A stretch of 64,000 bases of DNA, from the IMG/VR virus record IMGVR_UViG_3300010300_000011, positions 1-64,000 of that record. One strand, written 5' to 3'. The position numbers and the translations under genes are program-made. Under the pieces are notes generated by a model that worked only from the letters and a program-made list of their open reading frames with translations, did no database searches and was not told the DNA's origin. This DNA comes from a virus. Positions 1-64,000 of this stretch are shown in pieces (positions within the stretch are counted from its first letter, which is position 1; every line of letters begins with the position of its first letter).

Positions 1-1354
1 CCGAGTACATCTCGCCGAACTCGCGGACGACCAGCGTGTTGTCTGTGCCCGGCGAATGCCCGGACGGGCTCGGGCTAGTCAGGTTGCCGGCATTTGTGAT
101 CTCGAACACCGGGCGATAGATACCGTCAGTGTCCTTGATGAGGATGTGGTCGCCGACCTCTACTGTGCCGGGGAAGCCGGTGATAGCGGTGTCGATGAAG
201 TTTCGAAGACCAGCTGCGTCAGCTGCCGAGAACGAACCTGTGGTGCCGCTCGCGCCTGCGCGCGGCGCGTAGGTGTACGCGCGGAAGGCTACGCCTTCGT
301 TCGGGTCCGCATCTACGTAGTCAGGCAGGTCGCCACTGGCAAAGTCCTGAACTATGTGCTGGTCAGTAGCCGCAGTCTCGTCAGAGACTGTGTAGAACAC
401 CGGGCGATACTCAGCGTTCTCGTTCTGCGTGAAGAAGATCGTGCCAGTGAACGCAGCGTTGTCCCAGACTGTGACGGTGGTGCCGGCAGAGGGCAACGTC
501 ACAACACGCTGGTTACTGGCAACAGCGATTGCAGGGCTGCTGAGCAGTGACCCCTCGCTCTGCCCGACCTGGTCGAACTCAAGGCCGATGCCCTGGCTTC
601 GGATGCTCCAGTGGTCGAGGAACAGGACGTCACCTTGCTTGACGCCCGTACCCGTCGAACCGAAGCCGCCGGCTGTGTTGAATGCTGTACTGGTGCTGCG
701 AAGCGTGCGGATGCCGTTCGCATCCTCAGGCTCGACCAGGATCTTGGCTGCCTCGACTGCGCCGATAGTGCTCGGCCCTTTGTCTAGGCGGGTGACCAAC
801 AGCTGGTCGTCACTGATCAGGCCGCCGCTGGCAACCTTGTACGTAGACACGCCGTTGACCTTGATGATGTCTCCATCACCTACTTGGTCAATGACGAAGT
901 CAGCCGACGAATCAGTAAAGCTGCTCTCTGTCGGCGTATCGGTATCAACGGCGAACACACCGGCGGTACCTGATGCGATCTCGAAGGTCGCGCTGGCGCC
1001 AGCAGCAATGGAGAAGTTCGGTGTGGTTGCCGACTCATCCAGGTTGGCGAAAGACACACCAGTCGTGATCTCCGCTGTGCCTAGGGTCGGGTGCGTGACG
1101 AAGATCGCGGGCTGCAGCAGAGCAGGTGACGCGGTCTCGTTCTCTACAACACCACCCTGCCAGTTGGCGAAGTCAACTGCAGTCAGCGGCGTGCCGGCGT
1201 TGTAGTCGCCTGCTCCCGCGTCGATCTGGTAGTTGAGGCTGCGGTTCAGACCAATCAGCAGAACCGGCAGGTTGGTTGCCGGCGGGGTACCACTGATCGT
1301 GGTGAACTGCTGAAAGATCTTCAGTCCAGGACGAAGATTAGATGAGCTGGCCAT
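1..1354 (-). CDS. Putative tail sheath protein, N-terminal part, cut by window edge
   Basis: An open frame runs from an ATG at 1354 off the left edge, giving about 451 residues without a stop. The start reads MASSSNLRPGLKIFQQF and is followed by a proline-containing hydrophobic stretch, PATNLPVLLIGLNR. This resembles the opening of contractile tail sheath proteins, where an early Pro-Gly segment leads into a short strand ending near Ile-Gly. The rest is rich in Thr, Ser, Gly and Val and looks like all-beta domains, which suits the inserted domains of a sheath. It is the most downstream gene of the structural block, just after neck-like genes, where sheath and tube genes usually lie. The sheath call is inferred from the N-terminus and position. 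A tail tube or fibre protein is the main alternative. Confidence 0.5.
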   Translation of the reverse strand, partial: MASSSNLRPGLKIFQQFTTISGTPPATNLPVLLIGLNRSLNYQIDAGAGDYNAGTPLTAVDFANWQGGVVENETASPALLQPAIFVTHPTLGTAEITTGVSFANLDESATTPNFSIAAGASATFEIASGTAGVFAVDTDTPTESSFTDSSADFVIDQVGDGDIIKVNGVSTYKVASGGLISDDQLLVTRLDKGPSTIGAVEAAKILVEPEDANGIRTLRSTSTAFNTAGGFGSTGTGVKQGDVLFLDHWSIRSQGIGLEFDQVGQSEGSLLSSPAIAVASNQRVVTLPSAGTTVTVWDNAAFTGTIFFTQNENAEYRPVFYTVSDETAATDQHIVQDFASGDLPDYVDADPNEGVAFRAYTYAPRAGASGTTGSFSAADAAGLRNFIDTAITGFPGTVEVGDHILIKDTDGIYRPVFEITNAGNLTSPSPSGHSPGTDNTLVVREFGEMYS

Positions 1355-1360
1355 GTCAGA

Positions 1361-2167
1361 TCAGGGTGAGGTGCCGTACCACTGGTCGAGGAGGTCTTCC
1401 GGAGACCCGTTGATGATGCTTGTAGGTGCTGCTTTCACGCACCCAAGGCCGTCTCCGGCCGGTTCCGGGTAGCCACTTCCCGACAAGTTGCTGATGCCTG
1501 CTGCTGTGGCGTACGTGGCAGTGGTTGACTTGACCCAGTTAAGGGTTTGGTGCACCACTAGCGTAATCGGCGCCACAAACAGATCGTGCTGAGAGTCCGC
1601 ACGCACAGACCGTGCTTCGCCGATGATCGGGCTGTCGATCTTGTGGATCCGAGACCCGTCTCGAATCTCCTTTTCATGGAAGCGGATGAAAGACCCCGCA
1701 AGCCACGCCAGGAGCTCGGCGTTCAGATCGTTGCGTGCGTAGCAGTTGATGCTGATGGGAACAGTCGTGTTGTCCTGGAACTCAGCCTTTGACCGACCGG
1801 TCGTTCCGAAGACCCGCTGACCGGTAGAACCAACGGTGGTTCGGGGAACAGCGCCCCCGAACCCTTTGCCGTTGATCGCCAAGTCATTGAACGAGAACGT
1901 GCCCCGACTGAGGATGATCGCCGGGCGGCCATCTGTCTTGAACACTTCACTGCTGAACGAGTCAGCGATGACGAGCTTGCTGTCATCGCTGATCTCGTTG
2001 CTAGGTGTCAGAACAAGACGGAAGGGGTTCGGCCGCGCGGCGAACTCAGGGAACGTCTCTTGCTGAAAAACGTCTCGGAACACCTCGAGCAGAATCCGCC
2101 GAGGGTAAGTCAGCGGATTGTGTACAGCGGGATCTGCCGTCCCGAAGCTCGGGGTTCCGTCAGCCAT
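1361..2167 (-). CDS. Structural protein, putative neck or tail-completion protein
   Basis: This 268-residue protein starts MADGTPSFGTADPAVHNP and contains a region with Pro-Arg-Arg-Ile-Leu-Leu-Glu-Val-Phe near residue 22. I see no signal peptide or membrane segment. Composition is mixed alpha/beta with many Thr and Ser, typical of a head-to-tail connector or tail terminator component. It ends 7 bases before the sheath-like gene starts and overlaps the upstream gene by 8 bases, so it is probably co-translated with both. I do not recognise the family. The role is inferred only from its place between neck-type genes and the sheath-like gene. Confidence 0.5.
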   Translation of the reverse strand: MADGTPSFGTADPAVHNPLTYPRRILLEVFRDVFQQETFPEFAARPNPFRLVLTPSNEISDDSKLVIADSFSSEVFKTDGRPAIILSRGTFSFNDLAINGKGFGGAVPRTTVGSTGQRVFGTTGRSKAEFQDNTTVPISINCYARNDLNAELLAWLAGSFIRFHEKEIRDGSRIHKIDSPIIGEARSVRADSQHDLFVAPITLVVHQTLNWVKSTTATYATAAGISNLSGSGYPEPAGDGLGCVKAAPTSIINGSPEDLLDQWYGTSP

Positions 2168-2705
2168 TCTGTCGGCGAGACGCCAAGTACCCGATGCCGC
2201 CTGCTACGCCAAGGCCAGCAAGAACCGGATTCCGCCGGACTGCGCTCATGAGCTTGCTGCTGCCCACACCGGACCCGCCGGACCCGCCGCCGCGACCAGC
2301 GCGGACCTTATCTAGACGTGCTTGACGAGTAGCAGCGGCTGCGTCGCCTGCGGCGCGAGCAGACCCGGCGGTGCCCGGGTTTTTCATCGCGCGCTGCATG
2401 ACTTCGTTGCCCCATATCGTCGGATTCTTGGCAGCGACTTTCTCAACGTACGCCTGCATGGCGTTGTCGAGCTCGGCAGCACGCTTCTCAAAGACCTCTT
2501 CGACACCTGCGAGGAATGCCGGGTGCTCGATCAGCTGGTTCAGCTGGAAATCCGTGATTGCGGCGATCTTCTCGACCTCCGGCTCGGGCTGCGGCTCCTC
2601 AACTACAGGGGCAGCCGGCTCCATCTCCGCGAAGAGCGCGGCTGTCTTCGTGTTGTGGCCCAGGATGTCACTGAGCTCAGTGATTAGCGTGTGTTCAGCG
2701 TTCAT
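2160..2705 (-). CDS. Small virion-type protein with repeated Lys-x-Ala motifs and a C-terminal hydrophobic segment
   Basis: The protein has 181 residues. The N-terminal half is acidic and Pro/Glu-rich around residues 30-45. It carries three copies of the hydrophobic-x-Lys-x-Ala motif seen across this head region: VEKIAA, FEKRAA and VEKVAA. The C-terminal half has a Gly/Ser-rich linker and then a short hydrophobic Gly/Ala segment (NPVLAGLGVAGGIGYLAS) flanked by arginines, which could insert into a membrane. It overlaps its downstream neighbour by 8 bases and its upstream neighbour by 4. No family is recognised. An internal virion protein processed by the prohead protease, or an ejected membrane-active protein, would fit. 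Confidence 0.5.
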   Translation of the reverse strand: MNAEHTLITELSDILGHNTKTAALFAEMEPAAPVVEEPQPEPEVEKIAAITDFQLNQLIEHPAFLAGVEEVFEKRAAELDNAMQAYVEKVAAKNPTIWGNEVMQRAMKNPGTAGSARAAGDAAAATRQARLDKVRAGRGGGSGGSGVGSSKLMSAVRRNPVLAGLGVAGGIGYLASRRQNG

Positions 2706-3274
2706 GATTTGCGACGAAGTCTGTTGTTCAGCCGGGACTCTTCCCAGCGACTTGCCCCTCTGTGAACAGCGTAGAGTCCTGCTCCTGACGCTGCACCTTT
2801 AGAGACGCCCCGTAAGGCAGCCTGGCCGACGGCTTTACGGCCGGCACCAGACGCGGACATAGCGCCTATAGCCGCCCCAGCCAGGGCACCGGCAGAGGCA
2901 GCATTAATTCCGGGCCGGGGATTTCCGGCTTTTCGAGCTCGGTATTGAGCGTAGCCCAGCCCAGCTCCAACACCCACAGCAGCTGACGCAGGCAAGGTCC
3001 GAGCTACTGCTTGAATCTGCTTGGCGGTCCTCAGGTTTGCAGGCGTCGTGCGGGCTACCTGCTTGGCAGTGCGGGCAGCCAAAGCCGCGTGGGCAGCACC
3101 GCTAGCAACCAAGCCCACCATGCCTGCACGCCCTCTTGGCTTAGCTGACGCTTTTGCCGCCTGAAACTCTTTGACGGCCTCCCACTCAGGGTCTAGCCGT
3201 CTGGGTTTCGTGCCTGCGGCGTCTGCGAGCTTGTCTAGCTCGTCTAGGAGATCACTGACTGACTTGCTTGTCAT
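2702..3274 (-). CDS. Ala/Gly-rich small protein with N-terminal DELDKLA tag
   Basis: The protein has 190 residues and begins with a short acidic helix containing LLDELDKLADAAG. Similar tags occur at the N-termini of several other small proteins here, starting at 8157, 23266 and 35062. The rest is very rich in Ala, Gly and Arg, with two or three hydrophobic Ala/Gly stretches at about residues 50-70, 95-110 and 125-145 that could be amphipathic or membrane-associated. It shares one base with the upstream 1285-residue gene in a TGATG-type overlap. Function is unknown. The composition suggests a membrane-interacting virion protein. Confidence 0.5.
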   Translation of the reverse strand: MTSKSVSDLLDELDKLADAAGTKPRRLDPEWEAVKEFQAAKASAKPRGRAGMVGLVASGAAHAALAARTAKQVARTTPANLRTAKQIQAVARTLPASAAVGVGAGLGYAQYRARKAGNPRPGINAASAGALAGAAIGAMSASGAGRKAVGQAALRGVSKGAASGAGLYAVHRGASRWEESRLNNRLRRKS

Positions 3275-6200
3275 CAGAAGTCCACACTCAGGATGCCCAG
3301 GTTAGGTGACCCCGCGCTGGGTGCGTTAGCGAAGGTAGTCTTCCCTGGCACCGCTCGGATCAGAATAGGGTTGAGTGTGCTCAGGTCCGGCACTTCAAGA
3401 GTCGTCTCGATGTCTGACGGATTGATCCGAGTCAACGAGAATGATTGGTTTACCAGCACTCTCTTGTACTCAGCTGGAGTGATACCACCAACTCGATACC
3501 AACCACCTTGGTTAGTCTCGTGGATCAAGTCGCGAGGACGCAGCAACGGATAGTTAGCCATCATTGCGCGTGTCACCGTATCCTGCCGAGTGATGTCTCC
3601 AGGCGTGTTCTGCTTGGACTCCGGATCAATGACAGCAAGTGTGGCAATGGGCTCGTAATACCCTTCGGTGTATCCGGTGCCAAAGCACATCGGACAATCC
3701 GGGTCGCTGCTCTTTTGCATGACTGCATCCCAGCAGCTGCAGCGGTCTTCTGCGAACCGACGCTGGAACACCAGCACAGGCGATCCGCCTTGGCGGACAA
3801 GAACCTGGCTAGCGCGCATGGCGTTGATGGCAGGTCCCGTGATGTCCCCATCAAGCCGCACCGGGTCGTACGCCGGTAACGCTGAGTTGTTGACTACCAG
3901 CTGCAGTCGGTAGAATGGCCGGCGCCACAGGTCACTGACGTTGACCGTGCTATCGAGATAGAACTGATTCAGCGCGGGTACGAGGTCGATCTGCTCGTAC
4001 GTCCCGTTTTCGGAGTACGCACGATCAATCCGGACCTGAGCAGTGTTCGGGTTCTCGTTGCCTACAGTCCACAGGTTCCACCCAATCAACTGGGACTGGG
4101 CGTCCTGCTGGTAGACACAGATGTTGTCGAGGCGCATGCGAGTAGGGGGTGCTCCCGTAATAGATTGTACGACGGTCAGCTCGGCGGCCTGACCAGTCAC
4201 GCTGTACGCCCGGTCTCCGATGAAGAAGTAGTAGAAGATGCCCCCAGATGCAGGGCGCAGCTGGAAGTTGACTGCCTGAGGGAAAGAGGGGGTGTCGGGG
4301 AACTGATTGCCCAGGCTGTCCACGCCTGTGGCATTGAAGACCACTGTGCCCGCTCCCAGGTATGCCTCTCGAGCTAGTTCGGCGCTTTGACCGGCCACCA
4401 ACAAGGCCGAGGACTCTGCTATGAGGAACAAGGCTCGGGCGTAACGAAGATCGGCCACTTGTCCGTCTACGTAGTAGTTGGCTGTTTCAGCAGTCAGGCG
4501 CAGCTGCCTGCTAAGCGCCGCGTCTTGCCCGGCAGCAGTAAACAGCCCTTCGTCTGCAACCAAGATCTCGCCGACAGGGAACAGGGCGTCTTGGCCAGCC
4601 ACAACGTAGGTGCCTAGCTCAGCCTCGAGCGACACCGCCTTGGCCACCGTCGCGTCCTGACCCGTCACAACAAATGTTCCGGTGTCGTTAACTACTGTCA
4701 GACGAAAAAGACCGGGCTGTCCCGTGACAACAAAGGTTGCAGTGTCAGCGACAAACACTTCTCCCAGCAAGAACAGAGCGTCCTGGCCCGAGACAGCGAA
4801 GCTAGCGGGGCTGGCTCCCAACTGGGCTGCGCGGCGGAGATCAGCACCTTGTCCTGTAAGCGTGAATGTCGCGACCTCAGCCGCAAGCGATTCGTCATTG
4901 AGGAACGCCGCCTCAAATCCAGTCAGCGTGAATGTTGCTTGCTCGGCCAGCAGCCCAAAGCCGAACAGTATCGGTTGCCCTGCTACTGTGTACGTTGACT
5001 GATCAGCAGCAAGCAGCAGCCCTCGTGACAGCGCCGCGTCTTGACCAGTGAGCGCAAACGTCGTTTGCTCTGCGGTGAAGAGCAGTGCTCGTAGGAAGCC
5101 TGCGTCTTGCCCAGTAAGGGCAAAGGACCCGACCTCGGCTATGAGCGATACACCAACAGCCAGCGCTGCGTCCTGGCCCGTGACGACGTAGGTGCCTAGG
5201 TCAGCTGTCAGCCTGCGGACCACCGACAACGTGGCGTCTTGGCCTGATAGCGCAAAGACACCTACTTCGGCAATGAACAAGTCGTCGAACAGCAGGCCGG
5301 CGTCCTGGCCGGTGAACGTGTAGCTGGCCTGATCGGCCGTAAGCAGCGCTGCGCGCGTAAGTACAGCAGCCTGACCTTCAACCGCAAAGGCCGCCTGCTC
5401 CGCAACTATGCGCAGTGCGAGGTCAAAAGCTGTGTCTTGACCAGTAAGCGTGTAGCTCTGCTGCTCAGCTACAAGTTCAAAACTAGCAGCAAGCCCAGCG
5501 TCTTGGCCGCTGAGTGTGAACGTAGCCTGCTCTGCAGTCAGCGACAGGCCGAGGATGAAGTCTGTGTCTTGGCCGGCCAGGCTGTAAGACGCCTGAGCTG
5601 CGTCTATGACCCGTGCTGCTGCTAAGTCGGCTTGTTGCCCGCTAACAGTGAACGACGCGTCATTGCTGACAAGAACTGCGTCACGTGTCAGCGCAGCGTC
5701 TTGTCCAGCGAGCACAAACGTTGCTTGATCAGCAGCAAGCGTCACTCCCCGGTTGAGCGCCGCATCTTGCCCGGTCAGCGCGTAGCTCTGCTGCTGGGCG
5801 AGCAGCGCACGTTCCGCAGTCAGCGCTGCATCCTGGCCGGACAGCGTGAAACTTCCACTGTCAGCGACAACGGAAAGTCCTCTAGCAAAGGCAAGGTCTT
5901 GGCCGACTAGGGAGAACGTTCCCTCGTCCGCTAGCAGGGTCAGCCCACGATTGAGCGCAGCGTCTTGGCCAGTAAGTGTGTACGTCTGCTGATCAGCAGT
6001 AAGTGTCAGTCCTCTAGCAAACGCTGTGTCCTGGCCAGTAAGTGTGTACGTCTGCTGATCAGCAGTAAGCGTAAAAGCGCCTACACCGGGAGGCGAGTAC
6101 GTGAACCCGCTGAAGTCAATGACTTGGTAGCGGATCTCCGAGTCTTGTCCGGACCGGATGCGCCGAAATTGCACTGCCGTTGGCGACAGTGTTTCGTAGA

Positions 6201-7131
6201 GCCACAGTGGGCGCGTAAACGCAGTGCCTGTGCCGTTACAGGAGTTCCACCCGGTAACTACCGACTGGTTGGTGTCGTAGCTACTGACGGTGTCGGTTAC
6301 TGTGAAGTCACCAGAGGCGGCCGTGACAGTATCGCCGTGTTGTACCACGAGTCCCGTAGGCGACGGGAACTCGATGATCTGCCACGCAATGTTGCTCGAG
6401 TAGCTGGTTGTCTGGTCGTACCGCTCAACGAAAATATCACTGGCGTTGAGAGTCGTTGCCAACGAGCACTGCTCGAGACCGTTGCTATCGTGGTCAAACG
6501 TAGCGATCAAGAACGACCGAGATGTGTCGACCGTCACACCGGTACTGATCGTGGTGCCGGCGGCCAGGTTACCGCTGACGTTGTCATACCCGTGAGTGAC
6601 CGTGACGCCAGTAGGAGAAGCCCAGGTGACGGCTTCCCACTGAATGAAGTTTCGGTACGTACCGGACGCAGTGGCTCTAACCGTAGTCGCGCGACTAGGG
6701 CTATCTAGGTGGACTGATACGAAGCCGTCAAACGCTACCGAGTTGTTAGCGGTGTTGTTGACCCACGTAGTCGCGGTCAAGAACGTGCGGTCAACATCCA
6801 GAGGGCTGGAGAAGTTGATTGCGCCTGTTGATGATCCTGTAGCGATAAGCGACAGACCCCTCCGAACAAAGAACTCCTCTGCATCGCAGGTTACGGCGTA
6901 GACACCTACATTGCCCAGAGCAGTGGTCGCAGGTCTTCGAGAGCACTCGATCCCGCTAGGGCTAATCAGCTCAGTACCAAACGCCCAAGTGTCTGGCCCC
7001 TCGTTAGCCGTAGAGGAGTTGCCAGAAGCTCGAGTGATCAAGAACGTTCTCTCTACATCGACAGGACTGATGTGCAGGATCGTGCCATCAGTTACCGACG
7101 CAGAGCTAACGTACTGAACTGTAATAGACAT
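3274..7131 (-). CDS. Large beta-repeat structural protein with C-terminal Cys-rich neck-like domain
   Basis: This 1285-residue protein has three parts. The first ~345 residues form Thr/Ser/Val-rich beta domains that start MSITVQYVSSASVTDG. Next come about 27 tandem copies of a 22-residue unit with a core like TYTLTGQDAAL. The last ~300 residues end in a compact region containing CSCWD and then CPMCFGTGY, four cysteines spaced like a small zinc site. Similar Cys-x-x-Cys-x-Gly-Thr-Gly-Tyr segments occur in phage head-tail connector proteins. The gene follows a putative terminator at 7142-7186. The long repeat suggests a fibrous or whisker-like surface element anchored by the C-terminal domain. 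Its exact place in the virion is not known. Confidence 0.65.
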   Translation of the reverse strand: MSITVQYVSSASVTDGTILHISPVDVERTFLITRASGNSSTANEGPDTWAFGTELISPSGIECSRRPATTALGNVGVYAVTCDAEEFFVRRGLSLIATGSSTGAINFSSPLDVDRTFLTATTWVNNTANNSVAFDGFVSVHLDSPSRATTVRATASGTYRNFIQWEAVTWASPTGVTVTHGYDNVSGNLAAGTTISTGVTVDTSRSFLIATFDHDSNGLEQCSLATTLNASDIFVERYDQTTSYSSNIAWQIIEFPSPTGLVVQHGDTVTAASGDFTVTDTVSSYDTNQSVVTGWNSCNGTGTAFTRPLWLYETLSPTAVQFRRIRSGQDSEIRYQVIDFSGFTYSPPGVGAFTLTADQQTYTLTGQDTAFARGLTLTADQQTYTLTGQDAALNRGLTLLADEGTFSLVGQDLAFARGLSVVADSGSFTLSGQDAALTAERALLAQQQSYALTGQDAALNRGVTLAADQATFVLAGQDAALTRDAVLVSNDASFTVSGQQADLAAARVIDAAQASYSLAGQDTDFILGLSLTAEQATFTLSGQDAGLAASFELVAEQQSYTLTGQDTAFDLALRIVAEQAAFAVEGQAAVLTRAALLTADQASYTFTGQDAGLLFDDLFIAEVGVFALSGQDATLSVVRRLTADLGTYVVTGQDAALAVGVSLIAEVGSFALTGQDAGFLRALLFTAEQTTFALTGQDAALSRGLLLAADQSTYTVAGQPILFGFGLLAEQATFTLTGFEAAFLNDESLAAEVATFTLTGQGADLRRAAQLGASPASFAVSGQDALFLLGEVFVADTATFVVTGQPGLFRLTVVNDTGTFVVTGQDATVAKAVSLEAELGTYVVAGQDALFPVGEILVADEGLFTAAGQDAALSRQLRLTAETANYYVDGQVADLRYARALFLIAESSALLVAGQSAELAREAYLGAGTVVFNATGVDSLGNQFPDTPSFPQAVNFQLRPASGGIFYYFFIGDRAYSVTGQAAELTVVQSITGAPPTRMRLDNICVYQQDAQSQLIGWNLWTVGNENPNTAQVRIDRAYSENGTYEQIDLVPALNQFYLDSTVNVSDLWRRPFYRLQLVVNNSALPAYDPVRLDGDITGPAINAMRASQVLVRQGGSPVLVFQRRFAEDRCSCWDAVMQKSSDPDCPMCFGTGYTEGYYEPIATLAVIDPESKQNTPGDITRQDTVTRAMMANYPLLRPRDLIHETNQGGWYRVGGITPAEYKRVLVNQSFSLTRINPSDIETTLEVPDLSTLNPILIRAVPGKTTFANAPSAGSPNLGILSVDF
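4300..6085 (-). repeat. About 27 tandem 66-bp repeats encoding a 22-residue beta unit
   Basis: Within the 1285-residue gene, the unit of form [LV]-x-[LV]-x-A-[DE]-x-x-[ST]-[YF]-x-[LV]-[TS]-G-Q-D-A-x-[LF]-x-x-x recurs without gaps. Gly-Gln is nearly invariant and most copies have Gly-Gln-Asp. Neighbouring copies are diverged in DNA except the two nearest 6000, which share long identical stretches and look recently duplicated. The reading frame is kept throughout, so the repeat is selected as protein. Confidence 0.85.
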
Positions 7132-7141
7132 GGGCTCTAAA

Positions 7142-7186
7142 CGAACGTGGGCGCGGCACCACCGTTAGGTAGCAGCCACGCCCACG
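7142..7186 (-). terminator. Putative hairpin terminator between the 7621 and 7131 genes
   Basis: Inverted arms CGTGGGCG and CGCCCACG (7146-7153 and 7179-7186) enclose a loop with further pairing potential. On the minus strand the hairpin is followed by TTCGTTTAG. It lies between the stop at 7205 and the start at 7131. The T-run is imperfect, so termination may be partial. Confidence 0.55.
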
Positions 7187-7204
7187 ACTTTGCAGCAGCA
7201 GCGA

Positions 7205-7621
7205 TCAGGCGATCTGCAGTAGACCGTTGGCGTCGCTGAAGTCGATCGTCAGACTCTCGCCGTCACCAAGCGTGAGTGCTGAGCCGTAGTCGTACCAACC
7301 AATCAGCGGGTCCGCCGGCGACGTAGGACCGTCGTTGTAGATGACTACGTACTGGAACGGACCAGTAGACCCCCCAGACGATGTCATCGTCAGGTCCGCC
7401 AGCGTCAGCTGATAGGTACCTGATGTCTGGGTGCTATCACTGGTGGTGATGTTGCGCGAGCTCAGGTTCGTGTATGCGATCTGAGTGATGTTCGCCAGCA
7501 CCGTGTTGGTAGCAACAGGGGCGGAGTTTGTCAGCGCAACAACTAGCTGATCAGTTGCTAGATCGTGAACACCGTGGGCGATGTCCTCAACGAACTGGTT
7601 GAACTTGTTGAACGTTGCCAT
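7205..7621 (-). CDS. Conserved small phage structural protein, beta-rich
   Basis: The protein has 138 residues and starts MATFNKFNQFVEDIAHGVHD, followed by a Thr/Asn/Ser-rich beta region with SAPVATNTVLANITQI and an aromatic segment FQYVVIYNDGP. I recall this arrangement, in which an opening helix leads to a segment about losing or keeping values such as ALTNSAPVATNT, from many unrelated tailed phages, where it is usually annotated as hypothetical or as a minor virion protein. The gene abuts its upstream neighbour (shared base at 7621) and is followed by a putative terminator. The family is known to me only as a phage structural-region protein; a decoration or tail role is not proven. Confidence 0.6.
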   Translation of the reverse strand: MATFNKFNQFVEDIAHGVHDLATDQLVVALTNSAPVATNTVLANITQIAYTNLSSRNITTSDSTQTSGTYQLTLADLTMTSSGGSTGPFQYVVIYNDGPTSPADPLIGWYDYGSALTLGDGESLTIDFSDANGLLQIA

Positions 7622-8157
7622 CAGTTGCTCTTCTTAGAGAATGCGCGATGCGCCATGTTCGTGGCCGCCATGCCAGCCAGACCGGCGACCACGCCGCGTG
7701 CGCCGCCTCCGATCCTACTACCTTTCCGCACCTTAGGCGTGTGCGGGTCTATGTAGCCGATCTGCTTAGTCTTAGCCAGTCGGTCCGCCACCGGGGTGTG
7801 TGTAATGGTGGCTGATGTAGGCTTACTTACCGGTGCTCCTGCCGCATGCGCATCGCTCAGGTTCATGTGGCGCCGAATGTCGGTTAGCCTGGTCTTCTGC
7901 TGGTGACTCCTTGCTGCAGATGCGACGCCAGCACGGACTTTGTTCTCTCCGTACCTGAGCGTATTGCGCGCAGCCACGAGTGCGCGGCCCGGCTTGTTGG
8001 TCCAAGCGCTCACGTTGGGGTTTGCTCGGTGGGCTGTGTAAGCAGTCCCAGCAGCAGCAGCACCGCCTAACGCAGTTGCCGCTGCTCTGCCCTTACTGCT
8101 ATCGTCATCAGCAGCTAACTTGGTCAGCTCGTCGATGAATGCGTCTAGGTAGTTCAT
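7621..8157 (-). CDS. Ala/Gly-rich small protein with N-terminal DELTKLA tag
   Basis: The protein has 178 residues and starts MNYLDAFIDELTKLAADDD, then an Ala/Gly-rich hydrophobic stretch at residues 24-40 and a basic, Thr-rich remainder. The C-terminus has another Gly/Ala segment (GGGARGVVAGLAGMAATN) that may be membrane-associated. Its architecture, an acidic DELxKLA helix followed by Ala/Gly-rich segments and basic linkers, matches the proteins starting at 3274 and, in part, 14539. The family is unrecognised. A capsid-internal protein carrying a targeting or cleavage tag is a reasonable guess. Confidence 0.5.
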   Translation of the reverse strand: MNYLDAFIDELTKLAADDDSSKGRAAATALGGAAAAGTAYTAHRANPNVSAWTNKPGRALVAARNTLRYGENKVRAGVASAARSHQQKTRLTDIRRHMNLSDAHAAGAPVSKPTSATITHTPVADRLAKTKQIGYIDPHTPKVRKGSRIGGGARGVVAGLAGMAATNMAHRAFSKKSN

Positions 8158-8180
8158 TGGTTTGGCGATATTGCTTGAGG

Positions 8181-8732
8181 TCAGATGATGAAGTACAGGT
8201 TGTCGCCGTCGTACCCGTCGTAGTACTCGGTCTGACCCGCACGGTAGCCTCCATCACCGTAGGCAACTGAAATGTTCTGGCCTACTTTGAACTGGGTCTT
8301 CTTGTTTTCGTACTCAGCGCTCCACTCAGACACGATGGCCTGCAGGTTGCGCCAAACGGCGTTAGGCTGCGCGTTGACGTTACCAGCTGTATACGGCATG
8401 TCATTCCGCGCGAGCTTGAGGATCGTGGAGCGCAGCAAGCGCACAGCAGAGCCGAGCTGAATGATCGGTCGAGCCCCGTGGAACCGGTTGTTGGTCACCA
8501 GATCCAGGGGCTCAAGCCGATCGGACAGGAGCGGGGGAGTGCCGTTCCAGTCCTCAATAGTGTCGAGGATGTACCGCGCGATCTTCTCGTTCGAGTTCTC
8601 CTCGCCGTCGAACAGCTCGTTGGTCTGCGCGTAGTCCTGCACCATCGACCGGACCATGCGAATCATGATCGTCGGGATGGGAATACCCTGCTCAGTTGCA
8701 GTGCGGTAGGAGCTGTACGACGGCTCAACCAT
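8181..8732 (-). CDS. Putative head-completion or neck protein
   Basis: This 183-residue, mostly helical protein starts MVEPSYSSYRTATEQGIPIP and ends with a Tyr/Asp/Gly-rich tail (YGDGGYRAGQTEYYDGYDG). It lies two genes downstream of the major capsid candidate and before tail genes, where adaptor and stopper proteins are normally encoded. It shares one base with the upstream gene at 8732. It contains ILKLARND, one instance of the hydrophobic-x-Lys-x-Ala motif. No family is recognised; the role is positional inference. Confidence 0.45.
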   Translation of the reverse strand: MVEPSYSSYRTATEQGIPIPTIMIRMVRSMVQDYAQTNELFDGEENSNEKIARYILDTIEDWNGTPPLLSDRLEPLDLVTNNRFHGARPIIQLGSAVRLLRSTILKLARNDMPYTAGNVNAQPNAVWRNLQAIVSEWSAEYENKKTQFKVGQNISVAYGDGGYRAGQTEYYDGYDGDNLYFII

Positions 8733-9328
8733 TACAGCTCGAGGTCCAGCTCCTCTTCGTCGTCTTGGTCGTCAAGCAGGCTGACGTCAAGCTCGTCCAA
8801 CTGAACGAGCTCTTCGATGATGTCACGCTTGTTGAGCGCTGTGCTCAGTCGCAGACCGTGCACTTCAGCGAGCGTCAAGAGCTCAGCTTTGGTGTGGGTC
8901 CGCAGCTCTGTCACCAGCTCCGCCTGTCGTTCGACCTCCGGGTCTACCTCGGGCTCGACTACCGGCTCAGGTGCGGGTGTCGGCTCCGGTTCAACTACCG
9001 GTTCCGGCTCGGTCACCGGCTCAGGCGCGGGTGCCGGTTTGGGTGCTGCTGCTGCGCGCTTGGGCCGCTCCGTCGGAGCTTGGATAGCCGTCTTGGCTAC
9101 GCCCTTGGCGTGCATGACACGCACCGCTGTCTCCGGCAGCACGTCTACACCGATGTACTCGAGCACGCGAGTACGCGAATCCATGATTGCGATCTGGGGA
9201 CCAAATCGCTGCATGAACTTGTGAGTGAGGCGGTCCCGGCGGACCTTGCGGTAGCGCTGCGGTCCGATGTCAATGTCCGGCAGTTTGCCGGTGATGCCGA
9301 AGTTGCCGACTGTTACGACGCTACCCAT
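8732..9328 (-). CDS. Protein with Pro-Glu repeat linker and C-terminal SAP/HeH-like helix-extension-helix
   Basis: The protein has 198 residues. Residues 1-85 form a basic, compact region (RYRKVRRDRLTHKFM). Residues 90-130 are a Pro/Glu/Val repeat made of EPEPVVEPEPTPAPEP-type units, which should be an extended spacer. Residues 134-180 read as two helices separated by a turn (ELRTHTKAELLTLAEVHG, then TALNKRDIIEELVQL), much like SAP or HeH nucleic-acid-binding domains often found next to phage capsid genes. The C-terminus is strongly acidic. It is the first gene after the terminator that follows the major capsid gene. A head or connector role with DNA contact is inferred. Confidence 0.5.
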   Translation of the reverse strand: MGSVVTVGNFGITGKLPDIDIGPQRYRKVRRDRLTHKFMQRFGPQIAIMDSRTRVLEYIGVDVLPETAVRVMHAKGVAKTAIQAPTERPKRAAAAPKPAPAPEPVTEPEPVVEPEPTPAPEPVVEPEVDPEVERQAELVTELRTHTKAELLTLAEVHGLRLSTALNKRDIIEELVQLDELDVSLLDDQDDEEELDLEL

Positions 9329-9345
9329 TGTTCTGTGTAGTGGGG

Positions 9346-9393
9346 TAAAGGAAAGGGGCCCCGCAGACGGGGAACGTCCGTCTACGAGGCCCC
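9346..9393 (-). terminator. Strong intrinsic terminator after the major capsid gene
   Basis: Arms at 9355-9370 and 9378-9393 form a 16-bp stem, with only G-T wobbles as imperfections, and a 7-base loop. On the minus strand it is followed by TTTCCTTTACC. It lies between the stop of the capsid gene (9420) and the start at 9328, and probably lowers expression of neck and tail genes relative to capsid. Confidence 0.85.
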
Positions 9394-9419
9394 GTAGGTC
9401 ACATCAGATCCGGATCAGA

Positions 9420-10700
9420 TCACTCGTTGAACGGGTTGCCCGGATCGTTGTAGAAGGTGAAGGTACCGGTCGTGTTGAGCGCGGTGCCTGCACTGTTCTG
9501 GAACAGGTTCGGCATGTCGATCGAAGCGCCCGACAGCAGGATGCTACCGATGCCCTTGATGTTGCCGAAGCCCATGCCGACTTCTTCCCACGCCTCGAAC
9601 TCGATGAAGCGACCGCGCTTGTCGATGAAGAAGCGCGTGCCCTCGAGCAGGAGGAAGCGACCGAGGAACTCGGGAGCCGGGAACGAGAACATCTGACCGG
9701 GCTGGACGATGTTCGGGTTGTCGCGGACCGTGGTGACGAAGGTGTACCCACCGACAGTGGTGTACTTGTAACCGTCACGCGTGATCTCGCTGGTGATCTC
9801 GAGGCCAGCCTCGGTATCAGACCATGCGATCGTGTCAGTCCAGTCGACCTCGTGCAGGAGGAAGACACGGCCCTTCATCTCGCGAGCGGGCTGGACCTTC
9901 ATGAGGTCACGCAGCACGTTGCGGTCGAACTCCGTAGCCGTGGAGGTCAGGAAGTTCGAGAAGACCGCGTTCGCCGGGTTGTAGTTCGGGTGCGTGGCGT
10001 CGAAGTCCGCATCCCAACCGTGCGTGGCCGGAGCGCCGGCACTCGGGCTCAGGGCACCACCGTCACCGACAGCACCGGAGGTACCGGCGTTAGCGACGTT
10101 ACGGGTGTAGATGTAGGAGGCGAAGGAGTACTTCGAGTTGAAGTTCTTGCCAGTCGCCTGGGCCATATCGTCACCCTCGTGGGTGACGGTCCCGCGATCG
10201 ACCAGGGTGTTCATGCGACGGCGGGTCGCGAGGAACACAGCAGTCCGGACGTGATCCATGAAGATCTTGTCCTCTTGCTCCTGGATGTCCTTGACGGTGT
10301 TCTGCTCGAGAACCTTCGTCAGGGGCATGCGGTAGGAGCGAAGTTCGGACTCGCTCTTCTGGAACTTGTCGGAGCTGATCGTGGTGAAGCGGATCTCGTA
10401 CCGCTTCGCCTCGATGTAGGTCTTCGACGGCTCGCCACGCATGTTGATCTGCATGGCCAGCGAATCGGGCTCGATGTCGTCGATGTACGACAGGCCCTCA
10501 TCGGTCGTGTTGCGGGTGAGCTCTGCGGTGGTGACTACCTGCGGGGGAAGCACACGACGAGCGAAGCTGTTTTCACGGAGCTTGTCCTGGATGTAGGAGC
10601 CCGTGACCTCAGCGGTCTTCTCGAGTGCGTCTCCGCCACGGTTGATCGCCTCACCGAAGAGAGAGTTGAACTCATCCGCGTTAAGCTGGAAATCGCTCAT
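9420..10700 (-). CDS. Putative major capsid protein
   Basis: The protein has 426 residues. An N-terminal helical arm (residues 1-45) contains ALEKTAEVTG, an instance of the Lys-x-Ala motif at residues 26-31 where prohead processing could remove about 30 residues. The body has an early basic/extended segment (FARRVLPPQ), a long helix with conserved-looking ESELRSYRMPLTKVLEQ, then a central RRMNTLVDRG region and beta-rich C-terminal half ending FTFYNDPGNPFNE. Length and position suit a major capsid protein: it is downstream of terminase, protease and scaffold-like genes and followed by a strong terminator. The sense leader has no Shine-Dalgarno sequence. Fold assignment to the HK97 type is inference. 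Confidence 0.7.
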   Translation of the reverse strand: MSDFQLNADEFNSLFGEAINRGGDALEKTAEVTGSYIQDKLRENSFARRVLPPQVVTTAELTRNTTDEGLSYIDDIEPDSLAMQINMRGEPSKTYIEAKRYEIRFTTISSDKFQKSESELRSYRMPLTKVLEQNTVKDIQEQEDKIFMDHVRTAVFLATRRRMNTLVDRGTVTHEGDDMAQATGKNFNSKYSFASYIYTRNVANAGTSGAVGDGGALSPSAGAPATHGWDADFDATHPNYNPANAVFSNFLTSTATEFDRNVLRDLMKVQPAREMKGRVFLLHEVDWTDTIAWSDTEAGLEITSEITRDGYKYTTVGGYTFVTTVRDNPNIVQPGQMFSFPAPEFLGRFLLLEGTRFFIDKRGRFIEFEAWEEVGMGFGNIKGIGSILLSGASIDMPNLFQNSAGTALNTTGTFTFYNDPGNPFNE

Positions 10701-10746
10701 CTGTCTTGAGTGGTGGTCAGTTGTGGAAGGAGGGTGTCAGTTCAGA

Positions 10747-11277
10747 TCAGGCGAGCGCCGGAGCCGTGAACGGACGTGAGTGGAAGTCGAAGAACGCGTA
10801 ACCACCCTCGACACGCGTGATGGTGCCGTAGTAGTAGTCGCCTGCGTTGTACGCCTCGGCATCGAACTTGCCGCTGGTGGCGATGAACACGCCCTGACCA
10901 ACGGTCGGAAGCACGGCGTCGTTCCAGGAGCCCGCCGGGAGGCCGATCTCGAAAGCACCCGAACCCTGGATGCCGGTCAGACCGCCACCTTGGATCGAAC
11001 GCGTCGGAGCGCCGGCATCAGTCGGGTCCGTCTGGCTGAACTGGATGTCCGTGCGACCGGAGTCGACGAAGTTGACCAGAACGCGGATGTCCGGGGCGGT
11101 AGCACCAGAGGCGGTACCGGTGGGAGCAGCTGCGTAGCCAGTGGAGGCAACGACGAAGGGTTCACCTTCGGCGATGTCGAACGAGCCGTCGTACTTGACG
11201 GCCTGCAGGTTGACGCTGGTGAGCTTCGCGTTGAGCGCGACCGTGCTCTGCGTCTTGCGAATTTCGCTAGTAGCCAT
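10747..11277 (-). CDS. Putative capsid decoration or head-stabilising protein
   Basis: The protein has 176 residues and starts MATSEIRKTQSTVALNAKL. It is rich in Gly, Ala, Thr and Val with little helix, and has Gly-rich loops (GGGLTGIQGSGAFEIG) and an aromatic C-terminal strand region (YYYGTITRVEGGYAFFDFHSR). It is immediately upstream of the major capsid candidate in transcription order. A small beta-rich protein in this slot is often a decoration protein. I do not recognise a specific family, and a minor head-fibre component is also possible. Confidence 0.5.
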   Translation of the reverse strand: MATSEIRKTQSTVALNAKLTSVNLQAVKYDGSFDIAEGEPFVVASTGYAAAPTGTASGATAPDIRVLVNFVDSGRTDIQFSQTDPTDAGAPTRSIQGGGLTGIQGSGAFEIGLPAGSWNDAVLPTVGQGVFIATSGKFDAEAYNAGDYYYGTITRVEGGYAFFDFHSRPFTAPALA

Positions 11278-11283
11278 GGTTTG

Positions 11284-11652
11284 TTACTCGGGGTTGAGTG
11301 CTGTCCGAAGTCCAGTGATCAGCCGGGCTTCGGCCGATGCACCAGACGCAGAGTCACCAGTACCAGTGTGGTCCAGTGCTCCGACGTCTGCTGAACCGAA
11401 TCCGAGAGCAGCGGCCTGCTTGACGAGAGCGATGCTCTCGGGGTTGGTGCGGTATTCCGCAACCTTCTCTGTCATGTCCGCAGGATCAACCAATCCGTCC
11501 TCCACGAGCGCCATAACGCCGCGATAAACCTCCAGATCTTGCTGAAGGGCCGCAACCTCGGCTCGGGCGCTATCGCGCTCAGCAGCCTGCTTGCACAGAG
11601 CGTCACGAAGACTCTCCAGCAGGTCGATTCGGACTTGGACGGTCTTACCCAC
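11284..11652 (-). CDS. Coiled-coil head-region protein, GTG start
   Basis: The protein has 122 residues and starts at a GTG. Residues 8-50 form a heptad-like helix (LLESLRDALCKQAAERDSAR and onward) typical of a coiled coil. Lys-x-Ala motifs appear in ALCKQAA, TEKVAEY and LVKQAA. It is part of a run of four small acidic or helical genes between the protease and capsid genes, the usual place of scaffold or prohead core proteins. The function as a scaffold or core component is inferred from position and composition. Confidence 0.5.
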   Translation of the reverse strand: MGKTVQVRIDLLESLRDALCKQAAERDSARAEVAALQQDLEVYRGVMALVEDGLVDPADMTEKVAEYRTNPESIALVKQAAALGFGSADVGALDHTGTGDSASGASAEARLITGLRTALNPE

Positions 11653-11654
11653 GT

Positions 11655-11867
11655 TCAGGTGGCTTTGGAGAGGAGGTCGATTGCAAGCGCGAGCTTGGCT
11701 ACGCCGGTACGGCTCGACTCGGTCGAAGCCGCCTGCTTTGCCAAAGTCTCGTCGATCTCGCGGGTGAGCTCCTCTTCTTGTTCCGCTGAGGAAGGCTCAG
11801 CCTCGATAGGGGCTTTGCCTGCCTCAACGGCAACCTTGAGAAGCTCGTCTAGGGAAGAGAACTGCAT
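11655..11867 (-). CDS. Small acidic scaffold-region protein
   Basis: The protein has 70 residues, is acidic and is predicted to be almost all helix, starting MQFSSLDELLKVAVEAGK. Despite its size it has four motif instances: LLKVAV, LAKQAA, VAKLAL and a terminal LSKAT. It sits 2 bases upstream of the 11652 gene. The density of Lys-x-Ala sites in so short a protein fits a prohead core peptide that is cut up during maturation. No family is recognised. Confidence 0.5.
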   Translation of the reverse strand: MQFSSLDELLKVAVEAGKAPIEAEPSSAEQEEELTREIDETLAKQAASTESSRTGVAKLALAIDLLSKAT

Positions 11868-11881
11868 CGCTCAGTAGAGCG

Positions 11882-12382
11882 TCAGCGGCTCTCTTCGTCT
11901 TCGCCCAGGATCTCAGCAGTCAGCTGCGCCAGGTGGCGACCGAAAGCCTCTTGCTCGTCCTCGGCAATCTTCTCGAGATCGTCGACGGTGACACCAAGCT
12001 CAGCGAGGCGCTGACCGAGGACGCGACCCAGGCCGATGACCTGTTCCGCCGCCTCTTTGTTGAGCTCTTCGTCGCCGAAGTCGGGGCCTTCTTCTACGTC
12101 TTCGTAGTAGCCCTCTTCGCTGGCCTCTTTGACCTGCTCGTCGTCCTCGAAGGAGGCTTCGACAAGGTCAACGGCCAGAGAGAACTGCTCCGAGCGCGAC
12201 AGGTCGGACGAAAGCGAGCCTTCCTCCATGGCCTGCTTGACGATATCGGTAGCCTCCGACAGGCGAGCAATGCGATTCTCATCGCCGGCCCAGGCTTCTT
12301 CGACTGCGGCGATCTTGGCCAGCAGCTCTTCTTCGACTTGAGCTTCGCGGCGCTCAGCCAGGTAGTTACTGAATGAGGTCAT
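11882..12382 (-). CDS. Acidic scaffold-like protein
   Basis: This highly acidic, helix-rich protein of 166 residues starts MTSFSNYLAERREAQVEEEL. It has five Lys-x-Ala-type sites, including LAKIAA, IVKQAM, LNKEAA and LEKIAE, spread along its length, and ends ILGEDEESR. Acidic, helical, repeatedly cleavable proteins encoded between protease and capsid genes are typical of phage scaffold or prohead core proteins. There is no Shine-Dalgarno sequence before its ATG. Confidence 0.55.
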   Translation of the reverse strand: MTSFSNYLAERREAQVEEELLAKIAAVEEAWAGDENRIARLSEATDIVKQAMEEGSLSSDLSRSEQFSLAVDLVEASFEDDEQVKEASEEGYYEDVEEGPDFGDEELNKEAAEQVIGLGRVLGQRLAELGVTVDDLEKIAEDEQEAFGRHLAQLTAEILGEDEESR

Positions 12383-12418
12383 TGGTTCAGTGCGCTTGAG
12401 GTTGCGGCGGACAGTAGA

Positions 12419-12826
12419 TCAGGCGCCCGCTTTGGGGAGGTTCCGCTGCGGGTTGACGACCGGTGCCGGGTTGCCCGAGATCGCGCCGTCTTCTTCAGCA
12501 CGAACGCTGGTATCGTCGCCCGGTGCGTGGGCTTCGCCCTTGAGCAGACCGATCTTCTTCGCCGTAGCGTGGACCGGACCCTCCGGGATGGCGATACCGC
12601 GACCGCCAGCCGGAACGCCAGCAGCGAGCTTCTCGATCATGTGCGAAACAGCAGCTTCGCCAAACTCACGACCTGCGGCCTGTAGGTCCTCCGCGAGTTT
12701 GTCCATGGTGTCTTCGTCAGCGGTGGTCGCTTCGGTAGCCGCGTCCGAACCTTCCGAGGCGGTCTTCTCGACCTCGTCAGCTTCAGCTGCGAACCGCTTG
12801 AACAGGTCTTCGATGTTCTGTGACAT
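12419..12826 (-). CDS. Acidic Ala/Glu-rich scaffold-like protein
   Basis: The protein has 135 residues. The first 70 are rich in Ala, Glu, Asp and Thr and contain VEKTAS, MDKLAE and IEKLAA motif sites. The C-terminal half is Gly/Pro-rich and flexible (AAGVPAGGRGIAIPEGP). It starts eight bases after the protease gene ends. Together with the next two genes it forms a scaffold-like group. The role is inferred from composition and position. Confidence 0.5.
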   Translation of the reverse strand: MSQNIEDLFKRFAAEADEVEKTASEGSDAATEATTADEDTMDKLAEDLQAAGREFGEAAVSHMIEKLAAGVPAGGRGIAIPEGPVHATAKKIGLLKGEAHAPGDDTSVRAEEDGAISGNPAPVVNPQRNLPKAGA

Positions 12827-12833
12827 GGTTGGT

Positions 12834-14207
12834 TCAGATTGCGGTTGCCAGGAATGGCATCCAGTTGGGAACCGAGCTCGATGCTCGGGGTACAGTGAAA
12901 GCTGCGTCTACGCCGTTTCGCTGCAACGCGAAGCGGATGATCGGGTCTCTCTCCTGTAGCGCAGCAAACTTCTCCAAGTCTATCTGACGCAGCAGGTTAC
13001 GGTACCGATCGTGCCCGTAGGCAGACGCAGTTTTTACTAGGGCGAAATGAGAGAGCTGGCTCGCGGTGCGCCTGGTGAAGTACGGATCGAACATCGACCG
13101 CTTCTCCAGATGCGGCTCCAAAGCCATTACCAGTGTGCGGTTAGGAGAAGCCAGCGGCAACGGATCTGAGATTTGAGTCTCTCCAGCCACTTTCTCGTAC
13201 TCGTCATTCGTCAGATAGATCCCTAACGACACGCAAGCGCGCAGGGCTTCCTGTGCTCCAGCGTTGGCCAGTTTCTCGAGTACACCGGCCGGGAGCGGCT
13301 TAATGTATGTGAGGTCCTGGTGGGCTGACTTTTTCACGAAGTCGACCAGGCGGGGGTCGGTATCCGACTTCTTGGCAGGAACTGACTTAGCCACAGGCTC
13401 CATCGGCATGTCCTTCCGTATCTCGGACTTCTTGGACAGCGAAGCGCTGGCTACTTTGCGGATCGACCACGCGCTGCGATCGGCCGGTGTGAGCACCCGG
13501 GAGATATCGAAGAAGCGCGGGAAATCGTTGTACGCGTAAACACGGCGACCATCAGGGAGCATCCTCCCCAGCCAGTTTTTTAGGTGGTCGCAGTAGTCGG
13601 CGCGCTGCTTAGCCGGGTTGCCGCAGATGCTGCAACGGTCGTAAGGCAGCTTAGCGCCCATTGACCACGGGACCGGTGTACCGTCGTCAATCATCTTGAC
13701 GACGTCAGGCGCGTGCTTTGTGCGGACGAACACAATCAGCTCGACCCGCTTCATCTTGTCGTTGTATGCGCTGGCGATCACATCGCCGATCGACTTCGCA
13801 GGGTCTTTGTTCTCGTGGAACTTGTAGACGTGCGCGTAACGCGGGAACGTGTGCTCGCCGTACGCTTCTTTGGGCGGGATGACGATGTTCGGGTACTTCT
13901 TCCGAACGCGATCATTGATGTAGCGTGCGATGTCGCTAGGCGGATCCATAGCCTTGAGGCTCCACTCCGGGAATGCGTCCCCGTTGCGGTTATGGCCCCA
14001 AGTCTCGCACGCACCTAACGCGTTCAACAGGACGTAGCGCCCGTCTTGGCGCGGCTTCAGCTGCTCAGCTACACGCAGTAGCGACTCAGGTGTTGAGTCA
14101 GCAGATGCGATCTTGTCGAACGTCGAGCCGTGCACAAGGCTGTAGTCAGGGCCCCAATCGTGGTAGCCGCCTACATCGAACGTCTTGCCTGAGGTTGCGA
14201 AGCTCAC
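12834..14207 (-). CDS. Prohead maturation protease-like protein
   Basis: The protein has 457 residues and a GTG start overlapping the previous stop. Residues 73-80 read NRNGDAFP, matching the Asn-x-Asn-Gly signature of gp21-like prohead proteases. A candidate catalytic histidine follows (H126 in RYAHVYKF, or H131) and a candidate serine is S182 in PWSMGAKL. Directly after that serine is a Cys-rich knot (C192, C195, C206, H209) that could bind zinc. Residues 220-457 are a less conserved extension with seven Lys-x-Ala sites, such as VLEKLANAG and LVKTASAY, suggesting self-cleavage. It lies between terminase and scaffold-like genes. Protease assignment is from motif reading. The exact catalytic set needs alignment. 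Confidence 0.7.
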   Translation of the reverse strand: MSFATSGKTFDVGGYHDWGPDYSLVHGSTFDKIASADSTPESLLRVAEQLKPRQDGRYVLLNALGACETWGHNRNGDAFPEWSLKAMDPPSDIARYINDRVRKKYPNIVIPPKEAYGEHTFPRYAHVYKFHENKDPAKSIGDVIASAYNDKMKRVELIVFVRTKHAPDVVKMIDDGTPVPWSMGAKLPYDRCSICGNPAKQRADYCDHLKNWLGRMLPDGRRVYAYNDFPRFFDISRVLTPADRSAWSIRKVASASLSKKSEIRKDMPMEPVAKSVPAKKSDTDPRLVDFVKKSAHQDLTYIKPLPAGVLEKLANAGAQEALRACVSLGIYLTNDEYEKVAGETQISDPLPLASPNRTLVMALEPHLEKRSMFDPYFTRRTASQLSHFALVKTASAYGHDRYRNLLRQIDLEKFAALQERDPIIRFALQRNGVDAAFTVPRASSSVPNWMPFLATAI

Positions 14208-14539
14208 TTTTTGTTGCGCTCTTTCATCCTACGCCTGTGCGAACTGTAAGCGCGCACAATGTCCTCGTTAGCACGTAGTAGTGACCCAATAGCCTTCCCT
14301 CGGCTCGACCCGAGCTTGCTGAGCTCGTCAGCGAACCCGCAGAGCATTGCGTACTTAGCCGGCCCTTCTACGCCTCGATAGTTGCGGTGCTTGCGAGAGT
14401 GCTTGCGCTGGTAGCTTTCTCGATTCTCGAGATGACCGGTTTGCGGGCCTGCTCGACGAGTATCTGATTCGTCTTGCTGACGATAGACGGGAGGAGCACC
14501 GCCCGGGTCGGTGATGGCGGTGTACTGATACTCGGCCAT
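14204..14539 (-). CDS. Small basic protein with DELSKLG tag
   Basis: The protein has 111 residues. The N-terminal half is polar and basic (RKHSRKHRNYRG). Then comes MLCGFADELSKLGSSRGKA, a variant of the FxDELxKLA tag in which Ala is replaced by Gly. The C-terminus is very basic (SSHRRRMKERNKK). It overlaps both neighbours. Basic composition suggests nucleic acid or capsid-interior contact. The family is unknown. Confidence 0.45.
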   Translation of the reverse strand: MAEYQYTAITDPGGAPPVYRQQDESDTRRAGPQTGHLENRESYQRKHSRKHRNYRGVEGPAKYAMLCGFADELSKLGSSRGKAIGSLLRANEDIVRAYSSHRRRMKERNKK

Positions 14540-15249
14540 CAGTTCTTCTTGCGGCCCGCGAAGCCCTCCATCGCCTTGCTCGACAGGCTGGCCACTGACT
14601 TACCGAGCTCAGGCAACCTCGCGGTGCTCTCATCACGGTAGGACCCGTAATCACGTTGCAGACTGAGCAGGTCCTTGACGCGCGTAGTTGTCAGTGCGCG
14701 GGGACCGAAGGTCTGCATATCCCGCATCACGTTGCCCGCCAGCAGCGGATCCGCCGCTACATCAGGAGCGAAGTTCTTGATGATTCGGAAGTAATGGTGG
14801 GCGTTGGGATCGTCGCGCAGCGTTGGGTTCTCGTGGACGATCTGCTTGACGGACTCGTTAATCTGCCGCCCACGCTGGCGCTTACGGATGCTGGCGCTGA
14901 TAGCAGGCGTTGCTGCCAGAGCAAGGCCCGCACCCGCACCTACAAACTTGATCGCGTTCGCAATGTTCGTCGGGTTCCTGAGCGCCGGCAGCAGCGTGCT
15001 AGCTGCGCCAGTCTTCTCAAGCCGGTCGCAGTCGTCTGCCAACTCCTGGCAGAAGCCTAGGAAGCTCTCTGCGTAATCCGGATCCTCGATCTGCTGCGCA
15101 GCTTCTTTGACCAGGTCGACAACAGCCTCACTGTCATCTTCGCTGATCGCGCGCGCCAGCTTTACGCCGAAGTCTGACACATCTGCCCGCTGATCGCGAG
15201 AGAGGTGCGTGCCGTAGAGGCAGGCAAACTCAGTGAATACTCCGCTCAT
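14539..15249 (-). CDS. Virion-type protein with internal hydrophobic segment
   Basis: The protein has 236 residues. Residues 1-85 are acidic and helical, with LVKEAA and LEKTGA near the motif consensus. A hydrophobic Gly/Ala segment (VGAGAGLALAATPAISAS) at about residues 100-118 is flanked by basic residues (IRKRQRGRQ) and could cross or lie on a membrane. The following part (VHENPTLRDDPNAHHYFRI and onward) has a pattern I recall from other phage structural operons but cannot name. It overlaps both neighbours. An internal or ejected virion protein would fit. Confidence 0.45.
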   Translation of the reverse strand: MSGVFTEFACLYGTHLSRDQRADVSDFGVKLARAISEDDSEAVVDLVKEAAQQIEDPDYAESFLGFCQELADDCDRLEKTGAASTLLPALRNPTNIANAIKFVGAGAGLALAATPAISASIRKRQRGRQINESVKQIVHENPTLRDDPNAHHYFRIIKNFAPDVAADPLLAGNVMRDMQTFGPRALTTTRVKDLLSLQRDYGSYRDESTARLPELGKSVASLSSKAMEGFAGRKKN

Positions 15250-16412
15250 TTGCTCTTATGCGCCGCCGGCGTTGCTTTGCTTTGGTGGGTACCGGGGATG
15301 TAGTCACGCGTCAGCTGACCGAACCCCCGTGTGATTGCTTTGTCTGCACCGGAGCTCAGTACGTCTTTTAGTGACGTAGGCTTGTAGCCCTTCATCACAG
15401 AATCGACACCGCTTTGAGATGCAGCTGTCTTTGTTATTGCCGCGTCGATTACAGCTGCAAACCCATCGGTTGTGGCTGTGCGAGCATCTAGCGACTCTGC
15501 GAACTTCTGAACTTGCGGCTCAGCGGTTTCGTTGTCCATGATCACTTGCTGGATGTCACGAACAGTGCTGCTCAGGTTGTCGACCTCGGTTTTCCAATCG
15601 TTGAGGTTCTCCGAGAGGTCCATCTTGCGCTTGACCTCGGTCAGCGTGCCGTAGAGCGCCGCCCGACCGTTGATGACTGTCACGTCCGGCCCACCAAGAC
15701 GACCGCCTGAGCGATCGAAGTCGTCGACGGCGGCAAGCTCAGTGGCGTCAGCCAGGGCGACGTTAGTGGGGTGCGCATGCTTACGCATCTCGTTCTGAAC
15801 CGCCTGGAAGATCGGGGTCCAGCGGCCGGGGCTGTCCGGGGTCAAGCACTGAGCGTATTTGTGCATGTCGGCCAGCCGCCCACGCGCTGAGTAGACGTAC
15901 TCAGTGGCGAGCTTCATCAGCTCAGTCATGTCCTCGCGGAAGTCCTGAGCTAGACCGATGGAGCGCGCATTGATCATACGCCCGTAGTTGTCAGCGCGAG
16001 ATGCGACCTTCTCCAGGTGGATCAGGGCTGCGCGCTTCTCGGCCTCGTACAGCTCCTTAGACTTCGGATCAATCCGGTCCAGGTCGCGGTCGAGGGTCGA
16101 GCCCCGCCCAGTGATGAACGAAGAGGCGACCTTACGGATCTCCTGTACGGACACCCCTTTGTCCTGCGGGCCGAGCAGCTCGAGGACGGCATCTGTAGAT
16201 GCCAGGTCAAACTCCTGGCCGCCCTTGGCTGCCACCTTGCGGAGCCCGTCACTGGTGGCGTGATTGGCGGCTGTCACCAGCGAGCCGATCTCCAAGCGCG
16301 TCAGACCCTTGTCCTGGGCGATCTTGGCGATTGACTCATTGAGGCTAGCGCCGTCACGGACGTAGGTCCGCGCAGCGTCTTGAGCCAGCAACTGAATCTC
16401 GATGTTTTTCAT
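15246..16412 (-). CDS. Helical head-region protein dense in Lys-x-Ala motifs
   Basis: The protein has 388 residues and starts MKNIEIQLLAQDAARTYVRDG. It appears almost entirely helical. It has about nine motif instances, including IAKIAQ, LRKVAA, IRKVAS, LEKVAS, LMKLAT, VQKFAE and ITKTAAS. The spacing is irregular, which fits processing sites rather than a structural repeat. It is encoded between terminase and protease. The protein may be a prohead core component or an internal protein; no family is recognised. Confidence 0.5.
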   Translation of the reverse strand: MKNIEIQLLAQDAARTYVRDGASLNESIAKIAQDKGLTRLEIGSLVTAANHATSDGLRKVAAKGGQEFDLASTDAVLELLGPQDKGVSVQEIRKVASSFITGRGSTLDRDLDRIDPKSKELYEAEKRAALIHLEKVASRADNYGRMINARSIGLAQDFREDMTELMKLATEYVYSARGRLADMHKYAQCLTPDSPGRWTPIFQAVQNEMRKHAHPTNVALADATELAAVDDFDRSGGRLGGPDVTVINGRAALYGTLTEVKRKMDLSENLNDWKTEVDNLSSTVRDIQQVIMDNETAEPQVQKFAESLDARTATTDGFAAVIDAAITKTAASQSGVDSVMKGYKPTSLKDVLSSGADKAITRGFGQLTRDYIPGTHQSKATPAAHKSK

Positions 16413-16473
16413 GGGTGAGCAGGGCCGCTAAAATCGCCCTCATACCAATCGTAGGCGCCCTGGCGGGCAAGAG

Positions 16474-18252
16474 TTAGGGCAGGTTGGGCAGCAGGGTGGT
16501 TGTGAGCTCGCCGTAGTACTGCATACAAGCCGCCTCAGCGTACGCCAGGCTGTGGAATGCGTCGTCCGGGACCTCGTGGTCGTATTTGTAGGTGTTCCGC
16601 CGCTCGTCGAACTCGATGTAGATACCGGTGAAATCAGACACAAACGGCTTCAGGTCCATGAAGTTGAAGAAGCGCGTCTTGCCAGTTCTGATCTTGTCGA
16701 CAATCAGCTCGATCATCTGGTTGCGGTCGATCGAGTAGCGCTCAGCGTCAGGGCGCCACTTAGCCAGGAGGCCCTGCTGGACGTACTGCATCTGCATCAG
16801 CAGCCGCTCAGCGCCGTACCAGTTCCACCCCAACTCGTCGACCAGTCGGGCGTTCTGAGCCGCACCAAAGCCCCAGTCAGCTCCGCACCAGCGCACGTTG
16901 CACTGGGTCATGATCTCGTTGAGCGCTCCTACCTGCTTAGAGAGGTTCACTTCTGTACCAGTGAACTTCTTCATGTAGAGAACGTGGAACACGCCTTGTT
17001 TGTCACGGTGACCAATTGTGATCACGGTGTACGACGGGTTGTCTCCCTCTCCTGAGCCGTAGTCAATGCCGGCAAATACCGGGACGCCGCGATTGGCTAT
17101 TTCGCGGATAGCACGAAACTGGCTCATCTCCCGCTCTTCGCACGCATTCCGCATGACGCTTTCGGTCAGCACTAGCTGACCCTCGTCATACGGCAAGCCC
17201 AGCACCTCATTGAAGTACCGACGCGCGCTGTACTCTTCGCGCTTGGCCTTGACCTTGGCGTGGCTTTGGAACGGTACGATCAGCTGCGGGATGCGGAAGC
17301 CCCAGCGATGGTCTAAGTAGCTCGGCTGGCTGGGAACCCACTTGCCGTTTCGCGGTTCGATCTCTTTTCGACAGCGCGTGCAGCGGTAAGCATCGTCCGC
17401 AACGATCTCGTCATCTGGATAGTTCCAGTGATTACATGCGCTGCACTTGATCAGCCACTCGAACTGGCTGGTTCTAGTCCAAGTTCGGCTGATTAGGTTG
17501 GATGTTGTCTTCGGTGTTCCAGCGTACAGCCGGAACTTGCGATGGTCCTTGGCGTGGGATTGGCACTCCTCGAGAACCTCAATCGCGTCGGAGACAATGT
17601 CCTGAATCTCGTCTACCAACAGGTGCTCGCAGGTGATGCCTCGAGCGTTGTCAGCGGACAGGTAGCACGACCGGAAGTTGAAAAACGCACCGTTGGTGAA
17701 CTCACGGGACGAGACTTGCCACAGCGTCTTGCTGGGCTGCACCCACAGGCCCATGTCCGGTGAGTCCTCACACATTGCGCGGAATCGCTGCGTAGAGAAC
17801 ACGGACACCTGATCCCATCGAGGCGCGATGTATAGCGTTTTGTACGCTTTGTACATCGCAGCCAACGAGATGGACTTCGCTGCCTGGGACGTGGACTTCT
17901 CAACCTGTCGTCCAGCCAGCATCAGCACGTTACGACACCCCATTGGGTACTGCTTGCGCAGGTCATAGACGCCGTACAGGTACTCTCTGCCTGTGAAGTC
18001 AAACGGCTCGCGGTCGACAGTCAAGAAGTTCTTGACGAAGCCAGAGACAGTAGAAACCGCCTTAGGTCCGCCCAGGTCTTTCTTGACTCGGTGAGCCGCG
18101 ACGTGCTGGCTCTCCTGAGCAATCTGCTCTGCCTGCTGGTTGTACTTCGACCAATCGATCGCCTCGAGGTCGTTGTTGGCCAGCGTGACCGCCACGTCAC
18201 GCAGCAGCTGTGCATGTGTAGTGGGCGGAGCAGTTCCTAGAAGTTCAGCCAA
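16474..18252 (-). CDS. terL: Terminase large subunit
   Basis: This 592-residue packaging ATPase-nuclease starts at a TTG overlapping the previous gene, preceded by a Gly-rich AAGGGGG that may serve as ribosome binding site. The ATPase has a Walker A-like GRQVEKST at 114-121, in which Glu replaces the usual Gly before Lys, Walker B LLVDEIQD at 211-218, and the coupling motif YAGTP at 243-247. A zinc ribbon (C270, C273, C291, C294) follows. The RNase H-like nuclease begins with FAGIDYGSGEGD (D397), continues with GADWGFG, and ends with an acidic VPDDAF. It docks on the portal and cuts DNA during packaging. The family call is secure; the symbol is by function. Confidence 0.9.
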   Translation of the reverse strand: MAELLGTAPPTTHAQLLRDVAVTLANNDLEAIDWSKYNQQAEQIAQESQHVAAHRVKKDLGGPKAVSTVSGFVKNFLTVDREPFDFTGREYLYGVYDLRKQYPMGCRNVLMLAGRQVEKSTSQAAKSISLAAMYKAYKTLYIAPRWDQVSVFSTQRFRAMCEDSPDMGLWVQPSKTLWQVSSREFTNGAFFNFRSCYLSADNARGITCEHLLVDEIQDIVSDAIEVLEECQSHAKDHRKFRLYAGTPKTTSNLISRTWTRTSQFEWLIKCSACNHWNYPDDEIVADDAYRCTRCRKEIEPRNGKWVPSQPSYLDHRWGFRIPQLIVPFQSHAKVKAKREEYSARRYFNEVLGLPYDEGQLVLTESVMRNACEEREMSQFRAIREIANRGVPVFAGIDYGSGEGDNPSYTVITIGHRDKQGVFHVLYMKKFTGTEVNLSKQVGALNEIMTQCNVRWCGADWGFGAAQNARLVDELGWNWYGAERLLMQMQYVQQGLLAKWRPDAERYSIDRNQMIELIVDKIRTGKTRFFNFMDLKPFVSDFTGIYIEFDERRNTYKYDHEVPDDAFHSLAYAEAACMQYYGELTTTLLPNLP

Positions 18253-19321
18253 CGTCTTCAGCCCCCTTGTCTTTAGGGATCTCGAAGAGGTTGTCGTCGA
18301 CGTCGTCTTCTCGGATCTCGAAACGATCGAACACAGACTCTGCCTCAGCTTGGCCTACCGGCTTGCGCTTGGGATCCTCTGCGCGGTCAACCAAGAGCAT
18401 GAGCGCCTTGAAGTCGCGGTCGAACATGGCGCGCGAGTCGGCGTCAGATGCATCGCGGTTTAGGTAGACCCGCCGCATGAGGCTGAGCTGCAGCGTGCTG
18501 AGCATTGCTTCGGTTCCTGCTTCGCCGTCATGGAGACCAAGCTGAGCCATGACCGAATCGACATCGCTACCGATACCGATGGACAGCAGCTTGCGCACGG
18601 ACGGCTTGAGACGCTTCAGGTGGGCTTTGAGCTCTTCGCCGTTCAGGAACGAGTAGTCCGAGAACAGCTGCTGATAGAACAGCAACTGGTCGGGGTTAAC
18701 GGACATACCCGTCATGCTCTCTGCCGCTGCCTGGATCTCCTCAAGTGATGAGGTCGTAGCCAGCAGTGTCTCGAGCGTCCACTTCTCCTCTGGGTGCGTC
18801 AACAACCAAAAGCCGTCTACACGCTCTGGGTTGTCGTAGAAGATGTCAATCTCGCAGGTCTCCAGCACTGTGCGCAGCTGCTGGGTCTCTACTTTGGTTG
18901 ACGGTTCTTTGCCTGCGTTGACGCAAACTCTCAGCTTGTCCGGCAGGTTCCGCAGGAAGATGACGTAATGCCGCTCTAGCTGCGACTTAGGAAACCGCGA
19001 CGATGCGAGGTTGTACTCAAGCAGTTCGTCGTAAACGTCGTCTAACGGGAGCTGTAAAAACCGCAGAAACAGAAAGCGTTGGAAAGGTACACGAGATACC
19101 CGAGTGCGCTGCGTAGCGGACCCAAATGAATGTATATGATTACCCGCGCCGTGTAGCAGACGCCGATTGGCGACTGTTAGCTTCGTCCTCAACAGACCGT
19201 GCTTTGCTTCCCAGCTCAGCTCTAGCTGTCCAGAGCCTTCTAGCTCTCGCAGCGTCCGGTCTGTGATGCCGAACTCTTTGCATAGTTGGACGCGGGAGTA
19301 AGCCTTATCGGCTTCTCCCAT
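18245..19321 (-). CDS. Putative terminase small subunit or DNA-binding partner of TerL
   Basis: The protein has 358 residues. The N-terminus (MGEADKAYSRVQLCKEFGIT and then DRTLRELEGSGQL) reads as a helix-turn-helix of the MerR-like or small-terminase type. The rest is helical and acidic, ending in a very acidic tail (FEIREDDVDDNLFEIPKDKG). It lies directly upstream of the large terminase and overlaps it by 8 bases, the usual arrangement for small and large subunits. It is longer than most small terminases. The call rests on HTH plus position, and a transcription factor is the main alternative. Confidence 0.5.
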   Translation of the reverse strand: MGEADKAYSRVQLCKEFGITDRTLRELEGSGQLELSWEAKHGLLRTKLTVANRRLLHGAGNHIHSFGSATQRTRVSRVPFQRFLFLRFLQLPLDDVYDELLEYNLASSRFPKSQLERHYVIFLRNLPDKLRVCVNAGKEPSTKVETQQLRTVLETCEIDIFYDNPERVDGFWLLTHPEEKWTLETLLATTSSLEEIQAAAESMTGMSVNPDQLLFYQQLFSDYSFLNGEELKAHLKRLKPSVRKLLSIGIGSDVDSVMAQLGLHDGEAGTEAMLSTLQLSLMRRVYLNRDASDADSRAMFDRDFKALMLLVDRAEDPKRKPVGQAEAESVFDRFEIREDDVDDNLFEIPKDKGAEDVG

Positions 19322-19324
19322 GGC

Positions 19325-21007
19325 TTACCCGCTGTAAGTAATGTTCTTCAGTTCCGTCAGGTCGCGGATAACAGCGTCTAGTGCAAACAGCGCTGTACGG
19401 ATCGGAGACGAGTCAACCTCAAGGCCAACGCGTGCTGCAATCAGTAACTGAGCAACGGCGCGACGAGCGTCTCGCATCGTGTCCAGCGACTCCACGAACT
19501 TCAGGACGTTTTGCTCGTTCAAGAAGTTGAGGCTGAGCACTGCGTCTACTGTGCGTCGGCTCAGCTCTTCTGCGCTTTCAGCACACTTGATGAGCTGCTG
19601 GCGCTCAGCTTGGTAGATAGCCTGCTCAACCAGAGCTGCCGTTTTCCAGAGAGCTGCCTTCTCTTCGTTCGAGAGAACCGGCATGCCTTCGATCGGCTTA
19701 ACCTCCGGAGCGGGCAGCTCTACGTAGCTGACTACGCCATCAGCCATCAGCCGGCTAGCGGCCTCTTTTGCGAAGGCATCTTCATACGTCCGTCCGAGGT
19801 AGTCAGCCAACTCACGCAGTCTGACTGTCTCACCGTCAGGCATGCGGGCGTAGCCGCCTACCTTTGTGATCGTTTGGGCTGCCGGCACGTCGCTGGTTGT
19901 GGGCTGGTAGTCCACAGGCTGTGCCTTGTCTGCGAGCTTCAAGAAGATCCAGTCGTCGTTCAGCAGGATGGTGTCCACATCCCCTTCAACACGCTGGAAC
20001 GGTTGCTCGCTAGCAGTCTTGCGGAACTTGATTGACTTATCGCCACGCAGTTCAGCGATGTAGTCATTGCCGGCGGAACCGCGAATGTTCACGGGCTCGG
20101 TGACGATGGTGTCCGCCGATTTGACGAACACAAAGACGCCGGTACCGCTCCAGTCGTCCTCCTCAAGCTCCGGCACGCCGTCGTACGCAGAGCCCCACAG
20201 GGGACGATCAGTAAACGCGGCAGTTTTGTCGAGGCCCACAAACGCCTGGACACCTTCACGCAGGTCGTCCAAGTCGAAGTAGTAGACGTTGTGCGCTACG
20301 AAGCCGGCTCGCTCACCATCAGCGGTAGCGACCTTGTATATGCCCGGTTCCTGGATCAGCTGAGCAGGGTTGACCTCTACATCGACTACGGCTGCTGCTG
20401 CTCGCGTGTCTTCAACGACAGGCTCAGTGGCGTTTGCTGCGTACTTGCGCAGCACGTCCTCGAAAGCGCGGCTGGTCGTCAGACCCCACTCCAGCTGGTT
20501 CGGCTTGAGGTACGCCATAGCCTGCTTGACTTGATCGTCAGCGTAGCTAAGCGATGCGTAAGCGTACTTGCCGTCAAACGGAGGCAACGTGAGATACGCA
20601 ATCGATGCGTCGGACGACTCACCTGAACGGCCCGGCTTCACCGGCTCCCCGATCGGGTCGTCACGCTGCAGCGCTTCCTCCAGCGCAGGACGTGTGAGCG
20701 GCAGCACGTCCTCTTTGCTAATGAACACGTCTAGCGGTGCTAGGCGGCAATCAGAGATCACGACAGGGATGATTACCTTGTCGTCAATGTTGATCGCACC
20801 GACACCGTGCCCACTATCAGAGTCCGTCTTGTTCATGCGGACGTTGATGTGGTAGTCGGCCAAGTACGGCTGCGTTTGGTGCAGCACGTCCATGACCTCC
20901 TCAGGCCAGTTCTTTGAGTCACGTGACAGCCGTGAGGATGCCGACTTCTCGAAGTCGCCGAAGCTCGGGGCCTCAGCAAACAGCGCTTGTCCCCGGAGCT
21001 TAGGCAT
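19325..21007 (-). CDS. Large motif-rich structural protein
   Basis: The protein has 560 residues. The opening MPKLRGQALFAEAPSFGDFE is followed by KSASSRLSRDSKNWPEEV and a beta-rich domain (INIDDKVIIPVVISDCRLAP). I recall this N-terminal pattern from other large-phage structural regions but without a function. About ten Lys-x-Ala sites occur, including FEKSAS, LRKYAA, LDKTAA, FRKTAS, FAKEAA and LWKTAA. The C-terminal 100 residues are helical. A Shine-Dalgarno-like AGGTGA lies 8 bases before the ATG. It is encoded between the spike-like and terminase genes. A virion role is likely; which one is unknown. Confidence 0.5.
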   Translation of the reverse strand: MPKLRGQALFAEAPSFGDFEKSASSRLSRDSKNWPEEVMDVLHQTQPYLADYHINVRMNKTDSDSGHGVGAINIDDKVIIPVVISDCRLAPLDVFISKEDVLPLTRPALEEALQRDDPIGEPVKPGRSGESSDASIAYLTLPPFDGKYAYASLSYADDQVKQAMAYLKPNQLEWGLTTSRAFEDVLRKYAANATEPVVEDTRAAAAVVDVEVNPAQLIQEPGIYKVATADGERAGFVAHNVYYFDLDDLREGVQAFVGLDKTAAFTDRPLWGSAYDGVPELEEDDWSGTGVFVFVKSADTIVTEPVNIRGSAGNDYIAELRGDKSIKFRKTASEQPFQRVEGDVDTILLNDDWIFLKLADKAQPVDYQPTTSDVPAAQTITKVGGYARMPDGETVRLRELADYLGRTYEDAFAKEAASRLMADGVVSYVELPAPEVKPIEGMPVLSNEEKAALWKTAALVEQAIYQAERQQLIKCAESAEELSRRTVDAVLSLNFLNEQNVLKFVESLDTMRDARRAVAQLLIAARVGLEVDSSPIRTALFALDAVIRDLTELKNITYSG

Positions 21008-21359
21008 TGCGTGTCACCTGCAGTACACCAATGTGCTGCGGATCGGTTCCTGGTGAGAACTTGTCAGAATTGACAGAAACGAAGATGGGCGCGTAGCGAC
21101 GGTATGCATCCAACGTGATTGCTTGGGCGGACGTACCAGTGGCGTTGAAGCCTCCGGTCTCTCCGGGCATCAACGTAGCCCACGTACCGCCGGCGCCGGC
21201 TACCTGGATACGCAGGATCACAGGAATGCGACCTTTGTTGGTGATGCTGTAGCTAGCGTTGGTTGTAACGCCTATCACACCAAGCTGCGTCGTCTTGACG
21301 CTTGAGGTGCTGTCGAACGCGGGTTCAACGCGGACCCAGTACTGTGTGAGATTGGTCAT
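21000..21359 (-). CDS. Small beta-rich structural protein
   Basis: The protein has 119 residues and starts MTNLTQYWVRVEPAFDSTSS. It consists mostly of Thr/Val/Gly-rich strands, with no Cys and no hydrophobic segment. It follows the spike-like gene and overlaps the next gene by 8 bases. The composition resembles baseplate or decoration small proteins. No family is recognised. Confidence 0.45.
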   Translation of the reverse strand: MTNLTQYWVRVEPAFDSTSSVKTTQLGVIGVTTNASYSITNKGRIPVILRIQVAGAGGTWATLMPGETGGFNATGTSAQAITLDAYRRYAPIFVSVNSDKFSPGTDPQHIGVLQVTRNA

Positions 21360-21377
21360 AGCTGCTTAGACCCATTA

Positions 21378-22814
21378 TCAGGTCATCGGGACACTTGTGG
21401 GACCGCTCGGACCTTCGGGCGTCGGGTGAATGTGTGCGTTGTAGCTGGTGCGGATCTCGACCAGGTCCCCCAAGGCGTCCGCCACCAAGCCGGCAGCTGT
21501 GACATTTCCTTGGGCGGTCACATTCCCTTGAATGTTCATGTTGCCCTGCAGCTCGACGTCGCCAGTCACGTCTACTCCATTCTGGGAAACTACAACTGTC
21601 CTGTTGACAGTGACTTCCAGCCCTTCGTCAGTCAACCGGAAGAACTGAGACCCGCGCTCTACCCGTGTGCCTTGGGAGTCAATGACCAGCTGATGCGGGG
21701 TGCCTGACCCCGTCTCCTGGATCTTGAGCTCGCCGGAGTCCGAGTTGAACGTGATGTCGAACTTGTCACCAACCTTGAAGTGGACGCCGGCTGAAACAGG
21801 CCCGCCAACAGCATCCTGCACCCCTCCAGGGGTGTTGGGGTTCGAAAAGTCCGTGCTGGGGTGCGGCGCATTCTCTGCGGCCAACTCCCCCATTTCCAGG
21901 CTCAGCAGCTGCTCTCCAGCCTGCTGCTGCATCCGGTAGGTGTTGGTCTCGTTGTCGATCTCCTCGACGCGATGGCCACCCCACAGCCGGCGGCGCCCTC
22001 GAGCAACGATCGGGAGGCTGCCCAGCCCCGCTACATCATCGACAATCACCAGAGGCACGAATCCGGTGAACTCCCGCAGGTCTACGTCTTGCGCAAGACT
22101 CTGAGCCCGAAGCAGGTTCAAGTGCGTCACCCGCCCCTGTGTCGCCCCGGAGGCAGTGACCGTGGTGTGGGTGTCCGTCCACCCTGCAGACTCAAACGAC
22201 CAGTCCCGACACGACGCTTGGATGCGGTTTCCCTGGGAGTGCATCAGGAAGTAGGTGCGGCGGGACTTCGGTTGGAGCAAGATGTCTCCGAAGTCGTAGA
22301 CCCGCACTAACGCACGCTCCTGGTTGAGCCGCGCACGGTTCTGCATGATCGCGTCACCGGGGAAGATCGCCGACTCAGCGATGCCGCGCTGGTCTATTCG
22401 TCGGAAGCTGATCTGCTGACCTGTGCGGTTGAGGAGGTCACCTTCGAGGTTGGTTGCAGAGTCAGCAAGCTGCTCTTCGATGGTGTTGGCCTCTGTGCCT
22501 GTATTGGCAGAGATGACATCAAGCTCACCGATCACTACCCAATCAGCACCTACGAAGTGAGCAGTGATTACGCGCGTACCTTGCGAGTACGGCCGTTCTG
22601 CGCCTTGCCGCATAGCGGAGCAGAGACGATCCCCGATACGGTCGATCGTGACGTTGTAAACCCGTGTCTTCGGGTTGTAGCCACGAATCACACCAGCAAA
22701 CATCTGGTGCGACCGGTTCACCCCTCGCGTTTGGTAGGCGTACAGCTGCTGACCCGCTGTGCTCAACACAGCAGGCTTATTGCCTCCAAGTCCTGAAGGG
22801 TAGCCCGCGTCCAT
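21378..22814 (-). CDS. Putative baseplate spike protein (gpV-like)
   Basis: The protein has 478 residues. Residues 30-100 look like an OB-fold that handles fluid-phase values (MFAGVIRGYNPKTRVYNVTI and RVITAHFVGADWVVIGELD), as in baseplate hub-spike proteins. The C-terminal 100 residues form a short-repeat beta helix (GDVELQGNMNIQGNVTAQGN) and end YNAHIHPTPEGPSGPTSVPM, the His-x-His tip signature of membrane-piercing spikes, which bind iron in characterised homologues. This points to a contractile or at least puncturing tail. Neighbours are virion genes on both sides. Confidence is good for the spike-like C-terminus and lower for the exact baseplate position. Confidence 0.7.
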   Translation of the reverse strand: MDAGYPSGLGGNKPAVLSTAGQQLYAYQTRGVNRSHQMFAGVIRGYNPKTRVYNVTIDRIGDRLCSAMRQGAERPYSQGTRVITAHFVGADWVVIGELDVISANTGTEANTIEEQLADSATNLEGDLLNRTGQQISFRRIDQRGIAESAIFPGDAIMQNRARLNQERALVRVYDFGDILLQPKSRRTYFLMHSQGNRIQASCRDWSFESAGWTDTHTTVTASGATQGRVTHLNLLRAQSLAQDVDLREFTGFVPLVIVDDVAGLGSLPIVARGRRRLWGGHRVEEIDNETNTYRMQQQAGEQLLSLEMGELAAENAPHPSTDFSNPNTPGGVQDAVGGPVSAGVHFKVGDKFDITFNSDSGELKIQETGSGTPHQLVIDSQGTRVERGSQFFRLTDEGLEVTVNRTVVVSQNGVDVTGDVELQGNMNIQGNVTAQGNVTAAGLVADALGDLVEIRTSYNAHIHPTPEGPSGPTSVPMT

Positions 22815-23266
22815 CAGATCTGCTTGACGCTCTCCTTCAGCGACTCAATGATCTTCTCGCGAATCTCAGGACGCCGCGTCTCGATGATGCGAATCAGGCG
22901 CTGCACCCAGTCTTTGAGTGAGATCCTCAAGCCCTTTTGTTGAGGCAGGGCAATCGTCTTCTGCGCAAAGCGGCGAACGATTTCGCGCTCCTCACCAGTG
23001 GCCGGAGCACCTTTGTAGTCGCGGCGGAACTGCTGTGCTTCCAAGTCTTGCCGACGGCCTGCGCGGTCGATCTCAGTCGTTGTGTACTGATGCTCAGCAA
23101 TCTTGGCGAGCTCAGACACGTAGCTCTCCATAGCTCCTCGTTTCACAAATCCTCCTGGTATAGTTCGGCTCCCGGGCAGCACCGCACGATTGAATCCAGT
23201 TCCGGCCGTCAACTTGACGTTTGCCAGCTTTTCAAGTTGAGCCAAGAGTGCTTCGTATGCGTTCAT
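22814..23266 (-). CDS. Small protein with two EKLA/AKIA tags
   Basis: The protein has 150 residues and starts MNAYEALLAQLEKLANVKLT, with a second element at about residues 50-60 (YVSELAKIAEHQ). The C-terminal half is basic and helical (KDWVQRLIRIIETRRPEIRE). It overlaps the end of the RNA polymerase gene by 4 bases and shares one base with the spike-like gene, so it is translated with them. Its tags match the set found on other small virion-type proteins. Function is unknown. Being adjacent to the polymerase, it could accompany it into the capsid, but that is speculation. Confidence 0.45.
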   Translation of the reverse strand: MNAYEALLAQLEKLANVKLTAGTGFNRAVLPGSRTIPGGFVKRGAMESYVSELAKIAEHQYTTTEIDRAGRRQDLEAQQFRRDYKGAPATGEEREIVRRFAQKTIALPQQKGLRISLKDWVQRLIRIIETRRPEIREKIIESLKESVKQI

Positions 23267-26200
23267 ATCTTGACAGGGCGCTTGACAGAGTCGATGGAGC
23301 GCAGATTAGTCAGCGCCAGTTGAGAGATGGGATGACCTTTTTGCAGATCAGTCTTCAACCCCATGGTGGGGGCTCGCTCGAGCGTCTTCTGGAGCTTTTC
23401 GTGGATTAGCGATCCGACAAAGTCGGTGCTGTAGCTAGGCGCGGCCTTGATGCCTGCGACCAGCGGCTCGTATTCGATCTCTTTGCCCCGCATCTTGCGA
23501 ATCTTGGCGTTGTACTCTTCGATCTGATTAGTAAGCACAAAGTCGCCGGACACGACACCGAACTTGGACCCATCGTTGGCTTCAGTGACCTTCGCCCGGT
23601 TGGTCAAAGGCGTGATCGCAGTCTCATAGATCTTGCGGCGAATCTTACTGCCTGACGCGCTGTAGTTCTTATCCAGCTCATCAATCAGGTAGTTCTGCAC
23701 GCGCGGCAGATCTCCTGTGAGGTCCAGCAGCTCTTTCGGCTCGACGATGCCGTGGCGGCTGAGTTGATCGCCTGCTTTGACCCGCTGGCCTCGCGTCACC
23801 TTGGTTGCGAGCTCTTGCGGGATGAAATGTCTAGTGCCCGACACGAAGACATAGTCGCCCCCGGTAGGACCGGGCTCGATCTTGTTAACTACACCGTCGT
23901 TCTGAGCCAGAACTGCTTTACCTCTAATGGTTTGCGGCATTTCCAGGATCTGCTTGATCCGGTCAAAGCCAAGGTTCGACTCTGAGCCAACCGCACCACC
24001 TGTGTGGAACGCGCGCAACGTCACCTGCGTAGCACGCTCGCCAATAGTCTGCCCAGCAAGCGCACCAATGTGGAAACCAATGCGAGGTGACTTACCACTC
24101 TCGTCGAGGCCAAAGCATTTCTGGCAGATGCCGCCAACTGCCTTACACGTCATAGGCGAACGCACCTTGATGCGCTTCTCGCCCTTCTGCCGCAAGCGGC
24201 GTGCAAGCTCTTGCGTGATGATTTGATTGCGGTACGCACCCTCAGCACCGTAGCGGTCGGAGATCTCCTTGTCGTCAAGAGACATCTCGATACCCTGCAT
24301 CGTTCCGCAGTCATCCGCTTTGATGGTCATCTCGACGTTCGAGTTGACCAGCAGGCGGCTTAAGTAGCCTGTATCAGCAACAGACAGACCTTTGTCGATC
24401 AGACCCTTACGTGCACCAGGCGTTGTGCTGAGGTAGGCGCCAAGGTCGTGGCCTTCTGCGTAGGACTTGCCGACGATGATCGGTACGACCTGGTTTTTGT
24501 GGTCACGGGTGCCTACGGGGCTAAGCACCATCTGCTGGATCTGGCCTTTCTTGCCCAGCGCGCCAGACAGCGGACCAGCCTCGACGAACCGGTTGTTGAT
24601 TGCAGCGTCTAGCAACAAGCTGAGCTCCGCCACGGCCTCGTTAGCCGCTACGTCGTACCCGACGGTCTTGCTGCGGCGCTTAGCCTTCCTAATCACCGCA
24701 TCCCGCTTCTTCGTGTCGATTTCCAGGTCGCGGAGACTGACGCTGAAGCCGACTTCGGTGACGTAGTGGTTGCCGAGGTTCTTGACCTCTGTGATTACAC
24801 GCGCTGCTTCGCCGGACGAGAGCTCGCGCCCCGCACGCTCCAGATCGGCGTCCATGAGCTTACGTGTCGTTGAGCGGTACGCAGGCCGCACAGCTTGCGG
24901 GAAAGTCTGCGCGTAGATCCACTGGCCGATGCAGTGCACCTGCCCGCCCACGCGTGCCGCCTGGTTCGCCTTGACCTTCTTGTCGCGGTAGAGCTGGAAC
25001 AGGCTTTCCCAGTTACTCACTGACGGCGTGTTGCCTCTGACCTTTGGGGTGGTCATCAGGTACACACCCAGCGCAGTCTCCTTGGTCGGCGAATGTACGA
25101 GACTGTGGTCCTGCGGGCTGAACAGGTTTTTGCTAGGCAGCAGCCGGTCAAACGCCTCTTTGCGCGCCTCTTCCGACACCGGCACATGGATACCCGCCGT
25201 GTCGCCGTCGAAGTCCATGTTGAAGCCACCCACAATCAGCGGGTTGACCTCAACGGCCTTGCCTTGGATCAGTCGCGGCTTAAACGCTTGGATCGAGAAC
25301 TTGTGCAGCGACGGGGCGCGGTTCATCAGCACAGGCCGATGCTCCATCTCAATCTCGAGCGCCTTGACGGCCAGCGGATCGTTCTCTTCGATCGCTTTGC
25401 GTGCTTCGATAGGTGTCTTGCCCATCGACTGCAGCCGCTTGACCACAAACGGCTTGTACACCCGAGCTGCCATCTCTTGAGGCACACCGACCTCATCGAG
25501 ATGCATCTTCGGGTTCGGAATTACGGTTGACCGCCCCGTAAGATCCTGCGCCCTACCGGACACTTTCGATTGGAAGAACCCATACTTCGGAGCTGTCTTC
25601 CCTTTGATCTGTGAGACGAAACCTTGAAAGTTGCGTGCGCGAGTAAGTGGGTCACTCGTTCCGACCACACCTCCCACGGCTCCCGTGAGTGCTTGGTAGA
25701 GCGGACGTAGGTTCTCCTCATCAACCCCGAGACGGCGCAGCTCGCGAATCTGGTTGTTGACGAGCATGACTTCCCGGTATCCGTGCACTGCGTCAGCAAC
25801 ACTCAGCGTCCCATCAGGCTGCACCGCAATCTGACGGAACTTGGGCGGAATCACGGGGAGCTGTTTGTTTACATAGGCGTCGGCAGGCTTGATGCCTGAC
25901 ACTTTCAACGCCTTCAAGTACCGCAGCCGCTTGTGCGCCTTATCCAGCCCAGTGCCGCGCTTACCAGCAGCGGCTTTCTCGGTGATCTGAATCTCTTTCT
26001 CTACGTCAACGTTATCCAGGATGCGGCGGACACCGTCAGCCCCAGTGATGTTGCCCTCGGCTTCTTCAGTGATCTGACCGTCGGGCGTCACGAACAGCTG
26101 ACGATCGATGATCTGCTGCAGCTGCTTCTTAGTCTTGAAGGCGCCGACTGCTGCGACAGCATCGATCATCAACGGGTGGACAACCGGAGTTTCGAGGGTG

Positions 26201-29200
26201 ATGTGGTTCCAGCGGTTTCCACCAATGCCGCCTGTCAGGCCAGGATCAAACAGCCCGCCCTTCTCAGGGTTCAGGTTCTTCGCGTTGACTACCAGCGGCT
26301 TCTTCAGCTCGCCGCTCGACATCGACAGGATCTCGTTGTCAGTCATAGGTGTAGCTTTGATAGTGCTACCTGACTGCTCGAGATTGATGCCAGCTGCGAG
26401 CAACATGGCAATGAACTTCTCTTCTACAAACGGCGTCTGCGGAGGAGGGGTCGGCTGCCCGGTTTGTACCGCGCGCCAGTACTCGTCGTTGCGCTGACTC
26501 TTGAGCCCGAACGCGTCGTGCAAGAACGCGGTGGCATCGCCGGACAGCAACGAGAACGTGTCTAGCGCGCCAATACGCTGCGCACTGGCGTCACCGCCTT
26601 TGGTCGGCTGTTGGTCAACGGAGTAACGCTCACCAGTAGCGGCGCGTGCAGAGATCTTCTTCGATACCTGGTGCTTCAGCTTGAACCAGGTCATGTTCCC
26701 GACGAGCACGTCATCGAGCTGGTCGCCCGTGGTGGGATCAACGATCGTCTCCTCGTCGCTGATTCCAGCGTCTGCGAGCTCCTTCTTGAGCTTCTGCAGT
26801 GTGCCGGCAGTGCCCTTCTCGTTGAAGTTGTCTGCGTAGTAGACCTTGCCCGTCTTCTCTGCGAGCTTGCCAGCTGCTGCTTCAAACAGCTGACCAGTAT
26901 TGACACGCCCCGGCACGCCAGCCGGGTTCATTAGCAGGTCAATGGTCTGGTCATCCTGACCTTTGGGCATTTCGTTGTCCGGAAGGATGCAGTTTCCCGA
27001 CCAATGACATTTACCGTTTCGTCGGACATATACCAAACCACCAGGGACTGTCACGCAGAACACCTCACCGCTGTACTCAGTGGTGTATCGATCTTTGTTC
27101 TGGAACCCCTGCTCAACGCGATCACGGTACAGAGATAAGCACCACTGATCGCGATACTCGTTGCGACCAGCAACAAATCGAATGACCCCGCTACCTCCTG
27201 TGAGAACCCAGGCGCGGTGCAAGTCTACTGCAAGCTGTTCTGAGGTTATCGAAATACACATAGCTTGGTGCTTCGGCCGTTTCGCGCCGTCGCCCAAGTT
27301 GAACGCGTCTACAAGTCGTGTGAGCGCTGCCTGAGACGTATGAAACCAATGCTCAGGTATGTACTTCTCCCACGCATTACCCAGGCTGTGCAGATACTCG
27401 TACACAGCTTTGTTGGCGAACCGGAAATAGCCGTGCCCTCGAGATTTATCGGTGTAGTGGTACTTCCAGGTGATCCCTAACTTGGTGAGCAAGGCCCCGA
27501 TACGTTTACAGTTGTCGGGATTAGCTACCTGGCTTTGGGCGATATGAATGCGATACTGACGCACTTGTGCGACGCCGTACCGACCACCGGCTAAGCAGCC
27601 TTCAGCCAGATACCATCCCAGCAGCTCGGCGAAGTCTTCAGTATTGAACTTACGAAGACAGTCACGCCCTTTAGCTCTTGCTGCTTTTGGTAGTACAAAC
27701 ACTGCGGCAGTGTGTTCAGGAAGCGAAGATTTAGCTGCGTACTGCAGGTACCGACGTCCCTTGACTTCATCAGCTCGCTGGAACTTGTATTCAGCGGTCT
27801 GACCGCGATAGTGCTCGATGCGGCTCCACACCCGATGGTCTGGCGTTACCAGATAGTCGAGGTGGTCGTTGGCCACTCCGTACATCGGCCCAGAGTAATC
27901 GAACCGATGAAGTGCTTCTGGTGTGACGAACTCAAGACGGCCGCCTATTTGCGCGCTAATCTTATCTGATAGCGTCAGCTCTGAAAACGGCTTCCAGCCA
28001 TTGGCAGTGAGAATATCTGTCTGATCGTCAAAGCAGGTCACGATGCCCTTAGATCCGTGGCGAGATGACAGCTTGTCACCGACCTGCATCTGCTCTTTGG
28101 TGTGGATGTAGACCTTGACAAATCCACGTGACTCCACAACGTCAACAACAGTGCCCTCATATGCACTGTCCCAGACTTCTGAGATGTCTACGAACTTCAA
28201 GCCCGCACTGCGGTGCAGCTTGCTGTAGTCGTACTCCGGGTGGTACTCCGCTTCCTGGATAGCGGGGATCAGCACAGTACCCGGAGGCACTGTTGCACCC
28301 TTTTTGACTATGCCGGACTCGGTGTAGAGGTCAGCAGGACAGTTGGCGACTTCAGTAGGGAAGGCAGCCAGGTATTTCTTACGCCCGACATGTACCTTCT
28401 TCTTGATCTGTACGCGGAACTCATACTTGTGCGTAGAGGTCAGCTTCTTGGCGCACGACTCAGAAATGACGATACCGTCCTCGAAGTTGTACCCCTTCCA
28501 GGCGGTGTACGCGACTTTGAGGTTCTTCCCCATAGCCAGCGAACCGTCTTTGGTGAAGTTGTTTCGCGCTACGTCCTGGCCAGCTTTGACACGGTCTCCT
28601 ACTTTGACGATCGGCTCGTCGTGCAAGTAGGTGTTTGAGTTCAGCGGATAGTTATGCCTAAGCGGCACTTTGTAGACGCGACCACGACTAGGTCGGATCT
28701 TGATGTAGTCGTCAGTGACCTCAGTCACCACACCGCCACGAGCCTCGCCAGTGCGGATGTCGACAGCCTTAGGCGTTAGCGCTGACCCAAACAGCTCCTC
28801 GTAGCCACCTCCTGCAAGCCGGTGCTGCACTAGAGGCTTGTCGGGGTCTACAAGCCCTACCGACTGTTCAACGTGCTTGTCCCCCATCAACACACGGTTC
28901 GCGTGGTTGTTGTTGAGGAATGGCACCATTGCCGTGGTGCTCGAGAAGAACGCGTCAGGCGACACGAAGATGTAGTCAACCTCGCTAGCCTTAACGTCAG
29001 CGATCTGGTTGCGCCGACGTGCGCGGACCGACTCGGGGTCTTTCGGCTTAGGTTTGCCATCAAAGCCCTTCTTGGGGTCCTCCGGCATGTTGCTGTACTG
29101 GTCAGGGAACGCAACGGTCGTACCGTCGAGGTCCTGAACAGACACCTCGGTGCGCTTACCTGTCGCTGCAACGTAGACAGGCACAAAGAGCGTCTGCCCT

Positions 29201-30429
29201 TTCTTGATAGCACCAAGCGAGAGGTGGTTGGTCACACCGACCTTATCGCCCTCAGGTGTATGCAGCGGGTCGAGCAGGCTGAAGTGCGACGGGTGTACGG
29301 TGCGCACGTCGTCAGTAATGGCGTGCGAGCTCGAGATGCCGCCGTCTCCGATGGTTGTGACCAAGGCATTGACCGAGGCCATGTCCAGCGGGTTGTTCTG
29401 GTCGCTGTAGCGCGTGAACTCCGACGTGGTGAAGAACTGGGTGACCGGCTCAGAGAACGTCATCGGCGGGATGACAGAGTCGATCGTCGGGTTCCGCATC
29501 AGCTCGAACTTGAGCTTGCGCTGAATGGCAGGAGCAGCGTTCTGGATCTTCTCAGGTACGAAGTCCTCGACTGAGTGGATCGATTTGAACGCCAGAGACT
29601 CTTTGTCGTCTGCCTGCGCTTCCTTGCGCGAAACAGCCAGCGCTTTCTTGACGCCTTCGTAGAACGCCGAGCGATCAATCTTGCTGACCGGCCGGCCTAC
29701 CGTCAGCTTGTTGACAGCAGGGTCCAGCGGCTTTGATTCCATGAACTCCCTGACGAGCCTCATCTGCTCGTCGAGTTCGTTGCTCTGCGCGTAGGGCCGC
29801 AGCTTCGACAACATACGCTCTACGTCTCTGCGCAGATCCGCAGCCTCGAAGTTAGTCGGGTAGAGCTCGTTCGTCAGCAACTGCCGGATCTCAGCATCGC
29901 GCATCCCCATGCAGCGCAGCACAGAGTAGATCGGCACATGGAAGCCGGAGCCGATACGCAGCCGGATTAGACCCGTATCCCGGTTAAGCAGGATTTTGAG
30001 CGTTCTCGACGCTGTGGTGTTGAGGAACACCTCAACCTGGTTGTCGTTAGCATCTGACGTGTAGATACCAGGACGCAGACGAAACTGGCTGACGACTTGG
30101 ACTTCCTTGCCCTTTACCAGGTAGCTGCCGTTGGCCGTAAGGTGCGGTATTAGCAAGATCGGATGCCGGTTTTTCTCGTCCAGCACCTTGCCACTCTCGT
30201 TCTTGATCTTGACGTCAGCTACCAGGACAGCATTGAGCGTGCCCTCTTTGAGCTTCACGTCTCGCTGTCGCTTGACGTCTAGCAGTACGTCAGCACCCAC
30301 TTTGCGCCAACGGAAGTTGGACGCAGTAAGCGTGCTCTTGTCCCCGATCACCGGGAACTGAGCTTTGACGATGTCCTCGCTTTTAGCCAGGAGCTCCGTG
30401 AAGCGCTCTAAGTGCGCGGACTCAATCAT
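23263..30429 (-). CDS. Fused RNA polymerase beta-beta-prime single polypeptide, intein-containing
   Basis: The gene encodes 2388 residues, about 2040 after intein removal, against roughly 2750 for the E. coli beta and beta-prime subunits together. Beta signatures in order are SYLVKGKEVQVVSQFRLRPG (near 125), YSDQNNPLDM (near 342), HPSHFSLLDPLHTPEG (near 380), GYNFEDGIVISE (near 650) and GDKLSSRHGSKG (near 788). After the intein come MNPAGVPGRVNTGQ and QRIGALDTFSLL. Beta-prime begins near 1390 (LNPEKGGLFDPG), lacks the usual N-terminal zinc finger, and has RPVLMNRAPSLHK, the metal site NMDFDGD (Asp 1739, 1741, 1743), bridge helix GARKGLIDKGLSVADTGYLS (near 2003), zinc cysteines in ADDCGT and GGICQKCFG, and trigger-loop region TLRAFHTGG. 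It overlaps the upstream gene by 8 bases. It is clearly of the cellular polymerase family; packaging in the virion is inference. Confidence 0.95.
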   Translation of the reverse strand: MIESAHLERFTELLAKSEDIVKAQFPVIGDKSTLTASNFRWRKVGADVLLDVKRQRDVKLKEGTLNAVLVADVKIKNESGKVLDEKNRHPILLIPHLTANGSYLVKGKEVQVVSQFRLRPGIYTSDANDNQVEVFLNTTASRTLKILLNRDTGLIRLRIGSGFHVPIYSVLRCMGMRDAEIRQLLTNELYPTNFEAADLRRDVERMLSKLRPYAQSNELDEQMRLVREFMESKPLDPAVNKLTVGRPVSKIDRSAFYEGVKKALAVSRKEAQADDKESLAFKSIHSVEDFVPEKIQNAAPAIQRKLKFELMRNPTIDSVIPPMTFSEPVTQFFTTSEFTRYSDQNNPLDMASVNALVTTIGDGGISSSHAITDDVRTVHPSHFSLLDPLHTPEGDKVGVTNHLSLGAIKKGQTLFVPVYVAATGKRTEVSVQDLDGTTVAFPDQYSNMPEDPKKGFDGKPKPKDPESVRARRRNQIADVKASEVDYIFVSPDAFFSSTTAMVPFLNNNHANRVLMGDKHVEQSVGLVDPDKPLVQHRLAGGGYEELFGSALTPKAVDIRTGEARGGVVTEVTDDYIKIRPSRGRVYKVPLRHNYPLNSNTYLHDEPIVKVGDRVKAGQDVARNNFTKDGSLAMGKNLKVAYTAWKGYNFEDGIVISESCAKKLTSTHKYEFRVQIKKKVHVGRKKYLAAFPTEVANCPADLYTESGIVKKGATVPPGTVLIPAIQEAEYHPEYDYSKLHRSAGLKFVDISEVWDSAYEGTVVDVVESRGFVKVYIHTKEQMQVGDKLSSRHGSKGIVTCFDDQTDILTANGWKPFSELTLSDKISAQIGGRLEFVTPEALHRFDYSGPMYGVANDHLDYLVTPDHRVWSRIEHYRGQTAEYKFQRADEVKGRRYLQYAAKSSLPEHTAAVFVLPKAARAKGRDCLRKFNTEDFAELLGWYLAEGCLAGGRYGVAQVRQYRIHIAQSQVANPDNCKRIGALLTKLGITWKYHYTDKSRGHGYFRFANKAVYEYLHSLGNAWEKYIPEHWFHTSQAALTRLVDAFNLGDGAKRPKHQAMCISITSEQLAVDLHRAWVLTGGSGVIRFVAGRNEYRDQWCLSLYRDRVEQGFQNKDRYTTEYSGEVFCVTVPGGLVYVRRNGKCHWSGNCILPDNEMPKGQDDQTIDLLMNPAGVPGRVNTGQLFEAAAGKLAEKTGKVYYADNFNEKGTAGTLQKLKKELADAGISDEETIVDPTTGDQLDDVLVGNMTWFKLKHQVSKKISARAATGERYSVDQQPTKGGDASAQRIGALDTFSLLSGDATAFLHDAFGLKSQRNDEYWRAVQTGQPTPPPQTPFVEEKFIAMLLAAGINLEQSGSTIKATPMTDNEILSMSSGELKKPLVVNAKNLNPEKGGLFDPGLTGGIGGNRWNHITLETPVVHPLMIDAVAAVGAFKTKKQLQQIIDRQLFVTPDGQITEEAEGNITGADGVRRILDNVDVEKEIQITEKAAAGKRGTGLDKAHKRLRYLKALKVSGIKPADAYVNKQLPVIPPKFRQIAVQPDGTLSVADAVHGYREVMLVNNQIRELRRLGVDEENLRPLYQALTGAVGGVVGTSDPLTRARNFQGFVSQIKGKTAPKYGFFQSKVSGRAQDLTGRSTVIPNPKMHLDEVGVPQEMAARVYKPFVVKRLQSMGKTPIEARKAIEENDPLAVKALEIEMEHRPVLMNRAPSLHKFSIQAFKPRLIQGKAVEVNPLIVGGFNMDFDGDTAGIHVPVSEEARKEAFDRLLPSKNLFSPQDHSLVHSPTKETALGVYLMTTPKVRGNTPSVSNWESLFQLYRDKKVKANQAARVGGQVHCIGQWIYAQTFPQAVRPAYRSTTRKLMDADLERAGRELSSGEAARVITEVKNLGNHYVTEVGFSVSLRDLEIDTKKRDAVIRKAKRRSKTVGYDVAANEAVAELSLLLDAAINNRFVEAGPLSGALGKKGQIQQMVLSPVGTRDHKNQVVPIIVGKSYAEGHDLGAYLSTTPGARKGLIDKGLSVADTGYLSRLLVNSNVEMTIKADDCGTMQGIEMSLDDKEISDRYGAEGAYRNQIITQELARRLRQKGEKRIKVRSPMTCKAVGGICQKCFGLDESGKSPRIGFHIGALAGQTIGERATQVTLRAFHTGGAVGSESNLGFDRIKQILEMPQTIRGKAVLAQNDGVVNKIEPGPTGGDYVFVSGTRHFIPQELATKVTRGQRVKAGDQLSRHGIVEPKELLDLTGDLPRVQNYLIDELDKNYSASGSKIRRKIYETAITPLTNRAKVTEANDGSKFGVVSGDFVLTNQIEEYNAKIRKMRGKEIEYEPLVAGIKAAPSYSTDFVGSLIHEKLQKTLERAPTMGLKTDLQKGHPISQLALTNLRSIDSVKRPVKI
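26992..28035 (-). mobile_element. Intein with LAGLIDADG-type homing endonuclease in the beta part of the RNA polymerase
   Basis: This in-frame 1044-bp element encodes 348 residues (host numbering 799-1146). It starts with the nucleophile Cys (CFDDQTDILTANGWK), has a block B YLVTPDHRVW with the Thr-x-x-His arrangement, a first LAGLIDADG-like helix (ELLGWYLAEGC), a second one (VDAFNLGDGAKR), and block F (VTVPGGLVYVRRNGKCHWSG) ending in Asn, followed by Cys as first downstream extein residue. The penultimate residue is Gly instead of the common His. Excision joins GSKGIVT to CILPDNE and restores the conserved beta sequence. Both endonuclease motifs keep acidic residues, so it may still home. Confidence 0.9.
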
Positions 30430-30853
30430 CAGCGTCGTCCGACAACCCAGCGAAAAGCTCGTTCAGCTCTTCGTCATCTTCGCTGTTCAGGACGCGCCGT
30501 GCTTCTGCCTGGTCATCTCCTTCGCGCAGCTCTTGCTGGGACTTGTAGAGCGGAAGGTTATCGCCCTTCTCGAAGTAGATGACGCGGATGAAGTAGTCAC
30601 CGGCAGCTGAGGTCTTCTCAGTAGCGCTGATGACTTCGTAGCGCGCCGTATCGTTGTACAGCACCTGCCATCGACGGCAGTCAATGTCCTTGTTCATGTC
30701 GAGCAGCTCGATACGTCGAGCACGCGACACGTCCATCTCCTCAGAGTCAATACGCAGGAGCGCAGCAGTGAGCTTGGGCATAGCTCCTTGCTGCTTCAGT
30801 CGTTGTGCAACGCCTTGCTGCACTCGGTCTGTGAGGGTCCTGCGTCGGGTCAT
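30422..30853 (-). CDS. Small protein between portal and RNA polymerase
   Basis: The protein has 143 residues and starts MTRRRTLTDRVQQGVAQRLK with a basic N-terminus, a beta-rich middle (RYEVISATEKTSAAGDYFIR) and a very acidic C-terminus (NSEDDEELNELFAGLSDDAD). Its start overlaps the portal stop (ATGA) and its end overlaps the polymerase start by 8 bases, so translation of the three genes is coupled. It might be a head-tail adaptor or a partner of the polymerase. I recognise no family. Confidence 0.5.
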   Translation of the reverse strand: MTRRRTLTDRVQQGVAQRLKQQGAMPKLTAALLRIDSEEMDVSRARRIELLDMNKDIDCRRWQVLYNDTARYEVISATEKTSAAGDYFIRVIYFEKGDNLPLYKSQQELREGDDQAEARRVLNSEDDEELNELFAGLSDDADD

Positions 30854-32811
30854 ACCGGACTGTTCTCTCTGCGCGGCGGCTTCTGCTCAGGCAGCGGCTT
30901 GATGTCGTTCACCTGATCTTGGATCAGCCTCTGACGCCGCCTGATGGCAGCAGCTAGCGCCGGGTTGGTCTGCTGTAGGACGGCAATCTCATGCTCGATC
31001 ATGTTCGGCGGGATCGTTTTGAGCATGTTGTCCGACATAGTGTCGAGCATCTGAGGATCAGCCTGCCAAGACGTGTCCCCAGGCTGCTGACCTTGTTGCG
31101 GAGCGCCAGCCGCAGCGGACTGATCAGGAGCACCACTAGGTGCTCCATTAGGCGTCCCGCCTTGGTAGGGGTCTCCACCTCCAGTTTGGGCGTTCGGATC
31201 CCCTTTTGGTGCGTACTCAGCGATGTAGCCTTGCTCCCGAGCTTCGCGGATATCCGCCTCGAGTGCCTTCTGTTGGGCCACTTGAGCCTTTGCAGCGTAC
31301 TCAGCCTGGATCACGCTGGCCTGTCCTTGGACCTTGGCAGCCTGCAGCTGCTGACGCTCCATGACTGCCAAGCGCTCGATCTCTTCCTTCTGCTTGCGCG
31401 TGTTCTCGCGCTCGAAGTCGAAGCCGAGCTCTTCGATCGTGGTCTGATCGGACAGCGTGTTCGTTTGCCGCAGCGACAGCGCGATCTGCTTCTGCTGCGC
31501 GTCGTCCGCCATCTTGAAGTCACGGTGACGCAGGTGAATCGGCGGCATGCCGCACCAGCGCGTCAAGCGCGGGATGACGAAGTCCTTGAGGAAGTTATCG
31601 AGCTGCTCAATCTTGTTCAGGAAGATGTTCTCCAGAACACGCAGCGAGATTGACGAGCCAGTCCAATTGAGTCCGCCGTACACAAACTCCTGGGGCGTGT
31701 CCAGACCACCAGTGATCTGCTCCCGCACCATCGTCATGTCGTTGTGGACATTGAGCGCCTGCGCGTCACCACGGATGTTCAGCATCTGCGCAGGGAACGG
31801 CATGGTGTAGATACCGTTCTGATCACGACGCCACTTCTGGATGATGTTCATCATCTTGTCTGACCAGTCCCCGAGGTCCGCAGCCATGTGCGGGCTGGGG
31901 CCGCCAGCGGGTGCTGAGGGCGTGAGGACAGTCAGCGGCAAAACGTGATCAAGCGCAATCGCTTCTTGTGCCCGGCGGTACGTCTGGAAGAGCCAAGCGT
32001 CTTTGAAGACCGGGAGAAGCGGCGGGAGCCCGAAAGCGTCGTCCTCCATAGAGACGCTCGGGTTCTTGAAGTGGTAGATGTTGTCGGGATCTAGCTTGAC
32101 GTTCTTCTTCTCCTTCGTCGCCTTGAGGATCGACATCGGAGTTTCAAGGATTAGATCGCGGTTGGAGTTGGCGTCCTGAACACGCTTACGCAGCCACTGA
32201 GGGATGCGGTAGATGTACGTCGAGCTGTCGCTGAACGGGTTGTACCGGACGTCGATGTACTTCGGGTTCCAGCGAATGATCTTGGTTCGCTTCCGGTTCT
32301 TGACCGGCCGATCGTAGACCTCGAAGTCTTTGTTCTGCGTCTTGCACTCAGGGCAGTGACCCTCGAATCGGTTGTCGCGGTACTTCCAGTCCTTGTGCGT
32401 CCGCGCCATGAACTTGTGCCCGCAGTGCTTACAAATCAGGTGCCGGTCGAACGGTCGGTAGATGGACGCAAAGGCGTTGCCGTAAACCTCGTTGTCCAGC
32501 AGCAGCTTGTACTCCGCCTCGCGCAGCTTGATGTTGCGCTCGAGCAGCTCACGCCACGCTCTAGTTGAGTACGAGCTCTCAGACTCGTAGATCAGCGGTG
32601 TGATGACATACGAGCACTTCTTGTTGATCGTCGGAGCGATCTCGGAGTGCGTCGTGTAGAGGTACAAGCACCACCGAAACATCTCCTTGACGGAGTTCGG
32701 GATGTAGCTGGTGCTCGGGTCGAAGAACGGGTGAGCGTAGTTGCCTAGCCCGCGTCCTCTGCTGCCAGAGCCTGACCGGTTGCCAAGTGAGTTACTGGAT
32801 TCGAGGCTCAT
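30850..32811 (-). CDS. Portal protein with inserted zinc ribbon
   Basis: This 653-residue protein should form the dodecameric DNA channel at one capsid vertex and bind the terminase. The N-terminal part (YTTHSEIAPTINKKCSYV) and the wing/stem part, with a bound-to-break GGLDTPQEFVYGGLNWTGSS followed by a long stem helix (LENIFLNKIEQLDNFLKDFV), match large-phage portals. Residues 127-156 hold four cysteines (C127, C130, C153, C156) as CKHC and CPEC, an inserted zinc ribbon. The C-terminal 200 residues are a long Gln/Ala/Glu coiled region and a Pro/Gln/Gly-rich tail. It lacks a Shine-Dalgarno sequence. Family call is confident from pattern and position. Confidence 0.8.
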   Translation of the reverse strand: MSLESSNSLGNRSGSGSRGRGLGNYAHPFFDPSTSYIPNSVKEMFRWCLYLYTTHSEIAPTINKKCSYVITPLIYESESSYSTRAWRELLERNIKLREAEYKLLLDNEVYGNAFASIYRPFDRHLICKHCGHKFMARTHKDWKYRDNRFEGHCPECKTQNKDFEVYDRPVKNRKRTKIIRWNPKYIDVRYNPFSDSSTYIYRIPQWLRKRVQDANSNRDLILETPMSILKATKEKKNVKLDPDNIYHFKNPSVSMEDDAFGLPPLLPVFKDAWLFQTYRRAQEAIALDHVLPLTVLTPSAPAGGPSPHMAADLGDWSDKMMNIIQKWRRDQNGIYTMPFPAQMLNIRGDAQALNVHNDMTMVREQITGGLDTPQEFVYGGLNWTGSSISLRVLENIFLNKIEQLDNFLKDFVIPRLTRWCGMPPIHLRHRDFKMADDAQQKQIALSLRQTNTLSDQTTIEELGFDFERENTRKQKEEIERLAVMERQQLQAAKVQGQASVIQAEYAAKAQVAQQKALEADIREAREQGYIAEYAPKGDPNAQTGGGDPYQGGTPNGAPSGAPDQSAAAGAPQQGQQPGDTSWQADPQMLDTMSDNMLKTIPPNMIEHEIAVLQQTNPALAAAIRRRQRLIQDQVNDIKPLPEQKPPRRENSPV

Positions 32812-32814
32812 AGA

Positions 32815-33411
32815 TCACTTAGGCACGGCCATTTGGCCAATCTTGTTGGCTACGTACAGATCGATGTTGTAGAGGCGATTCGACTGTACCTGAACGACAT
32901 CCTCTAGATCAGGGTTGTCATTCCGCTTGGGCTGAATCGCGCGAATAAGGTCTTTGTACTCAGCGTCTGGTTCAGGCTGAGCAAAGGCAAGCATAGCTGG
33001 GTACTTGATCAGCCCGTCGCGTCGGCAGCACGCCTGCACGTACCCCTGCACTTCACGGCTGAACGTGCGCTTCTTGAGCGGCAGCAAAGCTCGAAGAGCA
33101 TACTCAAGCTCCTCGACCGCGACCGGCTCGAACAAGTCAATGTCGTAAGGCAGATCGTTCATCGCCAGGCACGTGTTCTCGAACACGTGGGCATCCGTGA
33201 AGAATCGATCTGTGAGCTTGAATGCCCGAAGAGCCATGATCTTGCTCTTCACAATGTCCGAGCACTGAGCGTGGAACTCGCGCTCAATCTCGGACCACAG
33301 CGTCTCCGGCTCCCATTCCAACCAGGCGCCACCAAACTGCTTACTCAGCAGCTCTTGGTAGACGCCTGGAAGTATGTGGTGGGCGCGAAATACGCCCGCA
33401 AGCTCTTTCAT
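32815..33411 (-). CDS. Unknown protein upstream of portal
   Basis: This 198-residue, mostly helical protein starts MKELAGVFRAHHILPGVYQE and has two to three cysteines, including Cys-Cys at about residue 128 (YVQACCRRDGLI). It is three bases from the portal start and shares one base with the upstream gene. There is no membrane segment or signal. It may be a head-assembly or packaging partner. No family is recognised. Confidence 0.5.
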   Translation of the reverse strand: MKELAGVFRAHHILPGVYQELLSKQFGGAWLEWEPETLWSEIEREFHAQCSDIVKSKIMALRAFKLTDRFFTDAHVFENTCLAMNDLPYDIDLFEPVAVEELEYALRALLPLKKRTFSREVQGYVQACCRRDGLIKYPAMLAFAQPEPDAEYKDLIRAIQPKRNDNPDLEDVVQVQSNRLYNIDLYVANKIGQMAVPK

Positions 33412-34430
33412 CAGCCAAAGTACTCGTCGAGGGCTTCGCGGTACGGCCCATCGAACTCAGACTTCAGATCTCGAGCAACGCTGGCCGTCTTGACGTACGA
33501 AGTATCCCATCGCGGGAACCTGTTCTCAAGATCAACCAGGAACTGATCCTTGGTTGTCAGACCCTCCGCAGGAGCCAGCTTGTGCTGTGCCTCCATGCGC
33601 CGAAGCTCGTTGGCTGTCTTGCGCAGGTCCATACCACCGAAGCAGGCAAGGTACGGGTCGCGCATCTCCGGGCCGTATTTGGGACGAAGGCCAGCTGCAC
33701 GATCGAGCGTTTCGATCTCTTGGGCGAGCTTGATGCCGTCCTGTGGGTCGTCTAGCACCGGCTGGTGGTTAGCCAGCTTGGTGTAGATGTCCGAGAACTC
33801 AGTGCCCTCTGTCAGGGTGCTTCGGTCTCTGAGCTCGCCCTCGAACCACGGGCCCAGAATCGGCTTCGGCACGTAGTCCCAGACTCGATCGTCAGTGATG
33901 GCAGCAGTTCCAGCCTGCTTGAGCAGGCCGTCCGCAAACTCACAACGATCACGCGGAGTCATCTTGGAGTAGTTGCGAACGAACTGATCCTGCAGCACTT
34001 CGGCGACCTTCTCGAGGCTGCCAACGCACTGCTGCTCCGGGGCCTGCTCTACCACCACTTGAATGACGGTCGGGTCCGCATCGCTCGCTGCTTCTGCCAG
34101 CTTCTGCAGTCCAGAGCTGGGCCGGAGGCCGTAGTGCTCGAACGCTGCATTGATCCGCGAAGCAGCCGTCTTCACCACATCCTCGGGCAGCGACTCAGCG
34201 TTGCTCTCGAGATACGCTGCTGAGAAGAACGCAGCTGCGCGGGTGTGGATCGGGTATCGGCGTTGATTGACACTACCGTCAGCGATCTTCACGGCGAAGG
34301 CGCGGTCGGGAAGCGAGTCAATCTCGTGAGGGTGGGGGAGCTCCTTACCGAAGAGCTGTTGGGCGTCGATGCTGTTGACGAACGAAGGATCGTCATACGC
34401 ATCGATCACCATCCCGGCGAGTTTGAACAT
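33411..34430 (-). CDS. Helical virion-type protein with many Lys-x-Ala motifs
   Basis: The protein has 339 residues and starts MFKLAGMVIDAYDDPSFVNS. About eight motif sites occur: VVKTAAS, LQKLAEA, LEKVAEV, LLKQAGT, YTKLANH, LRKTANE, YVKTASV and the initial MFKLAG. The rest is helical with an acidic character. A Shine-Dalgarno-like GGAGG lies about 10 bases before the ATG. It lies between the basic Lys/Ala protein and the portal. The motif density matches the proteins at 15246 and 19325, so I group it with prohead-internal proteins. Confidence 0.5.
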   Translation of the reverse strand: MFKLAGMVIDAYDDPSFVNSIDAQQLFGKELPHPHEIDSLPDRAFAVKIADGSVNQRRYPIHTRAAAFFSAAYLESNAESLPEDVVKTAASRINAAFEHYGLRPSSGLQKLAEAASDADPTVIQVVVEQAPEQQCVGSLEKVAEVLQDQFVRNYSKMTPRDRCEFADGLLKQAGTAAITDDRVWDYVPKPILGPWFEGELRDRSTLTEGTEFSDIYTKLANHQPVLDDPQDGIKLAQEIETLDRAAGLRPKYGPEMRDPYLACFGGMDLRKTANELRRMEAQHKLAPAEGLTTKDQFLVDLENRFPRWDTSYVKTASVARDLKSEFDGPYREALDEYFG

Positions 34431-35062
34431 CAGTTCTTGGCCTCCTGGCCGTCCTTGGTCTTGGCAGCAGGCTTTTTGTCCTGCTTAGCGTCCTTGTCGT
34501 CCGCTTTGCCCTTACTCGGCTTAACCGTGGCCTTGGCCGCCGCACCAGCCACATCAGGCTTCTTACCTGACGCCTTCGGCTCAGCCTTTTCGGACTTTGC
34601 CTTATCTGCTGCTTTGGCCTCAGCCTTCGGTTCGGCCGAACCCTTAGACCCAGATGCCCGGGTCTTAACAGCCGCAGCTGCACCGGCTGTAGCCGGATTC
34701 TTAGCTTCTGCGATCTGCTGTTCGAGTTGCGTGTATTGGAGTCTGAGTTTTGCGTTCTCTACCAGCGTCTGGAGTCGCTGGTTCTCTGCCTGCACGGGAT
34801 CGATCATCATCCCGGGCGGAGGCGCTGCACCGACAGCGGCGTCTGCAGGCTGCTCGGGAGCGGCAGGACCGGTTTGCGTAACCTCGTCCGGCACTGCAGG
34901 GGCCTGCTGAGCGGCAGGATCACCCTGCGGCTTGGGGGCTTTGGCTGACGGCATCTGCTGCCCAGGAAGGCTGCGCTGCTGTGTAGCGTCCCACTTGAGC
35001 TCGATGTTGGCGAGCTTAGCCAGGCCGTCTACGTAGCCGCGGTAGAGGGTTCGGACGTTCAT
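34430..35062 (-). CDS. Basic Lys/Ala-rich protein with histone H1-like tail and KLA tag
   Basis: The protein has 210 residues. The tag RGYVDGLAKLANIELKW lies at residues 9-25, followed by a Pro/Ala/Gln-rich linker, a coiled-coil segment (ENQRLQTLVENAKLRLQYTQ), and an 80-residue tail made almost only of Lys, Ala, Pro, Asp and Ser (KAEAKAADKAKSEKAEPKAS and similar). Such tails resemble histone H1 or AlgP-like C-termini and should bind DNA or other polyanions without fold. A ribosome binding site AAGGA lies 8 bases before the ATG. A DNA-condensing internal protein is a plausible role but unproven. Confidence 0.5.
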   Translation of the reverse strand: MNVRTLYRGYVDGLAKLANIELKWDATQQRSLPGQQMPSAKAPKPQGDPAAQQAPAVPDEVTQTGPAAPEQPADAAVGAAPPPGMMIDPVQAENQRLQTLVENAKLRLQYTQLEQQIAEAKNPATAGAAAAVKTRASGSKGSAEPKAEAKAADKAKSEKAEPKASGKKPDVAGAAAKATVKPSKGKADDKDAKQDKKPAAKTKDGQEAKN

Positions 35063-35088
35063 TTCGTTAGTCCTTGGACTACTTCAGC

Positions 35089-38000
35089 TTAGGAGTATGC
35101 GATGAACGAACCGGTGTCGCCCCAATCGTTCGCGCCCAGCGTAGCACCTGCGATGATGCTGCCGTTTGCGAACTGAAGTGCGCAAACAACTGGTGTCGCT
35201 GTGGTGAACGAAGCATCGGGGTACGTGTTGTTCACGCCCGGCTCGGGAACATTCATCGTGATCTGGATCTCGAACGGAGACACCAGCTTAGTTACTGCAA
35301 TGTTCTCGAACTTGACCCCGTAGAGGTCAGAGGCCACCGCAGTCACGGCAGGGGCCTCAGTGGTGGCAACTGCTTCGCGCAACCGCACGGTCAGCGTCAC
35401 GAAACCACCTTCAGTGCCCGGGCCCACTTGCGACTGCAGCGAGCGCGCTACATCGAGCTGTGTGGCGCCTTGGGTCGGATCGACATTCACCTTAGGACCA
35501 CGAGCGTGTTGCCCGTAGCGAACAGTGGTGCCGATAGAGGTCAGTCCTCGCGCATTCCCCGCACCAGTTGCGTCCACAGCAGCCAAGTCCCACTCGCCAG
35601 CACCGTCAGGGTGCGTAGCAGGCCGGTTGAGCCATACCCGCGCTCGGAGGTTGCTGTAGGGGATTGATGCCGGAACACGCGCGATGATCTCGTCTGTGCT
35701 CTGCGTGACAATTTCTACCACCTCAATCCGATCCTCGGACAGTGCGGCGCTCAAACCAGGACCAGGCGGCGTCTCTTTGATGTCAGAGCTGACCGAGTCA
35801 TCCTCTTCACCGACGATCTCTAAGTACACACCAGGGTCGCTAGCCGGATCGCCCAGACCGCCAGGATCGACGTTGGCGCTACCCAGGTTGGTGCCCTGTA
35901 TGCGTAGCAGTGCTGTCTTGTCCGTGTTCGGAACCGGCGCAACAACCGTAGCTGCGTCAGGATCAGCGAACTCGTTATACAGCGTCAAGCCTGTGATCGT
36001 CGGATCGCCAGCCGGCTGCGAAAGGATGAACCCAAGGTTTCCTGCACGCAGCGTGTTGCCGCCAAGGTAGTTGATCGCAACACCGAAGCTGCGGCCCGCT
36101 GTAGAGGCTGCGATGTCTACCGAGTACACCAGCTGCGTGCTGCTTGACGAGGTCAAGGTAGCACTCGAGAACGCCGTGTCGTCGCCGCTATCAAACAGCG
36201 AGTACGAGTAGTTCAGCGCACTGGCTCCTGACGGTACTGAGCCGGGAACAAGCCCGGTTCCGTAGATAGTCAGCGTTGCGCCAGTTGTGCCTTCGTACGC
36301 AGGTGTCAGCACAGCGCTGCGAACACGCGGAGCAGCGGGCTGGACGATGCGGGCTGACGTACCAGCCGTCACAGTCTGCGACAGCGTCGAGTCTGTGATC
36401 TTGGTGGTCACCAGCTTGCCTGCTTTGTTATCTGCCCAACGAACAAAGCCGCTGATACTTGACGTCGTTGCCGCTGTGATCGTTGTTGACGCAGCCACGG
36501 TAGTACCAGTTGAGTCAACGAAGTCAACTGTCAAGTTACTGCCTGTGCCGTCTTCAGGTGCAAACCGACCAGCGATCGTGAACTCGCTGTACAACCCTTC
36601 AGCAGGTGCACCGCTGAAAGACGTCGGGTTAACCGAGCTGGTGAATGGGCCACCGCCAAATGTGGCGCCGAGCGTACCGGGGTTACTACCGCCGCCGCCA
36701 ACACCTAAGGACTGGACAAACTCCAAAGCTGACAACGCCACAGTGGACGGGCCGGTACCTCCTGGCGCAGGCTGCTTGGTGATCACTAGGTCTGCCGTAT
36801 CGCCGAGAGCGGCAGTGCCGTTAAGCTGAGCGGAGATTGTCCACACGTTGCCTACAGGGTTAGGCAGCACTACGAAGGAACTGAAGTACCCGCCGCTTGT
36901 GGTGATCGTCGGAGGGCCGCCATCAAAGTTACTAGCGGCACCAATCAGGTCGATCTCAATATTGAACACCGCTCCTGGGGCAGCAGCATTCGACAGATCT
37001 AGCTCACCAGGTAAGTGGTCAGCAGCAGGCAGCACTTGAATGCTGTTGAACGTCGGATCCTGATCGAACGTGATCTGACCGGCAGACGACACGTTAGAGT
37101 ACTGGCCATCCGGGTTCCGAATGACGATGTCGAACGCACCTGTAGGAGTTACCGTTGCGAGCGTATCATCGGGGTCGATCACATTGAGCGGAATGACCCA
37201 ATCCCCTGCGCCGCCTGCGGGGATAGCCGGCGTAGCCCCGGCCACGCTGATGTACGTCGGATCCAGTCGTGTTGTTGCAGTAGTGATCGCACCTGACGTC
37301 ACCACCAAGCCCGGAGCGTAGAACTCAACCGAAGCTCCGTCGACGATAGCTTCGACATTCAGCGTGATCTGGTTGTCCGCTGAGCTATCGTTCTCGATCA
37401 CACCAGCTGACGCTGTGTTGATGATCGCAGGCTCTGCAGGCGTAGTGCCCGCAGCTACTTGACCAAAGTTGATTGTGAGCTCTTGGCCGGCTTGCCCTTG
37501 ATCGAAGGCGAGTTTGTTTCGATACGTGACAACGATGTTCTCGCCTTCTGTCGCTGAAAGCTCTTGAAGCTCTAGGGCAAAGACCTTAGTAGCACCGGAA
37601 CCATTAGCAGAGAAATCAGAGTCAGTGAGCGTTGTGCCGTTGTTAGCAAAGCCCGACACGAGATCAGCCTCAAACAACCCTGTCTGACCGGACTCCCAGT
37701 CGCTATGGGAAAGGCTCGCTAGGACTGTGACGATGTTGCCGGCTTGGGTGATCGGGTCGGTACCATCACTCGGATCGATCAGGATGGCTCCGTTTGAACT
37801 TAGGGGCCGTGCGCTGATCTCGCTGACTAGAGCAATATCGAACGCACCGAACTCAACGTTGCTGGTCTGGTCGAAGACACGAATGCGAAGGTCTGTTCCG
37901 CCAGTAAGAGCAGCGGTGAAGAAGTCATTGTTGATCTTCCACGTGCCCCAGAACCCGTTGTTCTCGAACCCGATAGAGTTGGGCCCTATAGCCGGGTTGA

Positions 38001-40455
38001 ACTGAGTTGTGCCGATAGAGCCGTCAGGTAACGGCGCACCGCTAGGCACTGTGTTCGCCATCGCTGTATCCGGCATGTTGATTACAGCAAAGCTAGCCTG
38101 AACCTGCGCGTTAGGGTTAGCGAACACGTACGGAGCAGATACGTTAGGCGGTAGCCCGTCTGTCGGTAGAACGCTGTTTGCGTCACTGATGCTCCACACC
38201 GGTCCGTCGCCCGCTTGACTCCAGTACCCTTGGCCAACCGGCATGTCGATGCCGGAGAAACCAAACAGCACTACATCACCTTCGGTAAGACCGTTGGTGA
38301 TCGGCTCCCAGCTAGGATTAGTGGCGTAGGGGTCGTACTTGAACTTGGTCAGCGTGACCGGGTAGTCAAATGGGTTACCCTGCGCGATGCGCAAAGCTCC
38401 GGGGAACTCTGCTGACCAATCTGCAGTGTTCGTATTGAACTTGGGCGTCAGCCTAATGGTGAACGTTGCGCCTTTCGGCAGCACCGACAGCGCTGTTGTA
38501 GCTGCTGCTGAGATCAACTTTCGCTGGCTACCTGTATCGTCGATAGTGATCTCTTGATCACTGAACACGATCATGCCGCTCAGGAAGCCCAGCGCTCCCG
38601 GGCCGTTGTAGGTCGGATACAGCTGTGTGCCAGCCGGAATGAGCTGCGCGTTGGCAGAGTTCTGCATCCAGCCTTGACCGCCGCTGTAGTACAGGTCTTG
38701 ATCGGTGAAGATACTGACCTGCACTAGCTGCTGGGAGTCAGCTACGTTGTTGTTAGCGTCCCACTGACCTTCGGGCAAGTTACTGCCTTCAAGTATGAGC
38801 TCGCTCAGTGCCGCAGCGCCTGCACCGATAACAGTGGCAGTTGGTACGTAAGGGATGCCTGACTGAGATGCAGCAGGCGCCGGCGGCTCGCAGAACACCG
38901 TGAATGATCGCGGCTCTGCTACGTTGGTCTCCACCACCAGGAAGCCAACATCGTTGCCGTTCTGCGCAATAACCTCAGAGTCAATGACCCACGTAGTGCC
39001 GAAGATGTTGGGGCCGTCGTAGTCAAAAGGATCGCCGACATCGAGGATGCCACCGTTGACGAACGGATCGCCTACGTCGACGCCACCACCTGTGGTGCCA
39101 GGCGGGCAGCACGGCTCCCCACCACCTCCGGGATCAATGTCGGTCGTCGGTAGCTCGCCGGGGGTAGGCAAGAAGATGTCATCTTGCGAGGTGACCGTGA
39201 CGCACCGCACGCGCATCTGGAGCGCGCTGCCTGTCCGGACGTCGTAGCCAACACCAAACCCGATGCGACCAAATTCCGGCTCAACCGGGTTGGACGTAGC
39301 GAACACCTGGTTGATGAGCTCGTCGACCTTCGAGTAGAAGCTCCGCTGCTGCGCCGTGGCGGTGCTGGCGGGGCTGCAGGTGAAGGTCGCGGCCAGTCGG
39401 TAGTTGTAGTAGTAGTGGAACGTGATCGCCGGAGTGTCGTTGTCGAGTTCCGACTCTACCTTGGCTCGTGACACCGAGAACTCGTGACAGCCCTCGAGGA
39501 ACTCTTGCGTCAAGTCACCTGAGTAGCCTGTGACCGGCGTGAACAGCGTGTCGATCGCCGTAGTCAAGTCAACAGTGACTTGGGGCGACGGACCTGTGCT
39601 CGTGTCAACGCTGAGCTGGTAAGTTAACAGGTTGGAACCTGCGGCCTTGCTAATCAGCAGCGAAACGCCTCTTAGGGTAGGCCGGTTAACACCTCCCACC
39701 TGCGGAGTGCTCAGCAGGTCCAGGCTCAGCGTGACCGCATCACCTGTGGCCACCAGGTCCGTTGCGCCGTCACTGACGTCGTCGACTACGACAGTGACGC
39801 GCTGAACCAGGCCGTGAGGTACGTGACAATCAGCAAGCGATGTGACGGCGCCAGTAGTCGCCTCAGGCACAATCAGCTCAGCTCGAGTGCCTGCGCCGGA
39901 CCCTGCGTTGTTTCGCACAGCAAACGACGGCCCGTCTGTCGTGACGTCAGTGGCCCAGCACTGGTCGCCAAGCAGCGTGCCTACGGGCCAGTTGAAGTTG
40001 TCGGTCCAAGCAACTGCCGCAGACGTGGTGGAGTTATTGAGCAGCTCCTCAGCCGCTGTTTGCGCCTGGGCGGTGACCAAGACCACGCCGCTGGACAGCT
40101 CCTGAATAGAGGTGTTCGCGAACTGGATCTCAGTGACGTTAGTGAACTCGTCACTGTTGTCGGCATTGGTGACCTTGCCCAGGGTCTCGTCGGTGAACGG
40201 ACCGTGGATCGACGCATCCGCAATATGCGTATCGATCTCCGCGTGGGTGTTGGTCCCCGCGTCATTCAGATTGGCGTGGTCAATCTTCGGGCCCTGGCCG
40301 TTCACACCAGAGTGGCTGTGCCCGACCTCCCCTGCGCCAGAGAACTGATCATCAAGAATCTGGAAGTTCTCATTTACCGGGACATCCCACTCGTTTTTGT
40401 TCGAGCCTTTGTCCGGCAGGTTGAGGTTCAGGTTGTTCGACTTGGGATCAGCCAT
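35089..40455 (-). CDS. Giant tail fibre or adhesin, 1788 residues
   Basis: The N-terminus (LNLPDKGSNKNEWDVPVNEN) is the typical fibre opening of Leu-Pro and Trp before an Asn-Phe pair, followed by a His/Asp-rich region (GHSHSGVNGQGPKIDHANLN and THIADASIHGPF) often seen in trimeric phage fibres. The remainder is a chain of Thr/Ser/Gly/Asp-rich beta domains that look immunoglobulin-like, for example ATVTPTGAFDIVIRNPDG. There is a Gly/Pro/Cys patch GGGGEPCCPPGTTGGGVDV near residue 450. No signal peptide is present. It probably forms a side fibre or whisker for host contact. The domain boundaries are not resolved by eye. Confidence 0.7.
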   Translation of the reverse strand: MADPKSNNLNLNLPDKGSNKNEWDVPVNENFQILDDQFSGAGEVGHSHSGVNGQGPKIDHANLNDAGTNTHAEIDTHIADASIHGPFTDETLGKVTNADNSDEFTNVTEIQFANTSIQELSSGVVLVTAQAQTAAEELLNNSTTSAAVAWTDNFNWPVGTLLGDQCWATDVTTDGPSFAVRNNAGSGAGTRAELIVPEATTGAVTSLADCHVPHGLVQRVTVVVDDVSDGATDLVATGDAVTLSLDLLSTPQVGGVNRPTLRGVSLLISKAAGSNLLTYQLSVDTSTGPSPQVTVDLTTAIDTLFTPVTGYSGDLTQEFLEGCHEFSVSRAKVESELDNDTPAITFHYYYNYRLAATFTCSPASTATAQQRSFYSKVDELINQVFATSNPVEPEFGRIGFGVGYDVRTGSALQMRVRCVTVTSQDDIFLPTPGELPTTDIDPGGGGEPCCPPGTTGGGVDVGDPFVNGGILDVGDPFDYDGPNIFGTTWVIDSEVIAQNGNDVGFLVVETNVAEPRSFTVFCEPPAPAASQSGIPYVPTATVIGAGAAALSELILEGSNLPEGQWDANNNVADSQQLVQVSIFTDQDLYYSGGQGWMQNSANAQLIPAGTQLYPTYNGPGALGFLSGMIVFSDQEITIDDTGSQRKLISAAATTALSVLPKGATFTIRLTPKFNTNTADWSAEFPGALRIAQGNPFDYPVTLTKFKYDPYATNPSWEPITNGLTEGDVVLFGFSGIDMPVGQGYWSQAGDGPVWSISDANSVLPTDGLPPNVSAPYVFANPNAQVQASFAVINMPDTAMANTVPSGAPLPDGSIGTTQFNPAIGPNSIGFENNGFWGTWKINNDFFTAALTGGTDLRIRVFDQTSNVEFGAFDIALVSEISARPLSSNGAILIDPSDGTDPITQAGNIVTVLASLSHSDWESGQTGLFEADLVSGFANNGTTLTDSDFSANGSGATKVFALELQELSATEGENIVVTYRNKLAFDQGQAGQELTINFGQVAAGTTPAEPAIINTASAGVIENDSSADNQITLNVEAIVDGASVEFYAPGLVVTSGAITTATTRLDPTYISVAGATPAIPAGGAGDWVIPLNVIDPDDTLATVTPTGAFDIVIRNPDGQYSNVSSAGQITFDQDPTFNSIQVLPAADHLPGELDLSNAAAPGAVFNIEIDLIGAASNFDGGPPTITTSGGYFSSFVVLPNPVGNVWTISAQLNGTAALGDTADLVITKQPAPGGTGPSTVALSALEFVQSLGVGGGGSNPGTLGATFGGGPFTSSVNPTSFSGAPAEGLYSEFTIAGRFAPEDGTGSNLTVDFVDSTGTTVAASTTITAATTSSISGFVRWADNKAGKLVTTKITDSTLSQTVTAGTSARIVQPAAPRVRSAVLTPAYEGTTGATLTIYGTGLVPGSVPSGASALNYSYSLFDSGDDTAFSSATLTSSSSTQLVYSVDIAASTAGRSFGVAINYLGGNTLRAGNLGFILSQPAGDPTITGLTLYNEFADPDAATVVAPVPNTDKTALLRIQGTNLGSANVDPGGLGDPASDPGVYLEIVGEEDDSVSSDIKETPPGPGLSAALSEDRIEVVEIVTQSTDEIIARVPASIPYSNLRARVWLNRPATHPDGAGEWDLAAVDATGAGNARGLTSIGTTVRYGQHARGPKVNVDPTQGATQLDVARSLQSQVGPGTEGGFVTLTVRLREAVATTEAPAVTAVASDLYGVKFENIAVTKLVSPFEIQITMNVPEPGVNNTYPDASFTTATPVVCALQFANGSIIAGATLGANDWGDTGSFIAYS

Positions 40456-41402
40456 TATTCAGCCCGGCGCATGTTCTGCTGGGTTCCAGAGATACTCGAG
40501 ATGTCCGCGTGCGCTGCGTCGGGCACGACGAACTTCAACGCGTAGCCAGCGGCGGCGATCTCCAGTGTGACCAACGCACCACGGACAAGAGGAGCCGCAA
40601 AGACCCCATTCTCGTCTACCGTGGTGACGAAGGCGCGATGTTCCTTGAACAAGGATTGCCGTACCAACAGCGGAGTGTCCTTGTCGTGCACGTAAAAAAG
40701 AGGCCGTGCGATTCCATCAGACTGGCCGGTGACATCGACCAGCCGGCCGCTCACAACGCAGATAGGCTCCTCAGTGCGGTAGGCCGCGACTGTGCTGGTG
40801 AGCACCTGCGTGTCGAACTCCGCTGAGCTCGGGCTAGACAGGTCTTGCTCCAGCCGCGAGATCCGGTACTCCACGTTTTGAGCCGCGCCAGCAGTGCCGT
40901 AGTCCGTGACGTCTACGAAGACCGGCCAAACAGAGAAGCCGATGATCGTGTAGTCGGTGACCCCAGGGGCTCTGGATTCGATCTGGTAACCCGTGATGGG
41001 CACGGTGGCTGGCTCCCAGGTCACCACCGTCGATGTGGCCGGGCGTGCCTGGAGCGGGTAGAACGAGTAGGCGTTCCAGCTCGAGCCATCGGCTAAGGTC
41101 GCGTCCTGCCACGTCCAGCGAATGCTGAGCAGCGCGCCAGGGAACAGATCAGAGTCGGAGAGCTCGAGCCCTGTGACCTCGTAATACGTCCCCTCAGCGT
41201 CTGAGAGCTCCGATATCGAGGGATACGGGCTCGTGGGGCTCGAGGGAATAGGCGAGAGACCGGGCGAGTACGTACCGAACGTAGGGGCGTACACCAGCTC
41301 GCTGAGCTGGTTGTAAACCTCTGCTTCTAAGCCATCTACGGCCTGTCCGACGCCTGCGTCGTCACGGATGCGGAGCGTAAAGCTCGGCGTAAAATCAACC
41401 AC
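40455..41402 (-). CDS. Fibre-associated protein with fibronectin-like and carboxypeptidase-regulatory-like domains
   Basis: The protein has 315 residues and a GTG start with a good ribosome binding site GAGGT five bases upstream. Residues 1-130 form an N-terminal domain with a Ser-Pro-rich loop (SPGLSPIPSSPTSPYPS). Residues 130-200 read as a fibronectin type III-like domain (TVVTWEPATVPITGYQIESR). The C-terminus (GRLVDVTGQSDG, VDENGVFAAPLVRGALVTLE) resembles a carboxypeptidase regulatory-like or transthyretin-like domain. It ends where the 1788-residue fibre starts (shared base at 40455). A fibre-attachment or adaptor role is likely. Confidence 0.55.
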   Translation of the reverse strand: MVDFTPSFTLRIRDDAGVGQAVDGLEAEVYNQLSELVYAPTFGTYSPGLSPIPSSPTSPYPSISELSDAEGTYYEVTGLELSDSDLFPGALLSIRWTWQDATLADGSSWNAYSFYPLQARPATSTVVTWEPATVPITGYQIESRAPGVTDYTIIGFSVWPVFVDVTDYGTAGAAQNVEYRISRLEQDLSSPSSAEFDTQVLTSTVAAYRTEEPICVVSGRLVDVTGQSDGIARPLFYVHDKDTPLLVRQSLFKEHRAFVTTVDENGVFAAPLVRGALVTLEIAAAGYALKFVVPDAAHADISSISGTQQNMRRAE

Positions 41403-41412
41403 TTGGTACCTC

Positions 41413-41452
41413 GGCGGGACTACACCTGAGTCTCCTCAAGTGTAGACCCGCC
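41413..41452 (-). promoter_or_regulatory. Hairpin directly before the ribosome binding site of the 41402 gene
   Basis: Arms GGCGGG-CTACAC and GTGTAG-CCCGCC (41413-41425 and 41440-41452) pair with one A-A mismatch around a partly paired loop. On the minus strand it is followed at once by GAGGTACCAA and the GTG start, with no T-run. It is more likely a 5-prime leader or processing hairpin than an intrinsic terminator. Confidence 0.5.
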
Positions 41453-41465
41453 AAATGGCTGGCTG

Positions 41466-41711
41466 TCAATTACCGCCTAGTGGCCCCCGCACAGGAGGCA
41501 TCACCAGTGCGAGCTTGACCGGCACGAACTCGATCAACGCGTGCTCGTCTTGGTAGTCGAGAGCCTCCTCTAAAGAGGCAAAGATCAGCGGTGCTGATGA
41601 ACCTTCAGTGGTCACGCATTTCTCCGCGCCACGCCAGGAGATGTCTGGATAAGGCGAATGCAGTACCCAGCATTCGTAGTCAATCGTGAGCTTCTTCGTG
41701 GCGAACTTCAT
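41466..41711 (-). CDS. Small hypothetical protein
   Basis: The protein has 81 residues and starts MKFATKKLTIDYECWVLHSP. It has two cysteines and a proline-rich, hydrophobic C-terminus (FVPVKLALVMPPVRGPLGGN). Its start overlaps the end of the SLOG-like gene by 32 bases in another frame. It looks like a small accessory protein of the kind that fills this part of phage genomes. Nothing in it identifies a function. Confidence 0.4.
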   Translation of the reverse strand: MKFATKKLTIDYECWVLHSPYPDISWRGAEKCVTTEGSSAPLIFASLEEALDYQDEHALIEFVPVKLALVMPPVRGPLGGN

Positions 41712-42048
41712 GCACTGTGAGTCCTGCTTGGAGTGCCTGCTTGACGCAGTTCTTGGTACCGGACCCGCCAGGGAACGCCACGATTGTGCGCGCGATCCCT
41801 AGATCGATCATCTCCTTGTTGCGAATCGGTCCAGCCGCTCGGCCGTGCTTGTCCCAGTCCGCCGGAACGGTGAGGCAGCGCACAGCGCGATCAGCTGCCC
41901 AGACACGGGCAAGATGGTCTGCGCCTTCTGCTCCACCCTGGATAACCATGGTCGGTTTGAGGCGGTCTAGCACTTCGTAGACGCGGGTGGTGTCGCTGTA
42001 GGTGCTACCGCCAGTGACGATGACTGCGTTGTTTCCAGGGTCTTCCAT
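41680..42048 (-). CDS. SLOG superfamily protein (DUF2493-like nucleotide-binding domain)
   Basis: I place the start at ATG 42048, just after the upstream stop, giving 122 residues from MEDPGNNAVIVTGGST. The order of motifs matches DUF2493/YspA-like SLOG proteins: a first strand ending in Thr-Gly-Gly, VIQGGAEGADHLARVWAADR, then PADWDKHGRAAGPIRNKEMI, and AFPGGSGTKNCVKQAL at the nucleotide-binding loop. SLOG domains bind nucleotides or ADP-ribose-type ligands. Phage copies of DUF2493 are common and mostly uncharacterised. It sits between unknown genes inside the fibre cluster, so it is probably a cytoplasmic accessory enzyme or sensor. Confidence 0.75.
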   Translation of the reverse strand: MEDPGNNAVIVTGGSTYSDTTRVYEVLDRLKPTMVIQGGAEGADHLARVWAADRAVRCLTVPADWDKHGRAAGPIRNKEMIDLGIARTIVAFPGGSGTKNCVKQALQAGLTVHEVRHEEAHD

Positions 42049-42049
42049 T

Positions 42050-43120
42050 TCAAGCCGGAACAAGGGACTGCTGCACGGTTTGGGGAGCGTCGAGAACAAC
42101 TTCGTAGCGTTTGTTTTCGACAGTGGCGGATGAGGGTCCTACCCAGGTGTGCGCTACGAACACCTGGCGAGGCGTGCCGTCGTGGTTGCGACGATAGCGC
42201 TCATGACGAAGAGTCTTCCAGTGCGCTCTGCGCGCATGACCGTGAGTGAGCTGACGGCCAGCCTCACTCGACGCATCGATCTTGAATGTCTCTCGGATCT
42301 GCTTTCTAGTCAAGAGGGTGTAGTTGGGGCGTTGCCACCCACGGCGGATAGCACCCTTCTTCGGCTTAGAGCCGGTAGTTGCTTGTGATTTCACCAACCA
42401 CCGGTCGCCGCTGTTGAGCAGGCAAAGCTCTTCGACTGCTGTGGTAGGGTGGGTGATGAAGTCCTGCCGCGTAGGTGCCCACCTATCGTTGTCGTCCATC
42501 ATCTGCTCTTCAGTCAGCGGACGATCAACAATCACGAGGTCCTTTGCGTACATCTGCATACCGAACGGGACGACGCCGACTTTGTAGTCCGGCCCGGGGC
42601 CATCACCGTCACCTTCCGCCATGCGAAACACGCCGCTAAGGATGTAAGTAGCGCAGCCCCGCAAGTCCCTCCTGTCTGTGGTGACGCCGTACATGCGCCG
42701 AAAGTCTGCCAGGATGTCGGCATCGGCGTCTTTGTCCATGAACCCGTCACCTGTCACGGCCGGCATGAACACTGCGAAGCCGCGCACGCTGTCCGTGCCG
42801 AAGTCGCGCTTCTCTCCTTTCGCAGGAAGCATGTCACTGAGCTTGATACTGCCAGGATCCATCCCCTGACTTCGCGTAGAGATGTCAAACAGCACCACAC
42901 ACGATCGCCGATCCTCCACCGCTGTCACCGGAAACGGCAACGCGAACATGCTGAAGTCCTGACTGGCGAGCTCTGCCTTGTGCTTGCGCATCTCCTCGTT
43001 GGGGTCGAACTCGAAGTGAAACAGTGATGCTTTGCGCAGCAGCTGCCCGTACTGCTCATCGAGCCGAGAGTGCCATTCGCAAAGCCGACACGCCTGGTCA
43101 AAGATCGGTGTATTACTCAT
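42050..43120 (-). CDS. Large hypothetical protein with C-terminal HWxxxRHERY motif domain
   Basis: I prefer ATG 43120, which overlaps the upstream stop by 8 bases (MSNTPIFDQACRLCEWHSRL), over an ATG 21 bases earlier. This gives 356 residues. The N-terminus has a Cys-x-x-Cys-like pair and an alpha/beta body with a Gly/Asp-rich loop (EGDGDGPGPDYKVG). The last 80 residues contain GHARRAHWKTLRHERYRRN and VFVAHTWVGP, a pattern I recall from short bacterial and plasmid proteins of unknown function, with Arg-His-Trp-Arg followed by Val-Gly. Its gene partner is the SLOG protein. Function is unknown. Confidence 0.5.
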   Translation of the reverse strand: MSNTPIFDQACRLCEWHSRLDEQYGQLLRKASLFHFEFDPNEEMRKHKAELASQDFSMFALPFPVTAVEDRRSCVVLFDISTRSQGMDPGSIKLSDMLPAKGEKRDFGTDSVRGFAVFMPAVTGDGFMDKDADADILADFRRMYGVTTDRRDLRGCATYILSGVFRMAEGDGDGPGPDYKVGVVPFGMQMYAKDLVIVDRPLTEEQMMDDNDRWAPTRQDFITHPTTAVEELCLLNSGDRWLVKSQATTGSKPKKGAIRRGWQRPNYTLLTRKQIRETFKIDASSEAGRQLTHGHARRAHWKTLRHERYRRNHDGTPRQVFVAHTWVGPSSATVENKRYEVVLDAPQTVQQSLVPA

Positions 43121-43304
43121 CGAGTGCCGCGCAGTCATCAAGTACTTCGGCGAACGCTAGAGCATCTGCGTACGATCCATGTAGATTCTTTCCTTTCTGG
43201 AGCTTGGCCCAGAACTCTTGTAGTGAGTGCCGCTCGCTTTCTGTTTCGGCACAGAGGTGCAGCACCTCTTCTTCTTGCTGCTTTTGTGTGCGGATCAGCT
43301 TCAC
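43113..43304 (-). CDS. Small helical hypothetical protein
   Basis: This 63-residue, acidic and helical protein (MKLIRTQKQQEEEVLHLCAE) overlaps the genes on both sides by four to eight bases, which supports it being translated. Its C-terminus, DALAFAEVLDDCAALDE, is amphipathic. No family is recognised. Confidence 0.45.
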   Translation of the reverse strand: MKLIRTQKQQEEEVLHLCAETESERHSLQEFWAKLQKGKNLHGSYADALAFAEVLDDCAALDE

Positions 43305-43504
43305 GCTAGGTCCTCTCCTCTCTCGATCTTGGTAGCGCAGCTATCGCAGTAGGCGTATTGCGGCAGCAGCTTGACTTTGCGCTGGCAGCCTTCGCAAGTC
43401 TTCTCGACTGACTCCTGAGCGACGCGGTCGTAGAACTCCTGCATGTCAGGATCGTCCATGTCAGCCCAGTGGCCGAAGTTGTCGTCGTAGTAAACGCCAG
43501 ACAT
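43301..43504 (-). CDS. Small zinc-ribbon protein
   Basis: The protein has 67 residues with CEGC and CDSC pairs about 16 residues apart (residues 37-55), a treble-clef or zinc-ribbon arrangement. The N-terminus is acidic and aromatic (MSGVYYDDNFGHWADMDDPD). It has a clear ribosome binding site, AAGGAG, five bases before the ATG, and is the first gene after a terminator with a UUCG loop. Such proteins can bind nucleic acid or protein partners. Role is unknown. Confidence 0.55.
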   Translation of the reverse strand: MSGVYYDDNFGHWADMDDPDMQEFYDRVAQESVEKTCEGCQRKVKLLPQYAYCDSCATKIERGEDLA

Positions 43505-43548
43505 GTTGCTCCTTGGTTTGTAACGAACGCGGACAAACTACTCATGAC

Positions 43549-43584
43549 ACAAAAGAAGCCCGCACTACCGAAGCAGTACGGGCT
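43549..43584 (-). terminator. Intrinsic terminator with UUCG tetraloop
   Basis: Arms at 43557-43568 and 43573-43584 form a 12-bp stem closed by a C(TTCG)G loop on the minus strand, one of the most stable RNA tetraloops, followed by TCTTTTGTG. It lies between the stop at 43603 and the start at 43504. Confidence 0.9.
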
Positions 43585-43602
43585 CTTATCACAGCGTGGA
43601 AG

Positions 43603-43887
43603 TTACTCAGTGGGCGGCCAGGCGTCCGGGATCTCTACCGACTTCTGCTGCGCTTGCATCGCAGCCTGACAGTAGAGGCCGAGCGCGCGCATGATCGCAG
43701 CGCTGGTGCGCGCGTCCATCGAGATGTGAGAGCGTGTGCCTTCCGCGCTCTCGTAGACCAAGCAGATCTGCATCTCACCTTGGTCTCGATCCATGCCAAC
43801 AAGCGTGTAGGCGAGATCCTCGCTCGTGATGGAATCCATGCAGAAGCCGGTGTCGATGTCGGCCTCGTCTTCAAAAGGGTATTGCAT
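43603..43887 (-). CDS. Small hypothetical protein
   Basis: I choose ATG 43887, which has GGAG five bases upstream, over the GTG six bases earlier. The 94-residue product starts MQYPFEDEADIDTGFCMDSI, is acidic and has a Met/Ala-rich helix (ARTSAAIMRALGLYCQAAMQ). A terminator follows. No function can be assigned. Confidence 0.45.
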   Translation of the reverse strand: MQYPFEDEADIDTGFCMDSITSEDLAYTLVGMDRDQGEMQICLVYESAEGTRSHISMDARTSAAIMRALGLYCQAAMQAQQKSVEIPDAWPPTE

Positions 43888-43924
43888 TGTCACTCCGTGG
43901 TAGACCCCTGACGGTGAGACTATG

Positions 43925-44209
43925 TTAGCGCTCGCGTTGCGCTACCGAGCCCTTCTCCTTGATAGGTTCTTCTACTCGCACGTAAGTGTCGAGCGTCTCT
44001 CGTATTGCGCGAACAGCGCAGTCTCTGGATGACGAGAGCCGGAACGCTGTGGTCTGTAGGAAGTCCTTGGGCCGACGGATGCGGAACGTGACGGTGTAGT
44101 CCACCTCTGCCTCATCCTCGAGCGCATCGATGCCGTTGTGCTTGATGTCCAGCACTTCACCGGAGATGATCGTCACTTGATGCGGCCGGCTAGGAGTCTC
44201 TTCAGTCAT
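43925..44209 (-). CDS. Small hypothetical protein
   Basis: The protein has 94 residues, starting MTEETPSRPHQVTIISGEVL with a beta-rich middle (EAEVDYTVTFRIRRP) and a basic helix at the end. Its start shares one base with the stop of the 45123 gene. It may be a small accessory protein of the adhesion cluster or an early protein; nothing identifies it. Confidence 0.4.
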   Translation of the reverse strand: MTEETPSRPHQVTIISGEVLDIKHNGIDALEDEAEVDYTVTFRIRRPKDFLQTTAFRLSSSRDCAVRAIRETLDTYVRVEEPIKEKGSVAQRER

Positions 44210-45123
44210 CAGTTCGTCGGGTAGAGAAGCTGGATCTCGTCACCAGCCTCGAGAAGACGCCGGTCTTGCGTGAACGTGATAGACAACCCATCACCGGCGA
44301 TCGTGTAGTCAATCCCACTGACCAGGGCCGCACCGTTCTGGAAGACCAGCATGGTGGCAGCCACCGTCACAGCGGGGTTGATGTCTATGGCTACATCCTG
44401 CCCTGAGCTCCCCAGGCCAAGCAAGCTCCCAGGCACACATCCTTCGATCTTGTTCCAAACCTGCCCGCTGACTGAAGATGCGTCCAGCCGCTGGCCCAGG
44501 CTCTGCCCGATGTAGAGGAAGCCGGTGAACCAGAAGTCAGAGCCCTCCGGCACACCTACCTCGTACGGGTCGTCCTTGGTGAACACCAGGATGCCGGTGC
44601 TCGGATCCCACAGCGGACCAGCCGGGTGGTCAGGTAGCAGCTCACCACCGAAGCGAGGCGACGGTGTGCCGTACCACAGCTGCGCAGCGTATGTCTGACC
44701 TTGGCTGTTCTCTTGTGGGTTATCACCGTCCACCCACGAGTCCAAGAAGCCTACGCCTGGATCTTGTGTAGCAAGAGGCGGAGTAAGGACAGACGCGCCT
44801 GTGACAGCGATCCAGCCCCGGTTGTCGGGGACACTAGGGATCTGTACGAGCTTGAGCCCGCTGTTCGGCGGATCTGAAGTGTCGCCATAGCGCCGTACAA
44901 GCGAAGTCGTTCCTCCATTGATCAAAGCTGGCGCAGGGATCTCCAACTCCTCACCAACAGTTTGATACGCACTGACAGTTACGTGGCTAGGTAACGACGT
45001 GGTGCCACCAGCCGGCGCAGGATCCTCACCAGGGAAGAAAACCTCAGAGAGGTGCGCCTTGTTTAGCAGTCGTTTAACTGCCCATGACAGCCACGCCTCT
45101 TGCTGATTAGTAAACGTCGCCAT
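44209..45123 (-). CDS. Tail-region protein, paralogue of the truncated gene at the right edge
   Basis: I choose the ATG at 45123 (MATFTNQQEAWLSWAVKRLL), giving 304 residues; an in-frame ATG nine bases earlier is possible. The protein is beta-rich with GVGFLDSWVDGDN, QTYAAQLWYGTPSP, PLWDPSTGILVF, FWFTGFLYIGQSL and a C-terminus with ITFTQDRRLLEAGDEIQLLY. The same series of segments appears in the incomplete gene at 63421-64000, so the two are duplicates. The last 90 residues have alternating strands typical of fibre tips. It lies with fibre genes; a baseplate or fibre-adaptor role is likely but not shown. Confidence 0.55.
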   Translation of the reverse strand: MATFTNQQEAWLSWAVKRLLNKAHLSEVFFPGEDPAPAGGTTSLPSHVTVSAYQTVGEELEIPAPALINGGTTSLVRRYGDTSDPPNSGLKLVQIPSVPDNRGWIAVTGASVLTPPLATQDPGVGFLDSWVDGDNPQENSQGQTYAAQLWYGTPSPRFGGELLPDHPAGPLWDPSTGILVFTKDDPYEVGVPEGSDFWFTGFLYIGQSLGQRLDASSVSGQVWNKIEGCVPGSLLGLGSSGQDVAIDINPAVTVAATMLVFQNGAALVSGIDYTIAGDGLSITFTQDRRLLEAGDEIQLLYPTN

Positions 45124-45147
45124 CACAAGCAATCAAATAGAGATAGC

Positions 45148-46377
45148 TCAGCAGTTCCACTTGTCGAGCGCAAGCTTCTTCCGCGTCGGTTTGCCGCTCT
45201 TGTCGTGCATCGGCCCCGGCATCCCGCCCATCCGTGCACAGAAGCTCTTGCGCCTCTTGTCCTCGCTTGAGCCCGGCTTGATCTTGCTCGGGTCCTTGGT
45301 AACCGCCATCTTAAGCTTGCTGCCTGGATTAGCTTCTCGATACGACTGAACACCTTTGCGGTTCAGCCCGCCCGTCTTGCTCTTGCCTTCGCTGCGAGTC
45401 CATGCAGGTGTCTCCGACGCTTGTTTCTTGAGCTTGCGCTTACGCTCTTTCGCCTCTTCGCCGCCTGCGTGGCCGTCTATGAGCGACTTGGAGGCGTAGA
45501 TGTCGGTGCGGCGTGCGGCGATCTTCTGCAGCTCGTCCTCGAAGCCACGAAGCATCGCTGTCTTGGCCACGTGCGCGTTGTCGATCCAGTTGGGGTAGGG
45601 CCGACCGTTAGCTGCAGCGCGTGCTTTTGCTCGAGACTTCTGCTCGGGCGTCAGCGTCTTGCTCTTACCTTTGGCTTCCTTCGGGTTCTTCTTGTCCCAG
45701 GGAGCCTCCTCAGCCGCTTTGAGCATCCCGCCGCCAGTGAGAGAGCCGGCAGCTCGGCTGGTGATGTTGTTGCTGCTCAACGTGTTACGTAGGTGGTTCG
45801 GGGCACTGACTTGACCCATCATCGGCTTCGGCGGCTTGTTCATCTGCATCGACCTTATCGGCTTGAGCGAAGGCGGCTTCGGCAGCGCCTTGAGCATACT
45901 GAGAACTGCAGCTGCTTTCACCAGCCGACCGTCAGCTGCGACGCCCGGGGGTCGGGCAGTAGTGTCTTTCTTCACGCGACTTGCGTACCTGCCTGCGGCG
46001 TAGATCAGCCCGGCAACAGCAGCACCTTTGATGGCGTTGTTGCGAGCGCTGTTGCGAATAATTTTGAGCCCAGCTTTCCCCAAGTCTTGTGCACCTTGGT
46101 TGTAGCTAGATGAGATTCGGGCGCGAGTACTAGGGGAACCGGCTAAGTACTGCGAGCGCATTGCGGGGTCAGTCTTGATTGCCTTAGCAACAGCCCGTGA
46201 CGCTCCCGACCAGCGAGCTGATTGGCCCGCTTGACGCGCCACCTTGCTGTCAAGACCTTGCAGGCCCTTGGTGATGTTGTCGGCCGCACGACGGAGACCC
46301 TTGTAGTAGCCTCTTACTGCGCCGAGGGCCGCACCGGTGATTACGACCTCGCCATATCGCTTAGCTCGATCACTCAC
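45148..46377 (-). CDS. Basic protein with C-terminal KPSKIKPGS...RRKSFCARMGG domain
   Basis: The protein has 409 residues and a GTG start overlapping the upstream stop. The N-terminal half is basic and Ala-rich with an Ala/Gly hydrophobic segment (IKGAAVAGLIYAAGRYASRV). A tag-like MLRGFEDELQKIAARR lies near residue 285. The last ~75 residues (KTGGLNRKGVQSYREANPGS, then RRKSFCARMGGMPGPMHDKS and ending LALDKWNC) form a conserved small domain I recall from T4-like and cyanophage proteins (DUF6321-like), with unknown function. The combination of a motif-tagged basic body with this domain suggests a DNA-contacting or internal virion protein. Confidence 0.55.
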   Translation of the reverse strand: MSDRAKRYGEVVITGAALGAVRGYYKGLRRAADNITKGLQGLDSKVARQAGQSARWSGASRAVAKAIKTDPAMRSQYLAGSPSTRARISSSYNQGAQDLGKAGLKIIRNSARNNAIKGAAVAGLIYAAGRYASRVKKDTTARPPGVAADGRLVKAAAVLSMLKALPKPPSLKPIRSMQMNKPPKPMMGQVSAPNHLRNTLSSNNITSRAAGSLTGGGMLKAAEEAPWDKKNPKEAKGKSKTLTPEQKSRAKARAAANGRPYPNWIDNAHVAKTAMLRGFEDELQKIAARRTDIYASKSLIDGHAGGEEAKERKRKLKKQASETPAWTRSEGKSKTGGLNRKGVQSYREANPGSKLKMAVTKDPSKIKPGSSEDKRRKSFCARMGGMPGPMHDKSGKPTRKKLALDKWNC

Positions 46378-49300
46378 GCGCCGCTACTCCAGGGGGTGTC
46401 AGTGGATTGGTTGAGCATCTGCAGTTGGGTGATAACAGTGCGCAGGCCGATGCTGCCGTGAAGTGCGATGCGGACTACTGCCTGGTTGCTGGTGTTGCCG
46501 GTAGTGAAGGCACCGGCCCGCCAGTAGATGTCAACGTAACCAGCGCCAATCGTGATGCCTCCTGTGTCTGCCGCACCGTAGCCGTCCTCTCCAGACTCGT
46601 ACAGGCTGGAAGCACCTGTTGTGAGCATGTCGAGCCAGCCGGTCTTGCCGGGGTTACCCAGCGGCGTATCAGCGTGCACCGAGCTCTGGTCGCCAACGAA
46701 CTTGATCTCCGCGCTGATACCACTCAGGGTCGGGACCGGAGAAGCGCTGGGGCCGACGTTGTACCAGCTGCCAACGAAGTCAGGGCTACTGAGCGGAGAG
46801 CTGTAGCTCTCGTATGAAGTTAGCGCCGGAGAGGCGGAGGCATCCCGCAAGTAGCCGTACACCCGCAGACGACCCTGGTTGGCCGCTGTGCCGCTGGTGA
46901 ACAGTCGGTAGTAGACCACTGAGCTCTGAGCCGAGTAGTCGGTGTAGTAGTCGTAGGACGGGCTACCGTAGCTGCCGTAGACGTTGAACGGGCTGCTCAG
47001 CGCAGGCATCTGCGTGCGTGCATCGTACTCCGTAGCTGTGTTGTAGCCGGGGTGTACGAGGCCGAGGTCGCTGACCTGCGCCGGGCGCGACGTGCGTGTG
47101 CCCGGATTGACCGCAAACGTCTTGCCCGAGCGGGCCTCAGCTGACGGCGAGCCGTCAGTCACATTCCAGGTGCTTTCCGTGCCTAGCGCCGTGAGCTCCG
47201 CACCACTCGGCCAACCGTACGTGCCAGATTCGAGCACGTCCCCTGCCACGGGCTGGGTAGTGAACGAAGTGAAGATGGGGCTGGTAACGGGGCTAACGAG
47301 GTCGGTCCCACCCCATGTGTCGGGGTAGATTCGATACTTCTCACTGGCGAAGGTTTCGACAGTAGTCGTACCGACAGAGGCGCCGGCCCGTCCGAGGTGT
47401 AGTAATCGCCCATACGGAGAGCCATACGGGTCGGAGAAGTTCAGCACCACATCCGTGTCGCTGACGAACACATCGTTGAAGTTGATCGTCAGGTCACGGC
47501 TGGTGTAGCCGTCCGACGCCACCAGCGCGGTCATCGGCTGAACCGTGTCGTACGGATCAGTCGGTGTACCGAGCAGGAACACCGTTTCCGGGCTAGGGAT
47601 CCACGTAGCGTCTTGCGGGCTGGCATACGTGGTCAGGTAGTACTGCAGGTCGAACGAGTACGTACCGTCGCTCGCATCCGCTACGGTCAGCAGGTTCTGC
47701 TGGTACGTGATGTTGTAGAGGTTGTCCGCATCGACGTAGAGGCCCCAGTTCTCCGAGGCAGTGACGTGCGGGATGCCCGACACGTAGCGGATAGCCACAC
47801 CGTTGTCGATGCTCAGCTCCGCCGTGTTGATCACCGGATCGGCCGCGCCTGTGTACTGATCCTTGAAGATCTCAATGCTGTTGGTGCGGTTGACTCCCGA
47901 ACCGGTGTCATGGGAGATACGTACCCGGTTGAAGCCAAGGGGCGCCGGGAAGTCCGTGAATACCGGATTACCTGAAACGCGTAGCTCGAACACAGGCGCT
48001 GATGTGTTATCCAGACCGAGATAGTCAACCGCTTGGAAAGCGATCTTGGTCGTGGGGCTGCCACCGGGCTGCACAGGGTTGCTACCCATGTGGGTCGCCA
48101 CGTCGCTGTAGTTAGGAGGAGATCCTCCGATAGCTGTAAGCGCGTTGCCGTAAGTCAGCGATATGTCAAGCTGCTCCAGCACTGTCCAAGTGCTCGGTGA
48201 CGGGCTAGCTGTGCCCAGCTCGAGCGAAAGCGTGCCTGCGTTGCCCGGATCGCCGAACGGAGTAGTCACAACACTGAACGTCGTGCCTGCCGTGCCGGCT
48301 ACCAAGTTGGTGACCAGATCACCCGGCTTGTACCCCGGTGACGCGTAGACGATGGTCGGGCTGCTGTCAGACAGGTAGCTCTGCTGGAACGCAGGGATGT
48401 AGGTCTCGTTAAGCGTCGACAGCGCACCTGATTCGCTGGCCGTGGTGAACTGCGAGGCCAGCGCAGTGTTGATCGAAAACAGTGCATCTTCAATCGTCAT
48501 GCCTGACGTCAGCGTCAAGTACCCGGAGATGTCTTGATCCAGCGTGAGGAAACGCGCTGTGTGCGAGTGACCACCTGATACTCCGCCGGTCGTACTAGTG
48601 CTGACTGCTGCAGCACCAGAGAACAGCGCGTTGATGCGCTCCTTGTCTGTAGTGCTGTGCAGTCCTGCTTGCGACGTAGTGGCATCCGGGATGTTGGTAC
48701 CAACAACAACCTCATTGGTCCCGGTCGAGAAGGTGACGAAGGTCTGGCCCGCGTGAGCAGCATCTTCGCCAGCCGTCAGCTGAATGTTCTGCGAACCATC
48801 AGGTGCAACACTGTTGATGGTCGCAACGCCCGGATCAGCGTCTAGGCGAATCTGATTGGCCGTAGGCGTGACAGTCAGGTAATCACCGGCCAGCAGCGTC
48901 AATGCACCCAGCGAATCGAACTGCACTGAAGTGCTCGAGCCGCCCAGCTGCTCAGCAACAAGTGTCGCAAGGAACGACAGCTGAACAGTAGAGGAAGCTG
49001 AGAACTTGTTGATGCCCAGCGCGCCGCTAGCAACCGTCAGCCCAACGTTGCCTGCGGCATCCGGCTCGATCTGAGCCAGTGACAGCAGCGGGTTGGACGG
49101 AATGGCATCAGACAGCTGCGCTAGGATCGCAGCGTCAGTCGACCCAGTCTTGTTAGCCGTACGGATGAGGGCATCCGCATCGAGGTTCCCAAGGGTACGG
49201 CGACGACCGGCCACAACCTTGAACGGTGCCGGAGGTACAGCACCACGACTGTTGGGCGTCCACGCAACTCGGAGCGTGATGCCTCCCGTGCTGAGGAAGC

Positions 49301-50990
49301 CGTCCGCATCGACTTGACCACCGCCCGACGGATTGACTTCCGCTCCGCCAACGATATTGACCTGGGTGATCTGGGCCTGGTTTCCGTAGGCATCTACAAC
49401 CTCATCCCAATTGGTGAGATCCTCAACAGGGCCTGCGCCGCTGCGATCGTACCCGTCGATCAGTGAGAACGCCTGCTGACGTACCTGCGCTGCTGTGGTC
49501 GTGGAACCGCCAACCCAGTACTTGTCTGCCGTGGGGCTGTTGAACGGATCAGTTGACTGGATGGTGACAACACCAACAGTCGCTGAGTTCCACAGTACGT
49601 CCAGCGCGTAAGCAACTGCCGTGACTGTCTGAGCCGGGCTCGCTGCCTCGTTCGTGGCGTACAGCGGGCTGACCAACGCGCCGCCTGTAGTGACGACCGA
49701 GGCCGTGCTACCAGGAATGACGTTGGTGACTGTGGAGTCAACCGTAGCGGCCAGTCGCAGGTAGTTCGCGGGGCTCGAGGGCGACAGGAAGTAGTCGCTC
49801 TGGAACACCAGGTAGTAGTCCGTGCTGCCGCTCAGAATGATCGGCGACGCAGCGACACCGGGGCTGGCCGGGCTGACTGCGTTAGGCACAGTCAGCGGGA
49901 CGCTGATTGCGAACGTCTCGTCCCAAGCAGCTCGGCTTGCGTCAGTCTTGAACTGGCTAGGCGAGATGTAGCCGACTGCCACAACCTTAGGCGAGCTACC
50001 TAAGGGCGAGGCATAGACCCCTGTGTTGATCGCAACAGTATCAGCCGGTGAGCCTGCGATCTCAGAGATCGAGACGGTCACCCCGCCTACCTGGCCGGTA
50101 GCGGGGCGGCTGCCGTACACCGTAAGGGCGTCTACCTTGGCGTCAGCAGGCAGTGTGATAGACTGAGCTAATGCCGGATAGCCGATTGAGAAGTCCGGCG
50201 AATCGTACGCCGATCCGCTGGTGTACTCCGTCAGGACAACATCGAGGTTGTCACCGAGGTAGACGTCAGAGGCTGTGAAGCCAATTGCCTGGACCGGTGT
50301 GGTCGGTGACTCCAGCGAGTCGTAGGCCGTGACCGTGAGCACTACCGGCTCAGCTAGGACCTTGGCGTTGTCCTGCAGGTCCCTGACTACGTCGTACAGG
50401 CTGATGACCGCCGGACCGACCGACACACCTGCGCTGGGCGAGGGGCTAGCCGGGGTCGGGCTCGAGGGAGATGCGCTCGGCGACTCAGGGATGGTTGCGT
50501 CTGATGCGCCACTAGCAAAGCCGATCTGCCCTGCCCAGTGCGAGAACACGTCAGCCTCAAAGGCACCACCAGGGCCGAGGCGGACGTTTCGACGGGGTCC
50601 TTCTGCGAAGTGGCCAGTGACCTCTTCTCGAGTCACGCTGTCTGCCGGGAACCGCTCCACCTGCGCCTGCAGCGTGGGGTCCAGCATTAGCGTTGTGCGG
50701 CGCCGGTAGTTAGCCGGGCGAACAGTCAGTGAGGGCGTGAGCTGGGCGGTAGCTCCAACGGCGTCAGTGACTGTGATTGTCGGCGTGTAGACACCAACTT
50801 GGGGGGCGAGGATACCGGCAGTCGTCTCTGCGAGCGTACCGGTATCGAGGTCAATGGTCATGCCCTCAGGCAGACCAGTGGCGGTCCAGCGGTAGGGGAG
50901 GGTGCCGCGCCGCGCTTGAACCCGGACTCGGTAGCTTTCACCTACGAACGCGTTGGGGAGCGCCGTAGTGATGATTGTCAGATCAGCCAT
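46374..50990 (-). CDS. Giant tail fibre with N-terminal Ig-like domain and frequent Ser-Pro
   Basis: The protein has 1538 residues. Residues 1-95 match a putative Ig (He_PIG-type) domain: LPNAFVGESYRVRVQARRGT, LPYRWTATGLPEGMTIDLDT and YTPTITVTDAVGA. A linker near 165-185 is a Ser-Pro-rich stretch. A central fibre part has QAGLHSTTDKERINALFSGA and GGVSGGHSHTARFLTLDQDI, typical of fibre shafts that end in a folding domain. By eye there are about 37 Ser-Pro pairs across the length, many coded AGC-CC, far more than in the neighbouring fibres. It overlaps the thioredoxin-like gene at its start. A host-binding role is inferred. Confidence 0.65.
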   Translation of the reverse strand: MADLTIITTALPNAFVGESYRVRVQARRGTLPYRWTATGLPEGMTIDLDTGTLAETTAGILAPQVGVYTPTITVTDAVGATAQLTPSLTVRPANYRRRTTLMLDPTLQAQVERFPADSVTREEVTGHFAEGPRRNVRLGPGGAFEADVFSHWAGQIGFASGASDATIPESPSASPSSPTPASPSPSAGVSVGPAVISLYDVVRDLQDNAKVLAEPVVLTVTAYDSLESPTTPVQAIGFTASDVYLGDNLDVVLTEYTSGSAYDSPDFSIGYPALAQSITLPADAKVDALTVYGSRPATGQVGGVTVSISEIAGSPADTVAINTGVYASPLGSSPKVVAVGYISPSQFKTDASRAAWDETFAISVPLTVPNAVSPASPGVAASPIILSGSTDYYLVFQSDYFLSPSSPANYLRLAATVDSTVTNVIPGSTASVVTTGGALVSPLYATNEAASPAQTVTAVAYALDVLWNSATVGVVTIQSTDPFNSPTADKYWVGGSTTTAAQVRQQAFSLIDGYDRSGAGPVEDLTNWDEVVDAYGNQAQITQVNIVGGAEVNPSGGGQVDADGFLSTGGITLRVAWTPNSRGAVPPAPFKVVAGRRRTLGNLDADALIRTANKTGSTDAAILAQLSDAIPSNPLLSLAQIEPDAAGNVGLTVASGALGINKFSASSTVQLSFLATLVAEQLGGSSTSVQFDSLGALTLLAGDYLTVTPTANQIRLDADPGVATINSVAPDGSQNIQLTAGEDAAHAGQTFVTFSTGTNEVVVGTNIPDATTSQAGLHSTTDKERINALFSGAAAVSTSTTGGVSGGHSHTARFLTLDQDISGYLTLTSGMTIEDALFSINTALASQFTTASESGALSTLNETYIPAFQQSYLSDSSPTIVYASPGYKPGDLVTNLVAGTAGTTFSVVTTPFGDPGNAGTLSLELGTASPSPSTWTVLEQLDISLTYGNALTAIGGSPPNYSDVATHMGSNPVQPGGSPTTKIAFQAVDYLGLDNTSAPVFELRVSGNPVFTDFPAPLGFNRVRISHDTGSGVNRTNSIEIFKDQYTGAADPVINTAELSIDNGVAIRYVSGIPHVTASENWGLYVDADNLYNITYQQNLLTVADASDGTYSFDLQYYLTTYASPQDATWIPSPETVFLLGTPTDPYDTVQPMTALVASDGYTSRDLTINFNDVFVSDTDVVLNFSDPYGSPYGRLLHLGRAGASVGTTTVETFASEKYRIYPDTWGGTDLVSPVTSPIFTSFTTQPVAGDVLESGTYGWPSGAELTALGTESTWNVTDGSPSAEARSGKTFAVNPGTRTSRPAQVSDLGLVHPGYNTATEYDARTQMPALSSPFNVYGSYGSPSYDYYTDYSAQSSVVYYRLFTSGTAANQGRLRVYGYLRDASASPALTSYESYSSPLSSPDFVGSWYNVGPSASPVPTLSGISAEIKFVGDQSSVHADTPLGNPGKTGWLDMLTTGASSLYESGEDGYGAADTGGITIGAGYVDIYWRAGAFTTGNTSNQAVVRIALHGSIGLRTVITQLQMLNQSTDTPWSSGA

Positions 50991-51270
50991 TGGTGGTGGT
51001 CGGGGTCTGGTGCAGCGATTCCAGCCATTCGGGGATCTTGCTACCGATCATGAGAACCGGCTGCTCTTGCCCCATCACCCCCTTGGGTATCAGTAGGGCA
51101 GGCACAGCCGGTAGCTGGTGTTTCTCCGCAAGGTTAGGCATGCGGGCTATGACCATCGTACGAGCTCGCTGGACCTCCTCTACAACTCGGGGCAGCACCT
51201 CCTCGCATGCGCGGCAAAACGGCGAGTAGAAGAAGGTGACGTAGGGGACGTCGTAGTAGATGGAGCTCAT
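50983..51270 (-). CDS. Thioredoxin-fold protein with CxxC active site
   Basis: The protein has 95 residues. YVTFFYSPFCRACEEVLPRV gives the early strand, the Cys-Arg-Ala-Cys redox pair at the start of a helix (C19 and C22), and a Glu-Val-Leu-Pro helix. Then come a cis-proline-like PAVPALLIPKGV and a last strand (VLMIGSKIPEWLESL). Length and layout match small thioredoxin/glutaredoxin proteins, which exchange disulfides in the cytoplasm. It overlaps fibre genes on both sides by four to eight bases, so its synthesis is coupled to fibre synthesis. It could help fibre folding or be an electron donor for a ribonucleotide reductase encoded elsewhere. Confidence 0.75.
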   Translation of the reverse strand: MSSIYYDVPYVTFFYSPFCRACEEVLPRVVEEVQRARTMVIARMPNLAEKHQLPAVPALLIPKGVMGQEQPVLMIGSKIPEWLESLHQTPTTTNG

Positions 51271-52382
51271 AGCTTGATGCAGGCGCGCACAGGGAATGAC
51301 GGAGGCACTGAGGTCATCTTGGTCGTGAGCTTGTGCGTGTGGCGCGTGCCTAGCACCTCAGCCGGCTGCTCTCCTGGGAACTGAGGCAAGGTCCCGAATA
51401 GCGGGGTGCGTACAAAGGCTTGAGACCCGAATGGGATAGGAATTGGCGTCTCATGCAGAACTGACGACGCATCACCAAAAGCGTCGGGCGGCCCCTCCGG
51501 GTTGTGGTCATGCTCGTCGTTACCGACCAGCACCTGTGCCTGGCCGTCGGCATCAGGGATGGCGTGCTCACCGTTGACGCCGAGCAGCATCGCCTCTGCC
51601 CCGTTCATGGCATCCCTGAACCCCGGCGGGCACGCATCGCCCTCGAACAGGATCACCAGGCCACTAGGTACAGTGACATCGCAGATGCTGGGCACGAACG
51701 GGAGCGTGTTGCCCGTAGGTCCTAGCACCGATGTGATGCTGGAGATCGAACAACGGGAACCTACGGTACCTACGAGCTCGAGCTGGAACTTCAGTGACGC
51801 TGCTGTAGCCGGGATGTCTACCTGGCGGACGATGCGGCGGTTCTGCCCAAAGGTAGAGGACTCGTCGCGTGTGCTGAAGACCTCCTCCTCGCCATCCAGC
51901 AAGCGCATGTTGATGGTGACGTTATTCTTACCGGCAGCACCGCTGTACGCCAGCATGATCGGCTGGCCGCGCAGCTTGGCTAAGTCGCTGAAGTCTTGCT
52001 CGAAGTAGATCGAGCCAGCTGCGCTAAATGTGACACGAGCAAAGTTGCCACCATCTCGAGCGAAGACAGAGAAGCCGGTAGACGCGTCAGTGGGCGCTAC
52101 CTCAACACTGCCTTTCACCCCGTAGACGTCCCACGACCCTACGCGGTTCTCGAGCCCTGCTTCCTCAGCCGGAGCGAACGAGAAGCTGGTGAACCGGTAC
52201 TGCTTCTGGTCGATGAACGTGCGCTTCGGTGTTGTGGTGCCGCCGCTGAATGCTGGGTTGACGTTCTCAACTAGCGCGGTGGTGCCGGGGAACGAGTCAA
52301 ACCCACCGTTATTCAGCAGGTTGTACCGCGCAAAGTCATTGGCGGTTGCCTCGTACTTGTCCGGGATGTCGGCAATGCCCAT
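51267..52382 (-). CDS. Tail-fibre protein with CPPGF collar-like module
   Basis: The protein has 371 residues. The N-terminal half (NLLNNGGFDSFPGT, then a jelly-roll-like region with VTFSAAGSIYFEQDFSDL) resembles carbohydrate-binding domains of the NGGF type. At about residue 240, VPSGLVILFEGDACPPGFRD is the start of a tail-collar-like module. It is followed by a His-rich stretch (NDEHDHNPEG and RHTHKLTTKM) and the C-terminus FPVRACIKL. The two larger neighbours have the same order: Asn-Gly-Phe start, CPPGF, His-rich loop and Cys-x-Lys-Leu end. Likely a receptor-binding fibre component. Confidence 0.65.
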   Translation of the reverse strand: MGIADIPDKYEATANDFARYNLLNNGGFDSFPGTTALVENVNPAFSGGTTTPKRTFIDQKQYRFTSFSFAPAEEAGLENRVGSWDVYGVKGSVEVAPTDASTGFSVFARDGGNFARVTFSAAGSIYFEQDFSDLAKLRGQPIMLAYSGAAGKNNVTINMRLLDGEEEVFSTRDESSTFGQNRRIVRQVDIPATAASLKFQLELVGTVGSRCSISSITSVLGPTGNTLPFVPSICDVTVPSGLVILFEGDACPPGFRDAMNGAEAMLLGVNGEHAIPDADGQAQVLVGNDEHDHNPEGPPDAFGDASSVLHETPIPIPFGSQAFVRTPLFGTLPQFPGEQPAEVLGTRHTHKLTTKMTSVPPSFPVRACIKL

Positions 52383-52383
52383 G

Positions 52384-55300
52384 TCAGAGCTTTTGGCAGA
52401 GGGTTACGAGTCGAGCAAGCGGCATCGGGAACCGGTAGGTGTCGAGGAACCCGTGGTCGTGCTCTGCAGCAACAGGAGTGAACGGGATGTCTTCCGTGTC
52501 AAACGCCCCACCACTGGTCGACCCCGTCTCCTTGACACGAGGCAGAGTGGGACCAGTAGGGCCGCCACTGCCGTTAAGGATCTCGTGGCTGTGGCCGCCT
52601 GACCCGTAGTTCATTTGCGTATCAGGCTCGTCGTAGCGAACGTATCCACCAGCCTCGACACGCAAGGACACCACGTCCTCAGGCAGCTCTAGCTGCCCAG
52701 CCACCGTCAGCGTAGTGGATGACTCTAGTGCTCGAGTCGACCACACCTGCCCTATGTCTGTTTGAGCGTTGGTCTGCACTACACCAGCGATGGCTACGTT
52801 GCCGTTGCCGTCAATCGTGTGTTGACCTACGCCATACAGCTTTGCTGGACGAACCGAGATGACTCCGATGTCCGAGATCTCCTCAGTGATCTCAGTGCCA
52901 AACAGCTGCTGGCCGTCGTAGCGCTTGAATATGTAGCGACGAGCTGGGTCACCGTTAGTAAGATTGAACTGGTTGATAGCTGTGCATCGGACGATAGTAC
53001 CGACAGTTTTGTCGACAACCGACAACCAAAGCACATCACCTACTGACGGCTCGAAGACTGATGAACTCCCTGCGAGAGGCACCGGCGGCCCTCCCAGGAA
53101 CTGGGTTTTACGCACACCGTAATAACCAACAGGCACGCCTCCTTCAAAGAGTAAGGACGTGCCGACGTTAATATCGAACGGCAGCCCGTCGCTAAACGTC
53201 TCTGTCTGCTCCTCGGCACTAGGACCTACGGGCGGAGTCGGCTGTTGACCTTGGTTCTGACTGACGAGGCCACCAAGACCAACGAAGTTGGGATAACCAA
53301 CCACTCCTTGTCCTTGACCGCCAGTATTGCCACTAGGGTCAGTAGGAACAGCGGAAACCAAAGACCCGACGAGTTGCGAAGTTCTATTGTTTACATCCGT
53401 GATCAAGAACGCAGGGTCCTGGTCTTCCGCAGCAGCACGGAAGCTATCTAAGGTGATACCAACGTTCGGTAGTACGGCTTTGACGTGTCCTGGTACAGAC
53501 GCCAGATCGAAGAACGAGGCAGCGGTCAAAGCAGAGGATGCACCAGTAGGGCCAACTTGGTTCGTAACCACACCGAATGAGGGAGTATCGAACCGGTAGT
53601 CACCGTAGAGGGTGTACTCTGCGAGAATCGTGCTAGGCAGGACCGGGGTACCCTTTGCGTTATTCCAGGTGGCTTGAGCGTAAGTAGTCAGATCTTCATT
53701 AGGTGCTCCGATGCGCAGGTGGTCGATAGTGACGTCAGCAGTAGAAATCGGGTTACCGCTGAGCACTTCAGCTGCACCAACCTGGAGGAACACAGAGTCA
53801 TCGTTGATCGGAATACCTGTGCCCGTAACTTGGTTCGCGAAAGGCACGCGTGTGGTCGACTGCACGTTGTACGCCGCGCCGCTGACGACCATGGTTGCGC
53901 CGTAGTTAGCACCCGACCCCGGGTTAGCTGCAAAGTCAAAAGACGATCCCGCCTTGAACAATGCAGCAACGTGGAACCATCCGCCTACTGTAGAGCCTGA
54001 TGCTGTGGGGTTGGCCCAATCGATCACGTCATCTGTGGTCGCTGTACTCGTGAGGTACGTCGAGTTAGCCCGGATGTACATGACGGCCTGGAGGCGCCCG
54101 TCGGTAAGGATCTTGATGCCCCACCCGACGCGCTTAGCCGTATTGTTGTCGTCGATGTTGACTGTGTTTGCGATCCAGTGCTCTTGGCTGTTGTCGAACG
54201 CTCCAGGGTTGTACTTGAACCACAGATCAACGATTGCTTCGTTGGTCGGCACAAGTGATTGAGCGCTACCCAGGCCGCCTCGGTAGAAGCCTTGATCTCC
54301 GCCACCCAGCTGAATCGCGTTGCCGGGCTCGTCACTGACGCTCAGCTCGGCAAGCTCTGCAGGAGGAATTGTCGCGCCGTTGAAGCGCACCTGCATTCCA
54401 GGCTGCATGAGCTGCTGGAAGCTCGGAAACTCGATGGTCTCGAAGTTCACGTTTCCAGTGCCGACCTCTAGCGACTCGACGTTGGTAGCACCTATCAGCT
54501 CGATAGGTGCACCGGCCTCGTCAAGTAGTGAGAACTCCTCATTATTCCACACCAGTGTCGTGCGATCAGTAATCGAATCATAGGTAGTACTGCTAGGCAG
54601 GGGTAGCGTCACTACAGGTGCAGTGCCTGAGTTAGCAAAGCCTTGCAGCCGTTTGAACCCGGGAGGACAGATGCCGCCCCCTGCGTACATAACCACAGTG
54701 CCAGGCGAAATGACGTTGTCCAGTAGGTCCACTCGGTGCACTAGCGGGTCTACCGAGACCGTGTCATTGAGCGTGGTGCCCGGAGGCAGCGCGTTGTCGT
54801 CAGAGATAGCCACGCGCTGCGTAATGTCGCCCTTGCATGCGTACACGTCTGACACCTGGCAACGCACCGCGCCTTCCGCGATAGAGCTCATGATCGGCAC
54901 TTCATTGACAGTACCGGCTGGCCAAGGCTGGTTCTGCGCAAAAAAGAAGTTACCGAAGGACGGAAGGTACGAACTTGTCACCGTCACAACGCTCGTAGCG
55001 CCCGATGTGTCGATTGATGACGTCAGCACGCGGATCTGCGGCTGAACGTCCAGCAGAGTGTTGATCCACGGCTGGTCAGCGAACACACCTGGAGTACTGG
55101 TGAGCAGCGCCACCTTACCTACGGCAAGCCAGTCAGGTATGAGTATTGTCGGGACGCCCAGGTCTATCGCCACCGACACGACCTCGACAGGTGAGCCACC
55201 GATGGTCTCCGTAGTAGCTTCGATGCTCTTAACAAGACCGCTGAACTCGCCGGCGTCGCCTGACTGCGGCGGCTGGATGCGCAAGGCAGCGCGGCCATCC

Positions 55301-56619
55301 TGAGGCACGGTGAATTCGCGGATGATGCGATTCACGTAGCGACGGTAGGTCAAATCCTCGTTACCGTTAGGCAGCTCAAACCGTACATCCAATGATTCCG
55401 CCGATTCAGCGACAATACGCTCGGACAGTCGACCAAACCCGTCTATGTTGCCGTCAGCCTCTAATTGGCGAAACTCGAGGATAGGTAGGGCGGGGCGCAG
55501 GAACTCACCGGCTGCTTTGTACGTCATCGCTACTGTCATGTCGTAGCGATACACCGGCAAAGTGCGCGTGACGTTAGCTACCGACTTAGGGAAGATCGCC
55601 CACGACATCGGCTCTTGGTCTTGCGCTGCAGGAGGCTGAGCAAACAGCACGTTAGCCGACTGGTTAATTACCAGAGCTAGCGTGAAAGTAGTTTGCGTAG
55701 CTCCGACGTTGAGGTTGCTGATCGTGCCGACGCCCGGTAGCGGCGCTTCAACGACAAAAATGTCTCCATCGCGCAGACCTGTGACACCTACGACTTGAAA
55801 TCGTGGCAATGCGTTGATCACCGCTGCAGATGCGTCAATCGTCACCGTCCAGGTGTCTACGCCAAACTCAGACGTAGCCGCAATACTGATGCCTGAGATG
55901 CCGTCAGTCAGCTGGTTGGCTACGTGCTGAATACTGACATCAGCAGGAGGAACTACGGTCAGGCCATGATATGTGAAGCGATCTAGCTGAGGATTGCCAG
56001 CATTAACGGTGTCGCCTGGAATAAACGCAATGCCGCTATAGTTCAGCAGCAACTGCCCTACTCGATACACCCCGGAGTTTGTGTCGTTGAACGTGTCCGT
56101 CAGCGGCAGTGCATCACCCGGCTTCTGACGCACCTCGTACTGCTCGCGAGCGAACGACGGACCATCCTTGAGCTGCACCGTGCCTGTGTGCACGAACGGA
56201 TGCTGGAAGATCAGATCAGAGGTGTAATTCTCTAGCGGCAGCTCCAGCGGTACGGCAAACAGATCGTCCAACACCTTGCCATCAATCGTGCTGAACTGCT
56301 TGAGCACCCGCAGTCCCGCCTTCTTGTAACCAAGCGGGATGAACTCAAGTCCGGTGACTAGGCGAGAGCTAGGGAACTGGACCAGGTCCGGACGGTCCAG
56401 GTACTGCCACATGCCCGGCTCTTGCGTGCTGAGATACGCACCTTCGGCTGGGCGCGTGATCTCCATCGCGTAGCGCGTGCGAACACTGGACGAGCTGGCG
56501 CTCGTCTGTAGCTGCCGCAGGTACGAGCCATGCCAGTACGCAGAGCCGTGGGCGAAGTTGCCGTTGCGGATGAGGCCAGGCGCAGAGCGCTGGCTCATGA
56601 TTTCTAGGTTGCCGGTCAT
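52384..56619 (-). CDS. Giant tail fibre with CPPGF module and laminin G-like domain, 1411 residues
   Basis: The N-terminus (RSAPGLIRNGNFAHGSAYWH) matches the Asn-Gly-x-Phe opening of the sister proteins. Many beta domains follow, then GTVVMYAGGGICPPGFKRLQ near residue 650. A domain near 780-950 (QEHWIANTVNIDDNNTAKRV, then GGWFHVAALFKAGSSFDF and IDHLRIGAPNEDL) looks like a concanavalin/laminin G-like lectin fold. The end has GSGGHSHEILNGSGGPTGPT, a His-rich loop, and closes FPMPLARLVTLCQKL. It ends 2 bases before the 371-residue sister starts. Probably the main host-recognition fibre; lectin assignment is by pattern only. Confidence 0.65.
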   Translation of the reverse strand: MTGNLEIMSQRSAPGLIRNGNFAHGSAYWHGSYLRQLQTSASSSSVRTRYAMEITRPAEGAYLSTQEPGMWQYLDRPDLVQFPSSRLVTGLEFIPLGYKKAGLRVLKQFSTIDGKVLDDLFAVPLELPLENYTSDLIFQHPFVHTGTVQLKDGPSFAREQYEVRQKPGDALPLTDTFNDTNSGVYRVGQLLLNYSGIAFIPGDTVNAGNPQLDRFTYHGLTVVPPADVSIQHVANQLTDGISGISIAATSEFGVDTWTVTIDASAAVINALPRFQVVGVTGLRDGDIFVVEAPLPGVGTISNLNVGATQTTFTLALVINQSANVLFAQPPAAQDQEPMSWAIFPKSVANVTRTLPVYRYDMTVAMTYKAAGEFLRPALPILEFRQLEADGNIDGFGRLSERIVAESAESLDVRFELPNGNEDLTYRRYVNRIIREFTVPQDGRAALRIQPPQSGDAGEFSGLVKSIEATTETIGGSPVEVVSVAIDLGVPTILIPDWLAVGKVALLTSTPGVFADQPWINTLLDVQPQIRVLTSSIDTSGATSVVTVTSSYLPSFGNFFFAQNQPWPAGTVNEVPIMSSIAEGAVRCQVSDVYACKGDITQRVAISDDNALPPGTTLNDTVSVDPLVHRVDLLDNVISPGTVVMYAGGGICPPGFKRLQGFANSGTAPVVTLPLPSSTTYDSITDRTTLVWNNEEFSLLDEAGAPIELIGATNVESLEVGTGNVNFETIEFPSFQQLMQPGMQVRFNGATIPPAELAELSVSDEPGNAIQLGGGDQGFYRGGLGSAQSLVPTNEAIVDLWFKYNPGAFDNSQEHWIANTVNIDDNNTAKRVGWGIKILTDGRLQAVMYIRANSTYLTSTATTDDVIDWANPTASGSTVGGWFHVAALFKAGSSFDFAANPGSGANYGATMVVSGAAYNVQSTTRVPFANQVTGTGIPINDDSVFLQVGAAEVLSGNPISTADVTIDHLRIGAPNEDLTTYAQATWNNAKGTPVLPSTILAEYTLYGDYRFDTPSFGVVTNQVGPTGASSALTAASFFDLASVPGHVKAVLPNVGITLDSFRAAAEDQDPAFLITDVNNRTSQLVGSLVSAVPTDPSGNTGGQGQGVVGYPNFVGLGGLVSQNQGQQPTPPVGPSAEEQTETFSDGLPFDINVGTSLLFEGGVPVGYYGVRKTQFLGGPPVPLAGSSSVFEPSVGDVLWLSVVDKTVGTIVRCTAINQFNLTNGDPARRYIFKRYDGQQLFGTEITEEISDIGVISVRPAKLYGVGQHTIDGNGNVAIAGVVQTNAQTDIGQVWSTRALESSTTLTVAGQLELPEDVVSLRVEAGGYVRYDEPDTQMNYGSGGHSHEILNGSGGPTGPTLPRVKETGSTSGGAFDTEDIPFTPVAAEHDHGFLDTYRFPMPLARLVTLCQKL

Positions 56620-57713
56620 AGACGCTTACAGAGGCGGAAGCCGCGTGAGACAGGACGTGTGGCTGCCTGCTCGAAGGTGTGAGGGTGATCCGGGATGCCG
56701 TTGTTACCGCCCGGTGCGTCTACAGAAGGGTTGGTTCCTGCGTAGTCGAGCTCCGCACCAGTCTGCCCGGCATCCTCCACGACCGTTTTTGAGTTCTCAG
56801 ACACGAAGTTCACGTTGTCGGGTGTGCCCGGGGTGATCTTGGTGACCTCGGAACCGTGCAGCTCAGTACCGGTGAGCCCTGATGATGTGCGCGGGAAGTT
56901 GCCAATGCGCGTTTGCACGTCAGAGTCGGCCGCAACCCACTCGTCCAGCGGCTGCTCATCACCGTTACCGAGCTCCTCGAACCCGGGAGGGCAGCCGCCA
57001 CCCATGGACATGATGATCGCACCTTGCGGGAAGCACTCAAGCAGAGGGTCACCGAGGTACGGCAGCGCCGAGTACGCCCCGAGCGTGAACGAGAACAAAC
57101 TGACGTCAACTGTGGCCAGATCGCTGTCAGCCTGACGGCTAGTGCGCAGCCCCATCTTGCTCACGGGCTGGGGCACTTGAACGATGGCACTGAACCGACG
57201 CCACAACCCCTCGCTCTGAGCGCGACGGTCAAGCTGCTGACCCTCGAGAGGCGTCAGAGTGAGCTCGGTACCGTCAAGCCCGTACGCCACTGGCGTAAAA
57301 ACATAGCCTCCCTGAGTACCTCGGTAGCTCCACGAGAAGGTGTAGACCTCCTCCTCGATCAGCGAGCTCACTTCACCGATATAGCCAGCTTGTACCGATG
57401 CTACCTTCTCCGGCTGGAGCGGTACTTGGAAGTCAAACACCTGCGAGTTGGGGTCGGGCAGGAATGACTGCAGCAACTCAATGTTGTTGGTGCTCTGCAG
57501 CGTCAACTGCAGCCCGCGTTCAGGCCCTGCAGATAGATCCTGGTCAGTCAAGACAGCGAAGTTGTTGCTCGAGACCGCCTCAGGCAGCGACGACTCAACT
57601 GCACCAGCGATTTCCCACACCGCAGGGCGACCATCTGACTGCACCAGGTCAAAGTGGCCGTTGCGCAGCAGGTTGACGGCCTGGTACGTGCTGGTGAACC
57701 TGAGCGCACTCAT
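56616..57713 (-). CDS. Tail-fibre protein with CPPGF collar-like module
   Basis: The protein has 365 residues. It opens MSALRFTSTYQAVNLLRNGH, continues FDLVQSDGRPAVWEIAG, and contains a jelly-roll-like N-terminal domain. At about residue 235, FPQGAIIMSMGGGCPPGFEE is the collar-like module, followed by a short Asp/Thr-rich loop and the C-terminus HPHTFEQAATRPVSRGFRLC then KRL. It overlaps the 1411-residue sister by 4 bases. The shared architecture of the three genes indicates duplication and divergence of a receptor-binding protein. No chaperone or receptor can be named. Confidence 0.65.
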   Translation of the reverse strand: MSALRFTSTYQAVNLLRNGHFDLVQSDGRPAVWEIAGAVESSLPEAVSSNNFAVLTDQDLSAGPERGLQLTLQSTNNIELLQSFLPDPNSQVFDFQVPLQPEKVASVQAGYIGEVSSLIEEEVYTFSWSYRGTQGGYVFTPVAYGLDGTELTLTPLEGQQLDRRAQSEGLWRRFSAIVQVPQPVSKMGLRTSRQADSDLATVDVSLFSFTLGAYSALPYLGDPLLECFPQGAIIMSMGGGCPPGFEELGNGDEQPLDEWVAADSDVQTRIGNFPRTSSGLTGTELHGSEVTKITPGTPDNVNFVSENSKTVVEDAGQTGAELDYAGTNPSVDAPGGNNGIPDHPHTFEQAATRPVSRGFRLCKRL

Positions 57714-58138
57714 CAGTTCTTGCCTTTGGCGGCCGGTTCGATCCCCCGCATTCTCAGCCGGCCTTCCAGGCTGCGCTGAATGTCATCAAACGGGGGCACC
57801 GGCATCAGCACCGGCTCCACCACAGGCTCCTCCTCGATCTCAGACTCAGGAGGGGGACCACCAGGACCAGCAGGGCCGGCTGAGCCCGGTATGCCAGGCG
57901 CAGGCAGCATTACCGGCTCCTCGCTGACCATCATGTCTGACACCATCGGGGGCGGCAGCTGCAGGAACAGGACGGTCAGGTCCTGGATGGTGGCGCGCAG
58001 CTCCCTGATGTCGTCGTCCTGCCGACCATTGATCACGTTGCCGCTGCTGAAGTCATGGATGGACAGGCTGACCCATCCGATCCAAGCGAGTGCACCACCC
58101 GCTACGGTGCCCAGGAGTATCTTCGTACCTTCGTGCAT
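57713..58138 (-). CDS. Single-membrane-segment protein with Pro-rich, collagen-like tail
   Basis: I choose ATG 58138, which has AGGA nine bases upstream and lies just after a terminator, giving 141 residues. Residues 4-24 (GTKILLGTVAGGALAWIGWV) form one hydrophobic segment. A coiled stretch (DDDIRELRATIQDLTVLFLQ) follows, then a Pro/Gly/Glu-rich tail with collagen-like GIPGSAGPAGPGGPP. An N-in, C-out topology with a proline-rich exposed part is similar to an inner-membrane spanin or a membrane-anchored tail protein. I cannot tell which. It shares one base with the first fibre gene. Confidence 0.5.
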   Translation of the reverse strand: MHEGTKILLGTVAGGALAWIGWVSLSIHDFSSGNVINGRQDDDIRELRATIQDLTVLFLQLPPPMVSDMMVSEEPVMLPAPGIPGSAGPAGPGGPPPESEIEEEPVVEPVLMPVPPFDDIQRSLEGRLRMRGIEPAAKGKN

Positions 58139-58160
58139 AGCCAATCGTCCTGAACATACC

Positions 58161-58200
58161 GTAAAAGAAAAGCGCCCGACCATTGCGGTGGCCGGGCGCT
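58161..58200 (-). terminator. Intrinsic terminator before the fibre operon
   Basis: Arms AGCGCCCG and CGGGCGCT (58171-58178 and 58193-58200) plus three more pairs inside (CCA/TGG) enclose a 6-base loop. On the minus strand it is followed by TTTCTTTTAC. It ends transcription of the small-gene block before the start at 58138. Confidence 0.9.
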
Positions 58201-58210
58201 GATCCAGTCT

Positions 58211-58372
58211 TCAAACGAGGCGCTTCACAACTTCGTCCTGTTTCTCAGGGTCAGCCGCGTCCCGTCGGAGCTTTCCAGCCTCGATCATGGACGCTACCAG
58301 CTGATCCCTGAACGCTAGGGCCTGGGACCATTGTGCCGATTCAGACCACATCCCGGCATGGGGACTACTCAT
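58211..58372 (-). CDS. Small hypothetical protein
   Basis: I choose ATG 58372, which overlaps the upstream TAG stop, giving 53 residues (MSSPHAGMWSESAQWSQALA). The body is a single amphipathic helix with the motif AFRDQLVASMIEAGKLRRDA and an acidic end. A longer frame to 58444 exists but has no ribosome binding site. A terminator follows directly. Function is unknown. Confidence 0.4.
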   Translation of the reverse strand: MSSPHAGMWSESAQWSQALAFRDQLVASMIEAGKLRRDAADPEKQDEVVKRLV

Positions 58373-58655
58373 CGGACTTGTAGTGCTTGAGGGTCTCTTC
58401 GATCTGCTGAATGCCGGCCTGCATGTCAGCGACGACAGCATCAATGGCTGCCAGTTGATCTGCCTTGGTGATGGTCTGCTGTCCCGCCACGATCAGCGAG
58501 TCCCGGCCACTCGCCGCGATCGTCTTGCGGGCTTCGCCTAGTGCAAGTACACGACGCTTGAGATCGGTGGCCACAACCTCCATCTCACGCATGCGCTGCT
58601 TGACGTGTTTTTCGGAGTGGGCCTGTGCTTGCTGAAACTGGTGCTCTGAGTTCAT
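58365..58655 (-). CDS. Coiled-coil hypothetical protein
   Basis: The protein has 96 residues, nearly all helix (MNSEHQFQQAQAHSEKHVKQ and then a long Gln/Ala/Asp heptad region), ending QIEETLKHYKSDE. It overlaps both neighbours. The composition suggests a small dimeric coiled coil. No family is recognised. Confidence 0.45.
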   Translation of the reverse strand: MNSEHQFQQAQAHSEKHVKQRMREMEVVATDLKRRVLALGEARKTIAASGRDSLIVAGQQTITKADQLAAIDAVVADMQAGIQQIEETLKHYKSDE

Positions 58656-59008
58656 TCGGTATCCCTAAGGTTGGTATGTTTTGCCACTAGCTGCTGAGCG
58701 GCGTTCATGAACAACTGATTGGTGCGTTCAAAGATGACGTCGTATGCCGGGTTGAGCTCAATCTCAGCGTCGGTCCGCTCGTCATACAACGGTTTGCTGA
58801 GTCCGCGTTTGTACGCCTTGACTGTCCGCATTCGGACATAAGAGGCACGGGGGATACTGGACCTCCAGAACTGCCACCAGCGTCGTCGCGCGAGTGGCCC
58901 TACACGCACCTGGTCCAGCACGTAGAAAACGATGATGCCATCGTTGCGCATCTCACTGCCCGCGCAGGCAACTTGATATGTGATCCAGTCCGAGTCGGTG
59001 TACTGCAT
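58652..59008 (-). CDS. Small hypothetical protein
   Basis: I choose ATG 59008 because AGGAG lies five bases upstream, giving 118 residues (MQYTDSDWITYQVACAGSEM). It has a basic, Trp-rich segment (ARRRWWQFWRSSIPRASYVR) and an acidic, helical C-terminus. It is the first gene after a terminator. The Trp/Arg patch could contact nucleic acid or membrane. No family is recognised. Confidence 0.45.
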   Translation of the reverse strand: MQYTDSDWITYQVACAGSEMRNDGIIVFYVLDQVRVGPLARRRWWQFWRSSIPRASYVRMRTVKAYKRGLSKPLYDERTDAEIELNPAYDVIFERTNQLFMNAAQQLVAKHTNLRDTE

Positions 59009-59021
59009 AGTTGCTCCTAAA

Positions 59022-59072
59022 AGCAAAGGAGTAAGAGAGAGGGGATACAGGACTCATGCCCCATATCCCCTC
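59022..59072 (-). terminator. Putative intrinsic terminator
   Basis: Arms GAGGGGATA and TATCCCCTC (59039-59047 and 59064-59072) flank a 16-base loop. On the minus strand it is followed by TCTCTTACTCC and, further on, TTTGCTTTT. It separates the 59412 and 59008 genes. Confidence 0.65.
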
Positions 59073-59076
59073 ACGT

Positions 59077-59412
59077 TTAGACGTCGATGCGCGGGTGTGG
59101 CGCGTCTTCTGGAGCAAACCACTCGAAGTGGCCGCAGACGTGACAACGCCAAAGCTGCTCCATGCCCCGGCTTACTTGCTTCTCATCGTGCTTCCATAGA
59201 TGACCACCTGAGTGGCCGCAGCGCATGCGCCGATGATAGATGCGACGCACTTCGCGCCACGCTCTGATCTCATCGACAATTGCATCTCGCCAGATGCCTA
59301 CCCAGATGTTGCTGAGTAGACGCCACAGTGAAGCAGGACGAGCCGGCCAGTTCTTCTGATGCCCTACTGGCAGCTGGCGTTTACGACCTGCGTACCACTC
59401 ATACTCCGTCAT
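59077..59412 (-). CDS. Small Cys/His protein
   Basis: The start is ATG 59412 (MTEYEWYAGRKRQLPVGHQK); an ATG nine bases earlier is possible. The 111-residue protein is basic and Trp-rich and has Cys/His groups RCGHSGGHLW and RCHVCGHFEW about 24 residues apart, a likely zinc site similar to the small ribbons found in phage regulators. The start overlaps the end of the upstream gene. A terminator follows. Role is unknown. Confidence 0.5.
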   Translation of the reverse strand: MTEYEWYAGRKRQLPVGHQKNWPARPASLWRLLSNIWVGIWRDAIVDEIRAWREVRRIYHRRMRCGHSGGHLWKHDEKQVSRGMEQLWRCHVCGHFEWFAPEDAPHPRIDV

Positions 59413-59827
59413 CACCCTCACCTTCAGGGGTCAGGTCGAGCTCCACACCCCAATCAGGGGCGTTGATGTCAGCAATGGCCGCGCCCTTGTCCGTGATCAT
59501 GAGGCCCGAGCCATCAGGACCATCTACCGTGGTTACCCAGTCACGGTCGATCAGTGCGTTGAGGATCTGCGTGGGCAGCTGCACGGGGAACTTGTAGTAC
59601 TCACGCTCCTCGACTGACTGGGCTACGGCGAACTGGAAGCTGACGAACACCAGCCAGCCGATCACGCGCTGGTCGGTGAGCTCATCTTTCATTTGGAGAT
59701 AGCGCTCGTGAATCCGCTCTGCCATGCCGATCGGGTTGTTCACGTCAATGGCCATGTCAGGGACAATGCCGGTGAGGAACCCAAGGGCTTGGATGTATTG
59801 CGAGTTCAGGCTCTCTTCTTCAGTCAT
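59399..59827 (-). CDS. Hypothetical protein
   Basis: I choose ATG 59827 (MTEEESLNSQYIQALGFLTG), which overlaps the GroES-like gene end by 8 bases, giving 142 residues; the upstream ATG at 59854 would overlap it much more. The centre is helical and hydrophobic (IGWLVFVSFQFAVAQSVEER), then a winged-helix-like part (QLPTQILNALIDRDWVTTVD, LMITDKGAAI). The last part resembles a DNA-binding wing but the evidence is weak. No family is named. Confidence 0.45.
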   Translation of the reverse strand: MTEEESLNSQYIQALGFLTGIVPDMAIDVNNPIGMAERIHERYLQMKDELTDQRVIGWLVFVSFQFAVAQSVEEREYYKFPVQLPTQILNALIDRDWVTTVDGPDGSGLMITDKGAAIADINAPDWGVELDLTPEGEGDDGV

Positions 59828-60113
59828 TGGTGTACGCCAGGATGTCGTTTTCACGCAGGACGAGGTAGGTATCTCCGTCTAGGTCAACTTCTAATCCAGC
59901 GTACGAGCTGATGATCACGCGGTCTCCCGCCTTCGTTGATGTAGGCAGGAAGTCGCCTGACTCCTCAGTGATTCCAGGACCGACAGCCAGCACTGTGCCC
60001 TCTCGAGCCGGCTCCTGCAGTTGATCCGGGATCACGATGCCACAGTCCCACTCGGTGATCTTGTTGTCGAGCTTGAGGAGGATGTTGTCTCTGAGGGGCT
60101 TGAAGTCGATCAT
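59820..60113 (-). CDS. groS: GroES-like co-chaperonin (Cpn10)
   Basis: The protein has 97 residues, the usual length of GroES. The order of features matches the family: FKPLRDNILLKLDNKITEWD, then GIVIPDQL, REGTVLAVGPG, KAGDRVIISSYAGLEVDLDG and the terminal YLVLRENDILAYTND. The mobile loop (roughly residues 19-32) is short compared with bacterial GroES. GroES caps GroEL so that substrates fold inside; phage copies such as T4 gp31 replace the host cap for capsid folding. No GroEL gene is seen in this window, so it would work with host GroEL. It overlaps genes on both sides. Confidence 0.9.
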   Translation of the reverse strand: MIDFKPLRDNILLKLDNKITEWDCGIVIPDQLQEPAREGTVLAVGPGITEESGDFLPTSTKAGDRVIISSYAGLEVDLDGDTYLVLRENDILAYTND

Positions 60114-60466
60114 GCGAAGGGATCCTGGTTTGTCGAGAAGCCGGATGCCGCACTACTGCGCAGCTGGAAGAATCGAGCGTGCTGCGGATACTCCGCAATG
60201 AACATGCGCGCGTACACAGAGTGGTGGTTGTTGTTGAGCTTGTAGGGCTCTCCTCTGGTCTCGATCATCGTGTACCACCTAAGGCGCTCCCAGATCATCT
60301 TTGCACCGAAATAGTCTCGCCCGCTAGCTACCGCCTCTAGCGCAAACCGCCGGAACAGTTTGTACACCTCGGGGTTGTCGCGATGAAAGACTATAGCGGC
60401 GTCAAACATAGAGCTGTCTTGACGCACAGATTGGGCAGGGGTCCACGGATCATCTGCTTTGACCAT
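60110..60466 (-). CDS. Conserved small phage protein of unknown function
   Basis: The protein has 118 residues with VFHRDNPEVYKLFRRFALEA, GAKMIWERLRWYTMIETRGE, YKLNNNHHSVYARMFIAEYP and QHARFFQLRSS. I recall this order, Asn-Pro-x-Val followed by Trp-Glu-Arg-Leu-Arg-Trp and Asn-Asn-x-x-x-x-Tyr-Ala-Arg, from many phage and prophage proteins annotated as hypothetical. It overlaps the GroES-like gene by 4 bases. The family seems conserved, but its function is not known to me. Confidence 0.65.
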   Translation of the reverse strand: MVKADDPWTPAQSVRQDSSMFDAAIVFHRDNPEVYKLFRRFALEAVASGRDYFGAKMIWERLRWYTMIETRGEPYKLNNNHHSVYARMFIAEYPQHARFFQLRSSAASGFSTNQDPFA

Positions 60467-60854
60467 CGAAACGCTCCCTCAGTTGCTGCACCTGCTTATT
60501 GATGTCTTGCTGCCAACCGTCCTTGGTCTTGGGCGGGCGGTCATCAACGAGGACCATACCCTGCACTTCTGCATCTCGGATCACCACCATGCAGGCCATT
60601 GCTTTCACGAGGTGTGAGACGCCTGACTCGAGATCAGTGTCTTCGCCTTCCCACCACGCATCGAGGTGACGGCGCGCTGCATCGTAGTACGTAGATGTCA
60701 CGAGCCCAGCAGTGCGCCAGTTGTACGCGCCATACTTAAGCGCGCCTTCTAGCATTGCGAGACCGAGCTCGTGCATCACAACAGGCGGCACGACATGCGT
60801 GACTGACTTGGCTGAGCCAGCTTCGTGCTTCGGGTTATCACCAGGGATTGTCAC
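60450..60854 (-). CDS. dATP/dGTP diphosphohydrolase N-terminal domain-like protein (DUF5664)
   Basis: The protein has 134 residues. LEGALKYGAYNWRTAGLVTS, then TYYDAARRHLDAWWEGEDTD, LESGVSHLVKAMACMVVIRD match the DUF5664 pattern, in which Lys-Tyr-Gly-x-x-Asn-Trp, Arg-His-x-x-x-Trp, Gly-Glu-x-x-Asp and Ser-Gly-x-x-His-Leu are the conserved residues. Family annotation places this domain at the N-terminus of dATP/dGTP diphosphohydrolases, which clear purine dNTPs in phages with altered bases. The protein here is only the one domain. The enzymatic activity is inferred from the family; the actual substrate is unknown. Confidence 0.7.
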   Translation of the reverse strand: MTIPGDNPKHEAGSAKSVTHVVPPVVMHELGLAMLEGALKYGAYNWRTAGLVTSTYYDAARRHLDAWWEGEDTDLESGVSHLVKAMACMVVIRDAEVQGMVLVDDRPPKTKDGWQQDINKQVQQLRERFDGQSR

Positions 60855-61066
60855 ACGCTCAGCTCCTTAATCATGGACTCTGCTTCGTTAGCGACATCAA
60901 GTTGACCGATATTGCCGTGAATGAACTCGAATGCCTCTTTCGCCCTAGCCAGCTTGGTGCGTAGTGCTTCGTACTCTTCCCACTCGACATACTCACCATC
61001 ATCAGAGGTCTCAAGAACGTAGCCGGTAGCCCGGTCAATGTTGAGTGTCCAACGCTCTACAGTCAT
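60851..61066 (-). CDS. Small hypothetical protein
   Basis: The protein has 71 residues: an N-terminal strand pair (MTVERWTLNIDRATGYVLET) followed by an acidic helix (WEEYEALRTKLARAKEAFEF). It overlaps both neighbours by four bases. Similar small proteins with a beta hairpin and a coiled helix occur in many phage early regions; no function can be given. Confidence 0.45.
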   Translation of the reverse strand: MTVERWTLNIDRATGYVLETSDDGEYVEWEEYEALRTKLARAKEAFEFIHGNIGQLDVANEAESMIKELSV

Positions 61067-61464
61067 GCCTTGTCTGCCTCTGCTTCGTAATCGATGGGCT
61101 TGCCGTCTAGAGCTCTACGGGCGAGCCGCATGTCCTGCTCGGTGATGACAAACGCCTCTGCCATAGGATCGAGGATACTGAAGGTGCTGCGCGGCTTACT
61201 GTGGAACTCGAAGAACAGCACGAAAGGCCGCAGTAACTCGGTGCGTTGTTTGATCTCCCTGCAGGCCGCAGCCATCGCATCGTCGATTGCACCTTCCCAC
61301 TTGACCGGGTACGTGTTCTGCAGCTCCATCCAGTGATCAGCTGCACGGCTAACCAGATCCGACATGCGCTGAACTGCTTGCCTGCAGTCAACGGCAACAA
61401 AAGTCATCTTCTCGAGCTGAGCCTCAAGCTGCTTGATGCGCTCCTTGTCACTGAGCTCGCTCAT
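61063..61464 (-). CDS. Hypothetical protein
   Basis: The protein has 133 residues with an N-terminal coiled-coil (MSELSDKERIKQLEAQLEKM), a helical middle and a hydrophobic, aromatic segment (RPFVLFFEFHSKPRSTFSIL) that may form a beta sheet core. It overlaps both neighbours. Unknown family. Confidence 0.45.
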   Translation of the reverse strand: MSELSDKERIKQLEAQLEKMTFVAVDCRQAVQRMSDLVSRAADHWMELQNTYPVKWEGAIDDAMAAACREIKQRTELLRPFVLFFEFHSKPRSTFSILDPMAEAFVITEQDMRLARRALDGKPIDYEAEADKA

Positions 61465-61724
61465 TGGGTCTCTTCCAGGTGCTTAGCCGCTTTGATCAGC
61501 AGCTCACCGATTTGTCGCGCGTGCTTGGAGCCGCTGATGACCAGCTCACTGCTGGGCTTGGTCTGGAGCATCGTAGTGCTGCCTTCGAGATCGCGACCAC
61601 GGACCTGGATGGTGACGCAGTAGTCGTTAGGCACGGTAGTGATGGTGAACGCGAAGTCACCGGCACTATCCCACAGCACGTATTCAACGTCCACGTGATC
61701 GTCTGACTCTTTGTTGTCGTTCAT
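61461..61724 (-). CDS. Small acidic hypothetical protein
   Basis: I choose ATG 61724 because an upstream frame extension would run into a terminator, giving 87 residues (MNDNKESDDHVDVEYVLWDS). It is a small beta sheet followed by a helix (ISGSKHARQIGELLIKAAKH). It has no ribosome binding site visible. Unknown function. Confidence 0.45.
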   Translation of the reverse strand: MNDNKESDDHVDVEYVLWDSAGDFAFTITTVPNDYCVTIQVRGRDLEGSTTMLQTKPSSELVISGSKHARQIGELLIKAAKHLEETQ

Positions 61725-61726
61725 TG

Positions 61727-61786
61727 CAGTAAAGAAGAAAGGGGTAAAGGGTGCGGGTACGTGTGACTTATGCCACATGCACCCGC
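61727..61786 (-). terminator. Intrinsic terminator
   Basis: Arms at 61753-61765 and 61774-61786 form a 13-bp stem with one A-C mismatch and an 8-base loop. On the minus strand it is followed by ACCCTTTACC and, further on, TTTCTTCTTT. It separates the 62048 and 61724 genes. Confidence 0.75.
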
Positions 61787-61823
61787 GCGGGTTGTCAGAC
61801 CTTTTGGGTCTTGTGGTACTCAG

Positions 61824-62048
61824 TCATTCGGGTAACCGTGCTTTCTCTGCTAGGCGAGCCGCCTCGCTGATGCGCTTGGCGATCTCAGGGGCTAGTTCGA
61901 TGGGGAACCTCACCACGTCTTTCATGACGAGCTTATCGTCTTCCCGCTCGTGATAAGAAACAACGATCCTAATCGCGTCCTCATCAGCCACGTTCCAGTG
62001 GTACTCAGAATTGTTGGTGACCAGAAACTCGGTCCAGGGCTTGCTCAT
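61824..62048 (-). CDS. Small hypothetical protein
   Basis: The start is ATG 62048 (MSKPWTEFLVTNNSEYHWNV), overlapping the upstream stop as ATGA and giving 74 residues. It appears to be a beta hairpin domain followed by a helix (LAPEIAKRISEAARLAEKAR). A terminator follows. It resembles the 61724 product in its layout of strands then one C-terminal helix, but similarity is weak. Function is unknown. Confidence 0.45.
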   Translation of the reverse strand: MSKPWTEFLVTNNSEYHWNVADEDAIRIVVSYHEREDDKLVMKDVVRFPIELAPEIAKRISEAARLAEKARLPE

Positions 62049-62296
62049 GTGATGTCGTGTGTAACTTTGACGAGGATGGGCTCCTGCGCCGCGGGGCATG
62101 TGGCGTAGTGCGTGAACTCGCGATCACCCACGACCAACGGCTTGGTGAACTCTGAGAACGGCATCTGGCCGTGATGCTGCTTACAGCGGGGGCAGTTGTT
62201 CGCTCGCAGCATGATGGTACCCGGCTTCACTCCGGCCTGCTGCAAAGTTCGGAACGCTTCCTGCGGGTCGAAGGGTGTACGCATGGTGTGGGGCAT
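62045..62296 (-). CDS. Small Cys/His protein
   Basis: The protein has 83 residues with NNCPRCKQHHGQMPFSEFTK and, 32 residues later, YATCPAAQE. Together Cys-x-x-Cys-x-x-His-His and the later Cys could bind a metal. The start may be ATG 62296 or the ATG twelve bases inside. It is the first gene after a terminator. No family is recognised. Confidence 0.45.
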   Translation of the reverse strand: MPHTMRTPFDPQEAFRTLQQAGVKPGTIMLRANNCPRCKQHHGQMPFSEFTKPLVVGDREFTHYATCPAAQEPILVKVTHDIT

Positions 62297-62339
62297 AAGG
62301 GGTGTAGAAAAGCCATCACCAGTTGAAAGAACATACGCA

Positions 62340-62370
62340 AGGCGGAAAGAGAGCCACGTGTGTGGCCCTC
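62340..62370 (-). terminator. Intrinsic terminator
   Basis: Arms GAGAGCCAC and GTGGCCCTC (62349-62357 and 62362-62370), a 9-bp stem with a 4-base loop, followed on the minus strand by TTTCCGCC. It sits between the stop at 62385 and the start at 62296. Confidence 0.7.
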
Positions 62371-62384
62371 GGGGTTGCGACGGA

Positions 62385-62639
62385 TTAGCGCTGCTGCGCC
62401 TCCGCCATTGACATGAACTTGCTCACGGGCCCGACATACAGCATCTCGGGCTCCTCACGCGTGGCGTCCCACACGCGGATCTCGTCGTCATCGGCACGAG
62501 CACGCAGGCGCAGGTAGACCGTGCCGTTGCACTTCATGGTGTACTCGTGAGACACCATGCTGTCAGCCAGGGCCACGTGGTACAGCCACTGGCGTACCGC
62601 CGAACGCTTGAGTACTTGCGAGATCATTTGAGTGGTCAC
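62385..62639 (-). CDS. Small hypothetical protein, GTG start
   Basis: I choose the GTG at 62639 because AGAGGA lies six bases upstream and a terminator hairpin covers the region of the longer frame. The 84-residue product starts MTTQMISQVLKRSAVRQWLY and contains beta strands (YTMKCNGTVYLRLRARADDD, EIRVWDATREEPEMLYVGPV). It has a hydrophobic basic start and an acidic end. Unknown function. Confidence 0.5.
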   Translation of the reverse strand: MTTQMISQVLKRSAVRQWLYHVALADSMVSHEYTMKCNGTVYLRLRARADDDEIRVWDATREEPEMLYVGPVSKFMSMAEAQQR

Positions 62640-62654
62640 AATGTTCCTCTGCTG

Positions 62655-62708
62655 GGGGAAGCGGAAAGTGCCGGCTGCATACCACGTTGGTACACAGGCC
62701 GGCACTTT
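62655..62708 (-). terminator. Intrinsic terminator with perfect 11-bp arms
   Basis: Arms AAAGTGCCGGC and GCCGGCACTTT (62665-62675 and 62698-62708) are perfect complements with a 22-base spacer that has its own pairing. The A/T ends give T-rich flanks on both strands, so it could work in both directions. The 62640-62784 gap holds this hairpin and no credible gene. Confidence 0.75.
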
Positions 62709-62784
62709 ACTCTTGCCATAAACAGCGACGATTTAAGCAGGCATCATGCTGCATTCGGACCCAGGATACTGCGCACTACTGGTG

Positions 62785-63153
62785 TCAGGTGCTCTGCTCT
62801 GCCTCCAGCACCCGGTTGGTGATAGCGGTTACCACCAACGCAGCGTTGTTCATGGCTGCCAGCGCAGCGGCTACACGAGCGGTCTTGGTGTACTCGGTGT
62901 CGTTCTCGTCGATGTAGTCGATCAGCTGAACCTCGCGTTGCCCATTCATGAACATGTTCTGGACCTGCACGAAGGTCTCCTGCATTGCCCGCATCTGGAG
63001 CTCCTGCGCCATCTCACGCGTCAGCGGCTTCGGCAGGTCATCGAGCTTCTTGTCCACCTCAGCTAGCGCGGCTTCGAAGATGGCTTGGGCTTCGGGGTTG
63101 GAGTACTCGTTCTCTTTCACGGGGTCTCTTCTGTCGTTGTTCTCGGGGGCCAT
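62785..63153 (-). CDS. Helical hypothetical protein
   Basis: The protein has 122 residues. The N-terminus (MAPENNDRRDPVKENEYSNP) is polar, the rest is helical with Gln/Met-rich stretches (MAQELQMRAMQETFVQVQNM) and a C-terminal Ala-rich helix (ARVAAALAAMNNAALVVTAI). It is followed by a strong terminator. It has a weak ribosome binding site (AAGG). Unknown family. Confidence 0.45.
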   Translation of the reverse strand: MAPENNDRRDPVKENEYSNPEAQAIFEAALAEVDKKLDDLPKPLTREMAQELQMRAMQETFVQVQNMFMNGQREVQLIDYIDENDTEYTKTARVAAALAAMNNAALVVTAITNRVLEAEQST

Positions 63154-63154
63154 T

Positions 63155-63421
63155 TCAGTTGCCTTTCAGTCTCTCGTCGTACTCAGCGGCCAGTCGGCAC
63201 GCTTGCTTCTCCAGGTACTTGGCGGCTTCGATCAGCCGGGGGATGTAGGTGTCAGTGATGATCTCAGCAGCTTCTTTGTATCCATTGGCTGCGAGGAAGC
63301 CCGCGCCTTGGTCGAGTACCTGCCGGCGACGATCGGCCTCCGCAGCTTTATCGAACAGCGCGCCGACCACCTCCTCCTTCTCCTTCTGGAGCGCTGCGCG
63401 GTTGGGGTGTAGTAGTGACAT
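63155..63421 (-). CDS. Small coiled-coil hypothetical protein
   Basis: This 88-residue, helical and charged protein starts MSLLHPNRAALQKEKEEVVG and has a second helix (AAKYLEKQACRLAAEYDERL) that includes a LEKQA motif. It shares one base with the stop of the gene at the right edge. The family is unknown. Confidence 0.45.
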   Translation of the reverse strand: MSLLHPNRAALQKEKEEVVGALFDKAAEADRRRQVLDQGAGFLAANGYKEAAEIITDTYIPRLIEAAKYLEKQACRLAAEYDERLKGN

Positions 63422-64000
63422 CAGCTGTAGGTCCTGTAGAACACTTGGAGGTAGTCACCCGCACGGACAACAGCGCGGGACTGGGTGAGGACGAGGGCAG
63501 CGCCGTTGGCTGCCACGGTGTAGTCGAAAGGGCGCATCAGCGCCAAGTTGTTGTGAAGTACGATCAGCCTGTCATTGACTGATCGTGGTGCTAACCGGAA
63601 CCGCAGTGATTGGTTGAGCTGATCAAGCCCACTGCGAGGTGTCACGCAGATGCGTGTGTAGGCCCACTTGGTGTTGATCCGGGCTACACGCTCAGCGACT
63701 GTCTCCCCTTCATACAACCAACCAGTAAAGAAGAACTGGTCATTGGAGGGGATGCCGAAGTCGTAGGGGTTGCCGCTCGCGAAGAACAGCACCCCTGTCG
63801 ACGGATCAAACAACGGCCCAGAAGGGTGGTTCTCCTGGAGCTCAGTGGTTGGAGCAGACGTACCATGCCACAGGCGAGCACTGTACGTCTGTCCGTTCGC
63901 ATTGGGTGTCTGGTTAGGACCATCTACCCAGCCATCTAAGAAGCCGATGCCAGGTGGCTTGGTTGCCCAAGGCTGGTCATCAGCGCTGTCACCATCAACC
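63421..64000 (-). CDS. Tail-region protein, paralogue of the 44209-45123 gene, cut by window edge
   Basis: The open frame enters from the right edge and ends at 63421, about 192 residues. Segments GIGFLDGWVDG, NGQTYSARLWHGTSAP, NHPSGPLFDPSTGVLFF, NDQFFFTGWLYEGETV and the C-terminal ALVLTQSRAVVRAGDYLQVF align one after another with the protein encoded at 44209-45123. Residue-level identity is moderate and the order is the same, so the two are duplicates. An internal ATG at 63813 could look like a start, but homology clearly continues upstream of it. The N-terminus lies outside the window. Confidence 0.65.
   Translation of the reverse strand, partial: VDGDSADDQPWATKPPGIGFLDGWVDGPNQTPNANGQTYSARLWHGTSAPTTELQENHPSGPLFDPSTGVLFFASGNPYDFGIPSNDQFFFTGWLYEGETVAERVARINTKWAYTRICVTPRSGLDQLNQSLRFRLAPRSVNDRLIVLHNNLALMRPFDYTVAANGAALVLTQSRAVVRAGDYLQVFYRTYS

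Follow-up and report, generated by a model that had tools for sequence, protein, structure and literature searches.

The analysed DNA, called here the window, is a stretch of 64,000 nucleotides from the IMG/VR virus record IMGVR_UViG_3300010300_000011. It carries a gene for a single-chain beta-beta' RNA polymerase that is interrupted by an intein and accompanied by phage structural genes (Table 1). Several of these genes have counterparts in Arash, a cultured Salmonella phage (OQ632216; PMC10585845) in which the enzyme occurs in a partly split form.

Table 1. Polymerase gene, its parts and its neighbours in the window
Feature	Position	Strand	Remarks
Portal protein gene	30850..32811	-	upstream, same direction; matched by Arash portal Gp204 in phmmer (E 6e-64)
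Small gene in the portal-polymerase interval	30422..30853	-	named by position; matches in contigs L004 and L006
Single-chain beta-beta' RNA polymerase gene	23263..30429	-	2388 aa with intein, 2040 aa extein
Beta part before intein	28036..30429	-	residues 1-798; Pfam Rpb2_3 and Rpb2_6
Intein	26992..28035	-	residues 799-1146, 348 aa; first residue Cys, last Asn, next extein residue Cys
C-terminal beta part	26365..26991	-	extein 799-1007; last residue of E. coli beta aligns to extein 1007
Beta' part	23266..26331	-	extein about 1019-2040, E. coli beta' from about residue 30; Pfam Rpb1 domains
Catalytic DFDGD	25201..25215	-	extein 1391
Four-cysteine beta' zinc site	24115..24309	-	extein 1693, 1747, 1754, 1757; aligned to E. 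coli C814, C888, C895, C898
Trigger-loop segment	24001..24051	-	contains the His aligned to E. coli H936
Conserved downstream gene	19325..21007	-	its profile matches the Arash ORF containing Gp218
Terminase large subunit	16474..18252	-	phrog_675 E 8e-66; PF05876 E 3e-11
Probable head maturation protease (weak)	12834..14207	-	phrog_18299 E 2e-5
Probable major capsid protein (weak)	9420..10700	-	phrog_2522 E 8e-6; no Pfam capsid match

The polymerase frame starts with ATG and encodes 2388 residues with 0 internal stops, in a window without any N. The intein accounts for 348 residues and the extein for 2040, matching the approximately 2040 residues after splicing that had been estimated in a preliminary description of the sequence. 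Two further IMG/VR contigs (L003 and L005) are identical to the window DNA over 27,164 bases, and a 183-kb record of the same phage (G001) agrees with the beginning of the window at 5,379 of 5,379 bases, so that an assembly join within the frame, one of the refutations named in the preliminary description, is unlikely. The intein is bordered by GSKGIVT of the extein before it and CILPD after it. Residues 799-1150 alone match mycobacteriophage methyltransferase genes (E 2e-12), as expected of an insert, and a weak match of the intein to Pfam LAGLIDADG_3 stayed under the cut-off (E 0.031). Among the relatives, large inserts were found at the intein site, elsewhere, or not at all.

It is near certain that the product of this gene is an RNA polymerase. 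Rpb2 domains 3 and 6 and Rpb1 domains 2 and 5 scored over the Pfam cut-offs, with Rpb1 domain 1 (39.4 against 39.7 bits) and domain 3 (24.4 against 28.9) just under them. The NCBIfam equivalogs for rpoC (489 bits, cut-off 963.5) and rpoB (328 bits, cut-off 801) were not reached, and the archaeal A' and B models gave 99-118 bits. The seam between the two parts is tight and almost without linker, beta ending at extein 1007 and E. coli beta' R31 aligning to extein 1020. Alignment to E. coli located the DFDGD site, bridge helix, trigger loop and four-cysteine site that the preliminary description had recognised. It also confirmed the loss of the beta' N-terminal zinc finger, a deletion judged in the phages against the full E. 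coli sequence, the bacterial rows of the alignment being trimmed to the matched stretch. The window keeps E. coli beta' R425, D460/462/464, R780 and K781 (bridge helix), Q929 and H936 (trigger loop), as well as beta E813, D814, K1065, K1073, R1106, H1237 and K1242. The marks of a cellular-type (double-psi barrel) enzyme, namely the DFDGD site, the two catalytic lysines of beta, the bridge helix and the trigger loop, are all present; the metal-site motif reads NMDFDGD, the usual form being NADFDGD. Structure prediction, which the preliminary description had proposed as a check, gave confident models of both parts that match RNA polymerase entries. For beta before the intein (model m4d7ca76fc1e0, mean pLDDT 91.6), the first PDB match by E-value was 8urw_C of a cyanobacterial RNA polymerase complex (TMq 0.80), and for beta' (model m14d3f807ee2b, mean pLDDT 88.9) all 50 PDB matches listed were RNA polymerase entries (TMq 0.69-0.74). 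The claim of a whole cellular-type polymerase in one phage chain thus stands, beta and beta' being complete in a single open frame.

Some functional residues have changed. In the alignment, Q513, H526, R529 and S531 of E. coli beta, which we take to be rifampicin-pocket residues, are replaced, and insensitivity to rifampicin is therefore predicted. The clamp-helix residues R275, R278 and E295, presumably contacts of sigma, are not kept, and Q504, T786, K789, T790, R339 and R346 (E. coli numbering) near the active site are altered. Such changes might be expected of a catalytically dead relic with a structural or regulatory role, but this is highly improbable, since 9 of 9 phage rows retain the catalytic residues listed above, apart from changes at four positions: K781 is Arg in L207 and L190, K1073 falls in a gap in L006, and L190 has Lys for H1237 and Asn for K1242.

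The relatives of the gene form a large family. Two scans of viral contigs yielded 82 distinct full single-frame beta-beta' fusions, and the earlier opinion that such a fusion is not a usual phage gene does not hold for this lineage; the majority of the fused relatives carry the NADFDGD consensus. In 15 other relatives and one partial, all with open frames, beta is joined to the first half of beta' and the remainder forms a separate gene, beta' being cut at about E. coli beta' 549-574. Beta and the N-terminal part of beta' are joined in both forms. In an AU test with 26 rows, the fused rows as one clade were not rejected (p 0.316), and the order of fusion first and splitting later is therefore not established. 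No earlier report of a full beta-beta' fusion of this type in phages was found in the main texts of an open-access library.

The order of genes is largely shared among the fused relatives. Of 62 single-frame loci that extend 6 kb or more upstream, 59 have the portal gene there, on the strand of the polymerase and inside the available flank, and the terminase lies on the other side of the polymerase gene in 51 of 65 with enough flank. The downstream gene at 19325..21007 is conserved in 59 of 65 single-frame loci having at least 9 kb downstream, and Gp218 is a particle protein according to the Arash proteome table (PMC10585845). At split-form loci, the portal was upstream in 9 of 17, and 0 of 9 had a co-directional terminase downstream, counts that exclude two interrupted fusions (L017 and L187). 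Of 28 records, 16 had a PF05876 terminase above the cut-off, and every one of these belongs to the fused and split family. The protease candidate of the window matches phrog_2774, of unknown function, more strongly than phrog_18299, and the Arash helicase Gp217 had no match in the searched stretches of the window's phage.

In trees of both halves, as had been suggested for deciding the origin, 34 phage rows are separated from 13 bacterial rows of seven phyla by a long branch with an SH-aLRT of 100, and each half alone agrees; the phages thus form one lineage outside the sampled bacteria. In the main tree they attach at the bacterial base, beside the split between Dojkabacteria and the rest, a placement favoured by long branches, and in the beta' tree the bacteria are held together with only 64. 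A bacterial rpoB-rpoC pair captured recently, or a contig of the host, would be in keeping with bacterial-type scores far over the archaeal ones, but such an origin has next to no probability in view of this branch and its concordant halves, of the phage structural genes on either side of the polymerase gene, and of the cellular loci, all 80 of which, kept from at least 593, are unfused. The host contig that the preliminary description had considered is rejected by the trees together with the phage neighbours. An origin in Bacteroidota, to which the top cellular matches had pointed, was discarded; that signal probably arose from the choice of peptide patterns, for example WKGYNFE. Of two sewage "phage" records that had initially resembled unfused relatives, OR844998 scores as ordinary bacterial rpoB/rpoC (1808 and 1884 bits) and entered the trees as a bacterial row (L061), and OR846602 has the same two-gene layout.

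NCBIfam NF007172 and NF011417, which we take to represent the Helicobacter and Wolbachia fusions, have the same beta-beta' order in one chain, but the window reaches only 514 and 451 bits against cut-offs of 5372 and 4632 for models of 2890 and 2839 positions. The mReC Caudovirales also encode beta and beta' alignable with the cellular subunits, but these are reported as two subunits in phages with a Gp23-type capsid (PMC7481178). The polymerase could be a plain member of that published clade whose fusion went unremarked, as IMG/VR was mined in the mReC study (PMC7481178) and the majority of the fused relatives have the NADFDGD that it required. This is improbable, however: the window's NMDFDGD fails the published NADxDGD filter, the Gp23-type capsid PF07068 occurred in 0 of 20 records of the fused and split family against 6 of 6 of an unfused group (L052-L057), and five rows of that group, proxies for the original mReC sequences, are separate from the fused family in the beta' tree.

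Polymerases of the phiKZ/AR9 type are likewise phage-borne relatives of beta and beta' without alpha, and their beta' is commonly cut after the DPBB (PMC7598289), near the cut of the split branch here. They are described as assembled from 4 or 5 separate chains and as lacking any sigma homologue that sequence alone would reveal, in contrast to one chain and sigma-like genes here; the single open frame differs from the phiKZ-type arrangement, in which beta and beta' each comprise at least two chains. The crAss-like gp66 is also a single-chain virion polymerase, but crAss-like enzymes are reported as extremely diverged (PMC7886860), whereas both subunits are recognisable here domain by domain. 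The P23-45 enzyme, another single-chain virion polymerase, resides within a tail tape protein (PMC10770324), unlike the recognisable beta and beta' of the window. Arash Gp206 and Gp216 are homologous to the window's enzyme and fall in one clade with it, with beta joined to the N-terminal part of beta', the portal upstream, and presence in particles. They differ in that a second gene encodes the portion of beta' beyond the catalytic domain, and Gp206 lacks a large insert; they were published as beta and beta' subunits, the words "fused" and "fusion" being absent from the main text (PMC10585845). Four points go beyond the preliminary description: the portal adjacency, the sister form with a split beta', sigma factors encoded outside the window, and a cultured phage of this family whose particles contain the enzyme.

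Proteins of the Arash Gp10 type, a sigma-like family, were found in 11 of 15 family records besides Arash (12 of 16 with it), a count from which G047 was dropped (1 of 13 matching, through an RpoD-like sigma only), and in 0 of 10 records from phages with a different multisubunit polymerase. The longer record of the window's phage encodes one at 162358-162807 on the minus strand, which matches sigma region 3 over the Pfam cut-off, and also an RpoD-like sigma. RpoD-like sigma genes exceeded the Pfam cut-off in 14 of 40 family records, one with an internal stop; sigma factors are reported also from phages without a polymerase of their own (PMC13282480). No promoter-like word upstream of this phage's genes was enriched above shuffles. 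Alpha (PF01193) exceeded its cut-off in 13 of 14 control genomes and in 0 of 22 records, where the one match below the threshold fell in a 27-aa frame interrupted by stops; as many of the 22 records are fragments, its absence is weak evidence.

In the Arash particle proteome, Gp206 exceeded all other proteins with 3516 spectra and was covered by 128 unique peptides; Gp216 (1210 spectra) and sigma Gp10 (467) were also present (PMC10585845). The major capsid protein gave 1333 spectra, a comparison uncorrected for length, with which spectra rise. The best reading is a virion RNA polymerase of a single chain, without alpha and probably using its own sigma; packaging and sigma use in the window's phage are inferred. 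Alternatively, the polymerase may be a non-virion enzyme, synthesised in the infected cell to transcribe middle or late genes; it would then have reached Arash particles by carry-over, and the sigmas would serve the host enzyme. The Arash authors themselves mention that particle enzymes may be carry-over, and their list of 116 particle proteins includes the non-structural DNA primase and DNA ligase as well as ribonucleotide reductases (PMC10585845). Furthermore, phiKZ-type phages are described as having distinct virion and non-virion enzymes, only one polymerase was followed here, and sigma factors are a common phage device. This alternative is rather unlikely, given the excess of Gp206 spectra over capsid spectra (not length-corrected) with its many unique peptides, the placement of the gene, which is flanked by portal and terminase at most single-frame loci, and a Gp10-type sigma that is present in Arash particles and common to the fused and split forms.

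For the virion polymerase, a mechanism is proposed to which we assign a probability of about two in three. The gene would encode an active DNA-dependent RNA polymerase with beta and beta' as one polypeptide, from which the intein presumably splices itself after translation. The 2040-residue chain would then fold as a bacterial-type core without needing alpha to join beta and beta', as suggested by the fusion and by the searched records, in which no alpha gene was found. The core would be packed in the virion together with a sigma-like protein of the Gp10 family, a step based on particle presence in the partly split Arash homologue (PMC10585845), and would enter with the DNA to begin early phage transcription without host RNA polymerase. 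The beta-beta' fusion would date to the common ancestor of a distinct phage lineage, one branch of which may have later acquired, or always kept, a beta' cut after the catalytic barrel.

The one-chain core, the sigma-like genes and the evidence from the cultured relative suggest that the virus delivers a transcription apparatus of its own to the cell. Tentatively, and at somewhat less than even odds, the family may constitute a large distinct phage lineage with a pre-joined holoenzyme, in which an alpha-free bacterial-type core of one chain and a co-packaged Gp10-family sigma are injected with the genome. It may also bridge the gap from ordinary bacterial polymerases to the fragmented enzymes of the phiKZ type, because the cut of the split branch lies near the beta' cut of that type. 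The family adds a second alignable phage lineage to the question of how phage multisubunit polymerases originated, and it offers a natural test of the need for alpha in assembly, the large subunits being pre-joined and no alpha gene found. Parts of the proposal can be tested now in the cultured relative Arash. If the pre-joined holoenzyme is real, it would represent a virion polymerase that depends on sigma and whose single core chain is still recognisably bacterial, and early transcription of a whole phage lineage would be independent of the host polymerase.

The polymerase gene, carried on a virus record of 77,176 bases, is a single frame interrupted by an intein (see the table of coordinates). 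Its extein was computed to be 2040 aa, the length of about 2040 residues that the preliminary description had expected after splicing, a step we infer. The intein stretch by itself matches mycobacteriophage methyltransferase genes. Identical DNA was found in two further viral contigs over 27,164 bases without a difference, one contig lying within G001, the longer record of the same phage (183,184 bases); the opening 5,379 bases of the window likewise recur in G001 without a mismatch. Because of this exact recurrence and the match to the window's start, an assembly join behind the polymerase frame is unlikely, and the frame is continuous as first described.

Coordinates of the polymerase frame, its intein and the sigma genes of the same phage
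Feature	Location	Strand	Remarks
Polymerase frame	window 23263-30429	minus	ATG start, single frame, 2388 aa
Intein	window 26992-28035	minus	348 aa, interrupts polymerase frame
Gp10-type sigma of the window's phage	G001:162358-162807	minus	Arash Gp10 match E 4e-13
Second, RpoD-like sigma	about G001:33483-34334	plus	RpoD C-terminal model E 7e-26

In Pfam order, Rpb2 domains 3 and 6 are followed by Rpb1 domains, with four domains above cut-offs and Rpb1 domains 1 and 3 slightly under theirs. NCBIfam scores were 489 bits for bacterial beta' and 328 for beta, against 99-118 for the archaeal A' and B models; the window protein reached none of the NCBIfam equivalog cut-offs. Catalytic residues (E. coli numbering) are kept in both beta' (R425, D460/462/464, R780, K781, Q929, H936) and beta (E813, D814, K1065, K1073, R1106, H1237, K1242). 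Changed relative to E. coli are beta' Q504, T786, K789, T790, R339 and R346, around the active site. Residues of the rifampicin pocket (beta Q513, H526, R529 and S531) and of the clamp-helix sigma contacts (R275, R278, E295) are also replaced; from these replacements, a polymerase insensitive to rifampicin is predicted, with a sigma interface that differs from the bacterial one. The second beta' zinc site of four cysteines is kept in the window and in 7 of 8 phage relatives compared, L207 being the one without it. The first zinc finger is deleted, as had been noticed earlier: in the alignment nothing stands opposite E. coli beta' 70 and 88, with residue 60 paired to extein 1049 and residue 100 to extein 1057. 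The last residue of E. coli beta aligns to extein 1007 and beta' R31 to extein 1020, so the seam is almost free of a linker. AlphaFold models of residues 1-798 (mean pLDDT 91.6) and 1147-2346 (88.9) bear out the assignment through structure, the PDB matches listed for both being RNA polymerase entries. In a viral structure library, searched with the beta' model only, the top two matches were chains without a name, 1127 and 1192 residues long, and giant-virus subunits ranked behind them.

Searching viral contigs with the window protein turned up 56 loci. A second scan used an alignment of 13 fused relatives as query, with the best 80 of 379 relatives kept, and the two were pooled into 114 distinct protein sets (not identical; close relatives counted separately). 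Full single-frame fusions made up 82 of the 114, which overturns, for this lineage, the earlier view that the fusion is not usual as a phage gene; the beta-beta' fusion is real and widespread in viral contigs. The split form, with beta-beta'N and beta'C in separate frames, accounted for 15, and single frames covering part of the protein for 10, eight of which end at a contig edge and two of which (L053, L057) belong to an unfused group with Gp23-type capsids. Of the remaining seven, four were unfused, L020 was a partial split form and two carried a single in-frame TGA. A cellular scan found at least 593 relatives, and in all 80 that were kept, beta and beta' lay in different frames.

Interruptions were observed in several relatives. 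L017, L037 and L211 share the same single in-frame TGA (L017:12161-12163; L017 and L211 are one contig), and L187 has one at L187:12044-12046; in each the frame resumes at once, and readthrough, recoding or decay may be candidate readings. L044 carries an in-frame TAA (L044:11699-11701) where its near relative L048 has AAG. Intein-sized inserts, mostly about 330-570 aa and one of 217 aa, occupy six to nine sites that vary between relatives, at about 381, 514, 610, 778, 804, 917, 1385, 1672 and 1803-1843 in the numbering of the intein-free relative L009, some uncertain by tens of residues; one sits at the catalytic DFDGD. They are putative inteins, not every one proven. The two PHROG families that best match beta and beta' here, phrog_24349 and phrog_25354 (function unknown), can probably be named from this polymerase. 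Two wastewater 'phage' records, OR844998 and OR846602, seemingly hold ordinary bacterial rpoB and rpoC, with a score basis for OR844998 only.

Upstream of the window polymerase lies a portal gene (match to the portal of the cultured Salmonella phage Arash, E 6e-64); downstream follow a gene with a profile match to the Arash ORF that holds Gp218, a particle protein, and then the terminase. Among single-frame loci whose upstream flank reached 6 kb or more, 59 of 62 had a portal there in the same direction; among those with a downstream flank of 9 kb or more, 51 of 65 had a terminase in that flank. For the split form, two interrupted fusions excluded, the counts were 9/17 and 0/9, two of these nine having a terminase on the opposite strand. 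Judged from sequence, the polymerase frame is open and conserved, encodes a catalytically complete enzyme in one chain and lies in the morphogenesis block.

The split form occurs in Arash (gp206 + gp216) and in the genome of Vibrio phage D181, whose record is without a host. In D181 (L059:5932-11446) beta is broken again at about L009 residue 490, a homing endonuclease gene separating the pieces, possibly a snapshot of how such genes fragment. As reported for Arash particles, the polymerase homologues occur together with a sigma: Gp206 led all detected proteins with 3516 spectra and 128 unique peptides, alongside Gp216 (1210 spectra), sigma Gp10 (467), portal (877) and major capsid protein (1333) (PMC10585845). 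Its authors suggested either early transcription or carry-over for particle enzymes; the 116 proteins passed include DNA primase and DNA ligase (PMC10585845), which shows that carry-over does occur to some extent. Gp206 was named 'beta' by its authors (PMC10585845), whereas here it was found to hold beta and beta'N; 'fused' and 'fusion' are absent from the main text of that paper.

A search with Arash Gp10 gave matches at E 0.01 or better in 13 of the 16 family records, one being Arash itself and one (G047) matching only via its RpoD-like sigma; Gp10-type proteins were found in 11 of the 15 others, and besides G047 no match was present in the 77-kb window record, one 66-kb and one 153-kb record. 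Eight Gp10-type proteins were aligned. None of 10 records with other phage polymerases matched. The window phage's longer record encodes sigma genes; its Gp10-type protein scores 29.1 bits against sigma region 3, where the cut-off is 25.3, and also matches the sigma family phrog_351. Sigma region-2 matches exceeded the cut-off in 9/22 and 5/18 records of two sets, and none of the 22 records searched for an alpha gene, many being fragments, gave a match that reached the cut-off. Close to the window phage's Gp10-type sigma gene is a carbohydrate esterase of the SASA family that also has a lectin-like domain, perhaps a tail protein (L262:14208-15941).

An unrooted tree was built from 1847 columns with 24 fused rows, 10 split rows and 13 rows from bacteria that, going by record names, represent seven phyla. 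A branch supported at SH-aLRT 100 had all 34 phage rows on one side, and the split form was one clade (95). Separate beta and beta' trees (simpler model, 26 rows) parted phages from bacteria at 100 in each, so both halves belong to one phage lineage outside the bacteria sampled, the outcome that, in the preliminary description, would favour an old phage polymerase. With unfused phage polymerases added to the beta' tree, the fused family stood alone beyond one branch (100) and bacteria cohered at just 64; five Gp23-capsid phage rows grouped separately (90), and Rhizobium phage Y65, Vibrio phage 1.031.O and Cobetia phage Carin-5 grouped on long branches (97), also apart from it. The Gp23 capsid family, reported for the mReC clade of polymerase-encoding Caudovirales (PMC7481178), was present in L052-L057 (6/6) and Y65 and in 0 of 20 fused/split records; of 28 records, the 16 with a terminase of type PF05876 over the cut-off all came from the fused/split family. 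From tree placement and these distributions, the lineage is most likely separate from mReC, for which the Gp23-capsid phages served as proxies. Y65 (MN988525, L063) and 1.031.O (MG592415, L248) have a beta' gene, and no beta was found in them with the fused family's profile. In Carin-5 (L247:2541-9366) an annotated sigma factor gene, without a match to Arash Gp10, immediately precedes two adjoining large polymerase subunit genes.

Since fused and split forms alike have beta joined to beta'N, this fusion is taken as ancestral to the phage lineage; the cut in beta' may be a later event or equally old, and an AU test (26 rows) did not reject the fused rows as a single clade (p 0.316). In E. coli beta' numbering the split-form cut lies at about 549-574, and a review puts the phiKZ-type and cyanobacterial beta' cut behind the same barrel domain (PMC7598289); the two cuts may have a common cause. 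In the proposed mechanism, the intein would leave the polymerase chain, the core would assemble without alpha, and the polymerase would be packaged in the window phage's particles and then injected, with early transcription directed by sigma. The likely behaviour is close to that of known single-chain virion polymerases, but the sequence is much nearer bacterial enzymes. No description of a full beta-beta' fusion of such kind in phages was found in the open-access library searched. Phage RNA polymerases related to cellular enzymes are known; the single-chain beta-beta' version, much nearer bacterial enzymes, appears to be a new form of them.
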